Assembly: GCF_004363655.1 (NCBI RefSeq)
Contig: NZ_SNZH01000011.1
Span: forward strand, 62,001 to 126,000
Source of the DNA: Tahibacter aquaticus
GTDB lineage: Bacteria > Pseudomonadota > Gammaproteobacteria > Xanthomonadales > Rhodanobacteraceae
DNA length: 64,000 bases
Direction of reading: 5' to 3'
This document shows positions 1 to 64,000 of the stretch, piece by piece; the first letter of the stretch is position 1; each line of letters opens with the position of its first letter. The notes beneath the pieces are model-generated. The model did no database searches. It had not been told where the DNA came from and saw only the letters and a list, made by a program, of their open reading frames with translations. The position numbers and the translations under genes were made by a program.

Positions 1-44
1 CGCTCGATGACGAAATCGGTATGTGTGCTCGGAATGTGCGTCAT
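1..44 (-). CDS. SRPBCC / AHSA1-like protein, 5' end only (partial)
   Basis: Only the first 14 codons are inside the window (MTHIPSTHTDFVIE then the edge). The ATG at 44-42 overlaps the TGA of the ArsR gene as ATGA, so the two are translationally coupled. The start resembles the FVIER-type opening of SRPBCC proteins of the activator-of-Hsp90-ATPase type, and ArsR-SRPBCC gene pairs are very common in Proteobacteria. The family call is therefore mainly from context; the sequence seen is too short to confirm it. It would be the third gene of the GST-ArsR operon. Confidence 0.6.
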   Translation of the reverse strand, partial: MTHIPSTHTDFVIE

Positions 45-388
45 CGCGCAGGCTTCCTGGTCTGTTGGGCGAGATAGAGTTCAAGACGATCGAACTGGCT
101 GTTCAGCAGCTTCCTGCGCCTGGCCACCCAGGCCTCCATCGCATCCAGCGCCTTGGGCTCGATCGTGTAGGTGCGCACGCGGCCAACCTTTTCCGAGACG
201 ACAAAGCCGCCCAGTTCCAGCACGGCCAGGTGCTTCACGGCGGACGGCAGTGCGATACCGAGCGGCCCTGCCAGGTCGGATACCGATGCCGGCCCGCGAC
301 TGAGGCGGTCCAGCATGCCGCGGCGATATTCGTCCGCCAGTGCAAAGAACAGGCGATCCAGCTGCGCCGATTCCGCCACGCGATTCAC
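41..388 (-). CDS. ArsR-family winged-helix transcriptional regulator
   Basis: A 115-residue DNA-binding repressor of the ArsR/SmtB type. The core reads LFFALADEYRRGMLDRL, then SVSDLAGPLGIALPSAVKHL as the helix-turn-helix, then the wing VVSEKVGRVRTYTI. No metal-binding Cys motif is visible, so it belongs to the non-metal ArsR subgroup often paired with SRPBCC proteins. I chose the GTG at 388-386 because it begins one base after the TGA of the upstream GST gene, indicating translational coupling; a longer frame starting at 472 would run inside that gene. It probably autoregulates through the palindrome at 1091-1110. Confidence 0.85.
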   Translation of the reverse strand: MNRVAESAQLDRLFFALADEYRRGMLDRLSRGPASVSDLAGPLGIALPSAVKHLAVLELGGFVVSEKVGRVRTYTIEPKALDAMEAWVARRRKLLNSQFDRLELYLAQQTRKPAR

Positions 389-389
389 T

Positions 390-1085
390 TCAGCTGTCCG
401 CCGGATCGAAGAAGCGTCGCGACAGGCCGGCACGGCCTGGATAGAACCTGAAATACGGCCGCGCGTTTTCAATGACAGCGGCCACCGCAGGATGGGTGAC
501 CAGGCGTTCGAAATAGGCCGACAGCTGCGCGTGCTCTGGCGGTACTGGCAGATAAGTCACGGCATAGAACAAGGCCGGCGCTGCGGTGCAATCGGCCATG
601 CTGAACGAGTCGCCGGCCAGCCATGTCCGCCGCTGCAGATGCCGGTCGATGATGGCGTAGCTGGTCGACAGGGTTTCGCGCGCACGCGCAACGCTGCGCG
701 GATCGCGCTCGGCTTCCGGCTTCAGCAGATCGGCAGTGAGCGCCTGCATCGGCGTCATCACGTACTGATCCAGCAGGCGGTCCCACAGACGCACGTCGAT
801 AGCCGCGTCCGCATCATCCGGAATGAGCTTTGCGTCGCGCTGCGAATGATGGCGCTGCAGGTGCTCGATGATGATGCTGGTCTCGGGAATCGCCCGCCCC
901 TGGTCCACGAGCAAAGGCATTTTTCCCAAAGGCCACAACGCCAGATGGGCGTCGCGCTCGGCCGGGTCGGCCAGATTGAGCAGGCGCTTGTCCACGTCCA
1001 CACCCAGCATGTCGATCGCGATCAGCACTTTCTGGCAGTGGGAGGAGAGTGGGTGGTAGTGCAAGGTGAGCGTCGTCATGGGCAT
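390..1085 (-). CDS. Glutathione S-transferase family protein
   Basis: A 231-residue cytosolic GST-fold protein. The N-terminal thioredoxin-like domain opens LTLHYHPLSSHCQKVLIA, with Ser/Cys in the usual catalytic neighbourhood, continues through the cis-Pro region GKMPLLVDQG and the glutathione-contacting ETSIIIEHL; an all-helical C-terminal domain follows with the WLAGDSFSMADCTAAP signature. Substrate is not predictable. The ATG at 1085 is preferred to the upstream ATG at 1136 because AAGGAAAG lies about seven bases before it. It is the first gene of a tight operon with the ArsR regulator and the SRPBCC gene, so it may belong to a xenobiotic response controlled by that repressor. Confidence 0.85.
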   Translation of the reverse strand: MPMTTLTLHYHPLSSHCQKVLIAIDMLGVDVDKRLLNLADPAERDAHLALWPLGKMPLLVDQGRAIPETSIIIEHLQRHHSQRDAKLIPDDADAAIDVRLWDRLLDQYVMTPMQALTADLLKPEAERDPRSVARARETLSTSYAIIDRHLQRRTWLAGDSFSMADCTAAPALFYAVTYLPVPPEHAQLSAYFERLVTHPAVAAVIENARPYFRFYPGRAGLSRRFFDPADS

Positions 1086-1090
1086 CCAAT

Positions 1091-1110
1091 ACTTTCCTTG
1101 AAAGGAAAGT
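1091..1110. promoter_or_regulatory. Palindromic operator candidate over the GST ribosome-binding site
   Basis: Two perfect 9-bp arms, ACTTTCCTT and AAGGAAAGT, separated by GA. The right arm read on the minus strand carries the Shine-Dalgarno sequence of the GST gene. Position and symmetry suggest autoregulation by the ArsR protein of the same operon, but binding is inferred. Confidence 0.6.
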
Positions 1111-1435
1111 GTCTGGCCATCGAAGCGGCAAGTCAAGCGTTGCGACCAGCACCAATACCGGGAAGCCGATCCGGTGGCCTGGTTGGCGGCGACACTAACG
1201 GCGGGTTAGCGATCCCTGCCCGGCAGAGCGGTGGCGGTCTTCTCGTCATCCGCAGCCAACCGCAACAGCAATGCCTGCGATCGCCCGGTATCCACCGCTG
1301 CGTCGCCGCCAGCCACCAGAGCGATGCGCCCGACTCCAGGAAAACGGGCCAGATCCGCCCCCGACCTCAACCCGTCACCATACGGCGCTATAGTAGGCCG
1401 GCAAGTCTTGCGCTCACGATTTTGGGGAATCGTCC
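1111..1435. other. Intergenic region between divergent GST operon and secreted nuclease gene
   Basis: About 325 bases without a convincing gene. A TATAGT hexamer near 1389 could be a -10 element for the rightward gene; no good -35 is seen. Nothing else is recognisable. Confidence 0.4.
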
Positions 1436-4400
1436 ATGCCGTCCACCGCTCTGCCGCGCCTTGTCCGCGCCTGGCTGCTGATCAGCCTGTTGTCCTGCCT
1501 GCCTTCGCTGGCTTTCGCCCAGTGCGTCAGCCTTACCACCCTCGGTTCGGCGGTCACACAGAACTTCGACACGCTGTCGAATACAGCCGGCTCGACCACG
1601 AACAACCTGACCATCACGGGCTGGTTCCTGACCGAAAGCGGCGGTGGCGCGCGGGACAACGAGCAGTACGGGGTGGATACCGGCGCCTCGACCACCGGCG
1701 ACATGTATAGCTATGGCGCCGCAGCGGCGACGGACCGCGCGCTGGGCCAACTGCGCAGCGGCACGCTGATTCCGCTGTTCGGCGCCTGTTTCACCAATAA
1801 CACCGGCTCGACGCTGGCCAGCCTGGCCGTGGCGTATACGGGCGAGGAATGGCGCCTGGGCACGGCGGCGCGCACCGACACGCTGGCGTTCGAGTACAGC
1901 ACCACCGCGACCGACCTGGTCACGGGCGCCTGGACTGGTGTCACGGCGCTGAATTTCGTCACGCCGGATACCGCGACTGCCGGCGCCAAGAACGGCAATG
2001 CCGCGGCCGACCGCACGGCACTGGCCAGCACCATCTCGGGGCTGAGCATTGCCAACGGCGCCTCCTTCTGGATTCGCTGGAACGATACCGACGCCAGCGG
2101 CGCCGACGACGGCCTGGCGGTCGACGATTTCTCGCTGACGCCGCAGGCGCCGATCGCACTGCCCAACCTGAGCATCAACGACGTCATTCTCAACGAAGGC
2201 AATGCGGGCACGACTTCGTTCACCTTTACCGTCAGCCTTTCCGCGCCGGCCGGCCCGGGCGGCGTCACCTTCGACATCGCTACCGCCGACGGCACTGCCG
2301 TCGCGCCGGGCGACTACGTGACCAAATCGCTGACCAGCCAGACTATCCCCGCCGGCAGCAGTACGTATTCCTTCACGGTGCTGGCCAACGGCGACACGAC
2401 GCCGGAAACCAACGAGACCTTCTTCGTCAACGTGACCGCGGCCACCGGTGCGACCGTCACTGACGGCCAGGGCCAGGGCACCCTCGTCAACGACGACGCG
2501 GCGCCCAACCTCACCATCAACGATGTGTCGCTCAACGAAGGCAATGCGGGCACGACGACGTTTACCTTCATCGCGAGCCTGTCGGCACCGGCGCCAGCCG
2601 GCGGCGTGACGTTCGATATCGCCACGGCCAACGGCACGGCAATCGCCCCGGGCGACTACACGGCGAGTTCGCTGACCGGCCAGACCATTCCGGCCGGCAG
2701 CAGCACGTATACTTTTTCCGTACTGGTGAACGGCGACATCACGCCGGAAAGCGACGAGACGTTTGTCGTCACCATCACCAATGCGACCAATGCCATCGTC
2801 ACCGACGGCCAGGGTCAGGGCAACATCGTCAACGACGACCTGTCGCGCATCCACGATGTGCAGGGCAACGGCGCGTCCACGCCGATTCCCGGCGCCACGG
2901 TGACAGTGCAAGGCATCGTCATCGGCAATTTCCAGGGCGCGGGCAGATTGCAGGGCTTTTTCCTGCAGGAAGCCGACGCGAATGCCGACGCGGATCCGGC
3001 CACGTCAGAAGGCATTTTCGTGTCGTGCGGCAGCTGCGCCACGCCGGTCGCCGAAGGGCAGGTCGTGCGCGCCACGGGCGTGGTTTCGGAAAGCAACAAC
3101 CTCACCCAGATCAGCGCGACCACGGCCGGCGCCGTTGTCGTGACCAACGCGGGCAACAACCTGGCCCAGGTCACGCCGACGACGATCGATCTGCCCGTGG
3201 TCGGCGCGATCGACGATTTCTACGAGTCGCGCGAAAGCATGCGCGTCACCTTCGTCGATACGCTCGCCGTCAGCGACTATTTCGAAATGGCGCGCTACGG
3301 CCAGCTGGTGCTGATGGAAGGCGGCCGGCCGCGCGCATTCACCGAGTTCGCCACGCCGAGCGTTGCCGGCTACACCGCCTACCTCGACAACCTGGCGCGC
3401 CGCCGCGTGCTGCTGGACGACGACAACAACGCGCAGGAGTCTTTCCTCACCCAGCCCAACGGCATGCAGTCCGTCTATCACCCGCGTGCCAACGGCGGTT
3501 TCTCGTTCGGCACGCAGGGTACGGATTTCTTCCGCGGCGGCGACCTGGTCAACGGCCTGACCGGCGTGCTGGATTTTTCCGACCCCGCCGGTGCCGCGTC
3601 GCCGAGCTGGCGCGTACGCCCCGTTGCCGCAACACCGCCGACGTTTACCGTTGCCAATCCGCGCCCGGCCACACCGCCGGCCGTCGGCGGCGCGATCAAG
3701 GTCACCGGCCTCAACCTGCTGAACTACTTCACCACCATCGATACCACGGCCAGCAGCAGCGCCGGCCCCTGCGGCCCGGGCGGTACGCTGGACTGCCGCG
3801 GTGCCGACAGCGTGGCCGAGCTGAACCGCCAGCGCGAGCGTGCCTCGGTCGTGATCTGCAGCCTCAACGCCGATGTCGCGGCGCTGATCGAGCTGGAGAA
3901 CACCACCCCCAGCGCCACCATCACCGACCTGCTCGGCGCGATCAACGCGCGCTGCGGCGGCGCGCATCCGTATGCCTTCGCCAATACCGGCGGCACGCTG
4001 GGCACGGATGCGATCCGCGTGCAGCCGATCTACCGCACGGGCATTGTCTCCCCGGTAGGTTCGCCACTGAGCGATCTCGACCCGGTGCATAACCGCCCGC
4101 CGACGGCACAGACTTTCGACGTGGTCGACGCGACCAATGCGGCCTTCGGCCAGCGCTTTACCGTCATCGCCAACCACTTGCGCGCCAAGAGCTGCAGCGG
4201 TGCGACCGGCGGCGACGCAGACACCGGCGATGGCCAGAGTTGCTTTACCGCCGCACGCACCGCACAGGCCACGCGTCTGCTCAGCTGGATCAGCAGCACG
4301 GTCATACCCGCCGCCGGCGATCCGGATGTGCTGCTGCTCGGCGACTTCAACGCCTATGCGCAGGAAACGCCGATCGCGACGATTGTGGCCGGCGGCTATA

Positions 4401-6295
4401 CCGATCTGGAAACCGCGTTCGAAGGCCCGGCCGCGTATTCCTACGTGTTCGGTGGCGCGCTCGGTCATCTCGACTATGCGTTTGCCTCGGCCTCGCTCAA
4501 CAGCCAGGTGATCGGCGCGAGCGCCTGGCACATCAACGCCGACGAAGTGCCGCTGCTCGACTACAACGACGAAGTGGCCGACGTGGGCGAATCGGCCTTC
4601 GAGGAAAAACCCGACGGTTCGGCCCTGGTGCCGCCGCGCGTGGTGTTCCAGCCCGCATCGCCCTACCGCGCGTCGGACCACGATCCGGTGCTGGTCGGCC
4701 TGTTCGCGGTATCCGACCTGGCCGTCACCCTGACCGACTCGCCCGACCCCGTCGTTGCCGGCAACAACCTCACGTATACGATTACCGTAAGCAACAATGG
4801 ACCGGATGCGGCAACCGCCGCGAGCTGGAGCCTTTCGCTGCCACCGGGCCGCAGCTTCGTCTCGCTGCCGGCCGTGGCCGGCTGGACGTGCACCACGCCA
4901 GCGGTCGGCAGCGGCGGCACAGTCAGTTGCAGCAATCCAGGCTTCAGCGTCGGCAGCGGCGTGTTCACGCTGACGGCGGCGGTGGACCCGTCCATTGCCG
5001 CGGGCACGGTACTGACGGCCACCGCGACAGTGACCTCGGCCAGCGGCGATCCCACACCCGGAAACAACAGCGCCACCGCAACGACGACCGTCGGCACCTC
5101 GGCCGACCTCGGCGTGACCAACAGCGCCGCGCCGGCAACGGCGATCAGCGGCCAGGCCATCACCTACACCATCACCGCGAGCAACGCCGGCCCCAGCGAC
5201 GCGGCCGGCGTGTCGCTGAGCAATCCCCTCCCGGCCAATACCACCTTCGCCTCGCTGGCTGCGCCGGGCGGCTGGAGCTGCACCACGCCAGCGGTCGGCG
5301 CGACGGGCACGGTGTCTTGTACTGCCGCGAGCCTCGCTGTCACGTCGGCGGTGTTTACCCTGGTGGTGACCGTGGATGCGGGCACGACCGCGGCGAACAT
5401 CACCGATACTGCCACTGTGTCGTCAGCGACCAGCGACCCGAACCCGGGCAACGAATCGGCCACGGCAACAACACCGTTGTCGGCGGAAGCGGACCTCAGC
5501 GTCACCCATGTCGCCACCCCGCTCTCTGGCCCGGACCTCGCGCCGGGCGAGAGCATCCAGTACGCGATGACGGTGACCAACGTAGGACCGAGCAGCGCCG
5601 CCCTGGTGACCCTGTCCAACATCATGCCGCCGCAGACGACACTGAACTCCCTGACCGCGCCGCCGGGCTGGAGCTGCACCACGCCTGCCCTGGGCAGCAA
5701 CGGCACTATCAGCTGCACCCGGCCCACCCTGGCGCCGGGGTCGTCGACGATTACCTTCGTCGTCCTGCTGGATGCGGGCTACCTGGGCAGTACGGTCGTC
5801 GACACGGCGAGCGTCACCTCCGCCACCACCGATCCGGCTCCCGGCAACGAGACACAGACGGCGACCACGCCAGTGCTGGCGTCGGCCGACCTGGCCGTCA
5901 GCAATACCGCCTCGACACCGACGGCGATCAACGGCCAGCCCATCACCTATACCGTGACGGTGACCAACAATGGCCCCAGCAACGCCGCCACGGTGGCGAT
6001 GAACAATCCGATTCCGGCCAATACCACCTTCACCGCCGCAACCACGCCGCCGGGCTGGAACTGCACCCTGCCGGCGGCCGGCGGCACCGGCACCGTGGCC
6101 TGCGCCAACGCCAGCCTGGCGCCGGGCTCCGCGGTGTTCAGCATCACCGTCACCGTGAACCCCGGCGCGCCGGTCACCATGATCGTCGATACGGCAACCG
6201 TCAGTTCGGCGACGGGCGACCCGGCCACGGGCAATGAATCGGCCACGGCGACGACATCGACGCCGGTGTCGTTGCAGTCGTTCGAGGTGGATTGA
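1436..6295 (+). CDS. Secreted modular nuclease: Calx-beta x2, ExeM/NucH-type endonuclease/exonuclease/phosphatase, DUF11 x4
   Basis: A 1619-residue exported protein. Signal peptide about 1-28 ending AFA. Residues 29-240 are an N-terminal beta domain; about 241-356 and 357-471 are two near-identical Calx-beta modules (each with SINDV/TINDV and LNEGNAGTT). About 475-700 resembles the OB-fold region of ExeM-type extracellular nucleases (HDVQGNG, GFFLQE). About 750-1090 is the metal-dependent EEP nuclease domain, with IELEN, LLGDFNAY, LDYAF and the C-terminal SDHDPV catalytic motif. Four roughly 128-residue DUF11 repeats follow to about 1605, each with a WxCTxP and TATVSSATxDP core. The tail ends LQSFEVD. 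The likely role is extracellular DNA degradation for nutrient use or matrix turnover. GGGGAA precedes the ATG by about six bases. Confidence 0.85.
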   Translation: MPSTALPRLVRAWLLISLLSCLPSLAFAQCVSLTTLGSAVTQNFDTLSNTAGSTTNNLTITGWFLTESGGGARDNEQYGVDTGASTTGDMYSYGAAAATDRALGQLRSGTLIPLFGACFTNNTGSTLASLAVAYTGEEWRLGTAARTDTLAFEYSTTATDLVTGAWTGVTALNFVTPDTATAGAKNGNAAADRTALASTISGLSIANGASFWIRWNDTDASGADDGLAVDDFSLTPQAPIALPNLSINDVILNEGNAGTTSFTFTVSLSAPAGPGGVTFDIATADGTAVAPGDYVTKSLTSQTIPAGSSTYSFTVLANGDTTPETNETFFVNVTAATGATVTDGQGQGTLVNDDAAPNLTINDVSLNEGNAGTTTFTFIASLSAPAPAGGVTFDIATANGTAIAPGDYTASSLTGQTIPAGSSTYTFSVLVNGDITPESDETFVVTITNATNAIVTDGQGQGNIVNDDLSRIHDVQGNGASTPIPGATVTVQGIVIGNFQGAGRLQGFFLQEADANADADPATSEGIFVSCGSCATPVAEGQVVRATGVVSESNNLTQISATTAGAVVVTNAGNNLAQVTPTTIDLPVVGAIDDFYESRESMRVTFVDTLAVSDYFEMARYGQLVLMEGGRPRAFTEFATPSVAGYTAYLDNLARRRVLLDDDNNAQESFLTQPNGMQSVYHPRANGGFSFGTQGTDFFRGGDLVNGLTGVLDFSDPAGAASPSWRVRPVAATPPTFTVANPRPATPPAVGGAIKVTGLNLLNYFTTIDTTASSSAGPCGPGGTLDCRGADSVAELNRQRERASVVICSLNADVAALIELENTTPSATITDLLGAINARCGGAHPYAFANTGGTLGTDAIRVQPIYRTGIVSPVGSPLSDLDPVHNRPPTAQTFDVVDATNAAFGQRFTVIANHLRAKSCSGATGGDADTGDGQSCFTAARTAQATRLLSWISSTVIPAAGDPDVLLLGDFNAYAQETPIATIVAGGYTDLETAFEGPAAYSYVFGGALGHLDYAFASASLNSQVIGASAWHINADEVPLLDYNDEVADVGESAFEEKPDGSALVPPRVVFQPASPYRASDHDPVLVGLFAVSDLAVTLTDSPDPVVAGNNLTYTITVSNNGPDAATAASWSLSLPPGRSFVSLPAVAGWTCTTPAVGSGGTVSCSNPGFSVGSGVFTLTAAVDPSIAAGTVLTATATVTSASGDPTPGNNSATATTTVGTSADLGVTNSAAPATAISGQAITYTITASNAGPSDAAGVSLSNPLPANTTFASLAAPGGWSCTTPAVGATGTVSCTAASLAVTSAVFTLVVTVDAGTTAANITDTATVSSATSDPNPGNESATATTPLSAEADLSVTHVATPLSGPDLAPGESIQYAMTVTNVGPSSAALVTLSNIMPPQTTLNSLTAPPGWSCTTPALGSNGTISCTRPTLAPGSSTITFVVLLDAGYLGSTVVDTASVTSATTDPAPGNETQTATTPVLASADLAVSNTASTPTAINGQPITYTVTVTNNGPSNAATVAMNNPIPANTTFTAATTPPGWNCTLPAAGGTGTVACANASLAPGSAVFSITVTVNPGAPVTMIVDTATVSSATGDPATGNESATATTSTPVSLQSFEVD

Positions 6296-6573
6296 GTACT
6301 GAAGCGGCTATACGCGGGGTGCCTGCTTCGGCAGGCATTTCGCCCTGTCCATCGACGCAGCTCGCGCACGTTTGCACCGATCAGGCGTGCAGCATCCAAG
6401 CAGGAATACAAACCCACGCCGAATGCGGCCCTGGAAACTTCTGCCACCATCCGTTGCCTGCCCGCTGAAACGATTCTGCGCGTTGGTCAGATACGCGGTG
6501 GCCATCGTAGCTAGGTCCGGCTTGCGGTCGTAAACAGCAGGCAATCCGCCGTTTCCTACGCCGCGGTATGGCA

Positions 6574-6948
6574 CTACTTCACCAGCTCCACCTCCACTGC
6601 CGCGCCTGCCGCCAACCTTCGCGCGCTCTCCAGCGACTTCACCTTGAAAAAGGTACTTGTCAACTCGGTGCCGCTGGACGGCGGCAGCTGGTCGCGGTCG
6701 GGTCCGGCGTTGACGATGGCGACGATCTTGCGCACGCCCAGGAACTGCATCGCCACGGGCCGGCCGTCCAGGGCGGCCAGGTTGTCGTCGCTGCCCGTGT
6801 ATTCCTCGGCCAGTCGCAGCGCTGCACTGCTCGCCGCGTCGCGGTCGGCGGCCTGCAGCAGGAACACGTCTTCGCAGACGTAGATTTCGCCGGCCGGTGC
6901 TTCGCGCGGATGGATGGCAAAGGCGAGATGGGCGGTATACCAGGTCAT
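6574..6948 (-). CDS. DUF4288 domain protein
   Basis: A 124-residue protein that begins WYTAHLAFAI, continues VCEDVFLLQAADRDAASSAALRLAEEY, and contains QFLGVRKIVAI and GTELTSTFFKVKS. This order, a short beta strand, an alpha-beta core and the T-E-L/F-x-xF strand, is the pattern of DUF4288 proteins, which have no established function. No signal peptide or membrane segment. CGGAAAA lies just upstream of the ATG. It sits alone between two rightward genes for secreted proteins. The family assignment is fairly firm; the function is unknown. Confidence 0.7.
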   Translation of the reverse strand: MTWYTAHLAFAIHPREAPAGEIYVCEDVFLLQAADRDAASSAALRLAEEYTGSDDNLAALDGRPVAMQFLGVRKIVAIVNAGPDRDQLPPSSGTELTSTFFKVKSLESARRLAAGAAVEVELVK

Positions 6949-7167
6949 AACGTTTTCCGAACCAAGGGCAGCGATGCAGGCAGCTGCTCGCTACTGCGGT
7001 GGACGCGCCAGCAGCGGCAAAACCCCCAAGCACTTAGGCCATTGCTGACGAAAAGCTGTAGCGATCGATGATCCCTGTACAGCCGCGCTTACGTACGTAC
7101 CTGCACAGGCCCGCTCCGGTGCAGGGCCTGCCCAGGGAAAAGCGCCGGCTGTCTGAGGGGGTGAGTC

Positions 7168-8043
7168 ATGGCCATGCGTTTTCCTGTCGTCGCGCGCGCG
7201 TTCGGCGCGCTGTTGCTGCTGCTGTTGCTGCTGCTGTTCGCGCTGCCCGCGCCGGCCGCGGTGATCTGGGCCCAGGGCGGTGCCCTGGTCGCCTGCTATC
7301 CGGGCAATCAGGAGGACCTGAGTTCGGCCGGCTGCCCGTGCGCCAGCAACAACGAATGCCGCACCACCTGCTCGCTGCAGACCGGCACCTGCGCCAGTGT
7401 CACCGGCGCCGCCGTGTGTGCGAGCGGCAATACCATCAACGCCAGCGTGAACGGCTGCGCCTGCAGCAACGACAACGAGTGCGTCGGCAACTGCAACCAG
7501 ACCACCCATACCTGCGGCGGCGTGACCAATGCGCCGGTGTGTTCGATCGGCAATGGTGTGAAAGCCAGTACGAACGGCTGCCCCTGCGCGTCCAGCAACG
7601 AATGCCAGGGCAGCTGCGTGGCCTCGACCGATACCTGTGGCGGCGTGGTCGGCGCGGTCGACGACAATCAGCCCGCCATCGCCGGCACAGCGGCCAGTGC
7701 AGTGATCGCGCTCGGTACGGCAATGACGGATACGGCGACGCTGAGCAGCGGCATCCTCGCACCCGATGGCAGCATCGGCTTCGAACTGTACGGACCCAGT
7801 CAAGCGACCTGCATCGGCGCGCCGGTGTTTACCGCGTCGGCGAATGTGGCCGGCAATGGCAACTATGTCTCGGCCGCGTTCATGCCCATCCAGCCCGGCT
7901 ACTACCGCTGGGTAGCGCGCTACAGCGGCGATGCCTACAACCTGACCGCGGCCACCACCTGCAGCGACGCTAGCCAGCGGGTGCTGGTGCAGGTGCTGGA
8001 CCGCATCTTCTTCAACGGCTTCGAATTGCCGCCGCCGCAGTAA
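7168..8043 (+). CDS. Secreted Cys-rich repeat protein with C-terminal IFFNGFE tail
   Basis: A 291-residue exported protein of unknown function. The signal peptide has an eleven-residue run of Leu/Phe and ends near PAPA. Three Cys-rich repeats start at residues 55, 96 and 137, an exact 41-residue period; each follows G-C-x-C-x3-N-E-C-x3-C with further Cys downstream. Residues about 170-275 form a beta-rich domain (YYRWVARYSGDAYN) like immunoglobulin-fold repeats. The end DRIFFNGFELPPPQ resembles the IF-x-x-GFE tail seen at the C-terminus of many secreted proteins of Xanthomonadales, possibly a sorting signal. The repeated CTG codons in the signal peptide make it a candidate for slippage. No close functional analogue recognised. 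Confidence 0.8.
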   Translation: MAMRFPVVARAFGALLLLLLLLLFALPAPAAVIWAQGGALVACYPGNQEDLSSAGCPCASNNECRTTCSLQTGTCASVTGAAVCASGNTINASVNGCACSNDNECVGNCNQTTHTCGGVTNAPVCSIGNGVKASTNGCPCASSNECQGSCVASTDTCGGVVGAVDDNQPAIAGTAASAVIALGTAMTDTATLSSGILAPDGSIGFELYGPSQATCIGAPVFTASANVAGNGNYVSAAFMPIQPGYYRWVARYSGDAYNLTAATTCSDASQRVLVQVLDRIFFNGFELPPPQ

Positions 8044-8069
8044 GCCACTGTCTTCACCACCGCACCGAT

Positions 8070-8095
8070 GGCGGCGAGCGCAGCGGCTCGCCGCC
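8070..8095. terminator. Hairpin between convergent genes
   Basis: Perfect 10-bp stem GGCGGCGAGC / GCTCGCCGCC with a six-base loop, 27 bases after the stop of the Cys-rich protein and 11 bases before the end of the convergent NIPSNAP gene. There is no T-tract, so it may be a weak or Rho-assisted terminator. Confidence 0.5.
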
Positions 8096-8105
8096 GCTGC
8101 CGCGC

Positions 8106-8447
8106 CTATGCGGCGGCGTTGTTGCGGCGCAGGTCTTCCACCGCGTCGGCACTCAGCCACAACACGGTATTGAGGAAGCTGGCGATATACCCAAGCACCT
8201 GCGCACGCGGCCCCTGTACCCAGGTGGCCGAGCCATAGAACGCGTTCTGCTGCATCTGCAAGTCGGCCAGGCTGGCATAGGCGCGCACGAGGAAATAGCA
8301 GTCGGGCTCGTGCGGCGAGGGGCCGAAGGCGACGACGTCCATCGCCGGTGCGAGCAGGGGCATCACCTCGCCGACAACTACATTGTGGAAATCAGCCAAT
8401 GTGCCGGGCTTGAGCCGGTACGCACGGATTTCGATCAGACGCTTCAT
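8106..8447 (-). CDS. NIPSNAP family protein
   Basis: A 113-residue ferredoxin-like-fold protein. It opens MKRLIEIRAYRLKPGTLADFH and contains VVAFGPSPHEPDCYFLVRAYASLADLQMQQNAFY, the typical NIPSNAP core in which a dimeric alpha-beta barrel is built. The function of bacterial members is mostly unknown. The start at 8447 is chosen over an upstream in-frame ATG at 8729 because GAGGC precedes it and the extra sequence would run into the divergent katB gene. It shares the intergenic region containing the OxyR-like site with katB, so co-regulation is possible but unproven. Confidence 0.8.
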   Translation of the reverse strand: MKRLIEIRAYRLKPGTLADFHNVVVGEVMPLLAPAMDVVAFGPSPHEPDCYFLVRAYASLADLQMQQNAFYGSATWVQGPRAQVLGYIASFLNTVLWLSADAVEDLRRNNAAA

Positions 8448-8597
8448 GGCAGGCCTCGCTGGTAGCGCCGCGGCGGCGGTCTGCACCGACAGTGCCACGC
8501 TCAGGGCCGCGCAACCAGGGCTGCGCCTGCGGTGCCGCAGCGCTGCAACAAGTGGCATTTCCGTACTTGTCCGGATTGCTTCGCGCCGCCATCGACT

Positions 8598-8634
8598 ATA
8601 GGCAGCGACTATAGAGTTGATCGTATCAATCGAT
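8598..8634. promoter_or_regulatory. OxyR-type tetrapartite binding site candidate
   Basis: Four half-sites with exact seven-base spacing: ATAG (8598-8601), CTAT (8609-8612), ATCG (8620-8623), CGAT (8631-8634). This matches the ATAG-N7-CTAT-N7-ATAG-N7-CTAT layout of OxyR sites with one mismatch in each of the last two half-sites. It lies about 76 bases upstream of the katB start. Confidence 0.65.
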
Positions 8635-8710
8635 TTCCCCGATACCCAGGCGCGCCTGATACTCGGCCCCGGGAGAGCGGCAGTCCTCGTTCGATAGCAG
8701 AGGCATGCCA

Positions 8711-10237
8711 ATGTATACAAACACAACAATGCGGTGGCTGGCGCTGGGTATGGCCGCCATGGCGGGAGTTGCGCAAGCGCAGGGAACCTTGACCCGGGAC
8801 AACGGTGCGCCCGTCGGGGACAACCAGAATTCGCAGACGGCGGGCGCCGGTGGCCCCACCTTGCTGCAAGACGTGCAATTGATCCAGAAGCTGCAGCGCT
8901 TCGACCGGGAACGTATTCCCGAACGCGTCGTACATGCGCGCGGCACCGGCGCGCACGGCGCGTTTGTCGCCACGGCGGATATTTCCGCCCTCACCAAGGC
9001 CGCCGTGTTCGCCAAGGGCACGACCACGCCGGTGTTCGTACGCTTTTCCACCGTGATCCACGGCCAGCATTCGCCGGAAACCCTGCGCGATCCGCATGGC
9101 TTCGCCACCAAGTTCTATACCAGCGAAGGCAACTGGGACCTGGTGGGCAACAACCTGCCGATCTTCTTCATCCGCGACGCGATCAAGTTTCCCGACATGG
9201 TGCATTCGCTCAAGCCGTCGCCGGCAACCAATATCCAGGACCCGAACCGCGTCTTCGATTTCTTCTCCCACGTACCCGAATCCACCCACATGCTGACGCG
9301 CGTGTACTCCGACCTCGGCACGCCGGCCGGCTACCGCTTCATGGATGGCAGTTCGGTGCATGCCTACAAGTTCGTCAACGCCGCGGGCGAGTACCGCTAC
9401 GTGAAGTTCCGCTGGGCCAGCAAGCAAGGCGTGAAGTCGCTCGATGCGAAACAGGTCACCGAAGTGCAGTCGCGCGATTTCAATCACCTGACGCGCGACC
9501 TGGTCGACGCAATCGCCCGCAAGGAATTTCCGCAATGGGATTTGTATATCCAGGTGCTCAAACCCGAGCAGCTGGCCGCATTCGACTATGACCCGCTGGA
9601 CCCGACCAAGATCTGGACCGACGTGCCGGAAAGCCAGATCGGCACGCTGACCCTGAACCGCAATCCCGCCAACGTGTTCCAGGAAACCGAGCAGGCCGCG
9701 TTCGCACCGGCCAACCTGGTACCCGGCATCGAGCCGTCGGAAGACCGCCTGCTGCAGGGACGCATCTTTTCCTATGCCGATACCCAGCTCTACCGCGTCG
9801 GTACCAACGGCCTGCAGCTGCCGATCAACCGGCCCAAGGGCACGGTGCTCAACGGCAACCAGGACGGCGCGGCGAATTTCGGCGCGACCACGACCGATGT
9901 GAACTACCAGCCCAGCCGGCGTTTTCCGATGAACGAGAACGCCCAGGCCAAATACAGCAGCCTGCCCCTGAACGGCACTACGCAGCAGGCGCGCATCCAG
10001 CGCACGCTGAATTTCCGCCAGGCCGGCGAGTTCTATCGCACGCTGGACGCGACGGCGAAAAAGAACCTGATTGCCAACCTGGCCGGCGACCTGGGCCAGG
10101 TCACCGACGCCACCACCAAGACCACCATGCTGGCGCACTTCTACAAGGCCGATGCCGACTACGGCACACGCCTGGCGCAGGCGGTCAAGGGCGATGTCGC
10201 CCAGGTCCGTCGCGTATCCGAATCGCTGGCTGAGTAA
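8711..10237 (+). CDS. katB: Exported catalase (KatB-like, clade 3 monofunctional haem catalase)
   Basis: Decomposes hydrogen peroxide, probably in the periplasm, since a signal peptide (MRWLALGMAAMAGVAQA core) precedes the mature chain. All haem-catalase landmarks are present: distal His75 in RVVHARG, Asn148 in GNNLPIFFIRDA, and the proximal haem-ligand Tyr355 in RIFSYADTQLYRVG. Length (508 residues) fits small-subunit catalases. The ATG at 8711 is favoured over 8705 because AGAGG lies seven bases before it; an ATG at 8732 is also possible. The OxyR-like site upstream and the ankyrin gene downstream reproduce the katB-ankB arrangement known from Pseudomonas aeruginosa. Confidence 0.92.
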   Translation: MYTNTTMRWLALGMAAMAGVAQAQGTLTRDNGAPVGDNQNSQTAGAGGPTLLQDVQLIQKLQRFDRERIPERVVHARGTGAHGAFVATADISALTKAAVFAKGTTTPVFVRFSTVIHGQHSPETLRDPHGFATKFYTSEGNWDLVGNNLPIFFIRDAIKFPDMVHSLKPSPATNIQDPNRVFDFFSHVPESTHMLTRVYSDLGTPAGYRFMDGSSVHAYKFVNAAGEYRYVKFRWASKQGVKSLDAKQVTEVQSRDFNHLTRDLVDAIARKEFPQWDLYIQVLKPEQLAAFDYDPLDPTKIWTDVPESQIGTLTLNRNPANVFQETEQAAFAPANLVPGIEPSEDRLLQGRIFSYADTQLYRVGTNGLQLPINRPKGTVLNGNQDGAANFGATTTDVNYQPSRRFPMNENAQAKYSSLPLNGTTQQARIQRTLNFRQAGEFYRTLDATAKKNLIANLAGDLGQVTDATTKTTMLAHFYKADADYGTRLAQAVKGDVAQVRRVSESLAE

Positions 10238-10246
10238 GCCGGCGTA

Positions 10247-10298
10247 GCCCGCCGCCGCCGCGCAGCCGCTCTCCCAAGACGGAGCGGCGGCGGCGGGC
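10247..10298. other. Strong hairpin with an alternative fold between katB and ankB
   Basis: Perfect 14-bp arms, GCCCGCCGCCGCCG at 10247-10260 and its complement at 10285-10298. A shorter stem GCCGCTC (10265-10271) / GAGCGGC (10282-10288) competes with the right arm. There is no T-tract; it may attenuate or protect the transcript between the two genes. Confidence 0.5.
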
Positions 10299-10330
10299 AC
10301 CTTGTAGTTGTCCACATTGAGGAGAATTCC

Positions 10331-10906
10331 ATGCGTATTCTGTTCGCACTGCTGCTGTCGCTGCTGGCTGCAACCGCCTGGGCGCAGCCGGGCACCGGCA
10401 CGCTGGACGCAGCCAGTGTCCAGCACTACCTGTTCGATGCCGCGCGGGCGGGCAAGACCGACCTCGTCGCCGATCTGCTCAAGGCCGGCGCACCCGTCGA
10501 TGCGGCCAACGGCGCCGGGCATACGGCGCTGATTCTCGCCGTCTACAACGGCCGGCTGGACACGGCCGACACGCTGCTCAAGGCCGGCGCCGATCCGAAC
10601 CTCGGCGACCGCCGCGGCAATACCGCGCTGATGGGGGCGATCTTCAAGGGCGAGGAAAGCCTGGTGCAGCGCCTGCTGGCCGATCCGCGCACGCGGGTGG
10701 ATGCGCGCAACGGCGCCGGCCAGACCGCCGCGATGTTTGCGGCGCTGTTCGGCAAGCGCAGCGTGATCGAACAGCTGGCCGCGCGCGGCGCGGATTTCGC
10801 CCTGGCCGATGCGGCGGGACAGACAGCGCAGAAGCTGGCCTTGCAGCAGGGCAATGGCGAGCTGGCGGCGTATCTGCAGCAGTTGTCGGGAAAACCGCGT
10901 CACTGA
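10331..10906 (+). CDS. ankB: Ankyrin repeat protein, periplasmic (AnkB-like)
   Basis: A 191-residue protein with a signal peptide (MRILFALLLSLLAATAWA) and four to five ankyrin repeats recognisable by GHTALILAVYNGRLDTADTLLKAGADPN and GNTALMGAIFKGEESLVQRLL. In Pseudomonas aeruginosa the ankyrin protein encoded after katB is needed for full catalase activity and peroxide resistance; the same gene order here suggests the same partnership in the periplasm. A strong GAGGAG site lies six bases before the ATG. The 93-base gap to katB contains the hairpin at 10247-10298, so the pair may be one transcript with differential expression. Confidence 0.85.
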   Translation: MRILFALLLSLLAATAWAQPGTGTLDAASVQHYLFDAARAGKTDLVADLLKAGAPVDAANGAGHTALILAVYNGRLDTADTLLKAGADPNLGDRRGNTALMGAIFKGEESLVQRLLADPRTRVDARNGAGQTAAMFAALFGKRSVIEQLAARGADFALADAAGQTAQKLALQQGNGELAAYLQQLSGKPRH

Positions 10907-10959
10907 CCCGGCACGCCACAGTACAAGGCATCACCACGAGCGCCGCGGCAAGCCGGACA

Positions 10960-11901
10960 CTAGCGCGGCAGATACTTGCCCGGTACACAACGGCTGGCCC
11001 GTTCCTGCCGCGGCTTCGCCGCAGCGGCCGGCGACGCCCAGCGCTGGCGCAGCTGCGCACTACGCAAGCACGCCGCACTGATGCCACCACGCACGCGCAG
11101 GCCCAGCCACAGCCCGGCCGCCAGGCCGCGATTGAGCCACTCGTTGCGCCGCCCCAGCAGCACCGGCCCCAGCAGCCGCGCAGCAAAGTACAGGTGTTCA
11201 TAGCGATACAATGGATATAGAGCGGCCTGGTAGCGCCGCGTCACCGCCTTGCGGCCATAGCCCGGCGTCGGCGGCGATTCGACCAGCCAGGCCGCGAACA
11301 TGATCTGGTCGTCGCTGAGCTCCAGCATGCGGCCCAGGCCGACGCGCAAGCGCTGCCACAGCGACACGCGGCTGCGCTGCCCTTCTTCGTCCAGCATGGC
11401 CAGGAACATGCCGTAGTGGCGCGCTTCGTCCTGCGCCAGGGTGTTCAGCAGGGTGCGGCCGGTTTCGTCGCTGCAGGCGTCGCGCAGCACGCGGTAGAAG
11501 GTGCTGGCCAGTGCCTCGACCACGCAGCGCGCGATCAGCTCGCCGGCAATGTCGCCGCGCACCGAGCTGCCGTCACAGGCGTGGTAGTGAACGCCGGCCA
11601 GATAGGCCTGCATCAGGCCGTCGAAGGGAAACTCGGCGCGCAGCGATTCGCACAGGCGCCGCAGCGCGCGGCCGTGTTCGCGTTCCTCGCCGTTCCAGCC
11701 GTCGATGGCTTCGCGCCAGCGCGCATCGCGCGGCGCGAATACGGCGCGCAGGTAGTCGCCGTACTGATCGGCGCGCGACTCCACCAGCGCGGTCGTACGC
11801 AGGATATGCAGCAAGGCATCGCCATAGCCCTCGCGCCGCACGCGGGAATAGGCGAAATCGGTATGCCGCCAGGGACGCGCAGCGGGTTTGAGAAAGTTCA
11901 T
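10960..11901 (-). CDS. Ferritin-like di-iron protein, acyl-ACP-desaturase-like
   Basis: A 313-residue protein with a mostly helical core. GEEREHGRAL and, about 100 residues later, DEARHYGMF give two E-x-x-H motifs typical of ferritin-like di-iron carboxylate proteins; an additional Glu in the first helix (TALVESRADQY) and in VVEALASTFYRVL could complete the ligand set. The C-terminal third contains a hydrophobic stretch (GLAAGLWLGLRV). The closest family by feel is the type 2 fatty-acid desaturase-like ferritin group; the substrate is unknown. The ATG at 11901 is preceded by GGAG at six bases, which favours it over 11934. Confidence 0.7.
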   Translation of the reverse strand: MNFLKPAARPWRHTDFAYSRVRREGYGDALLHILRTTALVESRADQYGDYLRAVFAPRDARWREAIDGWNGEEREHGRALRRLCESLRAEFPFDGLMQAYLAGVHYHACDGSSVRGDIAGELIARCVVEALASTFYRVLRDACSDETGRTLLNTLAQDEARHYGMFLAMLDEEGQRSRVSLWQRLRVGLGRMLELSDDQIMFAAWLVESPPTPGYGRKAVTRRYQAALYPLYRYEHLYFAARLLGPVLLGRRNEWLNRGLAAGLWLGLRVRGGISAACLRSAQLRQRWASPAAAAKPRQERASRCVPGKYLPR

Positions 11902-12073
11902 GCAAGGCTCCGGCAACGAGGCCTGCAGCGTCACGCCGTCGGCGGCCGCCGGACCGGCGCGGATCGGGCGAGTTCAGGCAAGTTCGGGCGGCGCCGGGGC
12001 AGCGTGCATCGCCGCTGGCGGTGGCGTGCGCGGGTTTGCATACTGCGCTTCCGCCCCTGCCGCCGCATTGCCC

Positions 12074-12646
12074 ATGGAAGCGCGCTATTTCCGCACACCG
12101 GCCGAGTTCCGCCGCTGGCTGCACACGCATCATGCGAAGGAAACCGAACTCTGGGTCGGCTTTCACAAGGTCGGCAGCGGCGAAGCCAGCATCACCTGGC
12201 CGCAGTCGGTGGACGAGGCGCTGTGCTATGGCTGGATCGACGGCCGCCGCCAGCGCATCGACGAGACGCGCTATCGCATCCGTTTCAGTCCGCGCAAAAG
12301 CAGCAGCATCTGGAGCGCGGTGAATGTCCGGCGCATGGCCGAACTGGAAAAGGCCGGGCTGGTACAACCCGCCGGCGCCAAGGCATTTGCGGCACTGCGC
12401 GCCGACCGCACCCAGGTGTATTCGCACGAGCGCCGGCCGGAAAGCCTGGATTCGCCCTACCGCGAACAGCTGCAGGCCCATGCCGTAGCGGCCGCTTTCT
12501 TCGACGCGCAGAACGCGTCGTACCGGCGCGCCTGCTGCAACTGGGTCAATGGCGCCAAGCAGGAAGCGACGCGGCAGCGCCGCAACGACAGCCTGGTCGA
12601 GCATTGCGCACGCGGGGTGCACCTGGCGCAATTCACGCGGCGCTAG
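12074..12646 (+). CDS. YdeI/OmpD-associated family protein
   Basis: A 190-residue cytosolic protein with the family signature ETELWVGFHKVGSG, SITWPQSVDEALCYGWIDGRRQRID and the RFSPRKSSSIWSAVNVRRMAEL segment that defines the YdeI group (bacteriocin-protection / OmpD-associated proteins). The C-terminus is the short helical AFTR/QFTRR-type region. The true biochemical role of the family is not settled. The ATG at 12074 is chosen because homology begins directly there; upstream in-frame sequence back to 11888 looks non-coding and overlaps the divergent gene start. Converges with the aldo/keto reductase gene. Confidence 0.82.
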   Translation: MEARYFRTPAEFRRWLHTHHAKETELWVGFHKVGSGEASITWPQSVDEALCYGWIDGRRQRIDETRYRIRFSPRKSSSIWSAVNVRRMAELEKAGLVQPAGAKAFAALRADRTQVYSHERRPESLDSPYREQLQAHAVAAAFFDAQNASYRRACCNWVNGAKQEATRQRRNDSLVEHCARGVHLAQFTRR

Positions 12647-12759
12647 GCACGCGGCAGGCACCCAACACTTAGCTTTCTATCCTTTGCTGCACCGTCCTCG
12701 CTGCACATAGTCCCCTCGCAACGCTCGCCATGACGGCCCGCGTCGCGACGGCGATCCGC

Positions 12760-13803
<1,044 letters not shown>

Positions 13804-13905
13804 TCACGAAACCGACGACGAACCACTACCCGCCTCGCCGACGGCAGCGCACCCACGCCCCGGTAGCCGCACCGGTGCACCGATCGCGCTGTCGGTGCCG
13901 CGACG

Positions 13906-15126
13906 TCAGCCATGCGTTTCCTTGAACGGCGTGCGATGCGGCGCGGCCTCGGGCTGCACGCGGGTGAAGACCTCGCGCACCAGCGCGTTCACCGCCGGCA
14001 GGCGGTGGCGCAGCCAGACATGGCTGGAATACGCGCTCGCCCCCAGCGCCGCCTTCGGCTCGGCGGCGGTACGGCCGAAACTCAGTTCGCTGCAGCCCAG
14101 CTCGATCGCGTCTTCGATCAGGCTCTGCAGCAGGCGCAGATACAGCGGCACGTTGGCGTTGACGGCGTAGTCCAGGCCGACGTAATAGCCCAGCGCGCGC
14201 TCGCCGTCCTTGATCAGGGTGATGAAACCGGCGATATGTTCGTCGTTGCGGATCAGCGTCGTGCGCATGCGCGCCGGGCCGGCCAGCGCCGCCAGCGCGC
14301 CGAAGTAGCCGCGCGGCAAGGACGACAGGCGTGTCGTGGCGCGCTGTTCCACCGCGCTGTACAGCGCATGCAGGCGCTCATCGTGCGCCGCCGCGTCGGC
14401 ATTGCGTTCGACCCGGTAGCCGGCGTCCTGTACCTGCTTGGCCACTTTCTTGGCCTTGCTGCGGTAATTCGAATTGAGGTCGGCCAGGTAAGAAGTGAAA
14501 TCTTTCCACTGCGGACGAATGACCATGGCCATTTCCGGCTCGGTCGCCAGCGGCCGGTAGCTGAAATCGCGCAGGGGTGCGGCGCCCGCATGCCGCGCGT
14601 CGTCGAGGTCCTTGATCATCACGTAGTCGATCTGGCCGTGCAGACGGTCGGCACGGCGGATGCGGTACAGCGCCTCGGCCACGCCGTGCCACAGCACCTG
14701 CGGCTCTTCGTCGGCGGCAAAGGCCAGGCCGTGGAAACCGCTGGAAACCAGGCTGCCGCAGACCAGCAGGCGCGTACGCAATTTTTCCAGCGCCTTCTTG
14801 CGCACGCGCGATTCGGGCAGGTTGGCCATCTGGTCGCCGCGCACTTCCAGCACCTGGGCGGCCAGCGCCACGATGGGCCGGCCGTCGCGATAGACCAGGG
14901 CATAGCGCTGCTGCATGCCCTCGGGCGCATAGGTCTCCAGCAGGCGGCGGTAGTCGCGCGACATGAAGAACGAAGCGCCCCGGGTCAATGCATCCCAATG
15001 TTGCGGATTGAGAAAATCCACTTTGTCGGCCAGCGCGCAATCCAGGCCGCCCGGCCGCGCGCGCTTGTCGTGCCGCTGCATGGCGGCCTTGATCTCGTCT
15101 ACTGCGCCGCGTAGGCCCTTGGCCAT
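13906..15126 (-). CDS. GNAT-fold N-acetyltransferase (FemAB/BioF2-like)
   Basis: A 406-residue protein whose C-terminal half (about 215-390) looks like the GNAT domain of the FemAB-like group: DLNSNYRSKAKKVAKQVQDAGYRVE, then AGFITLIKDGERALGYYVGLDYAVNANVPLYLRLLQSLIEDAIELGCSELSFGRTAAEPKAALGA. The last segment, length and order match large uncharacterised peptidogalycan-biosysnthesis-type acetyltransferases. No signal peptide. The substrate cannot be read from the sequence. The gene is followed by a 33-base gap from the upstream dioxygenase gene on the same strand, so the two are probably cotranscribed. Confidence 0.72.
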   Translation of the reverse strand: MAKGLRGAVDEIKAAMQRHDKRARPGGLDCALADKVDFLNPQHWDALTRGASFFMSRDYRRLLETYAPEGMQQRYALVYRDGRPIVALAAQVLEVRGDQMANLPESRVRKKALEKLRTRLLVCGSLVSSGFHGLAFAADEEPQVLWHGVAEALYRIRRADRLHGQIDYVMIKDLDDARHAGAAPLRDFSYRPLATEPEMAMVIRPQWKDFTSYLADLNSNYRSKAKKVAKQVQDAGYRVERNADAAAHDERLHALYSAVEQRATTRLSSLPRGYFGALAALAGPARMRTTLIRNDEHIAGFITLIKDGERALGYYVGLDYAVNANVPLYLRLLQSLIEDAIELGCSELSFGRTAAEPKAALGASAYSSHVWLRHRLPAVNALVREVFTRVQPEAAPHRTPFKETHG

Positions 15127-15159
15127 GTTTGCATCCTGCTGAGGTCGTGTGGGGCCGAT

Positions 15160-15960
15160 TCAATCAGCCCTGGGGGAAAAACGCACGCTGCGCATCGACA
15201 GGGAACCCATGTCGAAGCCTTCGATCGGGAAATCGACGCGGTCATCCGCATCGCTGGCGCCGACGGCGTAGAGCAGCGGCAGGAAATGTTCCGGCGTGGG
15301 ATGCGCCATGCGGCCGTCTTCGCCGGCGAAGATCTCCGCAACCGTCTCGCGCTGGCCGCCAAGCAGCGCCTGCGCAATGGCGCTGTCGAAACGCGCCGCC
15401 CAGTCCGGGGTACGCGTATCCCCGGCCCGCCAGGCGCGGAAGGCATGGCCGAGGTTGTGGGTGATATTGCCGCTGCCGAGAATCAGCACACCCTGGTCGC
15501 GCAGGGGCTTGAGTTGCGCGGCGAGGGCTAGGTGCTCGCCCGCGCTGGCGCGGCTGTCGAGGCTGAGCTGCAGCACCGGCACATCGGCAGCCGGATACAG
15601 ATGGCGCAGTACGCTCCAGCTGCCGTGGTCCAGGCCCCAGTCGTCCAGCGCCTGGATGCGGCCCGGGCTCAGCGCCGCAATCTGCGCCGCCAAGGCCGGG
15701 TCGCCGGGCGCCGGGTAGTTCACTTCGTACAGGGCCGGCGGAAACCCGCCGAAATCGTGGATGGTCCTGGGCCGGGCCTGTGCGGTCACGCGGCTGCCCG
15801 CTTCGACATAGTGCGCCGACACCGCCAGGATGGCGCGCGGCTGCGGCAGGCTGGGCGCCAGCTCGCGCAGCGCGCGGCTCCAGCGGTTGTCCTCGATCGC
15901 GTTCATGGGCGAACCGTGGCCGATAAACACGACGGGCAGGCGGGCATTCATGACAGGCAT
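15160..15960 (-). CDS. ygiD: Extradiol ring-cleavage dioxygenase, DODA/YgiD type
   Basis: A 266-residue class III extradiol dioxygenase resembling 4,5-DOPA dioxygenase. Metal-ligand histidines are recognisable: His15 in FIGHGSPMNAIE, the His in ILAVSAHYVEAG, and the His in LGSGNITHNLGHAFR; TIHDFGGFP and GLDHGSWSVLRHLYP complete the signature. It should cleave a catechol-type ring using a mononuclear metal in the cytosol. The start is either the ATG at 15960 or the one at 15951, three codons later. It precedes the GNAT gene by 33 bases on the same strand. Confidence 0.88.
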   Translation of the reverse strand: MPVMNARLPVVFIGHGSPMNAIEDNRWSRALRELAPSLPQPRAILAVSAHYVEAGSRVTAQARPRTIHDFGGFPPALYEVNYPAPGDPALAAQIAALSPGRIQALDDWGLDHGSWSVLRHLYPAADVPVLQLSLDSRASAGEHLALAAQLKPLRDQGVLILGSGNITHNLGHAFRAWRAGDTRTPDWAARFDSAIAQALLGGQRETVAEIFAGEDGRMAHPTPEHFLPLLYAVGASDADDRVDFPIEGFDMGSLSMRSVRFSPRAD

Positions 15961-16479
15961 CCGGCAAAAGAATCCGGGCTATATCGGGGTGCGATCGTGC
16001 GCATCAAGCCGGCGAAGCCAGACCTGCCGCCGACGGCACCGGCGACCGCCAACCCGCGGCGGACAACGTCGCCTTTCCGGGTATTGCGGCGGTGGGCTTG
16101 GGGGATATGGCGGGTGTCCGCGTCACAGCCTTAGTCAATCCCATGACGCGCGACCGTACGAGAGCAAGCGATGCAGGCGGCGTTCAAGGCGCCCCCGTGA
16201 GATGGCGCTGTTAGGCCGCCGCCTGCATCGGCCGCGATTGTGCGCTGGCCTGCGCCGTGGCAGTGCCTGCCAGAGGTCAACATTCGTGCCGGGCCCGGCG
16301 TTTCCGCGGGTTTTGCACGGCAAGGCCGCTGCCTGCAGCATCGCTTGGCCTGTGCTAGCGTGCCGGCGGCCGTGTCAGGGAAGTGCGGCGGGTGAATCGG
16401 CAGAGAACGTTTGCGGGCTGATCCATGCGGCTGCGCAGCGCTCGCAGCACACGAACTTTGTTTTTCTGGAGATAGCGAC
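15961..16479. other. Divergent intergenic region, about 520 bases
   Basis: Lies between the dioxygenase start (leftward) and the outer membrane protein start (rightward). Open frames here look random and no RNA motif or convincing promoter was recognised. Confidence 0.4.
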
Positions 16480-17172
16480 ATGTTGAAGAAACTACTTGTA
16501 ATCAGCCTGCTCGGCGCTGCCGCAGCCAGCACTGCCCAGGCCGCATCGCCCGGCTTCTACGTCGGCGCCGGCATCGGCCAGGCGCGCTACGACGACACGA
16601 TTCCCACGCAGATCCGCGACGCCTACCGCAACGATCCGGGCTATTCCTTCGTTTCCGCCAGCATGGTCGACGACACCGACCAGGCCTGGAAGATCTTCGG
16701 CGGCTACCGCATCCTGCCCTGGCTGGGCGTGGAGTTTTCCTGGGTCGACCTGGGCGAGGTGCGCAGCAATTTCGTGCTGCGTTCGCTGGTGCCGCTGACC
16801 AACGCCAATGCCGTCATCGACGGCCGCTACAAGATTTCCGGCCCCAGTGGCACGGTATTCGGCGAACTCGACTTCACCGACAATTTCTCCGGCCTGCTGC
16901 GCGTCGGCCTGTACAACGCCAAGCTCGACTACAGCGAAGGCGGCCTCAACGCCGACAATTCGCCGCACAGCTACAGCCATTCCGACAGCACCACCAAGAT
17001 CACCTACGGCCTGGGCCTCAACGTGCGCGTCAACCCGTCCTGGGACGTACGCCTGGACTGGGACCGCTACACCGACGTAGGCCGCCGCTTCGCGCTGCGC
17101 AACGAAACCAACGGCCGCTTCGACCATATCGACCTGATATCGCTGAACCTGGCCTACCGCTTCGGCCAGTAA
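16480..17172 (+). CDS. Outer membrane beta-barrel protein (OmpA-like N-terminal barrel type)
   Basis: A 230-residue exported protein. The signal peptide MLKKLLVISLLGAAAASTAQA ends at residue 21. The mature part has alternating hydrophobic/polar strands (GFYVGAGIGQARYDD, WKIFGGYRILPWLGVEFSWVDLG, ITYGLGLNVRVNPSWDVRLDWDRYTDVG) and ends LNLAYRF-GQ, close to the usual terminal aromatic needed for barrel assembly. This is the common small eight-stranded OmpA/Ail-like barrel; there is no peptidoglycan-binding OmpA C-terminal domain. TGGAGA lies nine bases before the ATG, which is preferred to the frame start at 16411. Transcription probably ends at the strong hairpin at 17181-17264. Confidence 0.85.
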   Translation: MLKKLLVISLLGAAAASTAQAASPGFYVGAGIGQARYDDTIPTQIRDAYRNDPGYSFVSASMVDDTDQAWKIFGGYRILPWLGVEFSWVDLGEVRSNFVLRSLVPLTNANAVIDGRYKISGPSGTVFGELDFTDNFSGLLRVGLYNAKLDYSEGGLNADNSPHSYSHSDSTTKITYGLGLNVRVNPSWDVRLDWDRYTDVGRRFALRNETNGRFDHIDLISLNLAYRFGQ

Positions 17173-17180
17173 ACCCGTTT

Positions 17181-17264
17181 CGGGAAAAAGAAGCGGGGGG
17201 ATCGCTGCGGGCAAATACCTCTGGATGGTGCCTGCAGCGGCCCCTCGCTTCTTCTTTTTTCCCG
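17181..17264. terminator. Bidirectional intrinsic terminator
   Basis: Long imperfect hairpin: CGGGAAAAAGAAGCGGGG on the left pairs with CCCCTCGCTTC-TTCTTTTTTCCCG on the right, with an inner CGCTGC / GCAGCG stem. A-rich and T-rich outer parts supply a U-tract in both directions, as needed between the convergent barrel gene and DUF1579 gene. Confidence 0.8.
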
Positions 17265-17274
17265 TTGTTGCTTT

Positions 17275-17877
17275 CTACTCGCGGCGGTAGTCGATATTCA
17301 TAGTGCGGGTTTCCTTGCCGTCCTTGAATTCGTACCAGTCGAAGCCGTAGTGCTTGTCGTCGTAGATGCGCATGACCTGGCGCACCTTGACGATGTTCTG
17401 CGGCTTTAGCGGATCGGGCATTTCACCGAGGAAGGTCCAGGCGTTGCTGGCCTTGTCGTAATCACCCCAGGACAGCCAGAAGCCGGTCGAACCCGAGTCG
17501 ATCCAGGTGCTGAAGAACTTGCCGCGCAGGTTGTCGAAACCGAGCTGGCCCTGGCCCTGGAACGGCTGGCCGAAGAACAGCCCTTCGAAACTCATGGTCA
17601 CATAGCGGCCGCCGTAGATCGCCACGGCCTTGGATGACCCCGTGCTTTCCAGCGCCGCTGCGGCCGAGTCCATCCAGACCTGGCTTTTGGTCTTCCAGCT
17701 GCCGACGAAATAAGCCAGCTGCTTGTGTTCCGGACGCAACTCGCTCATGCGCTGGTAGGCGTCGGCCTGGGCCTTCTGCTCGGCCGTCATGGGCGGTGCG
17801 GCCTTGTCCTCGGCCGCAGCCGTGGCGGCCATTCCTGCCAGGAAGATACTTGCAACGACTGCGACTGCGCGCTTCAT
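17275..17877 (-). CDS. DUF1579 family secreted protein
   Basis: A 200-residue exported protein. The signal peptide MKRAVAVVASIFLAGMAATAAA is followed by a short helical segment and a lipocalin-like beta domain typical of DUF1579: HKQLAYFVGSWKTKSQVWMD, GGRYVTMSFEGLFFGQPFQGQGQLGFDNLRGKFFSTWIDSGSTGFWLSWG, and DWYEFKDGKETRTMNIDY. The function of the family is unknown. AGGAGA lies four bases before the ATG at 17877, so the longer frame to 17994 is rejected. Divergent from yfbK-like gene with 131 bases between the starts. Confidence 0.85.
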   Translation of the reverse strand: MKRAVAVVASIFLAGMAATAAAEDKAAPPMTAEQKAQADAYQRMSELRPEHKQLAYFVGSWKTKSQVWMDSAAAALESTGSSKAVAIYGGRYVTMSFEGLFFGQPFQGQGQLGFDNLRGKFFSTWIDSGSTGFWLSWGDYDKASNAWTFLGEMPDPLKPQNIVKVRQVMRIYDDKHYGFDWYEFKDGKETRTMNIDYRRE

Positions 17878-18008
17878 GCCTGTCTCCTGTCGGTGCCCGG
17901 ATGGGCGCGCCGATGATAGCGGCCATCGAAAAAAGAAATCCGCGTCGCGCCAACCCCGCCTGCCGAAAGCCGCCGTTGTACCGCCACCCCACACGACGGA
18001 GCACGACC

Positions 18009-19913
18009 ATGCGCAGCACTTCCCTGAGCCTGGCGATAGGCCTCACCCTGGCAATCGGCCTGGCTGGCTGCAGCCAGAAATCTTCCCCGCTGCAAGACGG
18101 CGTCGTCAAAAAGGAAGACGACCGCGCCCAAGGCGAAGTGCAGGCGCAGCTGGCCGAAGCACGCGCCGACAAGGAAAAATCCGCCAGCGGCAAGGACGCC
18201 GCGATCCGCGACGAGATCGTCGCCGTCAGGCCGGTGACGCACCCCGAACCCGGCACGCCGCCACCGCCGGCGATGTCCCTGCCAAAACCTGCTACCGAAC
18301 TCGCGGCCCAGCCATTGGAAAGCCGCAAAGCCATCGACAACTATTCCGGCCTGATGCGTCACCGGGCCGTTCGCAGCACGACCCCAGCCGACGCCAAGGC
18401 CGGCGCCCCCGCGTTCACCAACGCGGCGCCGATGGTCACCGCACCGCCGGCCACCCCCGAACCAGCCAATACCGAACGCTATCAGGACCACGCCGACAAT
18501 CCGCTGCAGATTGCCGCCGACAACCCGGTGTCCACTTTTTCCATCGACGTCGACACCGGCAGCTATACCAACGTCCGGCGCATGCTCAATGCCAACCAGC
18601 TGCCGCCTTCCGACGCCGTTCGCGCCGAGGAATTTCTCAACTATTTCGACTACGGCTACGTTCCTCCGGCCCGGCGCGACGTACCGTTCAGCGTCACCAC
18701 CGAACTGGCCGCCGCGCCCTGGAATGCCGGACGCAAATTGCTGCTGGTCGGCATCAAGGGCTACGAAGTACCGCGCGGCGATATTCCGCCGTCCAATCTC
18801 GTCTTTCTGATCGACACCTCCGGCTCGATGAACTCATCGGACAAACTGCCGCTGCTGCGCGATGCCTTCAAGCAGCTGGTGCCGAACCTGCGCGAACAGG
18901 ATCGCGTTTCCATCGTCGTCTACGCCGGCAGTGCCGGCCTGGTGCTGCCGCCGACACCAGGCAACCAGCACCAGCGCATCCTGGAAGCCCTCGACGGCCT
19001 TTCCGCCGGCGGCTCTACCAACGGCGGCGCCGGCATCCAGCTGGCCTATGCCATGGCGAAACAGTCGCTGATCAAGGGCGGCGTCAACCGCGTCGTACTC
19101 GCCACCGACGGCGACTTCAACGTCGGCACCACCGACGACACGGCGCTGAAAACCCTGGTGGAAAACGAACGCAAGAACGGCGTCGCGCTGACCACGCTCG
19201 GCTTCGGCGCCGGCAACTACAACGAACAGCTGGCCGAACAGCTGGCCGACATCGGCAATGGCAACCACGCCTACATCGACACCCTGGCCGAAGCGCGCAA
19301 GGTACTGGTGGCGGAAGCCGGCTCCACCTTGTTCACCATCGCCAAGGACGTGAAGATCCAGGTCGAGTTCAACCCGGCCGTGGTCGCCGAATACCGCCTG
19401 ATCGGCTACGAAAACCGCGCCCTGCGCCGGGAAGATTTCAATAATGACAACGTGGACGCAGGCGAGATCGGCGCCGGCCACGACGTGACGGCGCTGTACG
19501 AGCTGAGCCTGGTCGGCGACGGCAGCGGCCAGGTCGATCCGCTGCGCTACGGCGGTGGCGACAAGCCGGCCAACAGCGTCGGCGCGGCAGAAATTGCGTT
19601 CGTCAAACTGCGCTACAAGCAGCCGGACGAAGACAACAGCCGCCTGATCGAGCGTCCGGTGCGCAAGAGCGAACTGCGCGACAGCGCCAGCGAAAACCTG
19701 CGTTTTGCCGCGGCAGTGGCGGCGTTTGCCGACAGCCTGCGCGGTGGCAGCCACCTGGGCAAATTCGACCTGGGCCAGGTAGCGGCTCTGGCGCGCAACG
19801 CCCGCGGCAAGGATGCGGACGGTTATCGCGCGGAATTCATCAAGCTGGTGGAAACGGCACAGCGGTTGAAAGGCGACGAGAAAGCGCAGGCAGTCGCGGT
19901 GATTGCGGATTGA
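18009..19913 (+). CDS. yfbK: YfbK-like von Willebrand factor A lipoprotein
   Basis: A 634-residue lipoprotein. The signal ends with lipobox LAGC (Cys at about residue 20). A low-complexity linker with Pro/Ala follows to about residue 170, then the N-terminal YfbK region (DNPLQIAADNPVSTFSIDVDTGSYTNVRRML), a VWA domain with intact MIDAS motif DTSGSM and the later TDGDFNVGTTD, and the C-terminal DUF3520-type region ending before RLKGDE. VWA domains bind ligands through a metal ion; the partner of YfbK proteins is unknown. GGAGC lies seven bases before the ATG at 18009, where the lipoprotein signal begins; the frame is open far upstream but that part is non-coding. Confidence 0.9.
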   Translation: MRSTSLSLAIGLTLAIGLAGCSQKSSPLQDGVVKKEDDRAQGEVQAQLAEARADKEKSASGKDAAIRDEIVAVRPVTHPEPGTPPPPAMSLPKPATELAAQPLESRKAIDNYSGLMRHRAVRSTTPADAKAGAPAFTNAAPMVTAPPATPEPANTERYQDHADNPLQIAADNPVSTFSIDVDTGSYTNVRRMLNANQLPPSDAVRAEEFLNYFDYGYVPPARRDVPFSVTTELAAAPWNAGRKLLLVGIKGYEVPRGDIPPSNLVFLIDTSGSMNSSDKLPLLRDAFKQLVPNLREQDRVSIVVYAGSAGLVLPPTPGNQHQRILEALDGLSAGGSTNGGAGIQLAYAMAKQSLIKGGVNRVVLATDGDFNVGTTDDTALKTLVENERKNGVALTTLGFGAGNYNEQLAEQLADIGNGNHAYIDTLAEARKVLVAEAGSTLFTIAKDVKIQVEFNPAVVAEYRLIGYENRALRREDFNNDNVDAGEIGAGHDVTALYELSLVGDGSGQVDPLRYGGGDKPANSVGAAEIAFVKLRYKQPDEDNSRLIERPVRKSELRDSASENLRFAAAVAAFADSLRGGSHLGKFDLGQVAALARNARGKDADGYRAEFIKLVETAQRLKGDEKAQAVAVIAD

Positions 19914-20123
19914 GGACGGATATCACGCCGGGTAGCGTCGATCTGCAGCGGTGCGTGAAGCCGTCGATCTGCGCCCTAAGCCCTTTCGTCCAAACGTTTT
20001 GGGGGGAGAGGGTTGGGAGAGGGGCAGGCATGGCTGCCAGGCCCGGCGTGTGATTTTCGGCGTACGCCACGCGTGTTTGTGCTATCGGCGACAAACGGAA
20101 TGTCGAGGAAGATTCAAGCGCCT

Positions 20124-20162
20124 GCACCCTCTCCCCCACGCTTCGCTTGGGGGAGAGGGTGC
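20124..20162. repeat. REP-like palindrome / possible terminator
   Basis: Perfect 15-bp arms starting GCACCCTCTCCCCCA with a nine-base loop. A related GGGGGGAGAGGG string lies at about 20000 and a looser CCCTCTCC copy near 26372, which suggests a dispersed repeat family. It sits between convergent genes and could terminate transcription from either side. Confidence 0.6.
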
Positions 20163-20273
20163 TTTCCTGCCTCTGAACCTTGTCGCCAGGACCATGGCTT
20201 TCCCTGTCTTTTCCCTATCATCAATAGCAAAAAATCTGATTTTCCATTCGGTACAAATCGTCCGGACAAATCC

Positions 20274-20915
20274 TTAGTGCTCTACCACCGTCCGCAACAG
20301 ATCACTGTCGAACATCGCCGCCGGCGAAATCACCGTCTCGTCCAACGGGATGCGCTCGCCGTAGCGCTGGCGCAACTTGGCCTTCACCACCGGCGTATCC
20401 AGGTCGAACTGGCGCAGCAGCTGGGTCTCTCCCAGGCGCACGCCGAACGCGCGCTGGTAGGCCTTCCACACCAGCTCGGAGCAATAGATGCGCTGGTCCG
20501 ACCACTCGAATGTCAGGTCATACGGTTTGCCCTGCAGGGCCAGCGCTTCGCGGCGCAAGCGCGCCGCGCCGTGCGCGTCGAGCCGCGTATCCGCTTCGGT
20601 CCAGCGTTTGGCGACGTAATGTCCGCCATCGCCCCGCGCGATCCATTGCGGCAGCGGCGTGAACTTCACCGTGGCCGCCGCTTCCAGCACAAACGGTTTG
20701 CCGTCCTGGTGCAGCACCAGCCCCATATGGCTATAGCGCGAGTGCGTGGCACGCTGGATGGCGGCGCTCTGCGCCGAGCGCGAGGTGTGGAAGAGGATGT
20801 CGCCATCGCGCAAGGCCGGCTCGGCCGCGTAGGCGCCTGGCAGCAAAACAAACAGGCCCAACAGCAGGGTGCAGATAACCAGAGAACGATGCAAAGTAGG
20901 GGCAACCATCGACAT
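20274..20915 (-). CDS. YiiX-like permuted papain-fold amidase/peptidase, exported
   Basis: A 213-residue protein with a signal peptide (SLVICTLLLGLFVLLPGAYA). The mature part starts LRDGDILFHTSRSAQSAAIQRATHSRYSHMGLVL and later has IYCSELVWKAYQRAFG. This H-then-C order (His in SRYSHMG, Cys in IYCSELV) is that of the circularly permuted NlpC/P60-like YiiX/YaeF group, cysteine hydrolases acting on amide bonds. Likely periplasmic. The ATG at 20915 has CGGAG ten bases upstream; ATG 20909 is an alternative. Its start is only 15 bases from that of the divergent hydrolase gene. Confidence 0.85.
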   Translation of the reverse strand: MSMVAPTLHRSLVICTLLLGLFVLLPGAYAAEPALRDGDILFHTSRSAQSAAIQRATHSRYSHMGLVLHQDGKPFVLEAAATVKFTPLPQWIARGDGGHYVAKRWTEADTRLDAHGAARLRREALALQGKPYDLTFEWSDQRIYCSELVWKAYQRAFGVRLGETQLLRQFDLDTPVVKAKLRQRYGERIPLDETVISPAAMFDSDLLRTVVEH

Positions 20916-20930
20916 GGGTGAACTGCTCCG

Positions 20931-21758
20931 ATGAACGTCCTGCGACGAATGGCCGTGGCCGCGCTGGCCCTGGCCGTTCTGGCCTACGCCGCCTACGCCG
21001 CCCTGTTCTATACCGCGCAGCGCCAGCTGTTGTTTCCGCTGGCCGATACCGTCCGCCATCCGTTCCGCACCGCTCTCACGACACCGGCGCAGCTGGTCGA
21101 GCCGACCGTATCGTTCGGCCATGCCCGCGGCGTGTTTCTGCCCGCTGCGGCCACACCGGCACCGGCCCTGCTGTTTTTCCACGGCAACGGCGAAACCATC
21201 GACCAGCACCTCGATACGCTCGCCGCGCTGAACACGCTGGGCCTGAATGTATTCCTGCTCGAACTGCCGGGCTATGCCGGCGCCGACGGTGCACCGACCT
21301 TCGACAGCCTGGTCGAGGCATCGACCGCCGCCTACGACTGGCTGGCCCAGGACAGCCGCGTGGACAAGCGCAAAATCGTCGCCTTCGGCCGCTCCATCGG
21401 CGGCGCGCCCGCGGCGGAGCTGTCGCGGCATCGGCCGCTGGCGGCGCTGGTCTTGCTGTCGACGTTTGCCTCCACCGCCGACCTGGCGCGGGATCACTTC
21501 TTGCCGCCGTTCCTCGCGCTGGACCCGTTCGACAGTGCCGCGCGCATCCGCGAATTCTCCGGCGCGGTGCTGCTGATGCACGGCGACAACGACGAGGTCA
21601 TTCCGGCCGCGCATGCGCGCAGGATGGCCGGTGCATCGCCGCGTGCGCAGCTGCACACGGAACCCTGCGGACATAACGACTGCCGCTATTTCGGCGCCGC
21701 GCTGCTGCCGTTGCTGCGGACCTTCCTGCAGGCGCACCAGGTATTGCCCACACCATGA
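20931..21758 (+). CDS. Alpha/beta hydrolase, membrane-anchored (BEM46-like)
   Basis: A 275-residue serine hydrolase with an N-terminal membrane anchor or signal (about residues 7-28, ALALAVLAYAAYAALFY). The oxyanion region is FFHGNGET, the nucleophile elbow GRSIGG, the acid in LMHGDNDEV and the His in CGHNDCRYF. This layout matches BEM46/FrsA-like hydrolases whose substrate is unknown. It overlaps the next gene by four bases (ATGA), so the two are translated together. Start codon at 20931 gives the full anchor; an ATG at 20949 is also possible. Confidence 0.85.
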   Translation: MNVLRRMAVAALALAVLAYAAYAALFYTAQRQLLFPLADTVRHPFRTALTTPAQLVEPTVSFGHARGVFLPAAATPAPALLFFHGNGETIDQHLDTLAALNTLGLNVFLLELPGYAGADGAPTFDSLVEASTAAYDWLAQDSRVDKRKIVAFGRSIGGAPAAELSRHRPLAALVLLSTFASTADLARDHFLPPFLALDPFDSAARIREFSGAVLLMHGDNDEVIPAAHARRMAGASPRAQLHTEPCGHNDCRYFGAALLPLLRTFLQAHQVLPTP

Positions 21759-22387
21759 TCAAGCTATCTGCGCCTAGCCATCGTTGTCTGTCGATAGGCG
21801 CGGCGATACTGCTGTCGCTGGTCAGTTTTGCGACGCCGGCACAAAAACCCGCCGCAACGGTATTCCCCGACAACCTGCTCGCCGCCGCGCAGCAGCAGAT
21901 CGGCGTGACGCTGTACTACGACGCCGCCTACGCGCGCCTGGCCTATCCGAACGGCGACGTGCCGCGGGTGCGCGGTGTCTGCACCGACGTGCTGATCCGC
22001 GCCTATCGCGCGCTGGGCATCGACCTGCAGCAGCGCGTACACGAAGACATGCGCGCGGCCTGGGCGGCTTATCCCAAGCTCTGGGGCCTGCGCGGCACCG
22101 ACCGCAATATCGACCACCGCCGCGTGCCCAACCTGGCCACCTTCTTCACGCGTCACGGCAAGGTACTGAAGGTGAGCCAGACCGATGCCGCCCTGTACCA
22201 GGCCGGCGATATCGTCACCTGGCGCCTGCCCAGCGGCGTGCCGCACATCGGCCTGGTTGCCGCACGCCGTTACGGCGGACGGCCGCTGATCGTGCACAAC
22301 ATCGGCGGCGGCACGCAGCTGGAAGACATGCTGTTCGACTACACCATCACCGGCCACTACCGCTTCGAGCCCACGGCCGCCCCCTAG
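21755..22387 (+). CDS. DUF1287 (YijF-like) exported protein
   Basis: A 210-residue protein with a signal peptide (about 1-30, ending PAQ) and the DUF1287 domain: QQQIGVTLYYDAAYARLAYPNGDVP, RGVCTDVLIRAYRALGIDLQ, MRAAWAAYPKLWGL and DIVTWRLPSGVPHIGLVA. The conserved Cys in GVCTDV and His in PHIGLV give a Cys-His pair like that of NlpC/P60-type hydrolases, so this could be a cell-wall amidase-like enzyme; activity is not established for the family. It is coupled to the alpha/beta hydrolase gene by a four-base overlap. Confidence 0.85.
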   Translation: MIKLSAPSHRCLSIGAAILLSLVSFATPAQKPAATVFPDNLLAAAQQQIGVTLYYDAAYARLAYPNGDVPRVRGVCTDVLIRAYRALGIDLQQRVHEDMRAAWAAYPKLWGLRGTDRNIDHRRVPNLATFFTRHGKVLKVSQTDAALYQAGDIVTWRLPSGVPHIGLVAARRYGGRPLIVHNIGGGTQLEDMLFDYTITGHYRFEPTAAP

Positions 22388-22420
22388 GCGGCCGCGGGCC
22401 AAGCCGCGCATCGTTCGCGC

Positions 22421-24151
22421 TTACTTCGCCTTCGGCAGCAGCGCGGCGCGATCGGGCAGGTTCACCGGTACGCCGTCAGCGTTGCAGCTGCCGCTGGCGC
22501 ACAGCTGCTTGCGCAGCAGCGGCGCGCTCTGCACGATGATGTGGAAAATGACATTTTGTTCCAGCTCGCCGTGGAAGGCCTGCGCGCCGGGGCCGCGCGC
22601 GAAGATGGCCACGTCTTCGCCGCCATGGCTTTCGCTCATGAACGGCACCACCGATTCCTGCATGTAGTCCGGCGCCTGGGTATCGACCTTGCGCAGGTCG
22701 GGCCGCGCCGTCGACGGGCCCTGCAGCTTCTTGTAGTAGTGCGGATAGGTCTTGGGGCCTTGCGGCTGGCTGTCGCTGGGGCCGGTATAGCCCGGGCCGT
22801 TGGCATAGCCCAGCGTGGTATACGGCAGGCCGAGCTGGTCCAGCGCCAGCGCTTCGCCGGAGTCCTCGAAATCCGACCCGCCGTGGACCAGGCCGAGGAT
22901 GGGATTGCCGCGCTGCGGATAGCCGGAGAAATACATCGTGTGGGAATGATCCGACGTGACGACGATCAGCGTATCCGCGGCATCGGTATCGTCCATCGCC
23001 GCCTGGATCGCGTCGGAAAACGCGATGGTGTCGGTCAGCGCGCGATAGGCATTGCCCGCATGGTGGCCGTGGTCGATGCGGCCGCCTTCCACCATGAGGA
23101 AATAGCCCTTCGGATTCTTCTTCAGGATCTTCAGCGCCGTGCGCGTCATCTCGGCCAGGCTGGGTTCGTCGGCGGCGACGCGGCCCTTTTCCTCGGGCGG
23201 ATTCAGCCGGTCATGGTCAAAGCGCATGTGCGAACGCTCGAACAGGCCGAGCAGGTGCGTGGTCGCACCAATATCCACCTTGTCGAACTGTTCCTTGTTC
23301 CACACGTAGCTGGCGCCCGGGCGGGCGCTCCACTGGGCGATCAGGTCGTGCTGGTCCAGGCGCTTGCCCGGGCGGCCGGGTTCTTCCGGATCGCGCTGGG
23401 TGGGCAGCATGAAGTTTTCGCGGCCGCCGCCGAGTGCCACTTCCAGGCCGTTGCCGAAGGGCTGCTCCACCAGCTGGCGGGCGAAGTCCAGGCAGTCGCC
23501 GCCCTTGGGCGAATTGGCCACGTCCACGTCACCTTCCCAGTTGCGCTCGGGCAGGTGGCCATAGGTCGCCGCCGGCGTGGCATGGGTGATCTTGGTCGTG
23601 GTCACCGCGCCGGTGGACAGGCCGGCGAGTTCGGCCAGCTCCAGCCCGCTGAGCAGCTCATCGCCCTTGCTGGAAGCGCAATCGGCGCGGTCGGCGCCCT
23701 GGCCCACGCCGATGAAGCCGGCCTTGGTCTTTACGCCCGACATGATCGCCGTCATGGTGCCGGCAGAATCCGGCGTCTGCGAATCGGTTTCGTAGGTGCG
23801 GCTCAGCGCGGTGTAAGGCAGCGTCTCGAACGACAGCCGCGCGCTTTCGCCGTCCTTGCCCTGGCGCTGGCCGAGCAGGATATGCGCCGCGGCAATGGTC
23901 GGAATGCTCATGCCATCGCCGAGGAACACGATCACGTTCTTCGCCCGCGGCGGCGTGGCGCCGACATTGGCGTGGGCAGCGGCGGCACCGGCAGTGAACC
24001 ACCACGCCGCGGTTTCCTGCTGCGGCCGCTGGATCTGCGGCACCGCAATCGGCGTCAGCGTAGCGGACGCGTGCGGCGATGCGGTGGGTTGGCTGGCACA
24101 GGCGGTCAGGCCCAGCGCCAGCAGGCAGGGCAGCGGATGCAGTCGCTTCAC
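22421..24151 (-). CDS. Alkaline phosphatase (PhoA superfamily), lipoprotein
   Basis: A 576-residue phosphomonoesterase releasing phosphate from organic esters at the cell surface. The GTG at 24151 is chosen because GGGAGA lies five bases before it and the resulting N-terminus is a lipoprotein signal with LTAC at residue 18; longer frames have no signal. Metal and catalytic motifs are present: FLGDGMS, the phosphoserine Ser129 in TPDSAGTMTA, KITHATPA, EGGRIDHGHHAG and VTSDHSH, and a final SHGGEDVAI. All match two-zinc/one-magnesium alkaline phosphatases. It is divergent from cpdB-like gene, another phosphate-releasing lipoprotein. Confidence 0.9.
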   Translation of the reverse strand: MKRLHPLPCLLALGLTACASQPTASPHASATLTPIAVPQIQRPQQETAAWWFTAGAAAAHANVGATPPRAKNVIVFLGDGMSIPTIAAAHILLGQRQGKDGESARLSFETLPYTALSRTYETDSQTPDSAGTMTAIMSGVKTKAGFIGVGQGADRADCASSKGDELLSGLELAELAGLSTGAVTTTKITHATPAATYGHLPERNWEGDVDVANSPKGGDCLDFARQLVEQPFGNGLEVALGGGRENFMLPTQRDPEEPGRPGKRLDQHDLIAQWSARPGASYVWNKEQFDKVDIGATTHLLGLFERSHMRFDHDRLNPPEEKGRVAADEPSLAEMTRTALKILKKNPKGYFLMVEGGRIDHGHHAGNAYRALTDTIAFSDAIQAAMDDTDAADTLIVVTSDHSHTMYFSGYPQRGNPILGLVHGGSDFEDSGEALALDQLGLPYTTLGYANGPGYTGPSDSQPQGPKTYPHYYKKLQGPSTARPDLRKVDTQAPDYMQESVVPFMSESHGGEDVAIFARGPGAQAFHGELEQNVIFHIIVQSAPLLRKQLCASGSCNADGVPVNLPDRAALLPKAK

Positions 24152-24335
24152 GGTGGTCTCCCGGTCGAATTCGCAAAGTAAGTGGCCAGTGTGACAGCCC
24201 GGCGGCACGCGCACTATGGGGCCAGGGTTGGGCTGCAGGCCCATCGGCGGAAGGTGGGCCGTCACGGCCCGGACATGCGGCCAGGCGCATGCCGGTGCTA
24301 AGGTGCGCGCCCAACCTCCAGCCTGCGCAGCCGCC

Positions 24336-26327
24336 ATGCACCGTCTCCTGCTTGCCTTCAGCGTCGCCGCCACCCTCGCCGCCTGCACCAGCGGCGGCCA
24401 CAAGAAAGGCCCGCAACTCGAGGACGGCGCCCGCGCCGACGTGGCCCTGCTGGAGACCACCGACCTGCACGCCAACGTGCTCAGCTTCGACTATTTCAAA
24501 GGCGTGCAAGACCCGACCCTGGGCTTCGAACGCGTCGCCACGCTGATCCGCGCCGCACGCAAGGAATACCCCAACACCTTCCTGTTCGACGACGGCGACA
24601 CCATCCAGGGCACCGCCCTGTCCGACCACCAGGCCCTGGCCGAGCGCCTGCCCTGCACGGAAAAGCTCGCCACCTACAAGGCCATGGATGCGCTGGGCTA
24701 CGACGCCGCCACCATCGGCAACCACGAATTCAACTACGGCCTGGATTTCCTCGCCCAGGTCACCGGCGCGCGCATGAACGCCGACGGTGTCGATGCACAG
24801 GACTGCGTCGGCCCAACCTTCCCGTTCGTGCTGTCCAACGTGTTCTCGGCGCGCGACGGCAAGCCGATCTACCAACCCTTCCTGGTGGTGGAAAAAACCA
24901 TCACCGCGTACACGCCCGACGGCAGCGCGCTGAGCGTGCCGCTGCGCGTCGGCGTGCTGGGCTTTGCGCCGCCGCCGATTCTCAAATGGGACAAACGCAA
25001 CCTCGAAGGCAAGGTGACCACGATGGGCGTGGTCGAGGCCGCGCAGAAATACCTGCCGCCCCTGCGCGCGCAGAACGTAGACCTGGTCGTCACCGTGTCG
25101 CACGGCGGGCTGAACCCCGACACCTACAGCGACACCATGGAAAACGCCAACTGGCATCTGGCCGGCGTCGCCGGCATCGACGCCATCCTGCTCGGCCACA
25201 GCCACGACACCTTCCCCAACGCCAGCAACCCCAAGTCGCGCTTCAACAGCATGGCCGAGGTGGACAACGAACGCGGCTTCGTGCGCGGCGTGCCCGCCGT
25301 GATGGGCAGCTTCTGGGGCAAGGGCCTGGGCGTGATCAAACTGGCGCTGGAACGCAAGGACGGCCGCTGGCAGATCGCCAAGGACAAAAGCTACAGCGAA
25401 GTGCGGCCGATCTGTCCCAAGGACCACGAGTGCGTGCCCGCCGACGGCGAAATCGCCAAACTGGTCGACCGCGAACACCGCGCCACCATCGCCTGGGTCG
25501 AGACCGCGATCGGCCAGACCGACTATCACCTCAGCACCTATTTCGCCGACCAGGGCGACGTGAGCGCCCTGGGCGTGATCAACGCCGCCCAGCGCGACTT
25601 CACCCGCGACTGGATCAAGAGCGAACGCCCCGACCTGGCCAACATCCCGGTGCTGTCCGCCGCCGCCGCGTTCAAGGCCGGCTTCGCCGGGCCGGAAGAC
25701 TACAGCGACGTCAAGCCCGGCAAGGTCACCATCAAGAGCGCGGCCGATCTCTACCTGTATCCGAACACCATCGCCGCCGTGCAGATCGACGGCGCCATCC
25801 TCAAGGGCTGGCTGGAAAAATCCGCCGAACGCTTCAACAAGGTCGACACCACCTCGGCCGAGCCGCAGGCGATGATCAACACCCGCGTACCGACCTACAA
25901 CTTCGACGTGATCCAGGGCGAGCTGCTCTACACCATCGACCTGACCCGCGCCCCCGGCCAGCGCATCGTCAAGCTCGACTACCAGGGCAAGCCGGTAGAC
26001 CCCAAGCAGCCCTTCCTCGTCGCCACCAACAACTACCGCGCCAGCGGCAGCGGCAGCATTCCGGGGCTGGACGGCAAGAACATCGTGTTGTCCGCCGAAG
26101 TGACCAACCGCGACGTGGTGATCGCCTGGCTCAAGGCGCATCCGCAACTCACGCGCCGCGACATCGAAGCCAGCCCGGTGCGCTTCGTGCCGCTGAAACT
26201 CAAGGCCCCGCTGACCTTCCGCAGCCGCGCCGGCCAGGCCGACGTGGCCAAGGGCAACGGCGTGCGCGGCATCAGCCAGATCAAGGACAACGGCGATGGG
26301 ACGGCAACTTATGGCTTCATGCCGTAA
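24336..26327 (+). CDS. cpdB: 2',3'-cyclic-nucleotide 2'-phosphodiesterase/3'-nucleotidase, lipoprotein (CpdB-like)
   Basis: A 663-residue calcineurin-like metallophosphoesterase plus 5'-nucleotidase C-terminal domain. A lipoprotein signal ends LAAC. Metal motifs in order: ETTDLHANV, FDDGDTIQGT, TIGNHEFNYG, TVSHGG and LLGHSHDTFP; the C-terminal substrate domain contains YLYPNTIAAVQIDG and TNNYRASGSGSIPGL, characteristic of CpdB. It turns 2',3'-cyclic nucleotides into nucleosides and phosphate. Canonical CpdB is a soluble periplasmic protein, so the lipobox is a variation. With the divergent alkaline phosphatase it forms a phosphate-scavenging pair; the 184 bases between the starts show no clear Pho box. 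Confidence 0.9.
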   Translation: MHRLLLAFSVAATLAACTSGGHKKGPQLEDGARADVALLETTDLHANVLSFDYFKGVQDPTLGFERVATLIRAARKEYPNTFLFDDGDTIQGTALSDHQALAERLPCTEKLATYKAMDALGYDAATIGNHEFNYGLDFLAQVTGARMNADGVDAQDCVGPTFPFVLSNVFSARDGKPIYQPFLVVEKTITAYTPDGSALSVPLRVGVLGFAPPPILKWDKRNLEGKVTTMGVVEAAQKYLPPLRAQNVDLVVTVSHGGLNPDTYSDTMENANWHLAGVAGIDAILLGHSHDTFPNASNPKSRFNSMAEVDNERGFVRGVPAVMGSFWGKGLGVIKLALERKDGRWQIAKDKSYSEVRPICPKDHECVPADGEIAKLVDREHRATIAWVETAIGQTDYHLSTYFADQGDVSALGVINAAQRDFTRDWIKSERPDLANIPVLSAAAAFKAGFAGPEDYSDVKPGKVTIKSAADLYLYPNTIAAVQIDGAILKGWLEKSAERFNKVDTTSAEPQAMINTRVPTYNFDVIQGELLYTIDLTRAPGQRIVKLDYQGKPVDPKQPFLVATNNYRASGSGSIPGLDGKNIVLSAEVTNRDVVIAWLKAHPQLTRRDIEASPVRFVPLKLKAPLTFRSRAGQADVAKGNGVRGISQIKDNGDGTATYGFMP

Positions 26328-26480
26328 GAGCGTCTAGCAAGAAGCTATCCGTTCCGACAGGCTTGGCTTGAGCCCTCTCCTTCAAGGGGGTGAAGGTGAG
26401 GGGCTAACGGCTAGCAAGTCTGCCGTTTTGTCAGACGCGCCCAAGACTTGGCAAACAACCGATACCCATGAACACGATGC

Positions 26481-26506
26481 CAGCGCAGGGCCAAAACCCT
26501 GCGCTG
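26481..26506. other. Perfect hairpin upstream of ubiA
   Basis: Ten-bp arms CAGCGCAGGG and CCCTGCGCTG with a six-base loop ccaaaa. It has no T-tract, so it could be an operator or a leader structure rather than a terminator. A TACACT hexamer at 26535-26540 lies only six bases before the ubiA ATG. Confidence 0.5.
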
Positions 26507-26546
26507 AGTCCGCCGCGTCGGCAGCCAGCCTCGCTACACTCGCGGC

Positions 26547-28982
26547 ATGAGCAAGAAGACCGACGCTCCCGGCGGTGACGCCGAAGCCAACGCCAGCCTT
26601 CCCAAACCGCGCAGTCGCGCCAGCAAACCTGCTGCAAGCGCCGACGCCGATAATTCCGCCACAGCGAAGCCGGCCGCGCGCCCACGCACTGCCGCACGCA
26701 AGACCGCCAGCGAAACCGCAGCAGGCGAATCGCCGCAAGGATCGTTGATCGCCGATACGGGCGAAGCCGCCACCGCGCCGAAGCCGCGCAGCCGCGCAAC
26801 ACGCAGCAGCACAGCCGCAGACGGCGAAGCCGCCGCCACCAAGACACCGGCGCGATCTTCCTCCGGGCGATTTGCGCCGAAGCCGGCGGCCGCTACGCCC
26901 GAGGCAACGCCGTTGGCGACAGCGGCCGATGCGCCGCCTGCGGCAGTACAGCGTGCGTCGCCGCCAGTCGCGGCGAAATCCACCCCCGTACCCACCGCCG
27001 CCGCGACACCGGCGAGCAGAGCATCCACTGCCGCGCCGGCGACGCCAGCACCGCCCGTCGCACCGGCTGCCGCGACCGCAACGCCAACACCGCCCGTCGC
27101 AGCACCACCATCAGCCGAAGCGCCTGTCGTTGCACGCACCGCGGTTTCACCTGCAACAGCAGCGCCGACAGCCGCACCGGCCGCTGCACCACCGCCGTCA
27201 ACACCAGGCGCGACGGCATCACCACCAGCGGTGGCAGCGCCGGTAGTCACGCGTCCGGCCGACGCATTGCCCACTGCGACGCCGCCCGTGGCAAGACCGA
27301 CCACCGGTGCGCAGCAGGCCACCGCCCCACCGATCAACACGCCGCCGGCAGCACGTCCGCCGATAGCGCCGGTTGCCGCTGTCACTGCGCCCGTTGCGGC
27401 GAAGCCGGCGACAGTCGCAGCGGCGCCCGCATCACTACCGTCGCATGCAGCGCCGCTTGCCCCACGTCCACCGCCGCCGGGTGGGGCGTCCGTCACGGCA
27501 CCGGCAGCGGTGAAACCCGCGCCGGCGGTGCCAGCTGCAGCACCACCGGTGACCGCGTCCGCGCCTGCCGGGCGTCCCGTTGTGCCGCCGCCCGCGGCGG
27601 CCGCGGCAACGCATTCCGCGGCGACCGCATCGCCGGTGCCTCCGGTCACTGCACCCGCGACCGCTTCACGCACAACTGGCGGCGCACACCGCCCTGGCGC
27701 CGGACCGGCCTCTGCGCCCCCGGCCGCCAGACCCTTGGCGCCAGCGCCGGCCAGCAGCACGGCACCCGCATCCCGTAGCACCGTCACACCGCCACCGCCG
27801 TCCCCACCCGCGCCGGCAACGCCCCAGGCACCCACCCATGCAACCGCCCCTGCACCACCGTCCACCGGCCCGACCCACGCCAGCAGCACACCGGTGCCGT
27901 GGATGAATACCGACAAGATTCCACCGCGCAGCGCGACGCCCGCAGCGACCGCCGCCGCAGACCCCGGCAAAGCCAAACCCGCCCACAAGGCCAAACCCGC
28001 CGCCGCCAAAGCCGCCGCACCCGCGCATCCCGCCGACGCCTCGGCGCGCTCCCGCGGCGTGCTCGAAGCCCTGCTGCGCCTGCTGCCCGCGGCCTGGCGC
28101 GACACCACGCGCGACTACCTCGTGCTGATGCGCATGGACCGCCCCATCGGCGCGCTGCTGCTGCTGTGGCCGACCTGGTGGGCGCTCTGGCTGGCCCAGC
28201 ACGACTTCCCGCCGCCGCACCTGCTGGTCATCTTCACCGTCGGCGTATTCCTGATGCGCGCCGCCGGCTGCGTCATCAACGACTACGCCGACCGCTGGCT
28301 GGACCCGCAAGTCGAACGCACCAAAGGCCGCCCCATCGCCGCCGGCCGCGTCACGCCGCGCGCCGCCCTGGTGCTGTTCGGCGTGCTGATGCTGCTGGCC
28401 TTCGGCCTGGTACTGCTGACCAACGCGCTGACCGTGAAGCTATCCCTGGCCGGTGCCGCACTCGCCACCTTGTATCCCTTTGCCAAACGCCACACCCACC
28501 TGCCGCAAGTGGTACTCGGCGCCGCGTTCGGCTGGTCCATCCCCATGGCCTTCGCCGCCGTCAAAGGCGGCGGCATCAACGTCGGGTTATTCGATGCCCT
28601 GCCCCCGCTGTGCTGGGTACTGTTCCTCGCCAACGTCGTCTGGGCCACCGTCTACGACACCGAATACGCCATGGTCGACCGCGACGAAGACATCAAGGCC
28701 GGCTCCAAATCCACCGCCATCCTGTTCGGCGACGACGACCGCATGATCATCGGCGTGCTGATGGGCACCTTCGTGATGGCGCTGGTACTGATCGGCAGCC
28801 GCGCCGAACTGCACTGGTCGTACTACTTCGCCGTCGTCGCGGCGGCAGGGCTATGCGGCTACCAGCAGTGGCTGATCCGCACGCGCGAGCGCGCCGCGTG
28901 CTTTGCGGCGTTCCGGAATAATTTGTGGGTGGGGATGGTGGTGTGGGCGGGGGTTTGTTTGGCGCTGGCGATAAGGCACTGA
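26547..28982 (+). CDS. ubiA: 4-hydroxybenzoate polyprenyltransferase UbiA with very long Ala/Pro-rich N-terminal frame
   Basis: Prenylates 4-hydroxybenzoate in ubiquinone synthesis at the inner membrane. Residues about 523-805 form a complete Ubi[21 protein letters not shown], the first Asp-rich motif NDYADRWLD (Asn578), the second motif [13 protein letters not shown] (from Tyr703) and eight to nine membrane segments. Normal UbiA is about 290 residues. Here the same frame is open for over 500 more: residues 1-110 are basic with PKPRSRA repeats, 110-450 are almost only Ala, Pro, Thr, Val, and 450-520 are Lys/Ala-rich. An ATG at 27903 would give 359 residues and is the conservative alternative. 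No strong Shine-Dalgarno is seen before either start. Confidence 0.88.
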
Positions 28983-29102
28983 GATCGCAAAGGGCGAGCC
29001 GCCGAACCGTACATCTCCAGCAGCATCGCAATCGGTCGAGGTGGTGGGTTTCGCGTCCCGTCACGTCGAATTGCGGGTCGCCTGCTGCAGCGTGTTGACC
29101 GA

Positions 29103-31613
29103 TCACTCAATCCCGCGCATGGACGTGACGAGGGTTTTGTCGTGGAAGCGGTAGGTTCGGCCACATTCGTTGATCGCAGCAACTTTACGCAGCGCGTCTG
29201 GCTCGCTTTCACCAGCTGCGCGCAACGCGGCATAAAGTTGGTGGAATTCGGTTTCGAGATCGCCTGCAAAAATTCCCGGATCGTCGGAACCCAGGCTGAC
29301 CAGGATCGGAGGGTCTTCAGCCTGAAGATATTCGGGCACCCGCATCCACCGCAACGAATGATGCTCCAGAAAGCTCTGGTACTGACTGATACGCACGTTG
29401 CTCGACGGTAACGTTTCGACGATGACACCACGCTGGCCGATATGGCGCATCAACGATTGCTGAATAACAACATATTGCGATGCGTCAAGGAACCCTGCAT
29501 CGACTTCAATGATCTCGTCGGCACGTTTGATGACATCGGAATCACTTAACCAGCGCCACAGCAACGCAGTTGCGTCAGGTTGTTCACGGACAACACGCCG
29601 TACCCGATCGATCTCCAACTGCCAGTGATTGCTAAGAGCGTCACTGGCGGCGCGCGAGCCCGTGCAGCAACGCAATAGGGTCTTCCGACACACGCCGCGC
29701 AGCGCCATGGCACGCTCAAGAACAGCTGCAGGTTGCCATTGACCAAAAATGTTTTGTCCCTGACTTTCAAACTCGCGCTGCAACCTAGGCACACATGCCT
29801 GCATGCCAGGAACATCCCTCACTAGCTGCCATGCAGCAAGAAGCGCGGTTAGCCATTCCCCGCGCGCGAGCAGGATACGACCCGGCATACGTTGCAACCA
29901 CAGACTCGGCGAGATACCCATCGCGGTGCCATGGCCTATCCGATCGCCACGCTGCAGTTCAAGCAGGTTGAGGGCGTCCCACATGTAGCTAATGCCAGAA
30001 AGCAAATGGCGAAAATCCTCACCCGCGTGAAACGTGCAATGCGGGAGTCCGGCTGCACGACAAACACGAAACACTGGCGCGAACACGTCAGGGGGGGCAT
30101 GCAGCTCGTTTGCTGCCGCGTCGATACCTCGCACCCACCGAGAAAGACGTGGCCAGCGCCTCAACGCAACCAGCAAGATGCCGGAATATCGGCGAAGTTT
30201 TTGATCGAGATCATAGTGTCGATACAGCTTCTCGACCTTAGGGGGCGCCAGCTTGACGAAGTGTACAACCAGCGCAAGTTGCAATACGCGCTGATTGCCT
30301 GGTCGCGTCGAATCCAGCTCGACGAGAAGCCTGGACAGAGGACGATAAGACGTGCTCATCGACCTGCGGCCTACCGTTTTCAGGTAGTGCAAATAGCCTT
30401 GGAGCACCGCTCTAATTAATTCGCTTAGCTCACGGAGCGTGTCTTTCGGCGCAATTCGTCCTTCAACATAGCCAGTGACGCTATGAAATCCCGATCCATG
30501 CATCGCCAGAAAACGTTGCTGGTAGGTACGCTCGGTAGGGTCGCGTAACTTGGTCAGTGTGAGCTTTTGGAACTGGTCAAAACCGTGAGAACTTTCGTTC
30601 TGAACGAGTAGCCGATAATACTGATTCTGCAGCAGTAGATACGTGTGGAACATGCCTCCAATCACGCCACTCGGCCGCGTGTCGAGCCTACGTATCAACT
30701 GAGTCTGCCACTCCAGTTCGGCTTGAATATCCAGGCCAACTCGCAATGACTGGCGTAGCCCAGCGAATGCTGGCGCCCTTTGGTAGCCGCCGCCGAGTAG
30801 TGCTTGGCAGGACTGTGGGAGCGTCATAGTCATGGGCAGACGTTCAGCGGCAAAGCATACAAGCCATTCGCGCAGTCTTGCCGCGAGGCATAGCCGTTTG
30901 AACAGCTCAGCCGGCGTCAACTCCGGATCGACCTGTCGCACGAGGTCACGGACACGCTCCCTATCCCTTCCGATGGACCATGCCTGATCGAAATCGCGAG
31001 TGTACTTACGTGGCGCGTCGAGAGCGCCAAGCCAGCAAACCTCGGCTTGGCTACTGCCATTCAAATGCAAGTGCGTTTCATGAAGACCTTGCTTTGCAAG
31101 GTATTCGTCGATTGACGCATTCGCGGGCTTGAGCAACGGCACAGACAAACGCCCCCAGGAGGCTGAAGGCACTGGCGTCATTCCCAAACGCGCCGAACGA
31201 TCGTCGCGCCCTTCGCGGCTGGTCGCATTGAGCGAAACGGCGGCCATTGCCTGGATCGGTAGCGATGACATGCGGCTGGCAACTCCTTGTTGCCAGGCGC
31301 CGAACTTCAAGTGATCGACGTAAATCTTAAGGTGCCTGTATTCGACAAACTCACTGACCAGCTGGTGCAGCGCGGACCGCACAAGGCATGAGCGATACTG
31401 AGCGCCCACGGACACTTGTCGCCATGCCATATCGAAAACGTGATCTGGGTAACGCGCAGCCCAGGGCTGGTACGCCAAGTAAACTGGCTCTCGCAACAAA
31501 TCCCAAGTCGATCGCCCATTGAACGGCGCAGCGCGCAGATACTTAAGCACGCGGTAGTCCGATAGCAGTAGCGTTGAAAGCAGCGCGCTTGTAGACACCA
31601 ATTGGCCGTTCAT
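29103..31613 (-). CDS. rdrB: RADAR system adenosine deaminase RdrB
   Basis: An 836-residue deaminase, far longer than housekeeping adenosine deaminase (about 340). Metal and catalytic motifs appear in the order of that superfamily: H181-x-H183 in THLHLNGSS, His529 and Glu532 in FHAGED, His561 in RIGHG, and Asp777-Asp778 in GSDDPGIF. RdrB of RADAR assembles with the RdrA ATPase during phage infection and deaminates adenosine nucleotides or RNA, blocking phage growth. The partner ATPase gene lies directly upstream and overlaps by four bases (ATGA). GC content is visibly lower than in the flanks. It ends 120 bases from ubiA. Substrate and anti-phage role are inferred from family. Confidence 0.87.
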   Translation of the reverse strand: MNGQLVSTSALLSTLLLSDYRVLKYLRAAPFNGRSTWDLLREPVYLAYQPWAARYPDHVFDMAWRQVSVGAQYRSCLVRSALHQLVSEFVEYRHLKIYVDHLKFGAWQQGVASRMSSLPIQAMAAVSLNATSREGRDDRSARLGMTPVPSASWGRLSVPLLKPANASIDEYLAKQGLHETHLHLNGSSQAEVCWLGALDAPRKYTRDFDQAWSIGRDRERVRDLVRQVDPELTPAELFKRLCLAARLREWLVCFAAERLPMTMTLPQSCQALLGGGYQRAPAFAGLRQSLRVGLDIQAELEWQTQLIRRLDTRPSGVIGGMFHTYLLLQNQYYRLLVQNESSHGFDQFQKLTLTKLRDPTERTYQQRFLAMHGSGFHSVTGYVEGRIAPKDTLRELSELIRAVLQGYLHYLKTVGRRSMSTSYRPLSRLLVELDSTRPGNQRVLQLALVVHFVKLAPPKVEKLYRHYDLDQKLRRYSGILLVALRRWPRLSRWVRGIDAAANELHAPPDVFAPVFRVCRAAGLPHCTFHAGEDFRHLLSGISYMWDALNLLELQRGDRIGHGTAMGISPSLWLQRMPGRILLARGEWLTALLAAWQLVRDVPGMQACVPRLQREFESQGQNIFGQWQPAAVLERAMALRGVCRKTLLRCCTGSRAASDALSNHWQLEIDRVRRVVREQPDATALLWRWLSDSDVIKRADEIIEVDAGFLDASQYVVIQQSLMRHIGQRGVIVETLPSSNVRISQYQSFLEHHSLRWMRVPEYLQAEDPPILVSLGSDDPGIFAGDLETEFHQLYAALRAAGESEPDALRKVAAINECGRTYRFHDKTLVTSMRGIE

Positions 31614-34342
31614 CGGCCTTTTTTGCCCGACGTTACGGCTTTTTTCTTAGCCGGTTCTTTGGTCTCCGGTTTAGGCCGTGCCTTGATGGCGGGTTTTTTT
31701 TTCGCGGAAGATCCGCCTTCCTCATTTAGGTACGATGGGTGCGCATTCGTCGCATCCAGCACAGGGGCACGCCGTGTCTGATTCGCTGTGACGATACCAT
31801 CGTAGCTGGCTTTATTGCGACAGCTACCTTTAGGAAGTAATTGCTCGAACATCTCCCGATACTCCGCACGCTCGTAGAGCAGACCAAGTACTAGCGGACA
31901 CGTCGCAACGATGGCCATCAACGGCCAGCGCTCAGGCAACAACTTCGTAGCCTTGAGCTTTTTTAGAAAAGGTTTTGGACTAGTTCGCGGATTACCGCGA
32001 TTGACGGGCTCAGTTTCATTTGTCTGTGCGCCGATGACAAAGTGATGCTCAGCCTCTTCCACAAAAAACGCATTGAGTAGACAGACCGCGAACATTTCTA
32101 CCAAGTCCGCCGCTACATTGGGCTTTTCCAACTTGGGACCAAATGCTTCGGCAACATTCTCGAGGTTATGTAGTAAGCGGTTCGCGACTTTACCGACAAA
32201 TATAGAGGATGGTGCCAGAAATCTTTTTAGTAACTCGACATCGCTCAGCCATTCCTCCACAGGTATCAGCAATTTTTCGATTAGTTCATCATCGGCTTCT
32301 TCCTCGGTATCTAACCGACTGCTCGCACGTCGCCTAATCTCGGCTTCGGCGGTAGCGCCCCAGCTCGGCGCAGGAATCGTCAGAGTCGGATAGGTCTTTC
32401 GAAGTAAGTGTCTAATGTCTTCGATCGACAAACCTTTCCCAGCTTTGTCGTTCTTGGCATTGTACTGCTCGGATAGCAAACGCTCGACCAATCCCAGGAG
32501 GGTGAACAGCGAGGCATATGTTCGAATCCCCTTTCTCTCAGAGATTTTTATGAGACTCAGCTGAATCGCGGCCGATTCGGCGGCCGAATCTTTGCTAGAA
32601 AGGAAATACGTGCCAAGCTGGACGTCTTTCGACCGTGGCGTCGAGTAATGCGATGCTATTTGGCCTGTGGCGCGGCGCCCCCAATCCAGCGCATATTCGT
32701 CACGACCTATGCCGAGGTACTGTCGAAAGCGCTGCCGTCCGAGATCGGATTGTTCGTTATAACCACCGCCATCGCGCGTCAAAACATAGAGTAGGACGTT
32801 AAGTGGGCCGCGACAGAGATAACGCAGCATCGCGCCCGGTTGACCATAGCAGAATCGTGCAACTTCGGCGGCAAGGGCGGCTGAACAGTTGCGAATGTCC
32901 TCATCGTCCGAGGTCGGCGACAGATAAGGCGCCGTATCTACATCGTCGCCACCACGCGTGAGATCGAACACCGCGCGACAGAGCTCCGGCGAGCTGCGCT
33001 CGGACAACGCGTCGGTATCAATACGCAGCTTGTAGAGACTCGTCAGCGTCAACCCCCGCATTGCGGCGCAGAAAGCGTTGAACAGCTCGCCAGGGTCGGT
33101 TCGGCCCGAGTCGCAGTTGGGCCATTCAAGATGAGGCGCACAGTGCGCCATCAGATCAATAACGGATCGCAACGGCTGCTTCAACAAGTAGACGCGAAAC
33201 AAAGCAACATCAGATTTGGTACGAATGCGTAATGCCGAGCGGATCAGTTGATCGATTTGCTCGCGAACATCGCATTTCGCGTTGTCCCAAGAAAACTCGT
33301 ACCTATACGTGTTCGTCGACTCATCCATCGTGTTCCAGAGCGGCGCTAGCGAAGCGCGCCGATGCGTAGGAAACAGTTTTAGAAGGTATTGCTCTTCAAG
33401 CTGGTCGATCATGCGTAGATATTGGTCAGACCGTCCTTTGTGCGCTATGTTTTCTGTATTTGCATTGCCGAATATGACCCTGCCGCCGATGGTTTTCGCG
33501 AAATGACGTCGGACTAGCAAAGCATAGAGTTCCATGTCACCAGCAACTACTACCATCATGCGCGGCATATCTAGATACTTACGTATGCATTCAAGCAGAC
33601 CCACCGCGTGGCCTGCGTGTGTGTCCGCGTCATCGAAAGCCAGCATCAATGCATCGACTTTCAAAATTTCGCAGGCAAGGTCGAACAATTTGTGCAACTT
33701 CTTGCGTAAATCGAGACTATCTCCAGCGCGCTCCAATCCCCAATCGAGAAACAGCTCCGGATCAAGATCATTAAGCGCGTGATGTCCCTGTTGGAACAGC
33801 GCCAAGCCACCTGCAACGTTTTTAAAAGCTTCGCGCCAGCCTTGGCGAGATTTTTCGCAGTCGAGGCTGCCTTGCACTTCCAACTGCTTATCTACGCATT
33901 TGGCAATTTGCCGCAGTATGACAAGAAGCGGGATTTCGCTGTGCTCGATCCGACTCGGGTCAATAAGCGGCAAGAAGCGCATTCGAAATTTTGCTTCTTT
34001 CTTTTTCTCGAAAACCTCTTTGAGATGGCGGAGAAAGGTTGATTTTCCCGCGCCACGCGTACCGTCGAGAAAAAAAGTCCACCCACTCGCGCTTGGATAG
34101 CTATCCGGTTCAACCACGTATTCCGGCACGCGGAGGTCGTCAAGTCGATCAAGGTGGTCCCTAACACTGCGGCGGAAGCTGTCATATTGGCGGCGGTGAA
34201 TAGGCTCGCGTGTTTCGGACGGATCGCGACCCGCTCCAGTAGATCCTGATTGCGCTTGCCATTCCGGACGATCCAGTTTGATGACAACCGATTCGAGATT
34301 GGGTGCGTGGCCAATAGACGGGGTTGGGACCTGATTCGACAC
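31610..34342 (-). CDS. rdrA: RADAR system P-loop ATPase RdrA
   Basis: A 910-residue ATPase. Walker A is GTRGAGKST at residues 94-102, Walker B-like LAFDDAD with Asp237-Asp238; the rest is a long helical region with no recognised domain, ending in a Lys-rich tail (PAIKARPKPETKEPAKKK). Size, KAP-like P-loop and the immediately following large adenosine deaminase match RdrA, which forms a ring and delivers substrate to RdrB. The GTG at 34342 is chosen because a perfect AGGAGG lies six bases before it; the upstream ATG at 34384 has none. First gene of the operon. No third accessory gene (for example a small membrane protein) is seen next to it. Confidence 0.87.
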   Translation of the reverse strand: MSNQVPTPSIGHAPNLESVVIKLDRPEWQAQSGSTGAGRDPSETREPIHRRQYDSFRRSVRDHLDRLDDLRVPEYVVEPDSYPSASGWTFFLDGTRGAGKSTFLRHLKEVFEKKKEAKFRMRFLPLIDPSRIEHSEIPLLVILRQIAKCVDKQLEVQGSLDCEKSRQGWREAFKNVAGGLALFQQGHHALNDLDPELFLDWGLERAGDSLDLRKKLHKLFDLACEILKVDALMLAFDDADTHAGHAVGLLECIRKYLDMPRMMVVVAGDMELYALLVRRHFAKTIGGRVIFGNANTENIAHKGRSDQYLRMIDQLEEQYLLKLFPTHRRASLAPLWNTMDESTNTYRYEFSWDNAKCDVREQIDQLIRSALRIRTKSDVALFRVYLLKQPLRSVIDLMAHCAPHLEWPNCDSGRTDPGELFNAFCAAMRGLTLTSLYKLRIDTDALSERSSPELCRAVFDLTRGGDDVDTAPYLSPTSDDEDIRNCSAALAAEVARFCYGQPGAMLRYLCRGPLNVLLYVLTRDGGGYNEQSDLGRQRFRQYLGIGRDEYALDWGRRATGQIASHYSTPRSKDVQLGTYFLSSKDSAAESAAIQLSLIKISERKGIRTYASLFTLLGLVERLLSEQYNAKNDKAGKGLSIEDIRHLLRKTYPTLTIPAPSWGATAEAEIRRRASSRLDTEEEADDELIEKLLIPVEEWLSDVELLKRFLAPSSIFVGKVANRLLHNLENVAEAFGPKLEKPNVAADLVEMFAVCLLNAFFVEEAEHHFVIGAQTNETEPVNRGNPRTSPKPFLKKLKATKLLPERWPLMAIVATCPLVLGLLYERAEYREMFEQLLPKGSCRNKASYDGIVTANQTRRAPVLDATNAHPSYLNEEGGSSAKKKPAIKARPKPETKEPAKKKAVTSGKKGR

Positions 34343-34686
34343 GCCGTTCCTCCTGAATCGAAACCGCAAGTTGATCGAAAGCACACCAAATACCCTAGCC
34401 GACGGCGCGCGCTGTGAACCTTACGGCAGTTTGTTGCCGTCGCGCAATGTATACGAGCGGCCCTGGGAGAGAAACGCCGATACCGGCGCAACAGACGATG
34501 TGTATCACACATGCGCCGGCGCGAAGTGCTTTGCGGAACTCTCAATACTCGATGTACTGCTGAGGATCTTTTATTGGCTGGGCTGCCGGCTGCGGTTTCT
34601 ATTCTCCGACGAACTGAAACTATCGTCTCTGGAACCCAATGTTGTCCCGCGCTCAAATGGCATACCGCCACTGATCTGCAGCCGCC
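34343..34686. promoter_or_regulatory. Divergent promoter region of rdrA and radC-like gene
   Basis: 344 bases of low-GC DNA containing only the AGGAGG site of rdrA (34349-34354, minus strand) as a clear signal. Open frames here look random. Promoters for both genes must lie in or near this stretch, but I could not fix -10/-35 elements. Confidence 0.5.
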
Positions 34687-35238
34687 ATGGACTTTCGCTA
34701 CCTGACAGAATTTTCGGACGTAGGATCAAGAACAACACTTGCCCGTGCGTTGGACATTCTGGAAGCTCAGGCGAGAAAACCTGGCCCAGCCTTGGCTAGC
34801 TCGCACCTCGCAGCAGAGTGGTTCCGAATTCGTCTTTCGCCGCTGAGCCACGAAGTCCTCGCCGTCGCCTGGCTCAACCCCAAACTCCACCTCCTCGAAT
34901 TCCGCGAACTCGCCCACGGCACCCTGGACCGCGTGATGGTTTATCCGCGCGAAGTGGTGAAGTCCGCGTTGGCGGCCAATGCCTGGGCCGGCATCCTGGC
35001 CCACAACCATCCCTCGGGTGACGCGGAGCCGTCGGATGCGGATATCGCGCTGACGCACGAACTGCAGGCGGCACTGCGCCTGGTCGACGTGAAGCTGCTG
35101 GACCATTTCATTGTCACCGCCGCGCAGCCGCCGTTTTCGATGGCACAGGCAAGGCTGCTGGTGCCGGAACCCGGCCTGCGCCCAGCGCTGGCATTGGCGG
35201 GACGGGTGAAAGGCCGGCGTAAGGCGGCGCGCCCGTAG
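34687..35238 (+). CDS. Short RadC-like JAB/MPN (JAMM) domain protein, mobile type
   Basis: A 183-residue protein with the RadC JAMM metal site: Glu in LLEFRELAHGT and H-x-H-P-S-G-x4-P-S-x2-D in ILAHNHPSGDAEPSDAD. It lacks the N-terminal helix-hairpin-helix region of housekeeping RadC (about 225 residues), like the YkfG/YeeS-type copies on prophages and islands. The function of RadC is unresolved; it is not needed for repair as once thought. Composition shifts inside the gene: the first about 150 bases are low in GC like the RADAR operon, the rest is high in GC like the chromosome. The start has no strong Shine-Dalgarno. Confidence 0.82.
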   Translation: MDFRYLTEFSDVGSRTTLARALDILEAQARKPGPALASSHLAAEWFRIRLSPLSHEVLAVAWLNPKLHLLEFRELAHGTLDRVMVYPREVVKSALAANAWAGILAHNHPSGDAEPSDADIALTHELQAALRLVDVKLLDHFIVTAAQPPFSMAQARLLVPEPGLRPALALAGRVKGRRKAARP

Positions 35239-35390
35239 GAACGCGGCGCACAGCCGGCGCGCTGTCGGTGGGGTTTGCCGATTGACGGTTTATGCGGAAA
35301 CGCCGCCACGGTGGGCGGCCCGGCCCAGGGATTGGCCCGTTTCCGCTCCCGGCTGCGCGCCCTGGCTTTCGGTCAAAAAGCCCGAAACGC

Positions 35391-35642
35391 GGCGCTTTTT
35401 TTGCGGTGCTCCGCGCTTTTACCGTGGAACTCGGCGCTTTGACGGTCGCGTTCCGCCCTTTTTTCGCGGAACGCCGCGGAGTGAGCGCGGAACCCCGCCG
35501 TTTGGGCGCGGAGCACGGCGCGTTGACCGTGGCGCTCCGCCCTTCTGGCGCGGAACGCGGCGCTTCGACCGCGGCCTTCCGCGCGGAAAGGGTGGAACTT
35601 CGCGTTTTGACGGCGGAATGCCGCGCTTTGCGGGCGAATGCT
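35391..35642. repeat. Tandem array: 12 imperfect copies of a 21-bp unit
   Basis: Units follow one another without gaps from 35391 in steps of exactly 21 bases; each starts CGCGCTTT-like or GGCGCTTT-like and ends GCGGAACGC-like. Because 21 is a multiple of three, several frames stay open on both strands and read as heptads: plus-strand frame xRALTAE-like (35292-35813), minus-strand frames FRAxxAE-like (35373-35846) and ARSSTVK-like (35114-35716). None has convincing start signals or a known family, so I leave all uncalled as genes. Confidence 0.9.
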
Positions 35643-35819
35643 TCGGCCGGAATGGCCGGCCGCCCCCCGGCGGCCGCCGGGTCCGGTGCACGGCAGCGTC
35701 GGCGGGTTCGCCACACGGTGCAGCCCGTTGGCTGCGGCGTCTGGCACGCCGTTGTTGATTGCTACAAAACAGTTTTGATCAGAAACGCCCGAACTATTCA
35801 ACGAATGGAATAACACAGC

Positions 35820-35844
35820 GCCGCGCCCCTGCCACGGGCGCGGC
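35820..35844. terminator. GC-rich hairpin downstream of hypothetical gene
   Basis: Nine-bp arms GCCGCGCCC / GGGCGCGGC with loop ctgccac, 24 bases beyond the stop of the leftward hypothetical gene. Followed on the minus strand by GTGTTATT, a poor U-tract. Confidence 0.5.
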
Positions 35845-35867
35845 ACTGTGCGGCAGGCGCTGGCGGG

Positions 35868-36365
35868 TCAGGTGGCGGGCGGGTTGCTGCCGCCGTTGTC
35901 GCCGGCGGCTTTCTTGGGCTTGCGCGGCGCACGGGCGAAGCGCACCGACAGCTGTTTGCACAGGGCATCGAGCCCCTGCGCCTTGCCACCGGCGCGCAGG
36001 GCGCCGTAGCCGCCCAGGGCCAGCACCATGATGTCGCTGCCCAGGGCGGCCTCGGTATCCCAGGCGCGTTCGGACAGGCGTTCCATGCGGCGGAACAGGG
36101 GTGTCAGCTGGTCGAAGGTGAGCACGTCTTTCTTGCCTTCGGCCAGGTCGAGAATGGGCGGGATGAGTTCGGGGTTCTGTTCCATGGCCAGCAGCGTGGC
36201 ATCGCAGAAGGGCTTGGATTGCTGGCCCATGCGGGTAAGGCTGCGGCGTTCCTGCGGGGTGAGGGAGACGAAACCCGCGAACAGGGTTTCCAGTTGGGTG
36301 ATGGCCGCCTCGGCGGCGGCCAGTTGGTCGTCGGTCAAGGCGAGATCGACAAGGTTCTGGGTCAT
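35868..36365 (-). CDS. Conserved hypothetical protein, helical, cytosolic
   Basis: A 165-residue protein: MTQNLVDLALTDDQLAAAEAAITQLETLFAGFVSLTPQERRSLTRMGQQSKPFCDATL, then LTFDQLTPLFRRMERLSERAWDTEAALGSDIMVLALGGYGALRAGGKAQGLDALCKQLSVRFARAPRKPKK. It has no signal peptide or membrane span and is predicted mostly alpha-helical with a basic tail. I recall similar unnamed proteins in diverse bacteria but no function. The start at 36365 has GGAGA six bases upstream, so the longer frame to 36497 is rejected. It marks the return to chromosomal composition right of the repeat array. Confidence 0.8.
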   Translation of the reverse strand: MTQNLVDLALTDDQLAAAEAAITQLETLFAGFVSLTPQERRSLTRMGQQSKPFCDATLLAMEQNPELIPPILDLAEGKKDVLTFDQLTPLFRRMERLSERAWDTEAALGSDIMVLALGGYGALRAGGKAQGLDALCKQLSVRFARAPRKPKKAAGDNGGSNPPAT

Positions 36366-36807
36366 GGTGCTCTCCGAGTGAAAGGGGCCGGGGCGGCGGT
36401 GGGCGCTGCCCGCGCGATGCCGCTGCCCGGTGACGGCCGGGTGGCGCACCGGGCGGCGGCAGGGACCGAGTCTTTCACTGGATGCACATGTATGCAATGG
36501 AACTATACGCTGTAGTTAAGAAATACACTTACGTATGGAATGGGCGTATGGACGGCGAGAGGAATACGTTCCGTGCGGGCTGCGGCTTTTGTAGCGGCGA
36601 TGTCGAATACGGGTGTTCGTCATTGTTTTCGCATGGCGGCACTACGCCGGCGAATCGGCGGCGTGAGTGAGGGCGTGGCGTTTTTCCGGGCGGTATTGCG
36701 CCAAGCGGAAGGCCGCGGCGGGCGGGCGGCCCTGCCGGGGAGCGTGCAAGATAGCCCGCACCCACGGGCGCTGCCCCGACGGCCGGACGCCAACCGGCGC
36801 CGGTTGC
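36366..36807. other. Intergenic region, about 440 bases
   Basis: GC-rich near 36366-36480, then an AT-richer stretch (36485-36560) with ACTATA at about 36502, which reads TATAGT on the minus strand and may be the -10 element of the leftward hypothetical gene. The octamer CGTATGGA occurs twice at about 36533-36551. A 62-codon plus-strand frame at 36482 has no support. Confidence 0.4.
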
Positions 36808-38379
36808 TCATTCCTGCCAGAACGCCGCACCACGCACTTGCTCATACACACGATCGAACACGCGCAGGCCGTCGCCAGGCTCGTGCCGCTCGACGGTCGG
36901 CGGTGCCGCCAGTTGCATGACCGCCCCACCCTCGCCGGCATAGCGGGGCCACTGCGGCAGTCCCTTGCCCGACGGGTCGCCGCGCTTGACGAAGTTCACC
37001 CAGTAGCTCGCCATCTGCTGCGCCAGGCGCTGGTCGGCGGCGCTCCAGCGCCAGCGGGCCTGGTCCAGGTGATCGAACATGTACCACAGCTCGGCGAAAT
37101 GGCCCGCGCCCCAGTTTGCGTACACCGACCCGGCCGGAAACGGCGGGCGCTGCGCAAACCGGTAGAAGTACACCGGCTGCGTGCCGGCCAGCGCCTGCAG
37201 GCGTGCCCAGGCCCACATATCCCAGCCAAAGCGCAGGTCGCGCTCGAAATCCAGGCGGGCCTGCTGCGCCTGCGCATCGGTGGCAGTTGCATAGGCCGCG
37301 AGCAAGGGCGCCGGCAGCTTGCCGAAACGGCGTTCGATATCTGCCGCGAATGTCGCCGCTTTCACGGCGCTCACATCGACCAGCGAGCGCGCTTCCTCGG
37401 CGTTGGAACCGATCAGCAGCGGCACAGCGTTGTGCTGCCGCGCGCGATAGGCCGCATACGGCGTCAGCGGCAGTACATCGGGCTCGATCACCGGGTGACT
37501 GAGCGCCGCCGCCGCCGCCGTCAGCAACGCCGCCGCGGGCAAGGCGCGCAGTTCGCGTATCGAACCTGCGCCCACCGACGCGGCGTATTTCTCGCCATCG
37601 CGTTCGGCATTCGCCAGTTGGTAGGACGGCGCGAGTTGCTCCGGTTCGAACACGCCGCCGCTTTGCCCGATCGCGCCGTGGAACAGACCCTTGGCCCGCG
37701 GCGAAGCGAGCAGCAGGCTGACCGACATGGCACCGGCCGATTGCCCGGCAATGGTCACCCGCGCCGGATCGCCGCCAAATGCGGCAATATTTTTTTGCAC
37801 CCATTGCAACGCGGCCATCTGGTCCATCAGGCCGTAGTTGCCCGAGCCGTGCCGGGCCGATTCCGCCGTGAGCTGCGGATGCGCCAGGAAGCCGAATACG
37901 CCCAGCCGATACGCTACGCTGACGACGACGATGCCCCGGCGCGCCAGGCGGTCGCCCCAGTACAGCGGCATGGCCGCGGAACCATTGGTATAGCCGCCGC
38001 CATGAATCCAGACCAGCACGGGCAGGCGCTGGCCGGCGCGCGGGGTCGGTGTCCAGATATTCAATGCCAGGCAGTCTTCACTCACCACGGGCGGTGTTTC
38101 GCCCGGCATCGACACGCCGGTTTGCAGGCAGGCCGGCGCAAATGCAGTTGCCTTGCGCACGCCTTCCCAGGCCAGCGGCGGCTGCGGCGGCATCCAGCGC
38201 AGCGCGCCAACGGGCGACGCGGCGAACGGAATGCCCTTGTACGCGGTGACGCCACCTTCGCGCACACCGACCACGCTGCCGCTTTGCGTCAACACCGGTT
38301 TCGCCACGGCCAGGCCGCTACCAAACAGGAAAACTGCGGCCGCCATCGCGGCCATTACATGTATTGCCTTCACCGTCAT
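36808..38379 (-). CDS. Carboxylesterase type B, exported
   Basis: A 523-residue serine esterase of the cholinesterase/carboxylesterase family. A signal peptide (VMAAMAAAVFLFGSGLAVA) leads to the periplasm or outside. Motifs: SEDCLALNIWTP, oxyanion hole WIHGGGYTNGS, nucleophile GQSAGAMS, acid-region IGSNAEEAR and the His in GAGHFAELWYMF. It hydrolyses carboxylic esters of unknown identity. The ATG at 38379 gives a clean signal peptide and has GAGG ten bases upstream; ATG 38406 adds nine residues and is possible. Divergent from the LytTR regulator with 106 bases between starts, so it may be that regulator's target. Confidence 0.9.
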   Translation of the reverse strand: MTVKAIHVMAAMAAAVFLFGSGLAVAKPVLTQSGSVVGVREGGVTAYKGIPFAASPVGALRWMPPQPPLAWEGVRKATAFAPACLQTGVSMPGETPPVVSEDCLALNIWTPTPRAGQRLPVLVWIHGGGYTNGSAAMPLYWGDRLARRGIVVVSVAYRLGVFGFLAHPQLTAESARHGSGNYGLMDQMAALQWVQKNIAAFGGDPARVTIAGQSAGAMSVSLLLASPRAKGLFHGAIGQSGGVFEPEQLAPSYQLANAERDGEKYAASVGAGSIRELRALPAAALLTAAAAALSHPVIEPDVLPLTPYAAYRARQHNAVPLLIGSNAEEARSLVDVSAVKAATFAADIERRFGKLPAPLLAAYATATDAQAQQARLDFERDLRFGWDMWAWARLQALAGTQPVYFYRFAQRPPFPAGSVYANWGAGHFAELWYMFDHLDQARWRWSAADQRLAQQMASYWVNFVKRGDPSGKGLPQWPRYAGEGGAVMQLAAPPTVERHEPGDGLRVFDRVYEQVRGAAFWQE

Positions 38380-38485
38380 CTCCGTCGAAACCTCGCCGTA
38401 AAGCATTGATGGCGAACGGCGGGAAGGCCAGACCGGTTCACACCCGAAGCGGAGCGGTTCGCCCCAAAGCCCTGTCATTCGCCCT

Positions 38486-39385
38486 ATGGACGAAGCGAAA
38501 GGTGCTTGCCAGACTCGAACCATGATGCGAACCGCGCTACCGCACGCCGCCGGCCCGACGCGCGCTCTTCCGGCGTGGCTGCGCCAAGGCGTGATCGGCC
38601 TGCTGTACTGGGCCGCGTTCCTGCTGGTGCTGGAGCCCGGCAATATTCTGCGTGCCAGCCAGGCCGGCCACTCGCTGGCGGCCGGCGACGAAGCCTTGCG
38701 CATTCTGGCGGCATCGCTGTTGGGCGCCTCGGTAACGCCCTGGGTGTTCCAGTTGACGCACCGCTTTCCTGTGCTCGGTCCCGCGCGCTGGCGCCACGGC
38801 CTGATTCATGCCGGCGCCACCGTCGGCCTTACGCTGTGGCTGATTCTGCTGTCGTGCTTCCTCGCGGCCTGGGTCTTCCACGGCCGCTGGCTGCCGACGC
38901 TGATCGAGCTGCGCGAGGAATACACGGCGAATGGCTTGCTGCTCGTGTTCGCGCTGCTGGCGTTTGTGGCTGGACTGCACGCGCGCCGGCTCGATAACGT
39001 GCAAACGATGGCCGGCACCGCAGCGCCATCGCCACACCTTGCACAGATACCGGTCAAGCACCGTGGCCGCACCCACTTGATCAACGTCGCCGACATCGAT
39101 TGGATCGAAGCGCAGGGCAACTACGTTGCACTGCATGTCGGCGGTGCCAGCCATCTGGTGCGCGAATCGCTCAGTGCGCTGGAGCGGCAGGTGGATGGCG
39201 AGCGGTTCGTACGCATCCATCGCGGTGCCATTGTTGCCCTCGCCCGCATTCGTTCGCTGAAACCGATTGCTAACGGCGATGCGATGCTGGAAATGACCAA
39301 CTCGGCGGAAGTGCGCGTCAGCCGGAGCTATCGCAAAGGATTGGCGGCGCGGTGGGTAGACGGCAAGTCCGCAGGCTCGCCCTAG
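38486..39385 (+). CDS. Membrane-bound LytTR-family DNA-binding regulator
   Basis: A 299-residue regulator. The N-terminal half has four membrane segments (about 33-52, 68-88, 106-130 and 146-162) and the C-terminal part (about 190-290) is a LytTR DNA-binding domain: HLINVADIDWIEAQGNYVALHV, LVRESLSALERQ, FVRIHRGAIVALARI and the final RVSRSYRKGL. There is no response-regulator receiver domain, so the signal probably comes through the membrane part. Direct-repeat LytTR boxes were not identified. The first ATG at 38486 is used; ATGs at 38522/38525 would remove 12-13 residues. Confidence 0.85.
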   Translation: MDEAKGACQTRTMMRTALPHAAGPTRALPAWLRQGVIGLLYWAAFLLVLEPGNILRASQAGHSLAAGDEALRILAASLLGASVTPWVFQLTHRFPVLGPARWRHGLIHAGATVGLTLWLILLSCFLAAWVFHGRWLPTLIELREEYTANGLLLVFALLAFVAGLHARRLDNVQTMAGTAAPSPHLAQIPVKHRGRTHLINVADIDWIEAQGNYVALHVGGASHLVRESLSALERQVDGERFVRIHRGAIVALARIRSLKPIANGDAMLEMTNSAEVRVSRSYRKGLAARWVDGKSAGSP

Positions 39386-39447
39386 CGCTGTCCTCGCTTC
39401 GCGATAGATGACGTAGCGATGCGGTGCATGGCATTCACGGCAAGGGA

Positions 39448-39476
39448 GAAAGAGCCGCCGCGCTGGCGGCTCTTTC
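39448..39476. terminator. Bidirectional intrinsic terminator
   Basis: Perfect 12-bp stem GAAAGAGCCGCC / GGCGGCTCTTTC with a five-base loop. A- and T-rich outer ends give a U-tract in both directions, between the convergent LytTR gene and the small secreted protein gene. Confidence 0.85.
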
Positions 39477-39486
39477 CGTGCGCCCG

Positions 39487-39732
39487 TCAGGACACCGGAA
39501 GGCCGTGCTCCCGCGCCATGCATTCGCGGTACGCATCGCCTTTTTCGATGACGATCTGCCGTGCGTAATCGCAGAGGTGTGGAGCGACGAAACAAACGTG
39601 TTCCGCTGTCTCGACCGCCGTCTCGAAGTCGTGATACTCCGCCGCGCATTGAGCAGCGCGAGCCGGCACGGGTGTCAGTGCAAACAGCGTCGCGGAGGCG
39701 GCAAACGCGAGCGAAAGCGGGATCTTTTTCAT
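39487..39732 (-). CDS. Small secreted Cys-containing protein
   Basis: An 81-residue precursor. The signal peptide MKKIPLSLAFAASATLFALTPVPARA leaves a mature chain of about 55 residues starting AQCAAEYHDFETAVETAEHVCF, with four Cys that could form two disulphides (C-x17-C-x6-C-x15-C approximately). AGGAAA lies seven bases before the ATG, and a strong terminator follows, so it is a genuine small gene. No family recognised; function unknown. Confidence 0.75.
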   Translation of the reverse strand: MKKIPLSLAFAASATLFALTPVPARAAQCAAEYHDFETAVETAEHVCFVAPHLCDYARQIVIEKGDAYRECMAREHGLPVS

Positions 39733-40121
39733 GGCAATTTCCTTATGGGGTGCGGCGTGTCAGCGGTTCGGGCCGCCGAATGGACTTGCCGACGGAACGG
39801 CGCAGGACGCAGTTGCCGGCCAGGCGAGTCAACGCAATTGCCCGCATGCTCGCCACCCCGATGGGACAGGCTGCGGTTTGCGGGATACGAATGCCACGCT
39901 GGCGTGCATCAACGGCACAGGCGATGGCGCCGATACGCAGGCTGCTGCGCAAGCGCACGTGTCGTGTTCGACAGCGGCGCGGCCCTGACACGCAGGCGCC
40001 GATTCATCGGCACGTCGCCCGCTTCGAGCCGATTGCCTGCAACAGGCGACGCGGTGAATGAGGTGATGGTGGTGCTGACGATGCCGTGTTGCGTGGTACG
40101 GGTAACCGTCAGTGCGTGGCC
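39733..40121. other. Intergenic region, about 390 bases
   Basis: No gene, RNA or repeat was recognised. Frames on both strands look like chance openings of GC-rich DNA. It carries the promoter of the small secreted protein gene at its left end. Confidence 0.4.
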
Positions 40122-40673
40122 TCAGTCGTCGCCGGCGTCGCGGCTGAAGTCGCCAGCCAGCGCGAGGAAGGGAGAGCGGGTACGCAGGTCGAACGCCGCC
40201 CGCAAGCGCCGTGCACCGCGCTTGCCGCGCTGGCAGTAACAGCAGCCGCAGGGTGTGCGCTCATGCGCATCGGGAAAATGTCGCCAGCCGATATGTTGTG
40301 GCAATTGGCGTACTGCCTGGATGTCGCCGGCCGGGACACGCCGCGGCAGGATGACTTCGTAGCCGAGCAAACCCTGCTCGCGCAGCTGTGCCGCAGCCTG
40401 GTCGGCCGTGATGCAGTGCTTGTCGTCGTTGTAGTGGCCCGCCCAGACCGGCTCGTTGCCGCCCACCTTGAAATATACGCCGATGGCAGTGCGGAAGCGG
40501 CCGTGTTTGATTTCGCGCAGCCACTGGTGCGAAACGACGAAGTTCGGCACTACCGGCAGGGCGAACACGCCGTAGGCACGTGGTGCCTGCACGGGTGGCG
40601 ATGCCAGTTTCAGGCCATTGCGGCGTATCGATGCGGCGTCGCGAGAGTCTGCAATGTGGACAAATATCGGCAT
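40122..40673 (-). CDS. Conserved hypothetical protein with CxxCxxC-like cluster
   Basis: A 183-residue cytosolic protein starting MPIFVHIADSRDAASIRRNGLKL. Notable segments are GVFALPVVPNFVVSHQWLREIK, AIGVYFKVGGNEPVWAGHYN, LLGYEVILPRRV and HFPDAHERTPCGCCYCQRGKRGARRLR, whose close Cys residues (C-x-C-C-x-C) and His could bind metal. I remember the family as conserved in Proteobacteria without a function; the opening and layout recall ADP-ribosyltransferase-like folds, but that is speculation. The ATG at 40673 fits where similarity begins; no clear Shine-Dalgarno. Divergent from the small exported protein gene at 40807. Confidence 0.72.
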   Translation of the reverse strand: MPIFVHIADSRDAASIRRNGLKLASPPVQAPRAYGVFALPVVPNFVVSHQWLREIKHGRFRTAIGVYFKVGGNEPVWAGHYNDDKHCITADQAAAQLREQGLLGYEVILPRRVPAGDIQAVRQLPQHIGWRHFPDAHERTPCGCCYCQRGKRGARRLRAAFDLRTRSPFLALAGDFSRDAGDD

Positions 40674-40806
40674 GGCGACGATGGCAGTGGTAGTGGCGAC
40701 AGCACAGTGTACGACCGTCTGCACGGCGGTCGCGCTGCGCATGACCGCCTATGCGTATACGGCAGCCGTGCTAGCCTCGGCAGCGTTCCGCCGGCCAGGA
40801 CACTGG

Positions 40807-41184
40807 ATGAGAAGGTTCCACCTCGCTACCTGCGCACTGGCTGCCGCCTTGGGCGCCGCATCGTTCGCCAGGGCGGAGCAAGCAGCCCCGCTCGCCTCTA
40901 CCGGTGCCGGCGATACCGAATGCACACCGCTGACCATCGGCGCGCCCTTCATCGGTCCAGCGCAATCGGTAGCCGAGGCCGAAGCCGAATCGCTGCAGCA
41001 GCTCAAGGGGGCGACCGGTGTTCCCCAGCGGCCGTTCGGCTTCGCCAATGCGGCTTGGCTGGATTTGAAGGCAGGCATGAAACCCGGCGACAGGCTGCAT
41101 CGCTACAACATCGGCGATGAAGGCGGGCATCTGGTGTTGAGAAATGGGTGTCTGGTCGGGCGGCTGATGGAGTGGGCCCGCTGA
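40807..41184 (+). CDS. Small exported hypothetical protein
   Basis: A 125-residue precursor with signal peptide MRRFHLATCALAAALGAASFARA and a mature domain that reads IGAPFIGPAQSVAEAEAESLQQLKGATGVPQRPFGFANAAWLDLKAGMKPGDRLHRYNIGDEGGHLVLRNGCLVGRLMEW. The first part repeats the style of a helical linker, and the GDRLHRYNIGDEGGHLVLRNGCLV segment looks like a compact beta domain. AGGAC lies six bases before the ATG. No family recognised. The frame is open upstream to 40618 but that part has no coding signals. Confidence 0.68.
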   Translation: MRRFHLATCALAAALGAASFARAEQAAPLASTGAGDTECTPLTIGAPFIGPAQSVAEAEAESLQQLKGATGVPQRPFGFANAAWLDLKAGMKPGDRLHRYNIGDEGGHLVLRNGCLVGRLMEWAR

Positions 41185-41324
41185 AACCGGGCGGGCGGCG
41201 TTGCTTGCTACCCGCGGCCGGCCGCTCGCTTACCGAGGGGGCGGTGTCGCGCCACCCGGCAAGTCTTTGCGGCGATCGTCGCGCTCCAGCCTGCGTGCGA
41301 TGGCCTTTGTCGCCGATTCGGCAT

Positions 41325-41765
41325 TTACGGGGCTTTCGGCTTGCTATACCACAGCGCATTCACGATCAGCCACTTGTCGCCAAAATTTCCCATATGGAAA
41401 TAGTCGACAAACCACGGTGTCTCCAGGCGCACCGAGGCGGCGTTGCCGGTGATGTCGAGGATGGTGCAGGTGCGGTTCCATTGATCGGCCGGGGTTTTCA
41501 GCGCGCCTTGCTTGGTCAGGCCGACCAGTTCTTCCTTGCTCATGCGGCGCAGGCCGAAGCGTTCGTACGGCGTGTCGCCGATCACGGCGCGCTTGGCCAG
41601 GTCGGGATGCAGCGAACGGGCGACGCGGTCGGGGTTGGCTTCCAGCTGGCCGTCGATGTAGTCGAAGCAGGTGGCCTTGACGGCCTCGATGGTCTTGGGA
41701 TCGGCGTTCTCGGCCGGGCTGCCCGCCGCCAGTGCGATGGCGGTGAAGAGGGTGATGAGTGTCAT
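41325..41765 (-). CDS. Lumazine-binding-like / NTF2-fold exported protein
   Basis: A 146-residue protein with a short signal peptide (MTLITLFTAIALAAGSPA) and a cone-shaped alpha-beta NTF2-like domain: IEAVKATCFDYIDGQLEANPDRVARSLHPDLAKRAV, MSKEELVGLTKQ, CTILDITGNAASVRLETPWFVDYFHMGNFGDKWLIVNALWY. The pattern fits the Lumazine_bd_2 family, small periplasmic proteins of unknown function. AGGAAA lies six bases before the ATG at 41765. It ends the leftward cluster that follows the DUF2975-XRE-membrane operon, but a 184-base gap separates them. Confidence 0.78.
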   Translation of the reverse strand: MTLITLFTAIALAAGSPAENADPKTIEAVKATCFDYIDGQLEANPDRVARSLHPDLAKRAVIGDTPYERFGLRRMSKEELVGLTKQGALKTPADQWNRTCTILDITGNAASVRLETPWFVDYFHMGNFGDKWLIVNALWYSKPKAP

Positions 41766-41949
41766 CGGTTTTCCTGGAATGGAGTGAGCCGGCAATCGCG
41801 TCGTGCGCGACACGCCAGGACCGTCGAACCGGCGAAGGCATTTCGTTCGATGCCGCGCTTGGGTGCGTACATGCGCCCAAGCGTGCAGCGGGCAGGCCAG
41901 GCTGCCCGGTGCACGCTGTGCGGGGCAGTGCCGGGCGTCCGATGCCGGG

Positions 41950-42393
41950 TCAAGCGGCCAGCGGCCGGCGTGGCAGAACGAAGGTGCGAAAAACATAGCC
42001 CCAGGGCACGGCGATCATCGCCAGCGGAATCCACAGGAACACCATGGCCATGGGTTCGGCCGGCGAGCCGGCCAAGGTGCCGGCGCGCCATAGCGGCAGG
42101 GCGACCACGGCCAGCCACAGCAGTTTGTAGCCGATCATGAACACCACGATGGGCAGCAGGCGCAGCGGTTGCAGCAGGCCCAGTACCGACAAGGTGGCGT
42201 AGGTCGCCCAGACGCAGAATGCGACTGCCCTGAGCGGCTCCCACGGGCCCTGGTGGGTGATGATCGCCGACCACGAATCCCAGCCGACGAAGGCAAACAT
42301 CAGGAAGTAGAGAAAGCGCAAAAGGTAGATGTTGATCGGCCGCACGCCGTCGTAACGCAGGCGGTCGGGCGTGAACAGGGTCTGGATGAACAT
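41950..42393 (-). CDS. Small integral membrane protein
   Basis: A 147-residue protein with four predicted membrane segments (about 24-42, 58-75, 78-98 and 117-138) and short loops: IYLLRFLYFLMFAFVGWDSW, AVAFCVWATYATLSVLGLL, LLPIVVFMIGYKLLWLAVVALPLW and PMAMVFLWIPLAMIAVPWGYVF. Third gene of the operon led by the DUF2975 gene; its start is four bases after the stop of the XRE gene, so it is cotranscribed with it. Function unknown. Confidence 0.75.
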   Translation of the reverse strand: MFIQTLFTPDRLRYDGVRPINIYLLRFLYFLMFAFVGWDSWSAIITHQGPWEPLRAVAFCVWATYATLSVLGLLQPLRLLPIVVFMIGYKLLWLAVVALPLWRAGTLAGSPAEPMAMVFLWIPLAMIAVPWGYVFRTFVLPRRPLAA

Positions 42394-42397
42394 GGCG

Positions 42398-42661
42398 TCA
42401 GCCTTCGGTGGATTCGGATGATTCGTCGCCGGCGTCGAACGCTCGCTCGCCGGCTTTGCCCGGGGTGTAGGTGAGCAGGTCGCCGGGCTGGCATTGCAGT
42501 GCTTCGCAGATCGCGTCGAGCGTGGAGAAGCGCACGGCGCGGGCCTTGCCGGTCTTCAGGATGGAGAGATTGGAAACCGTGATGCCGATGCGCTCGGACA
42601 ACTCGGTCAGCGTCATGCGGCGCGCATAGAGAACGTCGTCGAGATTGACCGTGATGGGCAT
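42398..42661 (-). CDS. XRE/Cro-CI family helix-turn-helix regulator (YozG-like)
   Basis: An 87-residue DNA-binding protein. The helix-turn-helix is MTLTELSERIGITVSNLSILKTGKARAVRFSTLDAICEALQCQPGDLLTY, the compact form found next to DUF2975 membrane proteins. The acidic tail EERAFDAGDESSESTEG-like has no known role. Its ATG begins two bases after the stop of the DUF2975 gene. It is the natural candidate for binding the repeated site at 43226-43282 and repressing the operon. Confidence 0.85.
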   Translation of the reverse strand: MPITVNLDDVLYARRMTLTELSERIGITVSNLSILKTGKARAVRFSTLDAICEALQCQPGDLLTYTPGKAGERAFDAGDESSESTEG

Positions 42662-42662
42662 G

Positions 42663-43193
42663 TCAGACCGTCCCTTCCAGGTCTTCGCGTAGGCGTGTGC
42701 CGTGGTCGAACACCCGCGCCAGCACGAACAGCAGCAGCACGGCGAGCCAGGGCGTCGGCGAGAAGCTGCCGTCGAGGTCCAGCGGCATGGCCGGCGACGA
42801 CACTAACGCCTCGACGAGGCCGACGCCCAGGCGCAGCAGTTCGAGCGCCAGCACGGCCCAGGCGATCTGCTGCAGCCGCGTGGCGTTTTGCGCCACGAAC
42901 GGATCGCCCTGGTTCACCGTCAGCACGATGGCCAGCAGCCGCGTCAGCGCGATATGGGTGACCGGGGCCGAGACGACACCGACCAGCATGATCAGGCGCA
43001 TGCCGATGAACAGCGCGGCGCTGCCCTCGTTCGACGGTACGCCGAGGGCGCGCATGACCCAGTCCCCGGCCACCAGCGAGGCAACCAGCAGCGCGAGGAT
43101 GAGGAAGCCCAGCAGCAGATTGAGCGCGATGAGCAGCCGCAGGGCGCGGCGCGACAGGGCCAGGGTGTTGGGACGGGAAAGGACTTGCGGCAT
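42663..43193 (-). CDS. DUF2975 membrane protein
   Basis: A 176-residue inner membrane protein with four hydrophobic segments: LLIALNLLLGFLILALLVASL, GMRLIMLVGVVSAPVTHIALTRLLAIVL, AWAVLALELLRLGVGLVEALV and TPWLAVLLLFVLARVF. The segment VNQGDPFVAQNATRLQQIAWAVLALELL and the terminal LARVFDHGTRLREDLEGTV are the DUF2975 signature. Such proteins are nearly always encoded with a YozG-type XRE regulator, as here; the pair may sense a membrane signal but no function is proven. First gene of the operon. Confidence 0.85.
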   Translation of the reverse strand: MPQVLSRPNTLALSRRALRLLIALNLLLGFLILALLVASLVAGDWVMRALGVPSNEGSAALFIGMRLIMLVGVVSAPVTHIALTRLLAIVLTVNQGDPFVAQNATRLQQIAWAVLALELLRLGVGLVEALVSSPAMPLDLDGSFSPTPWLAVLLLFVLARVFDHGTRLREDLEGTV

Positions 43194-43225
43194 GGGTGCC
43201 TCCGTCGGGCTTGGCAGAAGTATCT

Positions 43226-43282
43226 CGATTAACGATACCAGCGTTATCGCTAATCGGCTAGAAATTTATCGATTATCGATAA
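43226..43282. promoter_or_regulatory. Three copies of CGATTANCGATA upstream of DUF2975-XRE operon
   Basis: Copy 1 at 43226-43237 (plus), copy 2 at 43245-43256 (minus) and copy 3 at 43270-43281 (plus) differ only in the N base (A, G, T). Copies 1 and 2 form an inverted repeat with a seven-base spacer; copy 3 lies within the 17-bp palindrome TTATCGATTATCGATAA. Position 33-90 bases before the operon suggests operators for the XRE protein. Confidence 0.7.
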
Positions 43283-43507
43283 TTTTCTTGCAAAGCCAGC
43301 CAAATCTGCCGGACAGCGTCAAAGGGACGGCGCTGACGGGAGGGAGCAAAGGAGGGACTCGCGCACCAGTCGCCGGCGCGGAATGCGGGGCCAGGACTGC
43401 GGCGCGGCCACACGCGGACGCCTATGCGAGCCAACCACACAGTCCGACAAAGCGGCGTTGCGGCTTTGCAACATTCGGAAGTTGTGGAAAACCGGCACGG
43501 CTATCCG

Positions 43508-45010
43508 TCAACGGTTGTCAGGATCGGGGTTGATCGCCACATCGACCACGCGCCCATCGGGCGTGGTGACGGCGACGAGCAGACGGGTATTGCCGGGCTG
43601 GCCGATCCGGTAGGTCGACTCCGTGCCGTCTGCGCCGACCTGCCGTGCGAGCAGTTGCGGCGGCGACTGGTCCCAGGCAGGCGGCAAGGCGTGGCGCAGG
43701 CCGAGCAGCGTTTCGGCAGAAGGAGCGTAGCCGGTGCCGTCGGCCGCAACGGTTACGGCGTCGCCCGCCATCAGCGGCCGCAGCCTGTTCCACAGCGCCT
43801 GGGTGAGGGGCGGGCGGTCGTCGGCAATGACCTGGCGCGGCGCGGGCATCAGCGCGGGCTCGACCATGCCGGCGACAACGCGGGCGATGCCGTTGGGCCA
43901 GCTGTGTTGCGAATCGAGGTTGGTCAGCACGACCACGGTGAGGCCGTCGTCGAGATAGCGCGCCAGCATGCTGGTGAAGCCCTGCCAGGCGCCGTCGTGT
44001 TCAACCACGCGGTGCCCGTTGACCTGTTGGACGAACCAGCCGAAGCCATAGCCCTCGGCGTTGGGCACGCCGGTATCGAGCGGGAATGGCGTCCACATCT
44101 GCTGCAATGTCGCTGGCTTGAGCAGGGCGCTTCCATACAGGGCGCGGTCCCAGTGTTCGAGGTCGCGCACGGTGAAGTAGAGCGTTCCGTCCGCGGTGGC
44201 GTTGAAGGTGGGCGATACCCACTGCTGATTGCGCAGCACGCCGCCAGTGATCTCATAGCCCGCGGCGCGATGCGGCACGATATCGAGGTCCGAGATCACG
44301 CGGGTGGCCCGCATGCCCAGCGGCGCAAAGATGTTCTGCTGCAGATAGTCGCCGAAGAACTGTCCCGTCACGCGGTGGATCAGAACGCCCAGCAGCACGT
44401 AGTTGGTATTTTGATAGGCCCAGTCGCTGCCTGCGGCGAAATCGATCGGCAGTTCGGCCATCGCCGCGACGAGTTCGTCCTCGGAGTAGTCGCGACGCAG
44501 ATCGAAGGGACCGCCCGCGGCGATGCGTTCCTCGCTGTCGTGGGCGGCCAGACCGGAGGTATGCGACAGCAGGTGAGCGACGGTGATCGGCTGCCAGCTC
44601 GCGGGTGCCTCGGGAAAATAGGTGCGGATGCTGTCGTGCAGCCCGACCTTGCCCTGTTCGACCAGCATCATCACCGCGGTGGCGGTGAAGGATTTGCCGA
44701 TCGAACCCGACTGCATCACCGTATCGGCAGAAACCGGCACCGTGAGTTCGATGTTGGCCAGGCCGTAGCCCTTGGTCAGCACGGCGCTACCGTGACGATA
44801 GATGCCCAGCGCCAGCCCCGGAATGCGCTGACGCGCCATTTCGCCGCTGATGTAGCGATCGATGGATGCCATCTGCGCGGCACTCAGGCTGGTACGAGAC
44901 ATATCCGGCATGGCACTCCCCTGGCGGCCGAACAGACCGAAACCGCGCGTTGCACCCACCACGAGCGCCGCACCGGCCAGCGCCACCATCACGACTGTTC
45001 GCACTCGCAT
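43508..45010 (-). CDS. Beta-lactamase-fold serine hydrolase, exported
   Basis: A 500-residue class C beta-lactamase-like hydrolase. A signal or anchor (VVMVALAGAALVVGATRG) is followed by the serine-hydrolase domain: SxxK in QSGSIGKSF, Y-x-N in WAYQNTNYVLLG and H-x-G in VVEHDGAWQGF. The C-terminal 120 residues form an extra beta domain (PQLLARQVGADGTESTYRIGQPGNTRLLVAV). Members hydrolyse peptides, esters or amides; resistance activity should not be assumed. The ATG at 45010 has GGAA eight bases upstream; ATG 45016 is two bases from it and less likely. Divergent promoters absent: the AraC gene upstream faces the same way. Confidence 0.87.
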   Translation of the reverse strand: MRVRTVVMVALAGAALVVGATRGFGLFGRQGSAMPDMSRTSLSAAQMASIDRYISGEMARQRIPGLALGIYRHGSAVLTKGYGLANIELTVPVSADTVMQSGSIGKSFTATAVMMLVEQGKVGLHDSIRTYFPEAPASWQPITVAHLLSHTSGLAAHDSEERIAAGGPFDLRRDYSEDELVAAMAELPIDFAAGSDWAYQNTNYVLLGVLIHRVTGQFFGDYLQQNIFAPLGMRATRVISDLDIVPHRAAGYEITGGVLRNQQWVSPTFNATADGTLYFTVRDLEHWDRALYGSALLKPATLQQMWTPFPLDTGVPNAEGYGFGWFVQQVNGHRVVEHDGAWQGFTSMLARYLDDGLTVVVLTNLDSQHSWPNGIARVVAGMVEPALMPAPRQVIADDRPPLTQALWNRLRPLMAGDAVTVAADGTGYAPSAETLLGLRHALPPAWDQSPPQLLARQVGADGTESTYRIGQPGNTRLLVAVTTPDGRVVDVAINPDPDNR

Positions 45011-45140
45011 AGTCATCGTTCCGTGAGAACTGTCGCCGACGCCTGGACAACGCGCAGCGCCCGTTTTGTGGGTAGAGCCGGCGATTGTTTCTGGCCAGGG
45101 TGCGGGCCGCAAGTGACGTTCGACAGTAGGATTGCTGCCC

Positions 45141-46037
45141 TCAACGCCCGCGCGCGTAACGCCCCGGCGCCTGGCCAACGTGCCGGCTGAATGCCGTGCT
45201 GAAGGTGCTCGCCGAGCTGTAGCCGACGCGTTCGGCGACCTGGCCCAGCGCCAGATCCTGCCGGCGCAGCAGGTCCTTGGCGACGGCCATGCGCCAGGTC
45301 AGCAGGTAGAGCATCGGCGCCATGCCTACGGTGCCGGAAAAACGCTGGAAAAAGGTAGAACGGGACAATGCCGCGGTTTTCGCCAGCTGTGCCACGGTCC
45401 AGTTGCGCGCGAGCTGGCCATGCATCTGCTGCAATGCCGGCGCCAGCCGCGCATCCGACAGGCCGCGGAGCAGTCCGGGCGGAGCGTCGCTGCCTTCGCT
45501 CGAGCGCAGCGCTTCCACCAGCAACAGTTCCACCAGGCGGGACAGCACGAATTCGCGCCCGGGCTTTTGCCCGGCGGATTCCTCGCCGAGCAAGCGCACC
45601 AGCAGCGACAGCTGCGCCACGCCGCGGATATGCAGCAGGGATGGCAGCAGCGACACGAGCAGGCCGGAATCCGGCGAATCGAACAGGAAGGAGCCGCCGA
45701 GCAGACGCACGTCGGGCGCGCCGCCCTGGGTGCCATGACGTACTTCGCCGGCCGGGGCGGGCGCCTGCTTCGGGTCGATCTGCTTCGGGGTTGCGCGCGC
45801 GAAGCTCGACAGGGTGAAACCCGGCGTCGCCGGCAGCAGCAGGAAATCGCCGGCCTGCAGCGTGAGCGGCGGGTGTCCGTCGACGGCGAGCAGGCAGCTG
45901 CCCTCCAGCACCGCGCAAAAACTCGGCTGGCCGAATTCCGTATAGCGCACCGCCCAGCGGCCGGCGCCGCTGATGCCTTTGGAAAACACCGCGCGCGGCC
46001 GCAGCAGGCCGACGACTTCGGAAAGCGGGTCGCTCAT
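45141..46037 (-). CDS. AraC-family transcriptional regulator with cupin_6 N-terminus
   Basis: A 298-residue activator. The N-terminal half is a cupin-like sensing domain (FCAVLEGSCLLAVDGHPPLTLQAGDFLLLPATPGF) and the C-terminal part (about 200-298) has the two AraC helix-turn-helix motifs: WTVAQLAKTAALSRSTFFQRFSGTVGMAPMLYLLTWRM and LGQVAERVGYSSASTFSTAFSRHVGQAPGRYARG. It is divergent from the SDR gene (98 bases between starts), the usual arrangement in which an AraC regulator controls an oxidoreductase. The start at 46037 matches where homology begins; ATG 46097 is possible. Confidence 0.88.
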   Translation of the reverse strand: MSDPLSEVVGLLRPRAVFSKGISGAGRWAVRYTEFGQPSFCAVLEGSCLLAVDGHPPLTLQAGDFLLLPATPGFTLSSFARATPKQIDPKQAPAPAGEVRHGTQGGAPDVRLLGGSFLFDSPDSGLLVSLLPSLLHIRGVAQLSLLVRLLGEESAGQKPGREFVLSRLVELLLVEALRSSEGSDAPPGLLRGLSDARLAPALQQMHGQLARNWTVAQLAKTAALSRSTFFQRFSGTVGMAPMLYLLTWRMAVAKDLLRRQDLALGQVAERVGYSSASTFSTAFSRHVGQAPGRYARGR

Positions 46038-46135
46038 GACGGGACGATGGCCAATGAAATTCGGACGTTTCCGCGTAGATCGTCCGGGCATGGTCACCTA
46101 AGGTAGGCACCGAATCAACCACCCCAGGAACTTGC

Positions 46136-46879
46136 ATGAAAACTGTACTGATCACCGGCTGCTCGTCCGGCTATGGCCTCGAAACCGCGCACTATTTCCA
46201 TGCCCAGGGCTGGAAGGTGGTCGCCACGATGCGCACGCCGACGACGGAGCCGGCGCCGTTGTCCGATCGCTTCCGCGTGCTGGCGCTCGATGTGACCCGG
46301 CCCGACAGCATCGCCCGCGCCGTCGAGGCTTGCGGCCCGCTCGATGTGCTGGTCAACAATGCCGGCATCGGCCTGTTCGGCGCGTTCGAGGCCACGCCGA
46401 TGACGACGGTGCGCGAGGTGTTCGACACCAACACCTTCGGCGTGATGGCGATGACGCAGGCGGTGCTGCCGCAGTTCCGCGCGCGCCGCGCGGGCGTGGT
46501 CGTCAACGTGACCTCCAGCGCGACGCTGGCGCCGATGCCGCTGGTCGCCGCCTATACCGCCAGCAAGACCGCCGTCGAAGGATTCACCGCGTCGCTGGCC
46601 CACGAACTGCGGGGCTTCGATGTGAAGGTGAAGCTGGTCGAACCCGGCTATGCGCCGACGACGCGCTTTACCAGCAACGGGCAGGAACGCATGCAGGGAC
46701 TGATTCCGCAGGCGTATGCGCCGTATGCACAGCAGGTGTTCGCCGCGCTGACGCAGTTGACGGCGGTCACCACGGCCGCCGATGTGGCGCAGGCGGTGTG
46801 GCAGGCGGCAAACGATACGACGGGACAATTGCATTTTCCGGCAGGCGCCGATGCGCTGGCGTTGGCCGGGTCGCGGTGA
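46136..46879 (+). CDS. Short-chain dehydrogenase/reductase
   Basis: A 247-residue NAD(P)-dependent oxidoreductase of the classical SDR family. The cofactor motif TGCSSGYG at residues 7-14, the NNAG motif, and the catalytic Ser in NVTSSAT and Tyr-x3-Lys in AYTASKTA are intact. The Arg after the first strand (ATMRTPT) suggests NADP preference. AGGAA lies eight bases before the ATG. It may be under the divergent AraC regulator; it also lies next to the ECF41 sigma gene, whose usual partners include an SDR-type oxidoreductase. Confidence 0.9.
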   Translation: MKTVLITGCSSGYGLETAHYFHAQGWKVVATMRTPTTEPAPLSDRFRVLALDVTRPDSIARAVEACGPLDVLVNNAGIGLFGAFEATPMTTVREVFDTNTFGVMAMTQAVLPQFRARRAGVVVNVTSSATLAPMPLVAAYTASKTAVEGFTASLAHELRGFDVKVKLVEPGYAPTTRFTSNGQERMQGLIPQAYAPYAQQVFAALTQLTAVTTAADVAQAVWQAANDTTGQLHFPAGADALALAGSR

Positions 46880-46885
46880 TGGCCG

Positions 46886-47773
46886 TCAGACCGCTTTCAG
46901 CGCTGGCGCCCCCGGCAGGCGCTGCAATTTTTCCGGGTTCCGCTGCACCCGGATGCAATGGATCCGCTCGCCGTCGGTTTCGTAGGCCTGCGCCGATTCC
47001 AGCACGCCGTCGAAATACCGCAGCAGGCCCCAGCTACCGTTGAGCTGCACCCGTTCGATGCGCATCGCCTGGGTCGGGCGCACGGTTACGGCCTGGAACA
47101 GGCGCGCGATGCGCTCGGCACCGCGCAGCGGCGCGGGCACGCTGCGCACCACGCCGCCGCCGTCGCCGAGCAGTTCGGCGTTGTCGGCGAGCATGGCTTT
47201 CATGGCGGAATAGTCGCCGTCGGTCATGGCCGCGGCGAAGCGTTGCATCAGGCGGCGATGCGCCTCGGGCGTGGCGCGGTAGCGCGGGCTGGCGTCGCGC
47301 AGCTGGCTGCGGGCGCGGTAGACGATCTGGCGGCAGGCGGCTTCGCTCTTGCCCAGGGTGTGGGCCAGGTCGCTGTAGTCGGCGTCGAACACGTCGCGCA
47401 TGAGATAGGCCGCCCGGGTTTCGGGCGACAGGCGTTCGAGCAGGGTGAGCAGGGCGATGGAGATGTCGCCGCTGTGCGCATGCGCCTGCTCGGGCGTGGC
47501 CGGACCGTCGCTGAGCACAGGTTCGGGCAACCAGATGCCGACATAGTGTTCGCGCGCCGCCTGGGCACTGCGCAGGCGGTCGATGGCGCGGCGCGTCGTG
47601 GTGGTGACCAGCCAGGCTTCGGCGTTGCCGATGGCGCTCTGGTCGCTGTCATGCCAGCGCAGCCAGACGTCCTGCACGACGTCTTCGGCTTCGGCGACGG
47701 AGCCGAGCATGCGATAGGCGATGCCGTGCAGGCGCGGCTGCAGGCGGCTGACGATGTCGCGGGCGTCGTCCAT
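46886..47773 (-). CDS. ECF41-type RNA polymerase sigma factor
   Basis: A 295-residue extracytoplasmic-function sigma factor. Region 2 (LHGIAYRMLGSVAEAEDVVQDVWLRWHD) and region 4 (LSPETRAAYLMRDVFDADYSDLAHTLGKSEAACRQIVYRAR) are followed by a SnoaL-like C-terminal extension with the DGGGVVRSVPAPLRGAERIARL segment. That extension defines the ECF41 group and regulates its activity, replacing a separate anti-sigma factor. The ATG at 47773 is chosen; upstream in-frame sequence looks non-coding. It lies downstream of the carboxymuconolactone-decarboxylase-like gene, its typical ECF41 partner, on the same strand. Confidence 0.88.
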   Translation of the reverse strand: MDDARDIVSRLQPRLHGIAYRMLGSVAEAEDVVQDVWLRWHDSDQSAIGNAEAWLVTTTTRRAIDRLRSAQAAREHYVGIWLPEPVLSDGPATPEQAHAHSGDISIALLTLLERLSPETRAAYLMRDVFDADYSDLAHTLGKSEAACRQIVYRARSQLRDASPRYRATPEAHRRLMQRFAAAMTDGDYSAMKAMLADNAELLGDGGGVVRSVPAPLRGAERIARLFQAVTVRPTQAMRIERVQLNGSWGLLRYFDGVLESAQAYETDGERIHCIRVQRNPEKLQRLPGAPALKAV

Positions 47774-47893
47774 GGCGGCAACCGTCGCCGATTCGCCGCG
47801 GCGGGGCAACCGCCCCGCGTCACGGTATCCGGCGCGGCGAGCACAAGGCACGGTCCCTGCCGGCCCCGGAATGTCGCCGGGCCGGCATGCGCC

Positions 47894-48373
47894 TCAGGCC
47901 AGGTTGGCCTTGTCCAGGCCAAAGGCCTTGTCCTGCGTACCGGGCACGCAGCCGAAGGCGACATTGACGCGATTCCAGGCGTTGATGGCCATCACGTGGT
48001 AGGTGAGATCGGTGAGCTCCTGCTCGGAGAACTGGCCGCGCACGCGTTCGTAGAGGTCATCGGGCACGCCGTGCGGCGGCAGTTGGGTGAGCACGTCGGT
48101 CCAGGCCAGGGCGGCACGTTCGCGCGGCGCAAACAGGGTGGACTCGCGCCACGCGGCAAGGTGATGCAGGCGCAGCGGACGTTCGCCATGGATCGTCGCC
48201 TGCTTGATGTGCATATCGAGGCAGAAGGCGCAGCCGTTGAGTTGCGAGGCGCGGATGGAAACGAGGTCGCCGATCGATTCTTCGATGGTCGCGCGTTTGA
48301 TCAGGGTGCTGAACTCGATGAATTTCCTGAACAGTTCCGGCGATTGCTTGGCGTAGTCGAGACGCTGGGTCAT
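47894..48373 (-). CDS. Carboxymuconolactone decarboxylase family protein (AhpD-like)
   Basis: A 159-residue all-helical protein. The redox motif C-x-x-C in NGCAFCLDMHIKQA, with the following His, marks the AhpD-like alkylhydroperoxidase subgroup; the helices LFRKFIEFSTLIKRATIEESIGDLVSIRASQ and LTDLTYHVMAINAWNRVNVAF complete the domain. It probably handles peroxides or acts as an electron carrier; the substrate is unknown. It is followed 120 bases later by the ECF41 sigma factor gene, a pairing seen in many genomes where ECF41 drives such a gene. ATG at 48373 is used. Confidence 0.87.
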   Translation of the reverse strand: MTQRLDYAKQSPELFRKFIEFSTLIKRATIEESIGDLVSIRASQLNGCAFCLDMHIKQATIHGERPLRLHHLAAWRESTLFAPRERAALAWTDVLTQLPPHGVPDDLYERVRGQFSEQELTDLTYHVMAINAWNRVNVAFGCVPGTQDKAFGLDKANLA

Positions 48374-48561
48374 GGGGAGGCTCACTCGGGCTGAAAAGCG
48401 GGTCGCTGCGGCGGCGCATCGGCGCACGGTGTGCCGCGTCGGGACGGCAGACTAGGTCTGCGCGGCACCGGCCGCTAGGCGTCTGCATGGACGCACGGTG
48501 TTGCGCGCGATGCACCAATCGCGTGGCCCGGTGTTTGCGGCGGCCTCGTCGCAGCCAGCCT

Positions 48562-48588
48562 TGTTACAAAGGGCTGGTGTCGAACGTC
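48562..48588 (+). promoter_or_regulatory. ECF41-like promoter candidate
   Basis: TGTTACA at 48562-48568, 16 bases, then CGTC at 48585-48588. This is one base away from the TGTCACA-N16-CGTC form reported for ECF41 sigma factors. It points rightward into the LysR gene, whose ATG lies only ten bases beyond CGTC, not into the CMD gene on the other strand. Confidence 0.4.
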
Positions 48589-48597
48589 TGATGGGTC

Positions 48598-49734
48598 ATG
48601 AACGACGACAGTGTCGCGGGCCTGGCCCGCATCGACGATAGGCGCGGCGCGGGTGCGGATTCCCCGCCGCTGCGACATGACAGCCCGGACACGGCCTCGG
48701 CGCAGGGCCGGTCCGCGCCCGAAGGCGCCGATACCCTGGCAGCCAGCTTTTCCGCCAGCTATGCCGGCGTGGTGGCGTTTATCACCGTGGCCGCCGAGGG
48801 CAGCTTCGCCAAGGCGGCGGACCGGCTGGGCATAGGCCGTTCCGCGGTCAGCCGCAGTGTGCAGAAGCTGGAAAGCCAGTTAGGCGCGCGGCTGTTCATG
48901 CGCACCACGCGCAGTACCTCGCTGACGCGCGAAGGCGAGCTGTTCTACGCCAACTGCAATCCGGGCGTGGAGCGCATCGTGCAGGCACTGGATGCGATGC
49001 GCGACCTGCGCGAAGGCCCGCCACGCGGACAGCTGCGCATTGCGTCCACCGTGGGTTTCGGCCGTCGCGTGGTGGCCCCGTTGCTCAACGCGTTTCATGC
49101 GCGCTATCCGCAGATGGCGACCGAGCTGGTGCTGGACGACGGCCCGGTCGATTTCGCGGCCGACCGCGTCGACGTGGCGTTTCGCGAGGGCCGCCTGCAA
49201 GACAGCCAGGTCGTGGCGAAGCAGCTGATTCCGCTGCAGCGTTGGCTGTGCGCGTCGCCGGACTACGCACGCCGCCACGGCCTGCCGCAGCAACTGGACG
49301 ATTTGCCTGCACACCGGTGCATTGCCTTGCGCCAGTGTTCGGGACGCCTGTCTGCCTGGGAGTTCAACGTGGACGGTCAGGCGCGCGCGCTGCACCCCAC
49401 GGCACGGCACACGTTCAACGATGCCGACCTGGTACTGCAGGCCGCACTGGACGGCCAGGGACTGGCACAGCTGGCGGGTTACCAGGCCAGCAGCTACCTG
49501 CGCAGCGGGCAGCTGCTCGCCTGCCTGGGGCGTCATGCGCCGGCAGATCGCGGCCATTACCTGTGCTATCTCAGCCGGCAGCAGCTGCCCGCGCGCATTC
49601 GCGTATTCATCGACCATATGACGGTGCAGATTCGTGCGCTCGATCTGCATGGCCTGGCGACTTCCTGCCGCCCTGGCCGTCATCACGGGTTGCGTCTTGC
49701 TGTCGCCAGCGGGGCGGATTCCGCCCCGCAGTGA
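48598..49734 (+). CDS. LysR-family transcriptional regulator
   Basis: A 378-residue LTTR. The helix-turn-helix is at about residues 58-95 (AFITVAAEGSFAKAADRLGIGRSAVSRSVQKLESQLGARLFMRTTRSTSLT), followed by a substrate-binding domain (FGRRVVAPLLNAFHARYPQMATELVLDDGPVDFAADRVDVAFR). LTTRs are normally about 300 residues, so an N-terminal extension of about 50 (Asp/Ser/Pro-rich) and a C-terminal tail are unusual; the true start may lie further in, at a non-ATG codon. It is divergent from the CMD-ECF41 pair and may relate to it, but no target is known. Confidence 0.85.
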   Translation: MNDDSVAGLARIDDRRGAGADSPPLRHDSPDTASAQGRSAPEGADTLAASFSASYAGVVAFITVAAEGSFAKAADRLGIGRSAVSRSVQKLESQLGARLFMRTTRSTSLTREGELFYANCNPGVERIVQALDAMRDLREGPPRGQLRIASTVGFGRRVVAPLLNAFHARYPQMATELVLDDGPVDFAADRVDVAFREGRLQDSQVVAKQLIPLQRWLCASPDYARRHGLPQQLDDLPAHRCIALRQCSGRLSAWEFNVDGQARALHPTARHTFNDADLVLQAALDGQGLAQLAGYQASSYLRSGQLLACLGRHAPADRGHYLCYLSRQQLPARIRVFIDHMTVQIRALDLHGLATSCRPGRHHGLRLAVASGADSAPQ

Positions 49735-49779
49735 CAGGCGAAGCGAGCAACTGGAACGCCGCTGGCGGTTTGCCGCGAC

Positions 49780-50502
49780 CTACGCTTTCGGGGCCCTCGC
49801 CACCGCCCAGACATCGACCCGCTGCACGCCGGCGCGCCGCAGGGCCAGCGCACATTCGTGCGCCGTGGCGCCGGTGGTCATCACGTCGTCGAGCAGGGCG
49901 ACATGCGCCGGCAGCGCAGTCCCCGCCGGCACGGCAAAGGCCTTGCGCAGATTGCGCCGCCGCGCCAGCGCGCTCAGGCCGCTTTGCGCGGGTGTGGCGT
50001 GCAGACGCTGCAGTCCCTGCGGTACGAGGCTTACGCCCAGGGCGAGCGCCAGCGGACGGGCCAGTTCCAGTGCCTGGTTGTAGCCACGCTCGCGCAGCCG
50101 ATCCACATGCAAGGGCACGGGTATCAGCGCCTGCGGCAGGGACAGGCCGGATGCGGGCCACTGCGCCAGGGCCAGCTCGGCCAGTACGCGGCCGGCGGCG
50201 AGGTCGCCGCTGAACTTGAAGCGGGTCAGCAGGCCGGCCAGCGGCGGCAGGTAGACGAACGGCGCCCAGGTCGCGGTGTAGGCCGGCGGGCGCTTGAGGC
50301 AACGCCCGCACTCGGCGCTGGCGATGGCCAGGGGCAGGCCGCAACGCCGGCAGCAGCGGGGATTGGGTTGCAGGTCGGCGCGGCAGGGATCGCACAGGTC
50401 GCGCCGTGCCGCACCGGCCGCACCGCAGAGCAGGCAGGTGGCGGGCAGCAGGCCGAAGCTGAGGCGGCGCAGCCAGCCGTCAACTGTCGAACGCGTGTTC
50501 AA
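49780..50502 (-). CDS. comF: ComF family phosphoribosyltransferase-like protein
   Basis: A 240-residue protein. The N-terminus holds four paired Cys (CLLCG, CDPC, CRRCG, CGRC) that form a zinc-binding region, and the C-terminal half is a phosphoribosyltransferase-type domain with PRPP-loop [18 protein letters not shown]. ComF is implicated in DNA uptake and fork rescue; its GntX relatives likewise. The TTG at 50502 is preferred because GGAGG lies eight bases before it; an ATG at 50565 overlaps the bioB start and has no such site. Divergent from bioB. Confidence 0.82.
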
Positions 50503-50508
50503 GTTGAC
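50479..50508. promoter_or_regulatory. Interrupted palindrome between comF and bioB
   Basis: Outer arms GTCAAC and GTTGAC with an inner GAAC / GTTC pair span 30 bases over the comF start and about 55 bases before the bioB start. It may be an operator for the biotin operon. It resembles a BirA-type site in outline, but the spacer is longer than the usual 14-16 bases and the half-sites are not TTGTAAACC-like. Confidence 0.4.
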
Positions 50509-50563
50509 AGCCTCCGCCGCGGCCCGGACACTCGCGCCGAATTTAGCCTGCCGGCACTCGCCC

Positions 50564-51622
50564 ATGACAGCCCTACGCCACGACTGGACGCGCGCGGAAG
50601 TCCGCGCCCTGTTCGACCTGCCCTTCGCCGACCTGATGCAGCGCGCGCAGGAAACCCACCGTACGCACCACGATGCGAACGCGGTGCAGATCTCCACCCT
50701 GCTGTCGATCAAGACCGGCGGCTGCCCCGAAGACTGTGCTTATTGCCCGCAGGCCGCGCGCTACTCGACCGGCCTGAAGGCCGAGAAGCTGATGAGCCTG
50801 GACGCGGTGCTCGACAAGGCGCGCCAGGCCAAGGCGGCCGGCGCCTCGCGCTTCTGCATGGGCGCGGCCTGGCGTTCGCCCAAGGACCGCGACGTGGCCA
50901 AGGTGGCCGAGATGGTCGGCGCGGTGAAGGCGCTGGGCCTGGAAACCTGCGCCACGCTGGGCATGCTCGACGGCGGCCAGGCGCGCAAGCTGAAAGATGC
51001 CGGGCTGGACTACTACAACCACAACCTGGATACGGCGCCGGAGTTCTACGGCGACGTGATCAAGACGCGCGAATACCAGGACCGCCTGGATACGCTGGAC
51101 CACGTGCGCGAAGCCGGCATGAAGACCTGCTGCGGCGGCATTGTCGGCATGGGCGAGACGCGCGACCAGCGCGCCGGCCTGCTGCAGACCCTGGCCAACC
51201 TGCCGGAACACCCGACCTCGGTGCCGATCAACCGCCTGGTACAGGTCGCCGGCACGCCGCTGGCGGGTACGGCCCTGCTCGATCCGTTCGAATTCGTGCG
51301 CACGATCGCGGTGGCGCGCCTGCTGATGCCCACGTCGATGGTGCGCCTGTCCGCCGGCCGCGCCGAGATGAGCGACGAGCTGCAGGCGCTGTGTTTCCTG
51401 GCCGGCGCGAACTCGATCTTCTACGGCGAGAAGCTGCTGACCACGGGCAACCCGGACGTGGAACACGACCAGGCCCTGTTCGCCCGCCTGGGCATCCATC
51501 CGCTGCAGGTAGTGGAACAAGGCACTACCGTACATGCGGATATTGTGGAAATGGAAACCGAGGCCGCCTGCGGCAACGGCGGCTGCGGCGGAGCCTGCGC
51601 CGACACCGGCCTGGCCGCCTGA
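50564..51622 (+). CDS. bioB: Biotin synthase BioB
   Basis: A 352-residue radical SAM enzyme that inserts sulphur into dethiobiotin, the last step of biotin synthesis. The SAM-cluster motif C-x3-C-x2-C is CPEDCAYC (Cys54, Cys58, Cys61); the second cluster ligands are in [19 protein letters not shown] and [12 protein letters not shown], and Arg in VRLSAGR completes it. The C-terminal tail AACGNGGCGGAC is Cys/Gly-rich and unusual for BioB. First gene of the bio operon; its ATG overlaps a possible upstream comF start on the other strand. No Shine-Dalgarno is obvious. Confidence 0.96.
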
Positions 51623-51663
51623 CAGCGGCACCGCCGCGGCCCGGCCGCGGCGAAACCCGGCGC

Positions 51664-52833
51664 ATGAACCGTCCCGACCTGCTTGCCCGCCTGGCGCACA
51701 GCCAGGCCGAACGCGCCGAGGCCGGCCTGCTGCGCCGCCTGCGCAGCGTGGAACAGGTGCAGGGCCCGCATATCGTCGTCGGCGGGCGGCGCCTGCTGAG
51801 CTTTGCCAGCAACGATTACCTCGGCCTGGCCCAGCATCCGCGCCTGGTGGAGGCGCTGTGCACGGCCGCGCAACGCTGGGGCGTGGGCGCGACGGCAGCG
51901 CACCTGCTCGGCGGCCACCGGGCCGAACACGAGGAACTGGAAGTCGCGCTGGCTGCCTGGACCGGGCGCGAACGCGCACTGCTGTTTTCCAGCGGCTATG
52001 CGGCCAATCTCGGCGTGCTGGGCGCGCTGCTGCGCGACGGCGACCTGTGCGTGCAGGACAAGCTCAATCACGCCAGCCTGATTGATGCGTCGCGCCTGTC
52101 CGGCGCGACGCTGAAACGCTACGTGCATAACGACGTGGACAGCGCCCAGCGCCAGTTGCAGACCCTGCCTGAGCAGGCCGCATTGCTCGCCAGCGACGGC
52201 GTGTTCAGCATGGACGGAGACATTGCGCCGCTGCGCGAATTGGCCACGCTGTGCCGCGCACACGGCGCGCTGCTGCAGATCGACGATGCCCACGGCCTCG
52301 GCGTACTCGGCCCCGAAGGCGCCGGCAGCGTGGCCGAAGCCGGGCTCGATCAGACCGACGTGCCGGTGCTGATGGCCACGCTGGGCAAGGCATTGGGCGT
52401 GGCCGGTGCGTTCGTCGCGGGCAGCGCGAGCCTGATCGACGGACTGGTGCAGTTCGCCCGCGCGCATATCTACACCACGGCGATGCCGCCGGCGCTGGCC
52501 GCAGCGACGCGGGTCGCGCTGGATATCGCGCGCTTCGAGCCGTGGCGGCGCGAGCGGCTGCAAGCGCTGATCCGCCATCTGCGCCACGGTGCAGAATGCC
52601 GCGGATTGCAATTGTTGCCTTCACGCACGGCCATACAGCCGCTGCTGGTCGGCGACAGCACGGCGGCGCTGCGCCTGGCGCAGGCGCTGGAAGCGCAGGG
52701 CTACTACGTGCCGGCGATACGGCCGCCGACCGTGGCGGCAGGCAAGGCCCGGCTGCGCATCGCGCTGTCGGCGCTGCATACGGAAGCCATGGTGGAAGGT
52801 CTGCTCGATTCGCTGGCCGCGGTGCGCGCATGA
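51664..52833 (+). CDS. bioF: 8-amino-7-oxononanoate synthase BioF
   Basis: A 389-residue PLP enzyme that joins pimeloyl-ACP (or CoA) and L-alanine. Landmarks: SFASNDYLGLAQHP, ATAAHLLGGHRAEHEELE, LFSSGYAANLG, the PLP-binding Asp in IDDAHGLGVLG and Lys242 in TLGKALGVAGAF. The length and order are canonical for the alpha-oxoamine synthase family. It follows bioB after 41 bases and overlaps the next gene by four bases (ATGA). Confidence 0.95.
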   Translation: MNRPDLLARLAHSQAERAEAGLLRRLRSVEQVQGPHIVVGGRRLLSFASNDYLGLAQHPRLVEALCTAAQRWGVGATAAHLLGGHRAEHEELEVALAAWTGRERALLFSSGYAANLGVLGALLRDGDLCVQDKLNHASLIDASRLSGATLKRYVHNDVDSAQRQLQTLPEQAALLASDGVFSMDGDIAPLRELATLCRAHGALLQIDDAHGLGVLGPEGAGSVAEAGLDQTDVPVLMATLGKALGVAGAFVAGSASLIDGLVQFARAHIYTTAMPPALAAATRVALDIARFEPWRRERLQALIRHLRHGAECRGLQLLPSRTAIQPLLVGDSTAALRLAQALEAQGYYVPAIRPPTVAAGKARLRIALSALHTEAMVEGLLDSLAAVRA

Positions 52834-53243
52834 AGGCCGCGGCGGACGATCTGGCGGCACGTGCGCCGGTGTGGGCGGCGCTGTCGCAGCTGTATCTGGA
52901 CACCGAATCCACGGATGCCTACGCAGAAACGGCGAGCGCGCTTGCCGCCTCGCCGTACAGCCTGGCGGAACTGCGCGAGATCCTGCTCTACGAGGTCAAT
53001 CCGGTACTGCACTGGAACCTGCTGTCCGCTGCCGGCGAATGGCAAGGCTTCTGCCAGGACTGGCTGCGCGGGCAGATCCTGCGCGGCCAGCGCTGGCCGC
53101 GCTGGTGGCGCCGCCTGGCCACGCAAACCGTAGTGAAGAACGACTGGCCGGCGATCGCGCCGCGGATCGAGCAATGGCGCACGGTCCATGGGCTTGGGCC
53201 GGGCACCCGGCAAGCCAGCATCCCCACCCCGCCCTTCCGTTGA
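52830..53243 (+). CDS. DUF7079 family protein inside the bio operon
   Basis: A 137-residue helical protein with no signal peptide: MKAAADDLAARAPVWAALSQLYLDTE, then LAELREILLYEVNPVLHWNLLSAAGEWQGFCQDWLRGQILR, rich in Trp. I recognise the pattern as DUF7079, small proteins of unknown function found across Gammaproteobacteria. Its ATG overlaps the bioF stop, so it is translated with the biotin genes, but no biotin role is known. 36 bases separate it from bioH. Confidence 0.7.
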   Translation: MKAAADDLAARAPVWAALSQLYLDTESTDAYAETASALAASPYSLAELREILLYEVNPVLHWNLLSAAGEWQGFCQDWLRGQILRGQRWPRWWRRLATQTVVKNDWPAIAPRIEQWRTVHGLGPGTRQASIPTPPFR

Positions 53244-53279
53244 AGCCGAAGGCTTCCGTACAGCGAAACCTGCGCACTC

Positions 53280-54044
53280 ATGCATATCGAAACACTGGGC
53301 CAGGGCCCGGACCTGATCATGATCCACGGCTGGGCCATGCACAGCGGCATCTTCGCGCCGTTGACGCGGCAGCTGGCGACGCAGTTCCGCCTGCATCTGG
53401 TCGACCTGCCCGGCCATGGCCTCAGCCCCGAACGCAGCGGTCCGCTGCAGCTGGACGATTGCGCGCAGCGCCTGGCTGCGCAGTTGCCGCGCGCGATCTG
53501 GCTGGGCTGGTCGCTGGGCGGACAGGTCTGCCTGCGCGCGGGATTGCTGCAGCCGGCAGCGGTGCGCGGGCTGGTAATGATCGCGTCGAGTCCGCGTTTC
53601 GTGTTGGCCGAGGACTGGCCGCACGGCGTCGCCGCCGAGGTATTCCGCCAGTTCGGCACGGGCCTGCGCGAGGACTATCACCGCACCATCGAGCGTTTTC
53701 TCGCCCTGGAGGCACACGGCTCGGAGAAGGCGCAAAGCGAATTGCGCGAGCTGAAGGCGCATGTGTTCGACCGCGGCGAGCCGGCGCTGCATGTGCTCTG
53801 CGACGGGCTGGATATTCTCGACACGGCCGACCTGCGCGAGTGCGTGCCGCAACTGGCTGCGCCCAGCCTGTGGCTGGCCGGGCGGCGCGACCGCCTCATT
53901 CCGCCGGCCGCGATGCAGTGGGGCGCCGAACACAGTCCGCAGGGGCGTTATCGCGAGTATTCCGCCGGGCATGCGCCGTTTATCGGCCACGCCCAGGCCA
54001 TGGCCGAGGCGATAGCCGAATTTGCCGCGGAGCTGGCCGCATGA
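53280..54044 (+). CDS. bioH: Pimeloyl-ACP methyl ester carboxylesterase BioH
   Basis: A 254-residue alpha/beta hydrolase that releases pimeloyl-ACP from its methyl ester, ending the BioC-BioH route to the biotin precursor. The oxyanion region is MIHGWAMHSG, the nucleophile Ser78 in GWSLGG, the acid in GRRDRLIPP and the His in SAGHAPFIGH. Length and the short cap with EDYHRTIERFLALEAHGS are typical of BioH. It overlaps bioC by four bases. Confidence 0.93.
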   Translation: MHIETLGQGPDLIMIHGWAMHSGIFAPLTRQLATQFRLHLVDLPGHGLSPERSGPLQLDDCAQRLAAQLPRAIWLGWSLGGQVCLRAGLLQPAAVRGLVMIASSPRFVLAEDWPHGVAAEVFRQFGTGLREDYHRTIERFLALEAHGSEKAQSELRELKAHVFDRGEPALHVLCDGLDILDTADLRECVPQLAAPSLWLAGRRDRLIPPAAMQWGAEHSPQGRYREYSAGHAPFIGHAQAMAEAIAEFAAELAA

Positions 54045-54919
54045 CGCCGTTCGATCGCGATCACGTGCGCCGCGCCTTCGGCCGCGCCGCCGCCGGTTAC
54101 AGCGAACACGCCGTGCTGCAGCACGAAGTGGAACAGCGCCTGCTGGAACGGCTGGAGTACGTGACCACGCCACCGGCGCGCGTGCTCGACCTGGGCTGCG
54201 GGCCGGGCACGGCCTCGGCCGTGCTGCGCAAGCGCTGGCGCAAGGCCGAGCTGATTGCGATGGACCTGGCCCTGCCGATGCTGCGCGAAGCGCGCCGCCA
54301 GGGCAGCTGGCTGCGGCCGTTGAACCGCGTCTGCGCCGATGCACGCCAGCTGCCGCTGGCCGATGCCAGCATCGACCTGCTGTTTTCCAACCTGTGCATA
54401 CAGTGGATTGCCGACCTGCCCGCGCTGTTCGACGAATTCCGCCGCGTGCTGCGGCCGGATGGATTTCTAGTCTTGTCCACCTTTGGACCATTGACCCTGC
54501 ACGAATTGCGCGCGGCCTGGGCCGAGGTGGACCGCACGCCGCATGTGAGTCATTTCGCCGATATCCAGCGTGTCGGCGATGCCTTGCTGGCAGCGGGTTT
54601 CCGCGATCCGGTGCTCGACGGCGACGATTTCACCCTGACCTATGCGGATGCAACCGCATTGATGCGCGACCTCAAGGCCATCGGCGCGACCAATGCCGAC
54701 CTGCAGCGCCAGCGCGGCCTGACCGGCAAGTCGCGGCTGCAGGCGGTGGCACAGGCGTACGAACCGTTCCGCCGCGGCGACGGCCTGCTGCCGGCGACGT
54801 ATGAAGTGATCTACGCCCATGCCTGGGGTCCGCAGCCGGGCCAGCCGCGGCGCAGCAAGGGCGTCGATATAGCGACTTTTCCTGTCGATCAGTTGCGTAT
54901 CCGCAAAAAGCCGCCGTGA
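54041..54919 (+). CDS. bioC: Malonyl-ACP O-methyltransferase BioC
   Basis: A 292-residue SAM-dependent methyltransferase that caps malonyl-ACP so that fatty-acid synthesis can build the pimeloyl chain. It begins FDRDHVRRAFGRAAAGYSEHAVLQHEV, the hallmark opening of BioC, and has SAM motif VLDLGCGPGTAS, then FSNLCIQWIADLPALFDEFRRVLRPDGFL. The C-terminal part DLKAIGATNADLQRQRGLTGKSRLQAV fits the family. Last gene of the operon. bioA and bioD are not in the window. Confidence 0.93.
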   Translation: MTPFDRDHVRRAFGRAAAGYSEHAVLQHEVEQRLLERLEYVTTPPARVLDLGCGPGTASAVLRKRWRKAELIAMDLALPMLREARRQGSWLRPLNRVCADARQLPLADASIDLLFSNLCIQWIADLPALFDEFRRVLRPDGFLVLSTFGPLTLHELRAAWAEVDRTPHVSHFADIQRVGDALLAAGFRDPVLDGDDFTLTYADATALMRDLKAIGATNADLQRQRGLTGKSRLQAVAQAYEPFRRGDGLLPATYEVIYAHAWGPQPGQPRRSKGVDIATFPVDQLRIRKKPP

Positions 54920-54937
54920 AATCCGTGCGGCCGTCTT

Positions 54938-56116
54938 TCAGCGGCCGCGCAGCGCATCGACGGCCCTGTTCAGGCCGGCCAGGGTCAGCGGGTACATGCG
55001 GTCGTGCATCAGTTCGCGCGTGATGCCGATCGACGGCGTCCATTCCCAGCGCGATTCCTCCACCGGGTTGAGCCAGACGGCGCGGCGATAGACGTCGGTC
55101 AGCCGCCCCAGCCAGACCGCGCCCGCTTCCGCGTTGTGGTGCTCGATGCTGCCGCCGGGCGCGGTGATCTCGTAGGGGCTCATGCTCGCATCCCCGACGA
55201 TGACCAGCTTGTAGTCGGCGGCATATTTGTGCAGCAGGTCGAGGGTGGGCTGGTGTACGTCCCAGCGGCGCGAGTTGTCGCGCCATAGCCGCTCGTAGAT
55301 GAAATTGTGGAAATAGAAATGCTGCAGGTGCTTGAACTCGGTGCGCGCGGCGGAAAACACTTCCTCGCAGATGCGCACGTGGTCGTCCATCGAGCCGCCG
55401 ATATCCAGCAGCAGCAGAACCTTGACGGCGTTATGCCGTTCCGGCCGCAGTTTCAGATCCAGCCAGCCGGCATTGCGCGCGGTGGCGGTGATGGTGCCGT
55501 CGAGGTCGAGTTCCTGCTCCGCGCCGGTGCGGGCGAGACGGCGCAGCGCACGCAGGGCCAGCTTGATGTCGCGCGTGCCCAGTTCGCGTGTGTCGTCGAG
55601 ATTGCGGTAGTGGCGCTGCTCCCACACCTTCACCGCGCGGCGATGGGTGGATTTGCCGCCGATGCGTACGCCTTCCGGGTTGTAGCCGGAATGGCCGAAC
55701 GGCGAGGTGCCGCCCGTGCCAATCCAGCGCGAACCGCCCTGGTGGCGATCGGTCTGCTCGGCCAGGCGCTGCTGCAGGGTTTCGAGCAATTTCTGCAACC
55801 CGCCCAGCGCCTGGATGGCGGCTTTTTCCTCGTCGCTGAAGACGCGGTCGATCTCGCGCCGCAGCCATTCTTCCGGTACGGCGCCGTAGAGCTGGTCGGC
55901 GGCACCGGCGACGCCGTTGAAAAAACCGGCGAAGGCGCGGTCGTAGCGGTCGAACTGGGTTTCGTCCTTGATCAGGCAAATACGTGCCAGCACATGGAAT
56001 TCGTCCAGCGACAGGCGTGCGAAACCCGCGCGCAGCGCCTGCAGCAGGGCCAGCAATTCGTTCAGGCCAGGCTTGAGGCCCTGGCTGCGCAGCCACAGGA
56101 AGAAACGGATCAGCAT
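54938..56116 (-). CDS. CoxE-like VWA domain protein
   Basis: A 392-residue protein of the VWA CoxE group that works with MoxR ATPases. The N-terminal half is helical (LIRFFLWLRSQGLKPGLNELLALLQALRAGF, FSDEEKAAIQALGGLQKLLETLQQRLAEQ) and the VWA fold follows with a MIDAS-like LLLDIGGSMDDH, where Gly replaces the first Ser of the usual DxSxS. Ends GLNRAVDALRGR. Such pairs help assemble or insert metals into enzymes. Its natural partner, a MoxR ATPase, is at 57242-58087 on the same strand, separated by an oppositely oriented gene. Confidence 0.85.
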   Translation of the reverse strand: MLIRFFLWLRSQGLKPGLNELLALLQALRAGFARLSLDEFHVLARICLIKDETQFDRYDRAFAGFFNGVAGAADQLYGAVPEEWLRREIDRVFSDEEKAAIQALGGLQKLLETLQQRLAEQTDRHQGGSRWIGTGGTSPFGHSGYNPEGVRIGGKSTHRRAVKVWEQRHYRNLDDTRELGTRDIKLALRALRRLARTGAEQELDLDGTITATARNAGWLDLKLRPERHNAVKVLLLLDIGGSMDDHVRICEEVFSAARTEFKHLQHFYFHNFIYERLWRDNSRRWDVHQPTLDLLHKYAADYKLVIVGDASMSPYEITAPGGSIEHHNAEAGAVWLGRLTDVYRRAVWLNPVEESRWEWTPSIGITRELMHDRMYPLTLAGLNRAVDALRGR

Positions 56117-56349
56117 CGCAGGGAAATCGCTCTAGCCAAAAGGTCAGGCTGGTGACCTACATCCAGGGGCCGCGCGAGTAGGACATTTCTGCATACCCGG
56201 GCGGAGCCGGTTAAACGCTTACGCAACACGGTTGGTGGCATGATTCGACCTTCGGATTCGCGACAGCGGCGGCCAAAGCCGCTAGGCTGCGCGGTCTTTA
56301 TGCCGACGCAACGGCGCCGGCCACGATTCTACGTTTGCGGAGACCCATC

Positions 56350-57189
56350 GTGCAGAAGCTTGCCCTTCCCCTGCTGATCGCCAGCCTGGCCCTTGCGGCC
56401 TGCGGACAGTCCAACAATTCGGCCAACCAGCCCAAGACGACGGCGCAGGCGCCGGCGCCGACCGCGGTAACGGGCTCGGTCTCGCTGAAAGTGCCGGCTC
56501 CGGTCGGTGCAGGCACGGAGCTGAAGCTCGCCCTGGCCGATGTCAGCGTCAAGCCCGAGGCGATCATCGCCCAGAGCACGACCAATCCGGGCCAGCTGCC
56601 GGCACAGTTCTCGCTCTCGTTCGAGCCGGGCAAGATCGATCCGAATCATCTGTATGTGCTGAACGTCACCGTCAAGGACGGCGAACGCAACTACGTCGCG
56701 CCGCGCCAGTACCCGGTGCTGACCAAGGGCTCGGCGGCCAAGGTCGATGTGGTGCTGACGCCGGAACCGACGCCGTCGGAGAAAGTGGAAACCGAATACG
56801 CCGGCCTGCAGCGTGCGGTCGGCGGCATGAAGCGCGCCGAAGGCGCCAGCGAAGACGAAGCCAGCACCACGGCCTGGGACGGCTTCTTCGACAAGAACGG
56901 CCTGCGCTACATCCGCGAAATCATCGATTTCGGTGACAAGGGCCGCAACAACTATTTCTACGCCTACCGCGACGGCAAGCCCTTCGCCGTGTTCTTCGAA
57001 CGCGTGCCGGCCATGGCGGAACGGCCCAATGCGGTCACCCGTGCGGGCTGGGACGAAGCCGGCACGCTGGTGCTCAAGACCAAGAAGGACGGCGGTACGG
57101 TCAGCGTGCTGGCCGATGCCGAAGCCAAGACGCTGTACGACCGCGCCGTGGCGAAATACGACGTCATTTCGAAGAAGACGCCGAAGTAA
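56350..57189 (+). CDS. YbaY-like lipoprotein
   Basis: A 279-residue lipoprotein. The GTG at 56350 is used because GGAGA lies six bases before it; the signal VQKLALPLLIASLALAAC places the lipid Cys at residue 18. Residues about 45-145 resemble the YbaY domain (TGSVSLKVPAPVGAGTELKLALADVSV, SLSFEPGKIDPNHLYVLNVTVKDGERN), a beta fold common in outer membrane lipoproteins. The C-terminal part (about 155-270) is an extra alpha-beta domain with RYIREIIDFGDKGRNNYFYAYRDGKPFAVFFERVPAM. Function unknown. It interrupts the CoxE-MoxR pair and has its own terminator at 57206-57240. Confidence 0.8.
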   Translation: MQKLALPLLIASLALAACGQSNNSANQPKTTAQAPAPTAVTGSVSLKVPAPVGAGTELKLALADVSVKPEAIIAQSTTNPGQLPAQFSLSFEPGKIDPNHLYVLNVTVKDGERNYVAPRQYPVLTKGSAAKVDVVLTPEPTPSEKVETEYAGLQRAVGGMKRAEGASEDEASTTAWDGFFDKNGLRYIREIIDFGDKGRNNYFYAYRDGKPFAVFFERVPAMAERPNAVTRAGWDEAGTLVLKTKKDGGTVSVLADAEAKTLYDRAVAKYDVISKKTPK

Positions 57190-57205
57190 TCATCGGGCAA
57201 CGACC

Positions 57206-57240
57206 ACGGCGCGCCGGCAGGTCCGGCGCGCCGTTGTTTT
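57206..57240 (+). terminator. Intrinsic terminator
   Basis: Perfect 12-bp stem ACGGCGCGCCGG / CCGGCGCGCCGT, five-base loop, followed by TGTTTT. Lies 17 bases after the YbaY-like gene and abuts the end of the convergent MoxR gene. Confidence 0.88.
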
Positions 57241-57241
57241 G

Positions 57242-58087
57242 TCAGCTGCTGCCGCGGCGCGCCATGAACGCAATGCGTTCGAACAGTTGAACATCGGCTT
57301 CGTTTTTCAACAGTGCGCCGTACAGCGGCGGAATCGACTTTTTCGCGTTGCGCTCGCGCAGCGTCTCCACGGCCAGGTCTTCGGCCAGCAGCAGCTTGAG
57401 CCAGTCCAGCAGCTCTGACGTGGTGGGCTTCTTCTTCAGGCCCGGCGTTTCGCGCAGGCTGAGGAAGGCGCTCAGCGCCTCGTGCAGCAATTCGCGCTTC
57501 AGGCCTGGAAAGTGCACTTCCACGATCGCCGCGAGCGTGTCTGCATCGGGAAAGCGGATGTAGTGGAAGAAGCAGCGGCGCAGGAATGCGTCGGGCAGCT
57601 CCTTCTCGTTGTTCGACGTGATCATCACGATGGGCCGGTGCGTCGCGCTGACGGTCTGGCCGGTTTCGTAGACATGGAAATCCATGCGATCCAGCTCGCG
57701 CAGCAGATCGTTGGGGAATTCGATGTCGGCCTTGTCGATCTCGTCGATCAGCACCACGGCGCGGGTTTCGCTCTTGAACGCCTGCCACAGCTTGCCCGGC
57801 ACGATGTAGTTGGCGATGTCGGTCGCGCGCGACTCACCCAGCTGCGAATCGCGCAGGCGCGCCACCGCATCGTATTCGTACAGGCCGTGCTGGGCCTTGG
57901 TGGTGGATTTGATATGCCACTCGATCAGCGGCGCGCCCAGGGCGCGCGCCACTTCCTCAGCCAGCAGGGTCTTGCCGGTGCCCGGCTCGCCCTTGATCAG
58001 CAACGGCCGCTGCAGGGCGATGGCCGCATTCACGGCGAGCTTCAGTTCGTCGGTGGCGACGTAGCGGTCGGTGCCTTCAAAACGCAT
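57242..58087 (-). CDS. MoxR-family AAA+ ATPase
   Basis: A 281-residue AAA+ ATPase. Walker A GEPGTGKT, Walker B VVLIDEIDKAD, sensor-1 VMITSNNEKELPDAFLRRCF and the MoxR-type linker (KSTTKAQHGLYEYDAVARLRDSQLG) are all present. MoxR proteins remodel or load metal into target enzymes together with VWA partners; the CoxE-like protein at 54938-56116 is the expected partner. The ATG at 58087 is preferred over 58132. It is followed by tex upstream on the same strand after 75 bases. Confidence 0.92.
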   Translation of the reverse strand: MRFEGTDRYVATDELKLAVNAAIALQRPLLIKGEPGTGKTLLAEEVARALGAPLIEWHIKSTTKAQHGLYEYDAVARLRDSQLGESRATDIANYIVPGKLWQAFKSETRAVVLIDEIDKADIEFPNDLLRELDRMDFHVYETGQTVSATHRPIVMITSNNEKELPDAFLRRCFFHYIRFPDADTLAAIVEVHFPGLKRELLHEALSAFLSLRETPGLKKKPTTSELLDWLKLLLAEDLAVETLRERNAKKSIPPLYGALLKNEADVQLFERIAFMARRGSS

Positions 58088-58162
58088 GGGCGGGTCCGTC
58101 GTTGGAGGGTTGCAGGGGAATGCCGGCGGCACGGCGGAAATGCGCCGCGCCGCCGGAACCCG

Positions 58163-60505
<2,343 letters not shown>

Positions 60506-60661
60506 GAAACCTGGTCTTCCTGTTTGGACAGCGGCGGCAGACTCCCGCTGCGCGCCGGGGCCGGAATTTTAGTGCCTTTGGCGTCGCTTGGGTCGCCTGC
60601 TGCGCAGTAAATCGGCATCACCGCCTCGCTTTGCCCGCATTTGCTGCCGGCGGTTGCCGGT

Positions 60662-60675
60662 TTGATTCAGATCAA
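60662..60675 (+). promoter_or_regulatory. FNR/ANR-type box
   Basis: TTGAT-TCAG-ATCAA, a perfect match to the FNR/ANR half-site symmetry, 63 bases before the ompW start. OmpW genes of enteric bacteria and its Pseudomonas homologue are known targets of FNR/ANR, which makes the site credible. Confidence 0.75.
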
Positions 60676-60738
60676 GGGCGCGTACGCGCGGCGCTGCGAG
60701 GATGTATCCACCTTTTTCCACGATACAGGCGATCGACG

Positions 60739-61344
60739 ATGCGTATTCAAGCGATGTTTGCCACCCTCGCCCTGCTCGGCGCAAGCGGCAGCGCAATGGC
60801 ACAGGACTTTGTCTTCAAGGTCGGCGCACACCAGGTCTCGCCGCGCTCGGACAACGGCCGCCTGGCCAACGGTGCGCTGCAGGCCGATGTGTCCGGCGAC
60901 TGGCGGCCGACCTTCTCGCTGGAGTATTTCCTCGGCGAGAAGTGGGGAGTGGAACTGCTCGCTGCAACGCCGTTCAAGCACGAGGTACGTCTTAATGGCG
61001 TGCGCGCTGCCGAGGTGTCGCACCTGCCGCCGACGCTGTCGCTGAAATATCACTTCGCGCGCAACAGCCGCATTTCGCCCTTCGTCGGCATAGGCCTGAA
61101 CTACACCGCGTTCTTCGACGTGCACGAGAGCGGCCCGCTGGCCGGCACGCAACTGAGCCTGAGCAAGTCCTGGGGTGCCGCCGCACAGGCCGGCGTGGAT
61201 TTCGCGATCAACGACAAATGGCTGTTCGCCGTCGATCTGCGCTGGATGGACATCGACACGCAGGCCCGCGTCAACGGCACCAAGGTCGGCACGGTCCATA
61301 TCGACCCGCTGGCCTACGGCATCGCCCTGGGCTACCGCTTCTGA
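60739..61344 (+). CDS. ompW: OmpW family outer membrane porin
   Basis: A 201-residue exported eight-stranded barrel. Signal peptide MRIQAMFATLALLGASGSAMA; mature start QDFVFKVGAHQVSPRSDNG is the OmpW opening, followed by PTFSLEYFLGEKWGVELLAATPFKHEV, LPPTLSLKYHFARNSRISPFVGIGLNYTAFFD and the C-terminal YGIALGYRF with the terminal Phe that directs barrel assembly. OmpW proteins carry small hydrophobic molecules across the outer membrane and are tied to oxygen limitation. An FNR/ANR box lies upstream. Confidence 0.94.
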   Translation: MRIQAMFATLALLGASGSAMAQDFVFKVGAHQVSPRSDNGRLANGALQADVSGDWRPTFSLEYFLGEKWGVELLAATPFKHEVRLNGVRAAEVSHLPPTLSLKYHFARNSRISPFVGIGLNYTAFFDVHESGPLAGTQLSLSKSWGAAAQAGVDFAINDKWLFAVDLRWMDIDTQARVNGTKVGTVHIDPLAYGIALGYRF

Positions 61345-61539
61345 GCGCCGTGCAGACCAGCGCCGCGCCTGGCTGAGCGACTGGCGTGCCGCGATCATGA
61401 CGTTCGTGGCCTACAGCGTGACGCCCACGCCATGGCCTGCATGTTGTATACAAACGAAAATGAAACAAACGCAGCGCCACGGACAAAGCGGAACTCCACC
61501 TGCACGCCCGCGACAGCGTATGAACCGGTACCGCGCGGC

Positions 61540-63414
61540 CTAGGCTGCGCGGCGCTTCAGGTGCACCAGCAGCAATGAAATCGCCGCCGGCGTCACGCCG
61601 GCGATGCGGCTGGCCTGGCCTATGGTCTGCGGTAGCGAACGCGTCAGCTTCTGCGCCACCTCGGCCGACAGGCCGCCGACCAGCGCGTAGTCGAAACCCG
61701 GCGGAATGGCCGTGTCTTCGTGGCGGCGCTGGCGCTCAATCTCGTCGCGCTGGCGCTGCAGATAGCCGGCGTACTTGACGCCGATCTCCACCTGTTCGGC
61801 CACGGCCGTGTCGCTGACGCCCGGGCCTATGCCGTCGACGACGGCCAGCTTGCGGTAGTCCAGCTCGGGCCGGCGCAGCAGGTCTAGCGCACTGGATTCC
61901 CGCGACAAGGCGACGCCGAGCGTCGACTCGACGGCCCGCCCCAGCGCATTGCCCGGCGCCGCCCAGATCGCTGCGAGACGCGCGGTCTCAGCCTCGACGG
62001 CAGCACGTTTGGCGCAGAGCGCTTCGTAGCGCGCCCGGTCGACACAGCCCAGCGCGTAGCCCTGTTCGGTCAGGCGCAGATCGGCATTGTCTTCGCGCAG
62101 CTGCAGGCGGTACTCGGCGCGCGAGGTGAACATGCGATAGGGCTCGGTGGTGCCGTTGGTGATCAGGTCGTCCACCAGCACGCCGAGATAGGCCTCGTCG
62201 CGGCGTGGCGTCCAGGCCGGCTGGCCCTGCGCCGCGCGCGCGGCATTCAGGCCGGCCAGCAGCCCCTGCGCGGCGGCTTCCTCGTAGCCGGTGGTGCCGT
62301 TGATCTGGCCAGCGAAATACAGGCCGTCCAGCGCCTTGGTTTCCAGCGAGGCCTTGAGCCCGCGCGGATCGAAATAGTCGTATTCGATCGCATAGCCGGG
62401 ACGCACGATATGCGCCTGTTCGAAACCCTTGATCGAACGCACCAGCTCCAGCTGCACGTCGAACGGCAGCGAGGTGGAAATTCCATTCGGATAGATTTCC
62501 ACGGTTTCCAGTCCTTCGGGTTCGATGAAGATCTGGTGCGCGTCCTTGTCGGCGAAGCGTACGACCTTGTCTTCGATCGACGGGCAGTAGCGCGGCCCGA
62601 CGCCTTCGATCTTGCCCGTATACAGCGGCGAGCGGTCGAGCGCGCCGCGGATGATGTCGTGGGTGCGCTCGCTGGTGTGAGTGATCCAGCACGGCACCTG
62701 GCGCGGATGCTCCGCGACGCTGCCGAGGAACGACATCACCGGCATCGGATCGTCGCCGGGCTGCGGCTGCAGGCCGCTGTAGTCGATGCTGCGGCCGTCG
62801 ATGCGCGGCGGCGTGCCGGTCTTGAGGCGGTCGGCACCGAGGGCGAATTCGCGCAGGCGCAGGGCCAGGGTGGTGGCCGGCGGATCGCCGGCGCGGCCGC
62901 CGGCATAGTTGGCGAAACCGATATGGATCTTGCCGGCCAGAAAGGTGCCGGCCGTCAGCACCACGCAGGCAGCGCGGAAGCGCAGGCCCATCTGGGTGAC
63001 TACGCCGACCACGCGCGAGCCTTCGACAATCAGGTCGTCCACAGCCTGCTGGAACAGGTTCAGGTTTGGCTGGTTTTCCACAAAGCGGCGAATCGCCGCC
63101 TTGTACAGGGCACGGTCGGCCTGGCAGCGCGTCGCCCGTACGGCAGCACCTTTGGATGCATTGAGTACTCGCCACTGGATGCCGGCGCTGTCGGCGGCGC
63201 GGGCCATGACACCGCCCAGCGCGTCGATTTCCTTGACCAGATGCCCCTTGCCGATGCCGCCGATGGCCGGGTTGCAGCTCATCTGGCCGATCGTGTCGAT
63301 GTTGTGGCTGAGCAGCAGGGTGCGCGCGCCGCAGCGGGCAGCGGCCAGGGCCGCTTCGGTGCCGGCATGGCCACCGCCGATCACGATGACATCGTAGGAA
63401 ACGCTGAAATCCAT
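61540..63414 (-). CDS. mnmG: tRNA uridine-5-carboxymethylaminomethyl modification enzyme MnmG (GidA)
   Basis: A 624-residue FAD enzyme that, with MnmE, modifies U34 of certain tRNAs. The FAD motif is [19 protein letters not shown] (Gly13 onwards), followed by [35 protein letters not shown] and [14 protein letters not shown], the MnmG signatures. The C-terminal helical domain ends [12 protein letters not shown]. Length is canonical (about 630). Its upstream region is shared with the rightward sigma-54 promoter at 63527. Confidence 0.97.
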
Positions 63415-63526
63415 GGCGGCAGCTGAAGTCTGGAGGCGGGGGAAACAGGCCGGATTCTAGCGGCTGCTGCGCCGCGGCGCAGAAAACAACACGGCCGCCG
63501 GCTCAGAATCGAACTACGGCGCAGGG

Positions 63527-63545
63527 TTGGCACGCCCCCTGCATT
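63527..63545 (+). promoter_or_regulatory. Sigma-54 (RpoN) promoter
   Basis: TTGGCACG-N5-TGCA with the invariant GG (63529-63530), ten bases, then GC (63541-63542). It points right, away from mnmG, into the candidate RNA gene. Confidence 0.7.
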
Positions 63546-63553
63546 ACCCTTTT

Positions 63554-63788
63554 CGCACTCCCACCGACGCACGGCGTTTGCGAGCACGTCGATAGTCGGA
63601 ATTCAGGGGCCGGCTCTGCGTCGGTGGGAGGACGCACCAAGGACAGCTGCGGCGAGGTATCTATTCTCAGGGGGATAGAGGCTGGCGCCCGGCGGTCTTA
63701 GGAACAGGGGGAATCCAAGAGGACCGTGTGCCGGGCGCCAGTAACCGGGAAACGCCGCAGATGCGCAAGCACTGCGGCGTTTTGTTTT
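63554..63788 (+). ncRNA. Candidate structured small RNA, sigma-54 driven, GGA-rich
   Basis: About 235 bases with no convincing protein frame, bounded by a sigma-54 promoter and an intrinsic terminator. Two strong hairpins: 14-bp arms starting CTCCCACCG (63558-63571 with 63617-63630) and 12-bp arms CTGGCGCCCGGC / GCCGGGCGCCAG (63682-63693 with 63730-63741). Nine GGA triplets occur between 63598 and 63750, several in loops or linkers, reminiscent of CsrB/RsmZ-type RNAs that titrate CsrA. No match to 6S RNA, tmRNA, RNase P or SRP RNA was recognised. The start is inferred from the promoter. Confidence 0.55.
63751..63788 (+). terminator. Intrinsic terminator
   Basis: Stem ACGCCGCAG / CTGCGGCGT, eleven-base loop, followed by TTTGTTTT. 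It ends the candidate RNA and insulates the next promoter. Confidence 0.9.
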
Positions 63789-63947
63789 GGCCCGGACAGA
63801 GTAGCCCTGGCCAGCATTAGCAAACCGTGAAACAGATCGAACAATTTTCCAGTAGTGGCAGATTGCAGTCACGGTCAGTAAACGACACACCGCGTCACCT
63901 CCTGGTTTTTTCGTGTCAACCGTGATCAAACCTGCAGATTCCCGACG

Positions 63948-63965
63948 TTGGCACGCGAACTGCAT
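63948..63965 (+). promoter_or_regulatory. Second sigma-54 promoter at the window edge
   Basis: TTGGCACG-N5-TGCA again, with GG at 63950-63951 and GC at 63962-63963. A purine-rich AGGGGAAAA follows at about 63988-63996, which looks like a ribosome-binding site for a gene starting just beyond 64000. Type IV pilin genes are common RpoN targets in this group, but the gene is not visible. Confidence 0.7.
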
Positions 63966-64000
63966 CACAGATTGCGCAGCGAAAAACAGGGGAAAACCAG

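Follow-up and report, generated by a model that had tools for sequence, protein, structure and literature searches.

A divergent and probably acquired RADAR operon in Tahibacter aquaticus

The 64,000-nucleotide stretch of Tahibacter aquaticus DNA analyzed here (the window) carries a genuine RADAR operon, a divergent addition to a known rare family that is otherwise ordinary. Very likely it is a complete and apparently intact two-gene system that was gained horizontally, in which an RdrA ring would sense infection and RdrB would make (d)ITP from (d)ATP. The two genes are paired, their catalytic residues are intact, the predicted monomer folds are those of solved RADAR proteins, and the operon occurs patchily. 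RADAR is present in less than 1% of genomes according to the study of the Escherichia coli system (PMC9994260), which also describes protection of E. coli by all three RADAR systems tested. PMC13327615 quotes a figure from DefenseFinder, 135 in 22,818 genomes.

In the window, rdrA is followed directly by rdrB on the same strand (Table 1), and each product is about 900 residues long, the size given for both RADAR proteins in PMC9994260. The first-pass annotation, made from the sequence alone, had described two genes of 910 and 836 codons that overlap as ATGA behind a perfect AGGAGG, and the coordinates, lengths and both signals are as it described. Open frames of these lengths, each with relatives along nearly the whole protein, are far beyond what chance would produce. 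The overlap suggests that translation of the two genes is coupled and is also what points to their co-transcription. A consensus scan of positions 28950-34760 returned no sigma-70-like promoter (shuffle mean 3.5) and 19 terminator-like sites (shuffle mean 6.6), many of which are intragenic or on the opposite strand.

Table 1. Features of the operon and its surroundings (feature, position in the window, strand, basis)
rdrA, RADAR AAA+ ATPase, 910 aa, GTG start	31610-34342	minus	PADLOC, PDB phmmer, residue map, AlphaFold
rdrB, RADAR adenosine deaminase, 836 aa	29103-31613	minus	PADLOC, PDB phmmer, residue map, AlphaFold
ATGA overlap of rdrA stop and rdrB start	31610-31613	minus	read directly from sequence
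AGGAGG ribosome-binding site, 6 nt before the rdrA GTG	34349-34354	minus	read from sequence
Intergenic region between divergent rdrA and radC	34343-34686	no strand	presumed operon promoter site; none recognised
Short RadC-like JAB-domain gene (radC), divergent neighbour of rdrA	34687-35238	plus	Pfam RadC 2e-36
Stretch absent between ubiA and comF-like gene in five same-genus relatives	approx. 28979-49788	no strand	genome comparison

The best PADLOC families for the two products are RdrA (6.3e-23) and RdrB (7.3e-25). Among the sequences of solved structures, phmmer matched window RdrA to E. coli RdrA (PDB 8hr7/8fnt, E=7.6e-61) over stretches 88-567 and 672-818, so that homology covers the C-terminal lobe as well as the ATPase domain, and window RdrB to E. 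coli RdrB (PDB 8fnw, 9.1e-137) over residues 31-825; the best ordinary adenosine deaminase matched RdrB at only 1.5e-4. PHROGs held no family for RdrB, gave RdrA a weak match to a family of unknown function (0.0021), and placed radC in a DNA-repair family. One could still suppose that the pair is not RADAR, and that a housekeeping-type deaminase happens to adjoin an unrelated P-loop ATPase, given that Pfam A_deaminase matches RdrB (1.1e-10) and that the window falls below the NCBIfam RADAR cut-offs. However, the match to solved RdrB is more than 100 orders of magnitude better than that to the best ordinary deaminase, E. coli RADAR has similar NCBIfam scores, and rdrA and rdrB are paired in 76 of 81 loci. 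The sequence matches to solved chains, together with the fold matches, refute this supposition in practice, and its probability is negligible.

The NCBIfam cut-offs deserve comment. The window scores 119.8 for RdrA (cut-off 600) and 123.1 for RdrB (cut-off 800), below both, and E. coli MSI001, a system whose RdrB can be aligned over its full length with the solved E. coli chain (1855 bits), also fails with 128.8 and 118.6. Pseudomonas fluorescens L044 scores 125.6 and 123.7, and the PADLOC scores of the window, MSI001 and L044 are likewise similar to one another. Since a system of the solved E. coli type scores equally low, the low scores are no argument against membership, and the cut-offs do not define the RADAR family. 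They missed all three systems tested (window, MSI001, L044), and annotation based on them therefore probably under-reports RADAR. RADAR proteins in L121 and in the E. coli matches carry labels such as 'archaeal ATPase', 'adenosine deaminase', 'amidohydrolase family protein' and 'hypothetical protein'.

AlphaFold models of the monomers reached a mean pLDDT of 87.2 for RdrB and 79.6 for RdrA. The RdrB model matches E. coli RdrB (8fnv) with TM scores of 0.82/0.89 over 835 alignment columns, while the non-RADAR deaminases at ranks 9-19 among its listed matches have TMq values of at most 0.29. For RdrA, ranks 1-20 are all RdrA chains, namely 19 listed E. coli chains (TMq 0.67-0.73, TMt 0.71-0.79) and, at rank 20, Streptococcus suis RdrA (0.37/0.41). 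The alignments used for folding were hand-picked (34 of 76 RdrA and 29 of 81 RdrB) and included E. coli-like rows, and the RdrA profile search was built on the same rows as the RdrA folding alignment; the fold and RdrA profile results therefore do not count as evidence separate from the E. coli matches, whereas the phmmer matches to solved chains are independent of the hand-picked alignments. RADAR profiles in PADLOC, solved E. coli chains and predicted monomer folds thus all bear out the identity claimed in the first-pass annotation, and the profile searches that it had proposed as a check led to RADAR rather than to unrelated ATPases or housekeeping deaminases.

RdrA has the Walker A motif GTRGAGKST, which contains K100, followed by Walker B residues D237/D238, sensor 1 D269 and sensor 2 R392. 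The deaminase motifs of RdrB are HETHLH (H181, H183), TFHAGED (H529, E532), IGHGTA (H561) and GSDDPG (D777, D778), the last two residues presumably belonging to the metal site. Both the sequence and the residue map agree with the earlier description of these motifs and of K100 and H181/H183. E. coli positions taken from PMC9994260 were mapped onto the window by aligning 76 RdrA and 81 RdrB sequences. Of 14 catalytic positions, seven in each protein, 13 are identical to E. coli: G99, K100, D237, D238, D269 and R392 are kept in RdrA, as are H181, H183, H529, E532, H561, D777 and D778 in RdrB, and the one change is S101 in place of T (S in 21/76 RdrA).

The residues tested at the assembly contacts of the E. 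coli proteins are different. Mutations in E. coli, as described in PMC9994260, probed the RdrA-RdrB contact residues K150, E151 and R162 and the RdrB three-fold interface E595-E597. The former crown contacts correspond to R166/Q167/G178 in the window and the latter residues to a gap, Q625 and W626, so that neither set is kept. Both sets vary across the family as well: K150 is K in 14/76, E151 is E in 28/76 and R162 is R in 19/76 RdrA sequences, and E595, E596 and E597 are E in 13/81, 23/81 and 22/81 RdrB sequences, respectively. Contact and interface residues are thus no defining feature of RADAR, and because they are changed here and variable elsewhere, assembly, if any, would proceed via other side chains.

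The changed interface residues could also be taken, along with the missing promoter consensus and the short frames seen in other copies (L056, L114, L117 and L084), as marks of a RADAR copy that has lost its ability to assemble through decay or has fallen silent. This we hold to be improbable: neither frame is shortened, the overlap and the signal for ribosome binding have survived, as have the catalytic residues, and the positions at the interfaces are variable across the family in any case. An intact system remains the preferred reading. The C-terminus of RdrA (encoded at 31613-31747) forms a lysine-rich tail with a net charge of +9 in the last 45 residues, predicted to be disordered (pLDDT below 50 from residue 854); only 0.33% of 4232 internal windows reach a net charge of 8. 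The tail was rejected as a family trait, a net charge of at least 8 being found in 3/76 RdrA and in 1/20 of the clade described below. A doubtful idea, to which we give little credence, is that this beta/gammaproteobacterial clade is a RADAR variant that docks ring and shell by different contacts, and that the basic tail peculiar to the window's RdrA may add nucleic-acid sensing to the trigger.

How the operon might act can be outlined from the E. coli system. There, according to PMC9994260, an RdrA heptamer and an RdrB dodecamer together form assemblies of up to 10 MDa, RdrB deaminates ATP and dATP to yield ITP and dITP, and the system depends on both active sites; production of ITP by E. coli RdrB was seen in vitro, levels of (d)ITP go up when cells are infected, and the trigger is left unexplained. 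By analogy, window RdrA would assemble into an ATP-hydrolyzing ring, detect infection and dock on the RdrB shell, and RdrB, a putative zinc adenosine deaminase, would turn (d)ATP into (d)ITP, which would poison the nucleotide pool and thereby stop phage replication. The E. coli system is the source for every step of this outline, from assembly and choice of substrate to activation on infection and protection of the host.

The first-pass annotation had named adenosine nucleotides or RNA as the substrate. The same RADAR system could indeed act against phages by passing RNA through the RdrA ring and editing it from A to I, an idea conveyed by the original name and the proposal made for the Citrobacter system, with which some sites gave a weak A-to-G signal (both reported in PMC9994260); moreover, the RdrA model matches structures deposited in the PDB as 'heptameric RdrA ring in RNA-loading state'. 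Against this, no strong editing was found with E. coli RADAR, and RdrB converted ATP but not hairpin RNA (PMC9994260), and that E. coli system is the nearest solved relative of the window. RNA editing is thus unlikely, and of the two substrates proposed earlier, free (d)ATP gains and RNA loses ground (PMC9994260). The nucleotide reading is repeated in PMC13327615.

To place the operon among its relatives, we assembled a set of 82 RADAR rows, in which 77 loci from a genome-contig scan are joined by the window, one locus from E. coli and three from plasmids; 81 are distinct, as L109 repeats L038. An rdrA gene was found in 76 of the 81 distinct loci, every time ahead of rdrB and in the same orientation. 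The two genes lie at most 30 nt apart in 66/76 pairs and share a 4-nt overlap in 21/76, counts that are approximate because gene borders in the 81 loci were set mechanically at the most upstream start. Four of the loci lacking rdrA (L058, L077, L091, L102) have only 0 to 1.5 kb of sequence upstream of rdrB, and the fifth, L084, has in the place of rdrA a 193-residue P-loop frame that looks like a cut rdrA. Short frames also occur in rdrA of L056 (459 aa) and L117 (540 aa) and in rdrB of L114 (313 aa), apparently broken or cut copies.

In a quick RdrB tree (LG+G4; 16 of 78 inner branches below 80), the window groups with L044, L045, L046, L055 and L070 (SH-aLRT 100), a six-row group that spans Pseudomonas, Vogesella, Ferrovum, Aquabacterium and the window. 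This group is nested in a clade of 21 rows, which from the organism names we take to be mostly beta- and gammaproteobacterial, and the clade is the sister branch of the E. coli-type clade (34 rows together, SH-aLRT 99). The nearest relatives of the window are 55% identical in RdrB and 43% in RdrA. A sister branch with kept chemistry and changed contacts should be useful for asking which surfaces matter.

A Pantoea rdrB query matched 4 of 5426 E. coli genomes, and window RdrB matched 7 of 72,556 plasmid records, three of them over at least 80% of the protein. No RADAR match was found in 50,697 phage records. In IMG/VR, five contigs matched, of which L136 does so over 68 residues only; the other four (L132-L135) encode near full-length RdrB relatives of 34-42% identity, and some RADAR copies may therefore ride on prophages. 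At L038, on Rhizobium leguminosarum pRLN3, a purine enzyme stands beside the purine-deaminating defense system: an adenylosuccinate synthetase-like protein (12306-13907, Pfam 2.6e-51) is encoded about 0.9 kb after rdrB and has a weak N-terminal P-loop match (0.016).

The setting of the operon argues for acquisition. Its GC content (rdrA 0.529, rdrB 0.565) lies below that of both flanking stretches (0.667 at 1-28982 and 0.669 at 35239-49780), and its third-position GC (0.56 and 0.60) below that of the eight other genes measured (0.72-0.90). The operon is present in one of eight genomes of the genus and in one of 398 genomes sampled from the order, scored on at most two candidates per genome in the rows shown, and in both cases the one is the window's own genome. 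The only sign of a second RdrB in that genome is a weak 79-residue match on another contig (E 2.1e-4). In five same-genus relatives, the match to the window runs up to about 28946-28978 and resumes from about 49789-49805, with 65, 82, 126, 1814 or 2195 bases between the junctions compared to 20.8 kb in the window; the 1814- and 2195-base gaps hold a different gene. The comparison covers five of the seven other genomes of the genus, as in G002 and G006 the contigs with ubiA are just 3 to 5 kb long and do not reach across the site; their sequence showed no match to the RADAR region. With a GC dip and an operon-free site in five relatives, the first-pass claims of low GC and acquisition hold up, and the operon was probably gained by horizontal transfer.

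The RADAR genes form the low-GC left edge of the 20.8-kb stretch, parts of which match elsewhere in the genomes of the relatives. Pfam families in the rest of it are RadC, carboxylesterase, LytTR, Lumazine_bd_2, DUF2975, a beta-lactamase fold, AraC type and sigma-70 type, this last presumably an ECF sigma factor, and the right-hand flanking gene is one that we take to be comF. Among the 11 non-RADAR frames of 28979-49788 scanned with Pfam, three have no family and none is an integrase; further frames were recognized by eye as SDR, AhpD and LysR-like. No tRNA was found around the operon, and no convincing repeats bound it within 28900-35300. On the left, the UbiA prenyltransferase frame (26547-28982) has a putative alanine/proline-rich N-terminal extension of about 500 residues before its Pfam domain (539-793); within the genus, the length of the open frame at ubiA varies between 357 and 917 residues, in some cases limited by contig ends.

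The divergent radC gene is probably not a RADAR component: it was rejected as such on the grounds of six matches in its own genome and a match at only one of the 80 other loci (L062, flanks examined). Three of the six RadC-like copies (34687-35238, L011, L018, L023, L025 and L027) have internal stops, and such copies may mark mobile islands. A conserved third gene was likewise rejected. Only three window neighbors were matched at the other loci, at one locus each: radC at L062, an alkaline-phosphatase-like frame at L094 and a LytTR gene at L082; of the neighbor clusters, the best 45 were listed. A PADLOC search of six frames close to the operon for further defense genes found no family at 0.01.

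Some RADAR systems carry an accessory membrane gene of the rdrC/SLATT type. As claimed earlier, the window appears to lack one, there being no same-strand neighbor of at least 70 residues with a predicted membrane segment within 250 nt of the operon by a crude hydropathy count, which can miss genes. This is usual in the clade, in which 18 of 20 loci with both genes have no membrane neighbor, some of their contigs ending close by, and the other two, L052 and L059, have a neighbor with one predicted segment. Neighbors with at least two predicted segments occur in 3/76 pairs (L090, L092, L120). At L092, a 231-residue frame after rdrB has four predicted membrane segments; its sole Pfam match at a threshold of 0.05 is chance-like (0.045), and we rejected it as an identification.

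Among known systems, the operon most resembles E. coli RADAR (8fnt, 8fnv, 8fnw, 8hr7; PMC9994260) in gene order, protein sizes, catalytic residues and predicted folds. It differs in that RdrB is 37% and RdrA only 25% identical, RdrB has 836 rather than 799 residues, contact and interface residues are changed, and the genes overlap by 4 nt, whereas those annotated in MSI001 lie 26 nt apart. The systems of P. fluorescens EK007-RG4 and P. gingeri (L044, L045), Vogesella fluminis (L046) and Aquabacterium soli (L055) belong to the same six-row clade and have the same overlap (RdrB 50-55%, RdrA 43% identical), but share no neighbor with the window (blastp, 1e-6) and lack its basic RdrA tail. The RADAR of S. 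suis (8fnu) has a similar ATPase domain (phmmer 0.0055, Foldseek 4.2e-11) and is otherwise very distant, with TM scores of 0.37/0.41 and 13% identity. Finally, the deaminase part of RdrB resembles that of Cad1, a CARF-fused adenosine deaminase of type III CRISPR systems, as it matches PADLOC CARF_ADA at 3.3e-11, and the title of PMC11645235 gives Cad1 an ATP-to-ITP effect. However, the Pfam scan of window RdrB shows no CARF domain, and in place of the cyclic oligoadenylate sensing of Cad1, the window has a separate ATPase partner.
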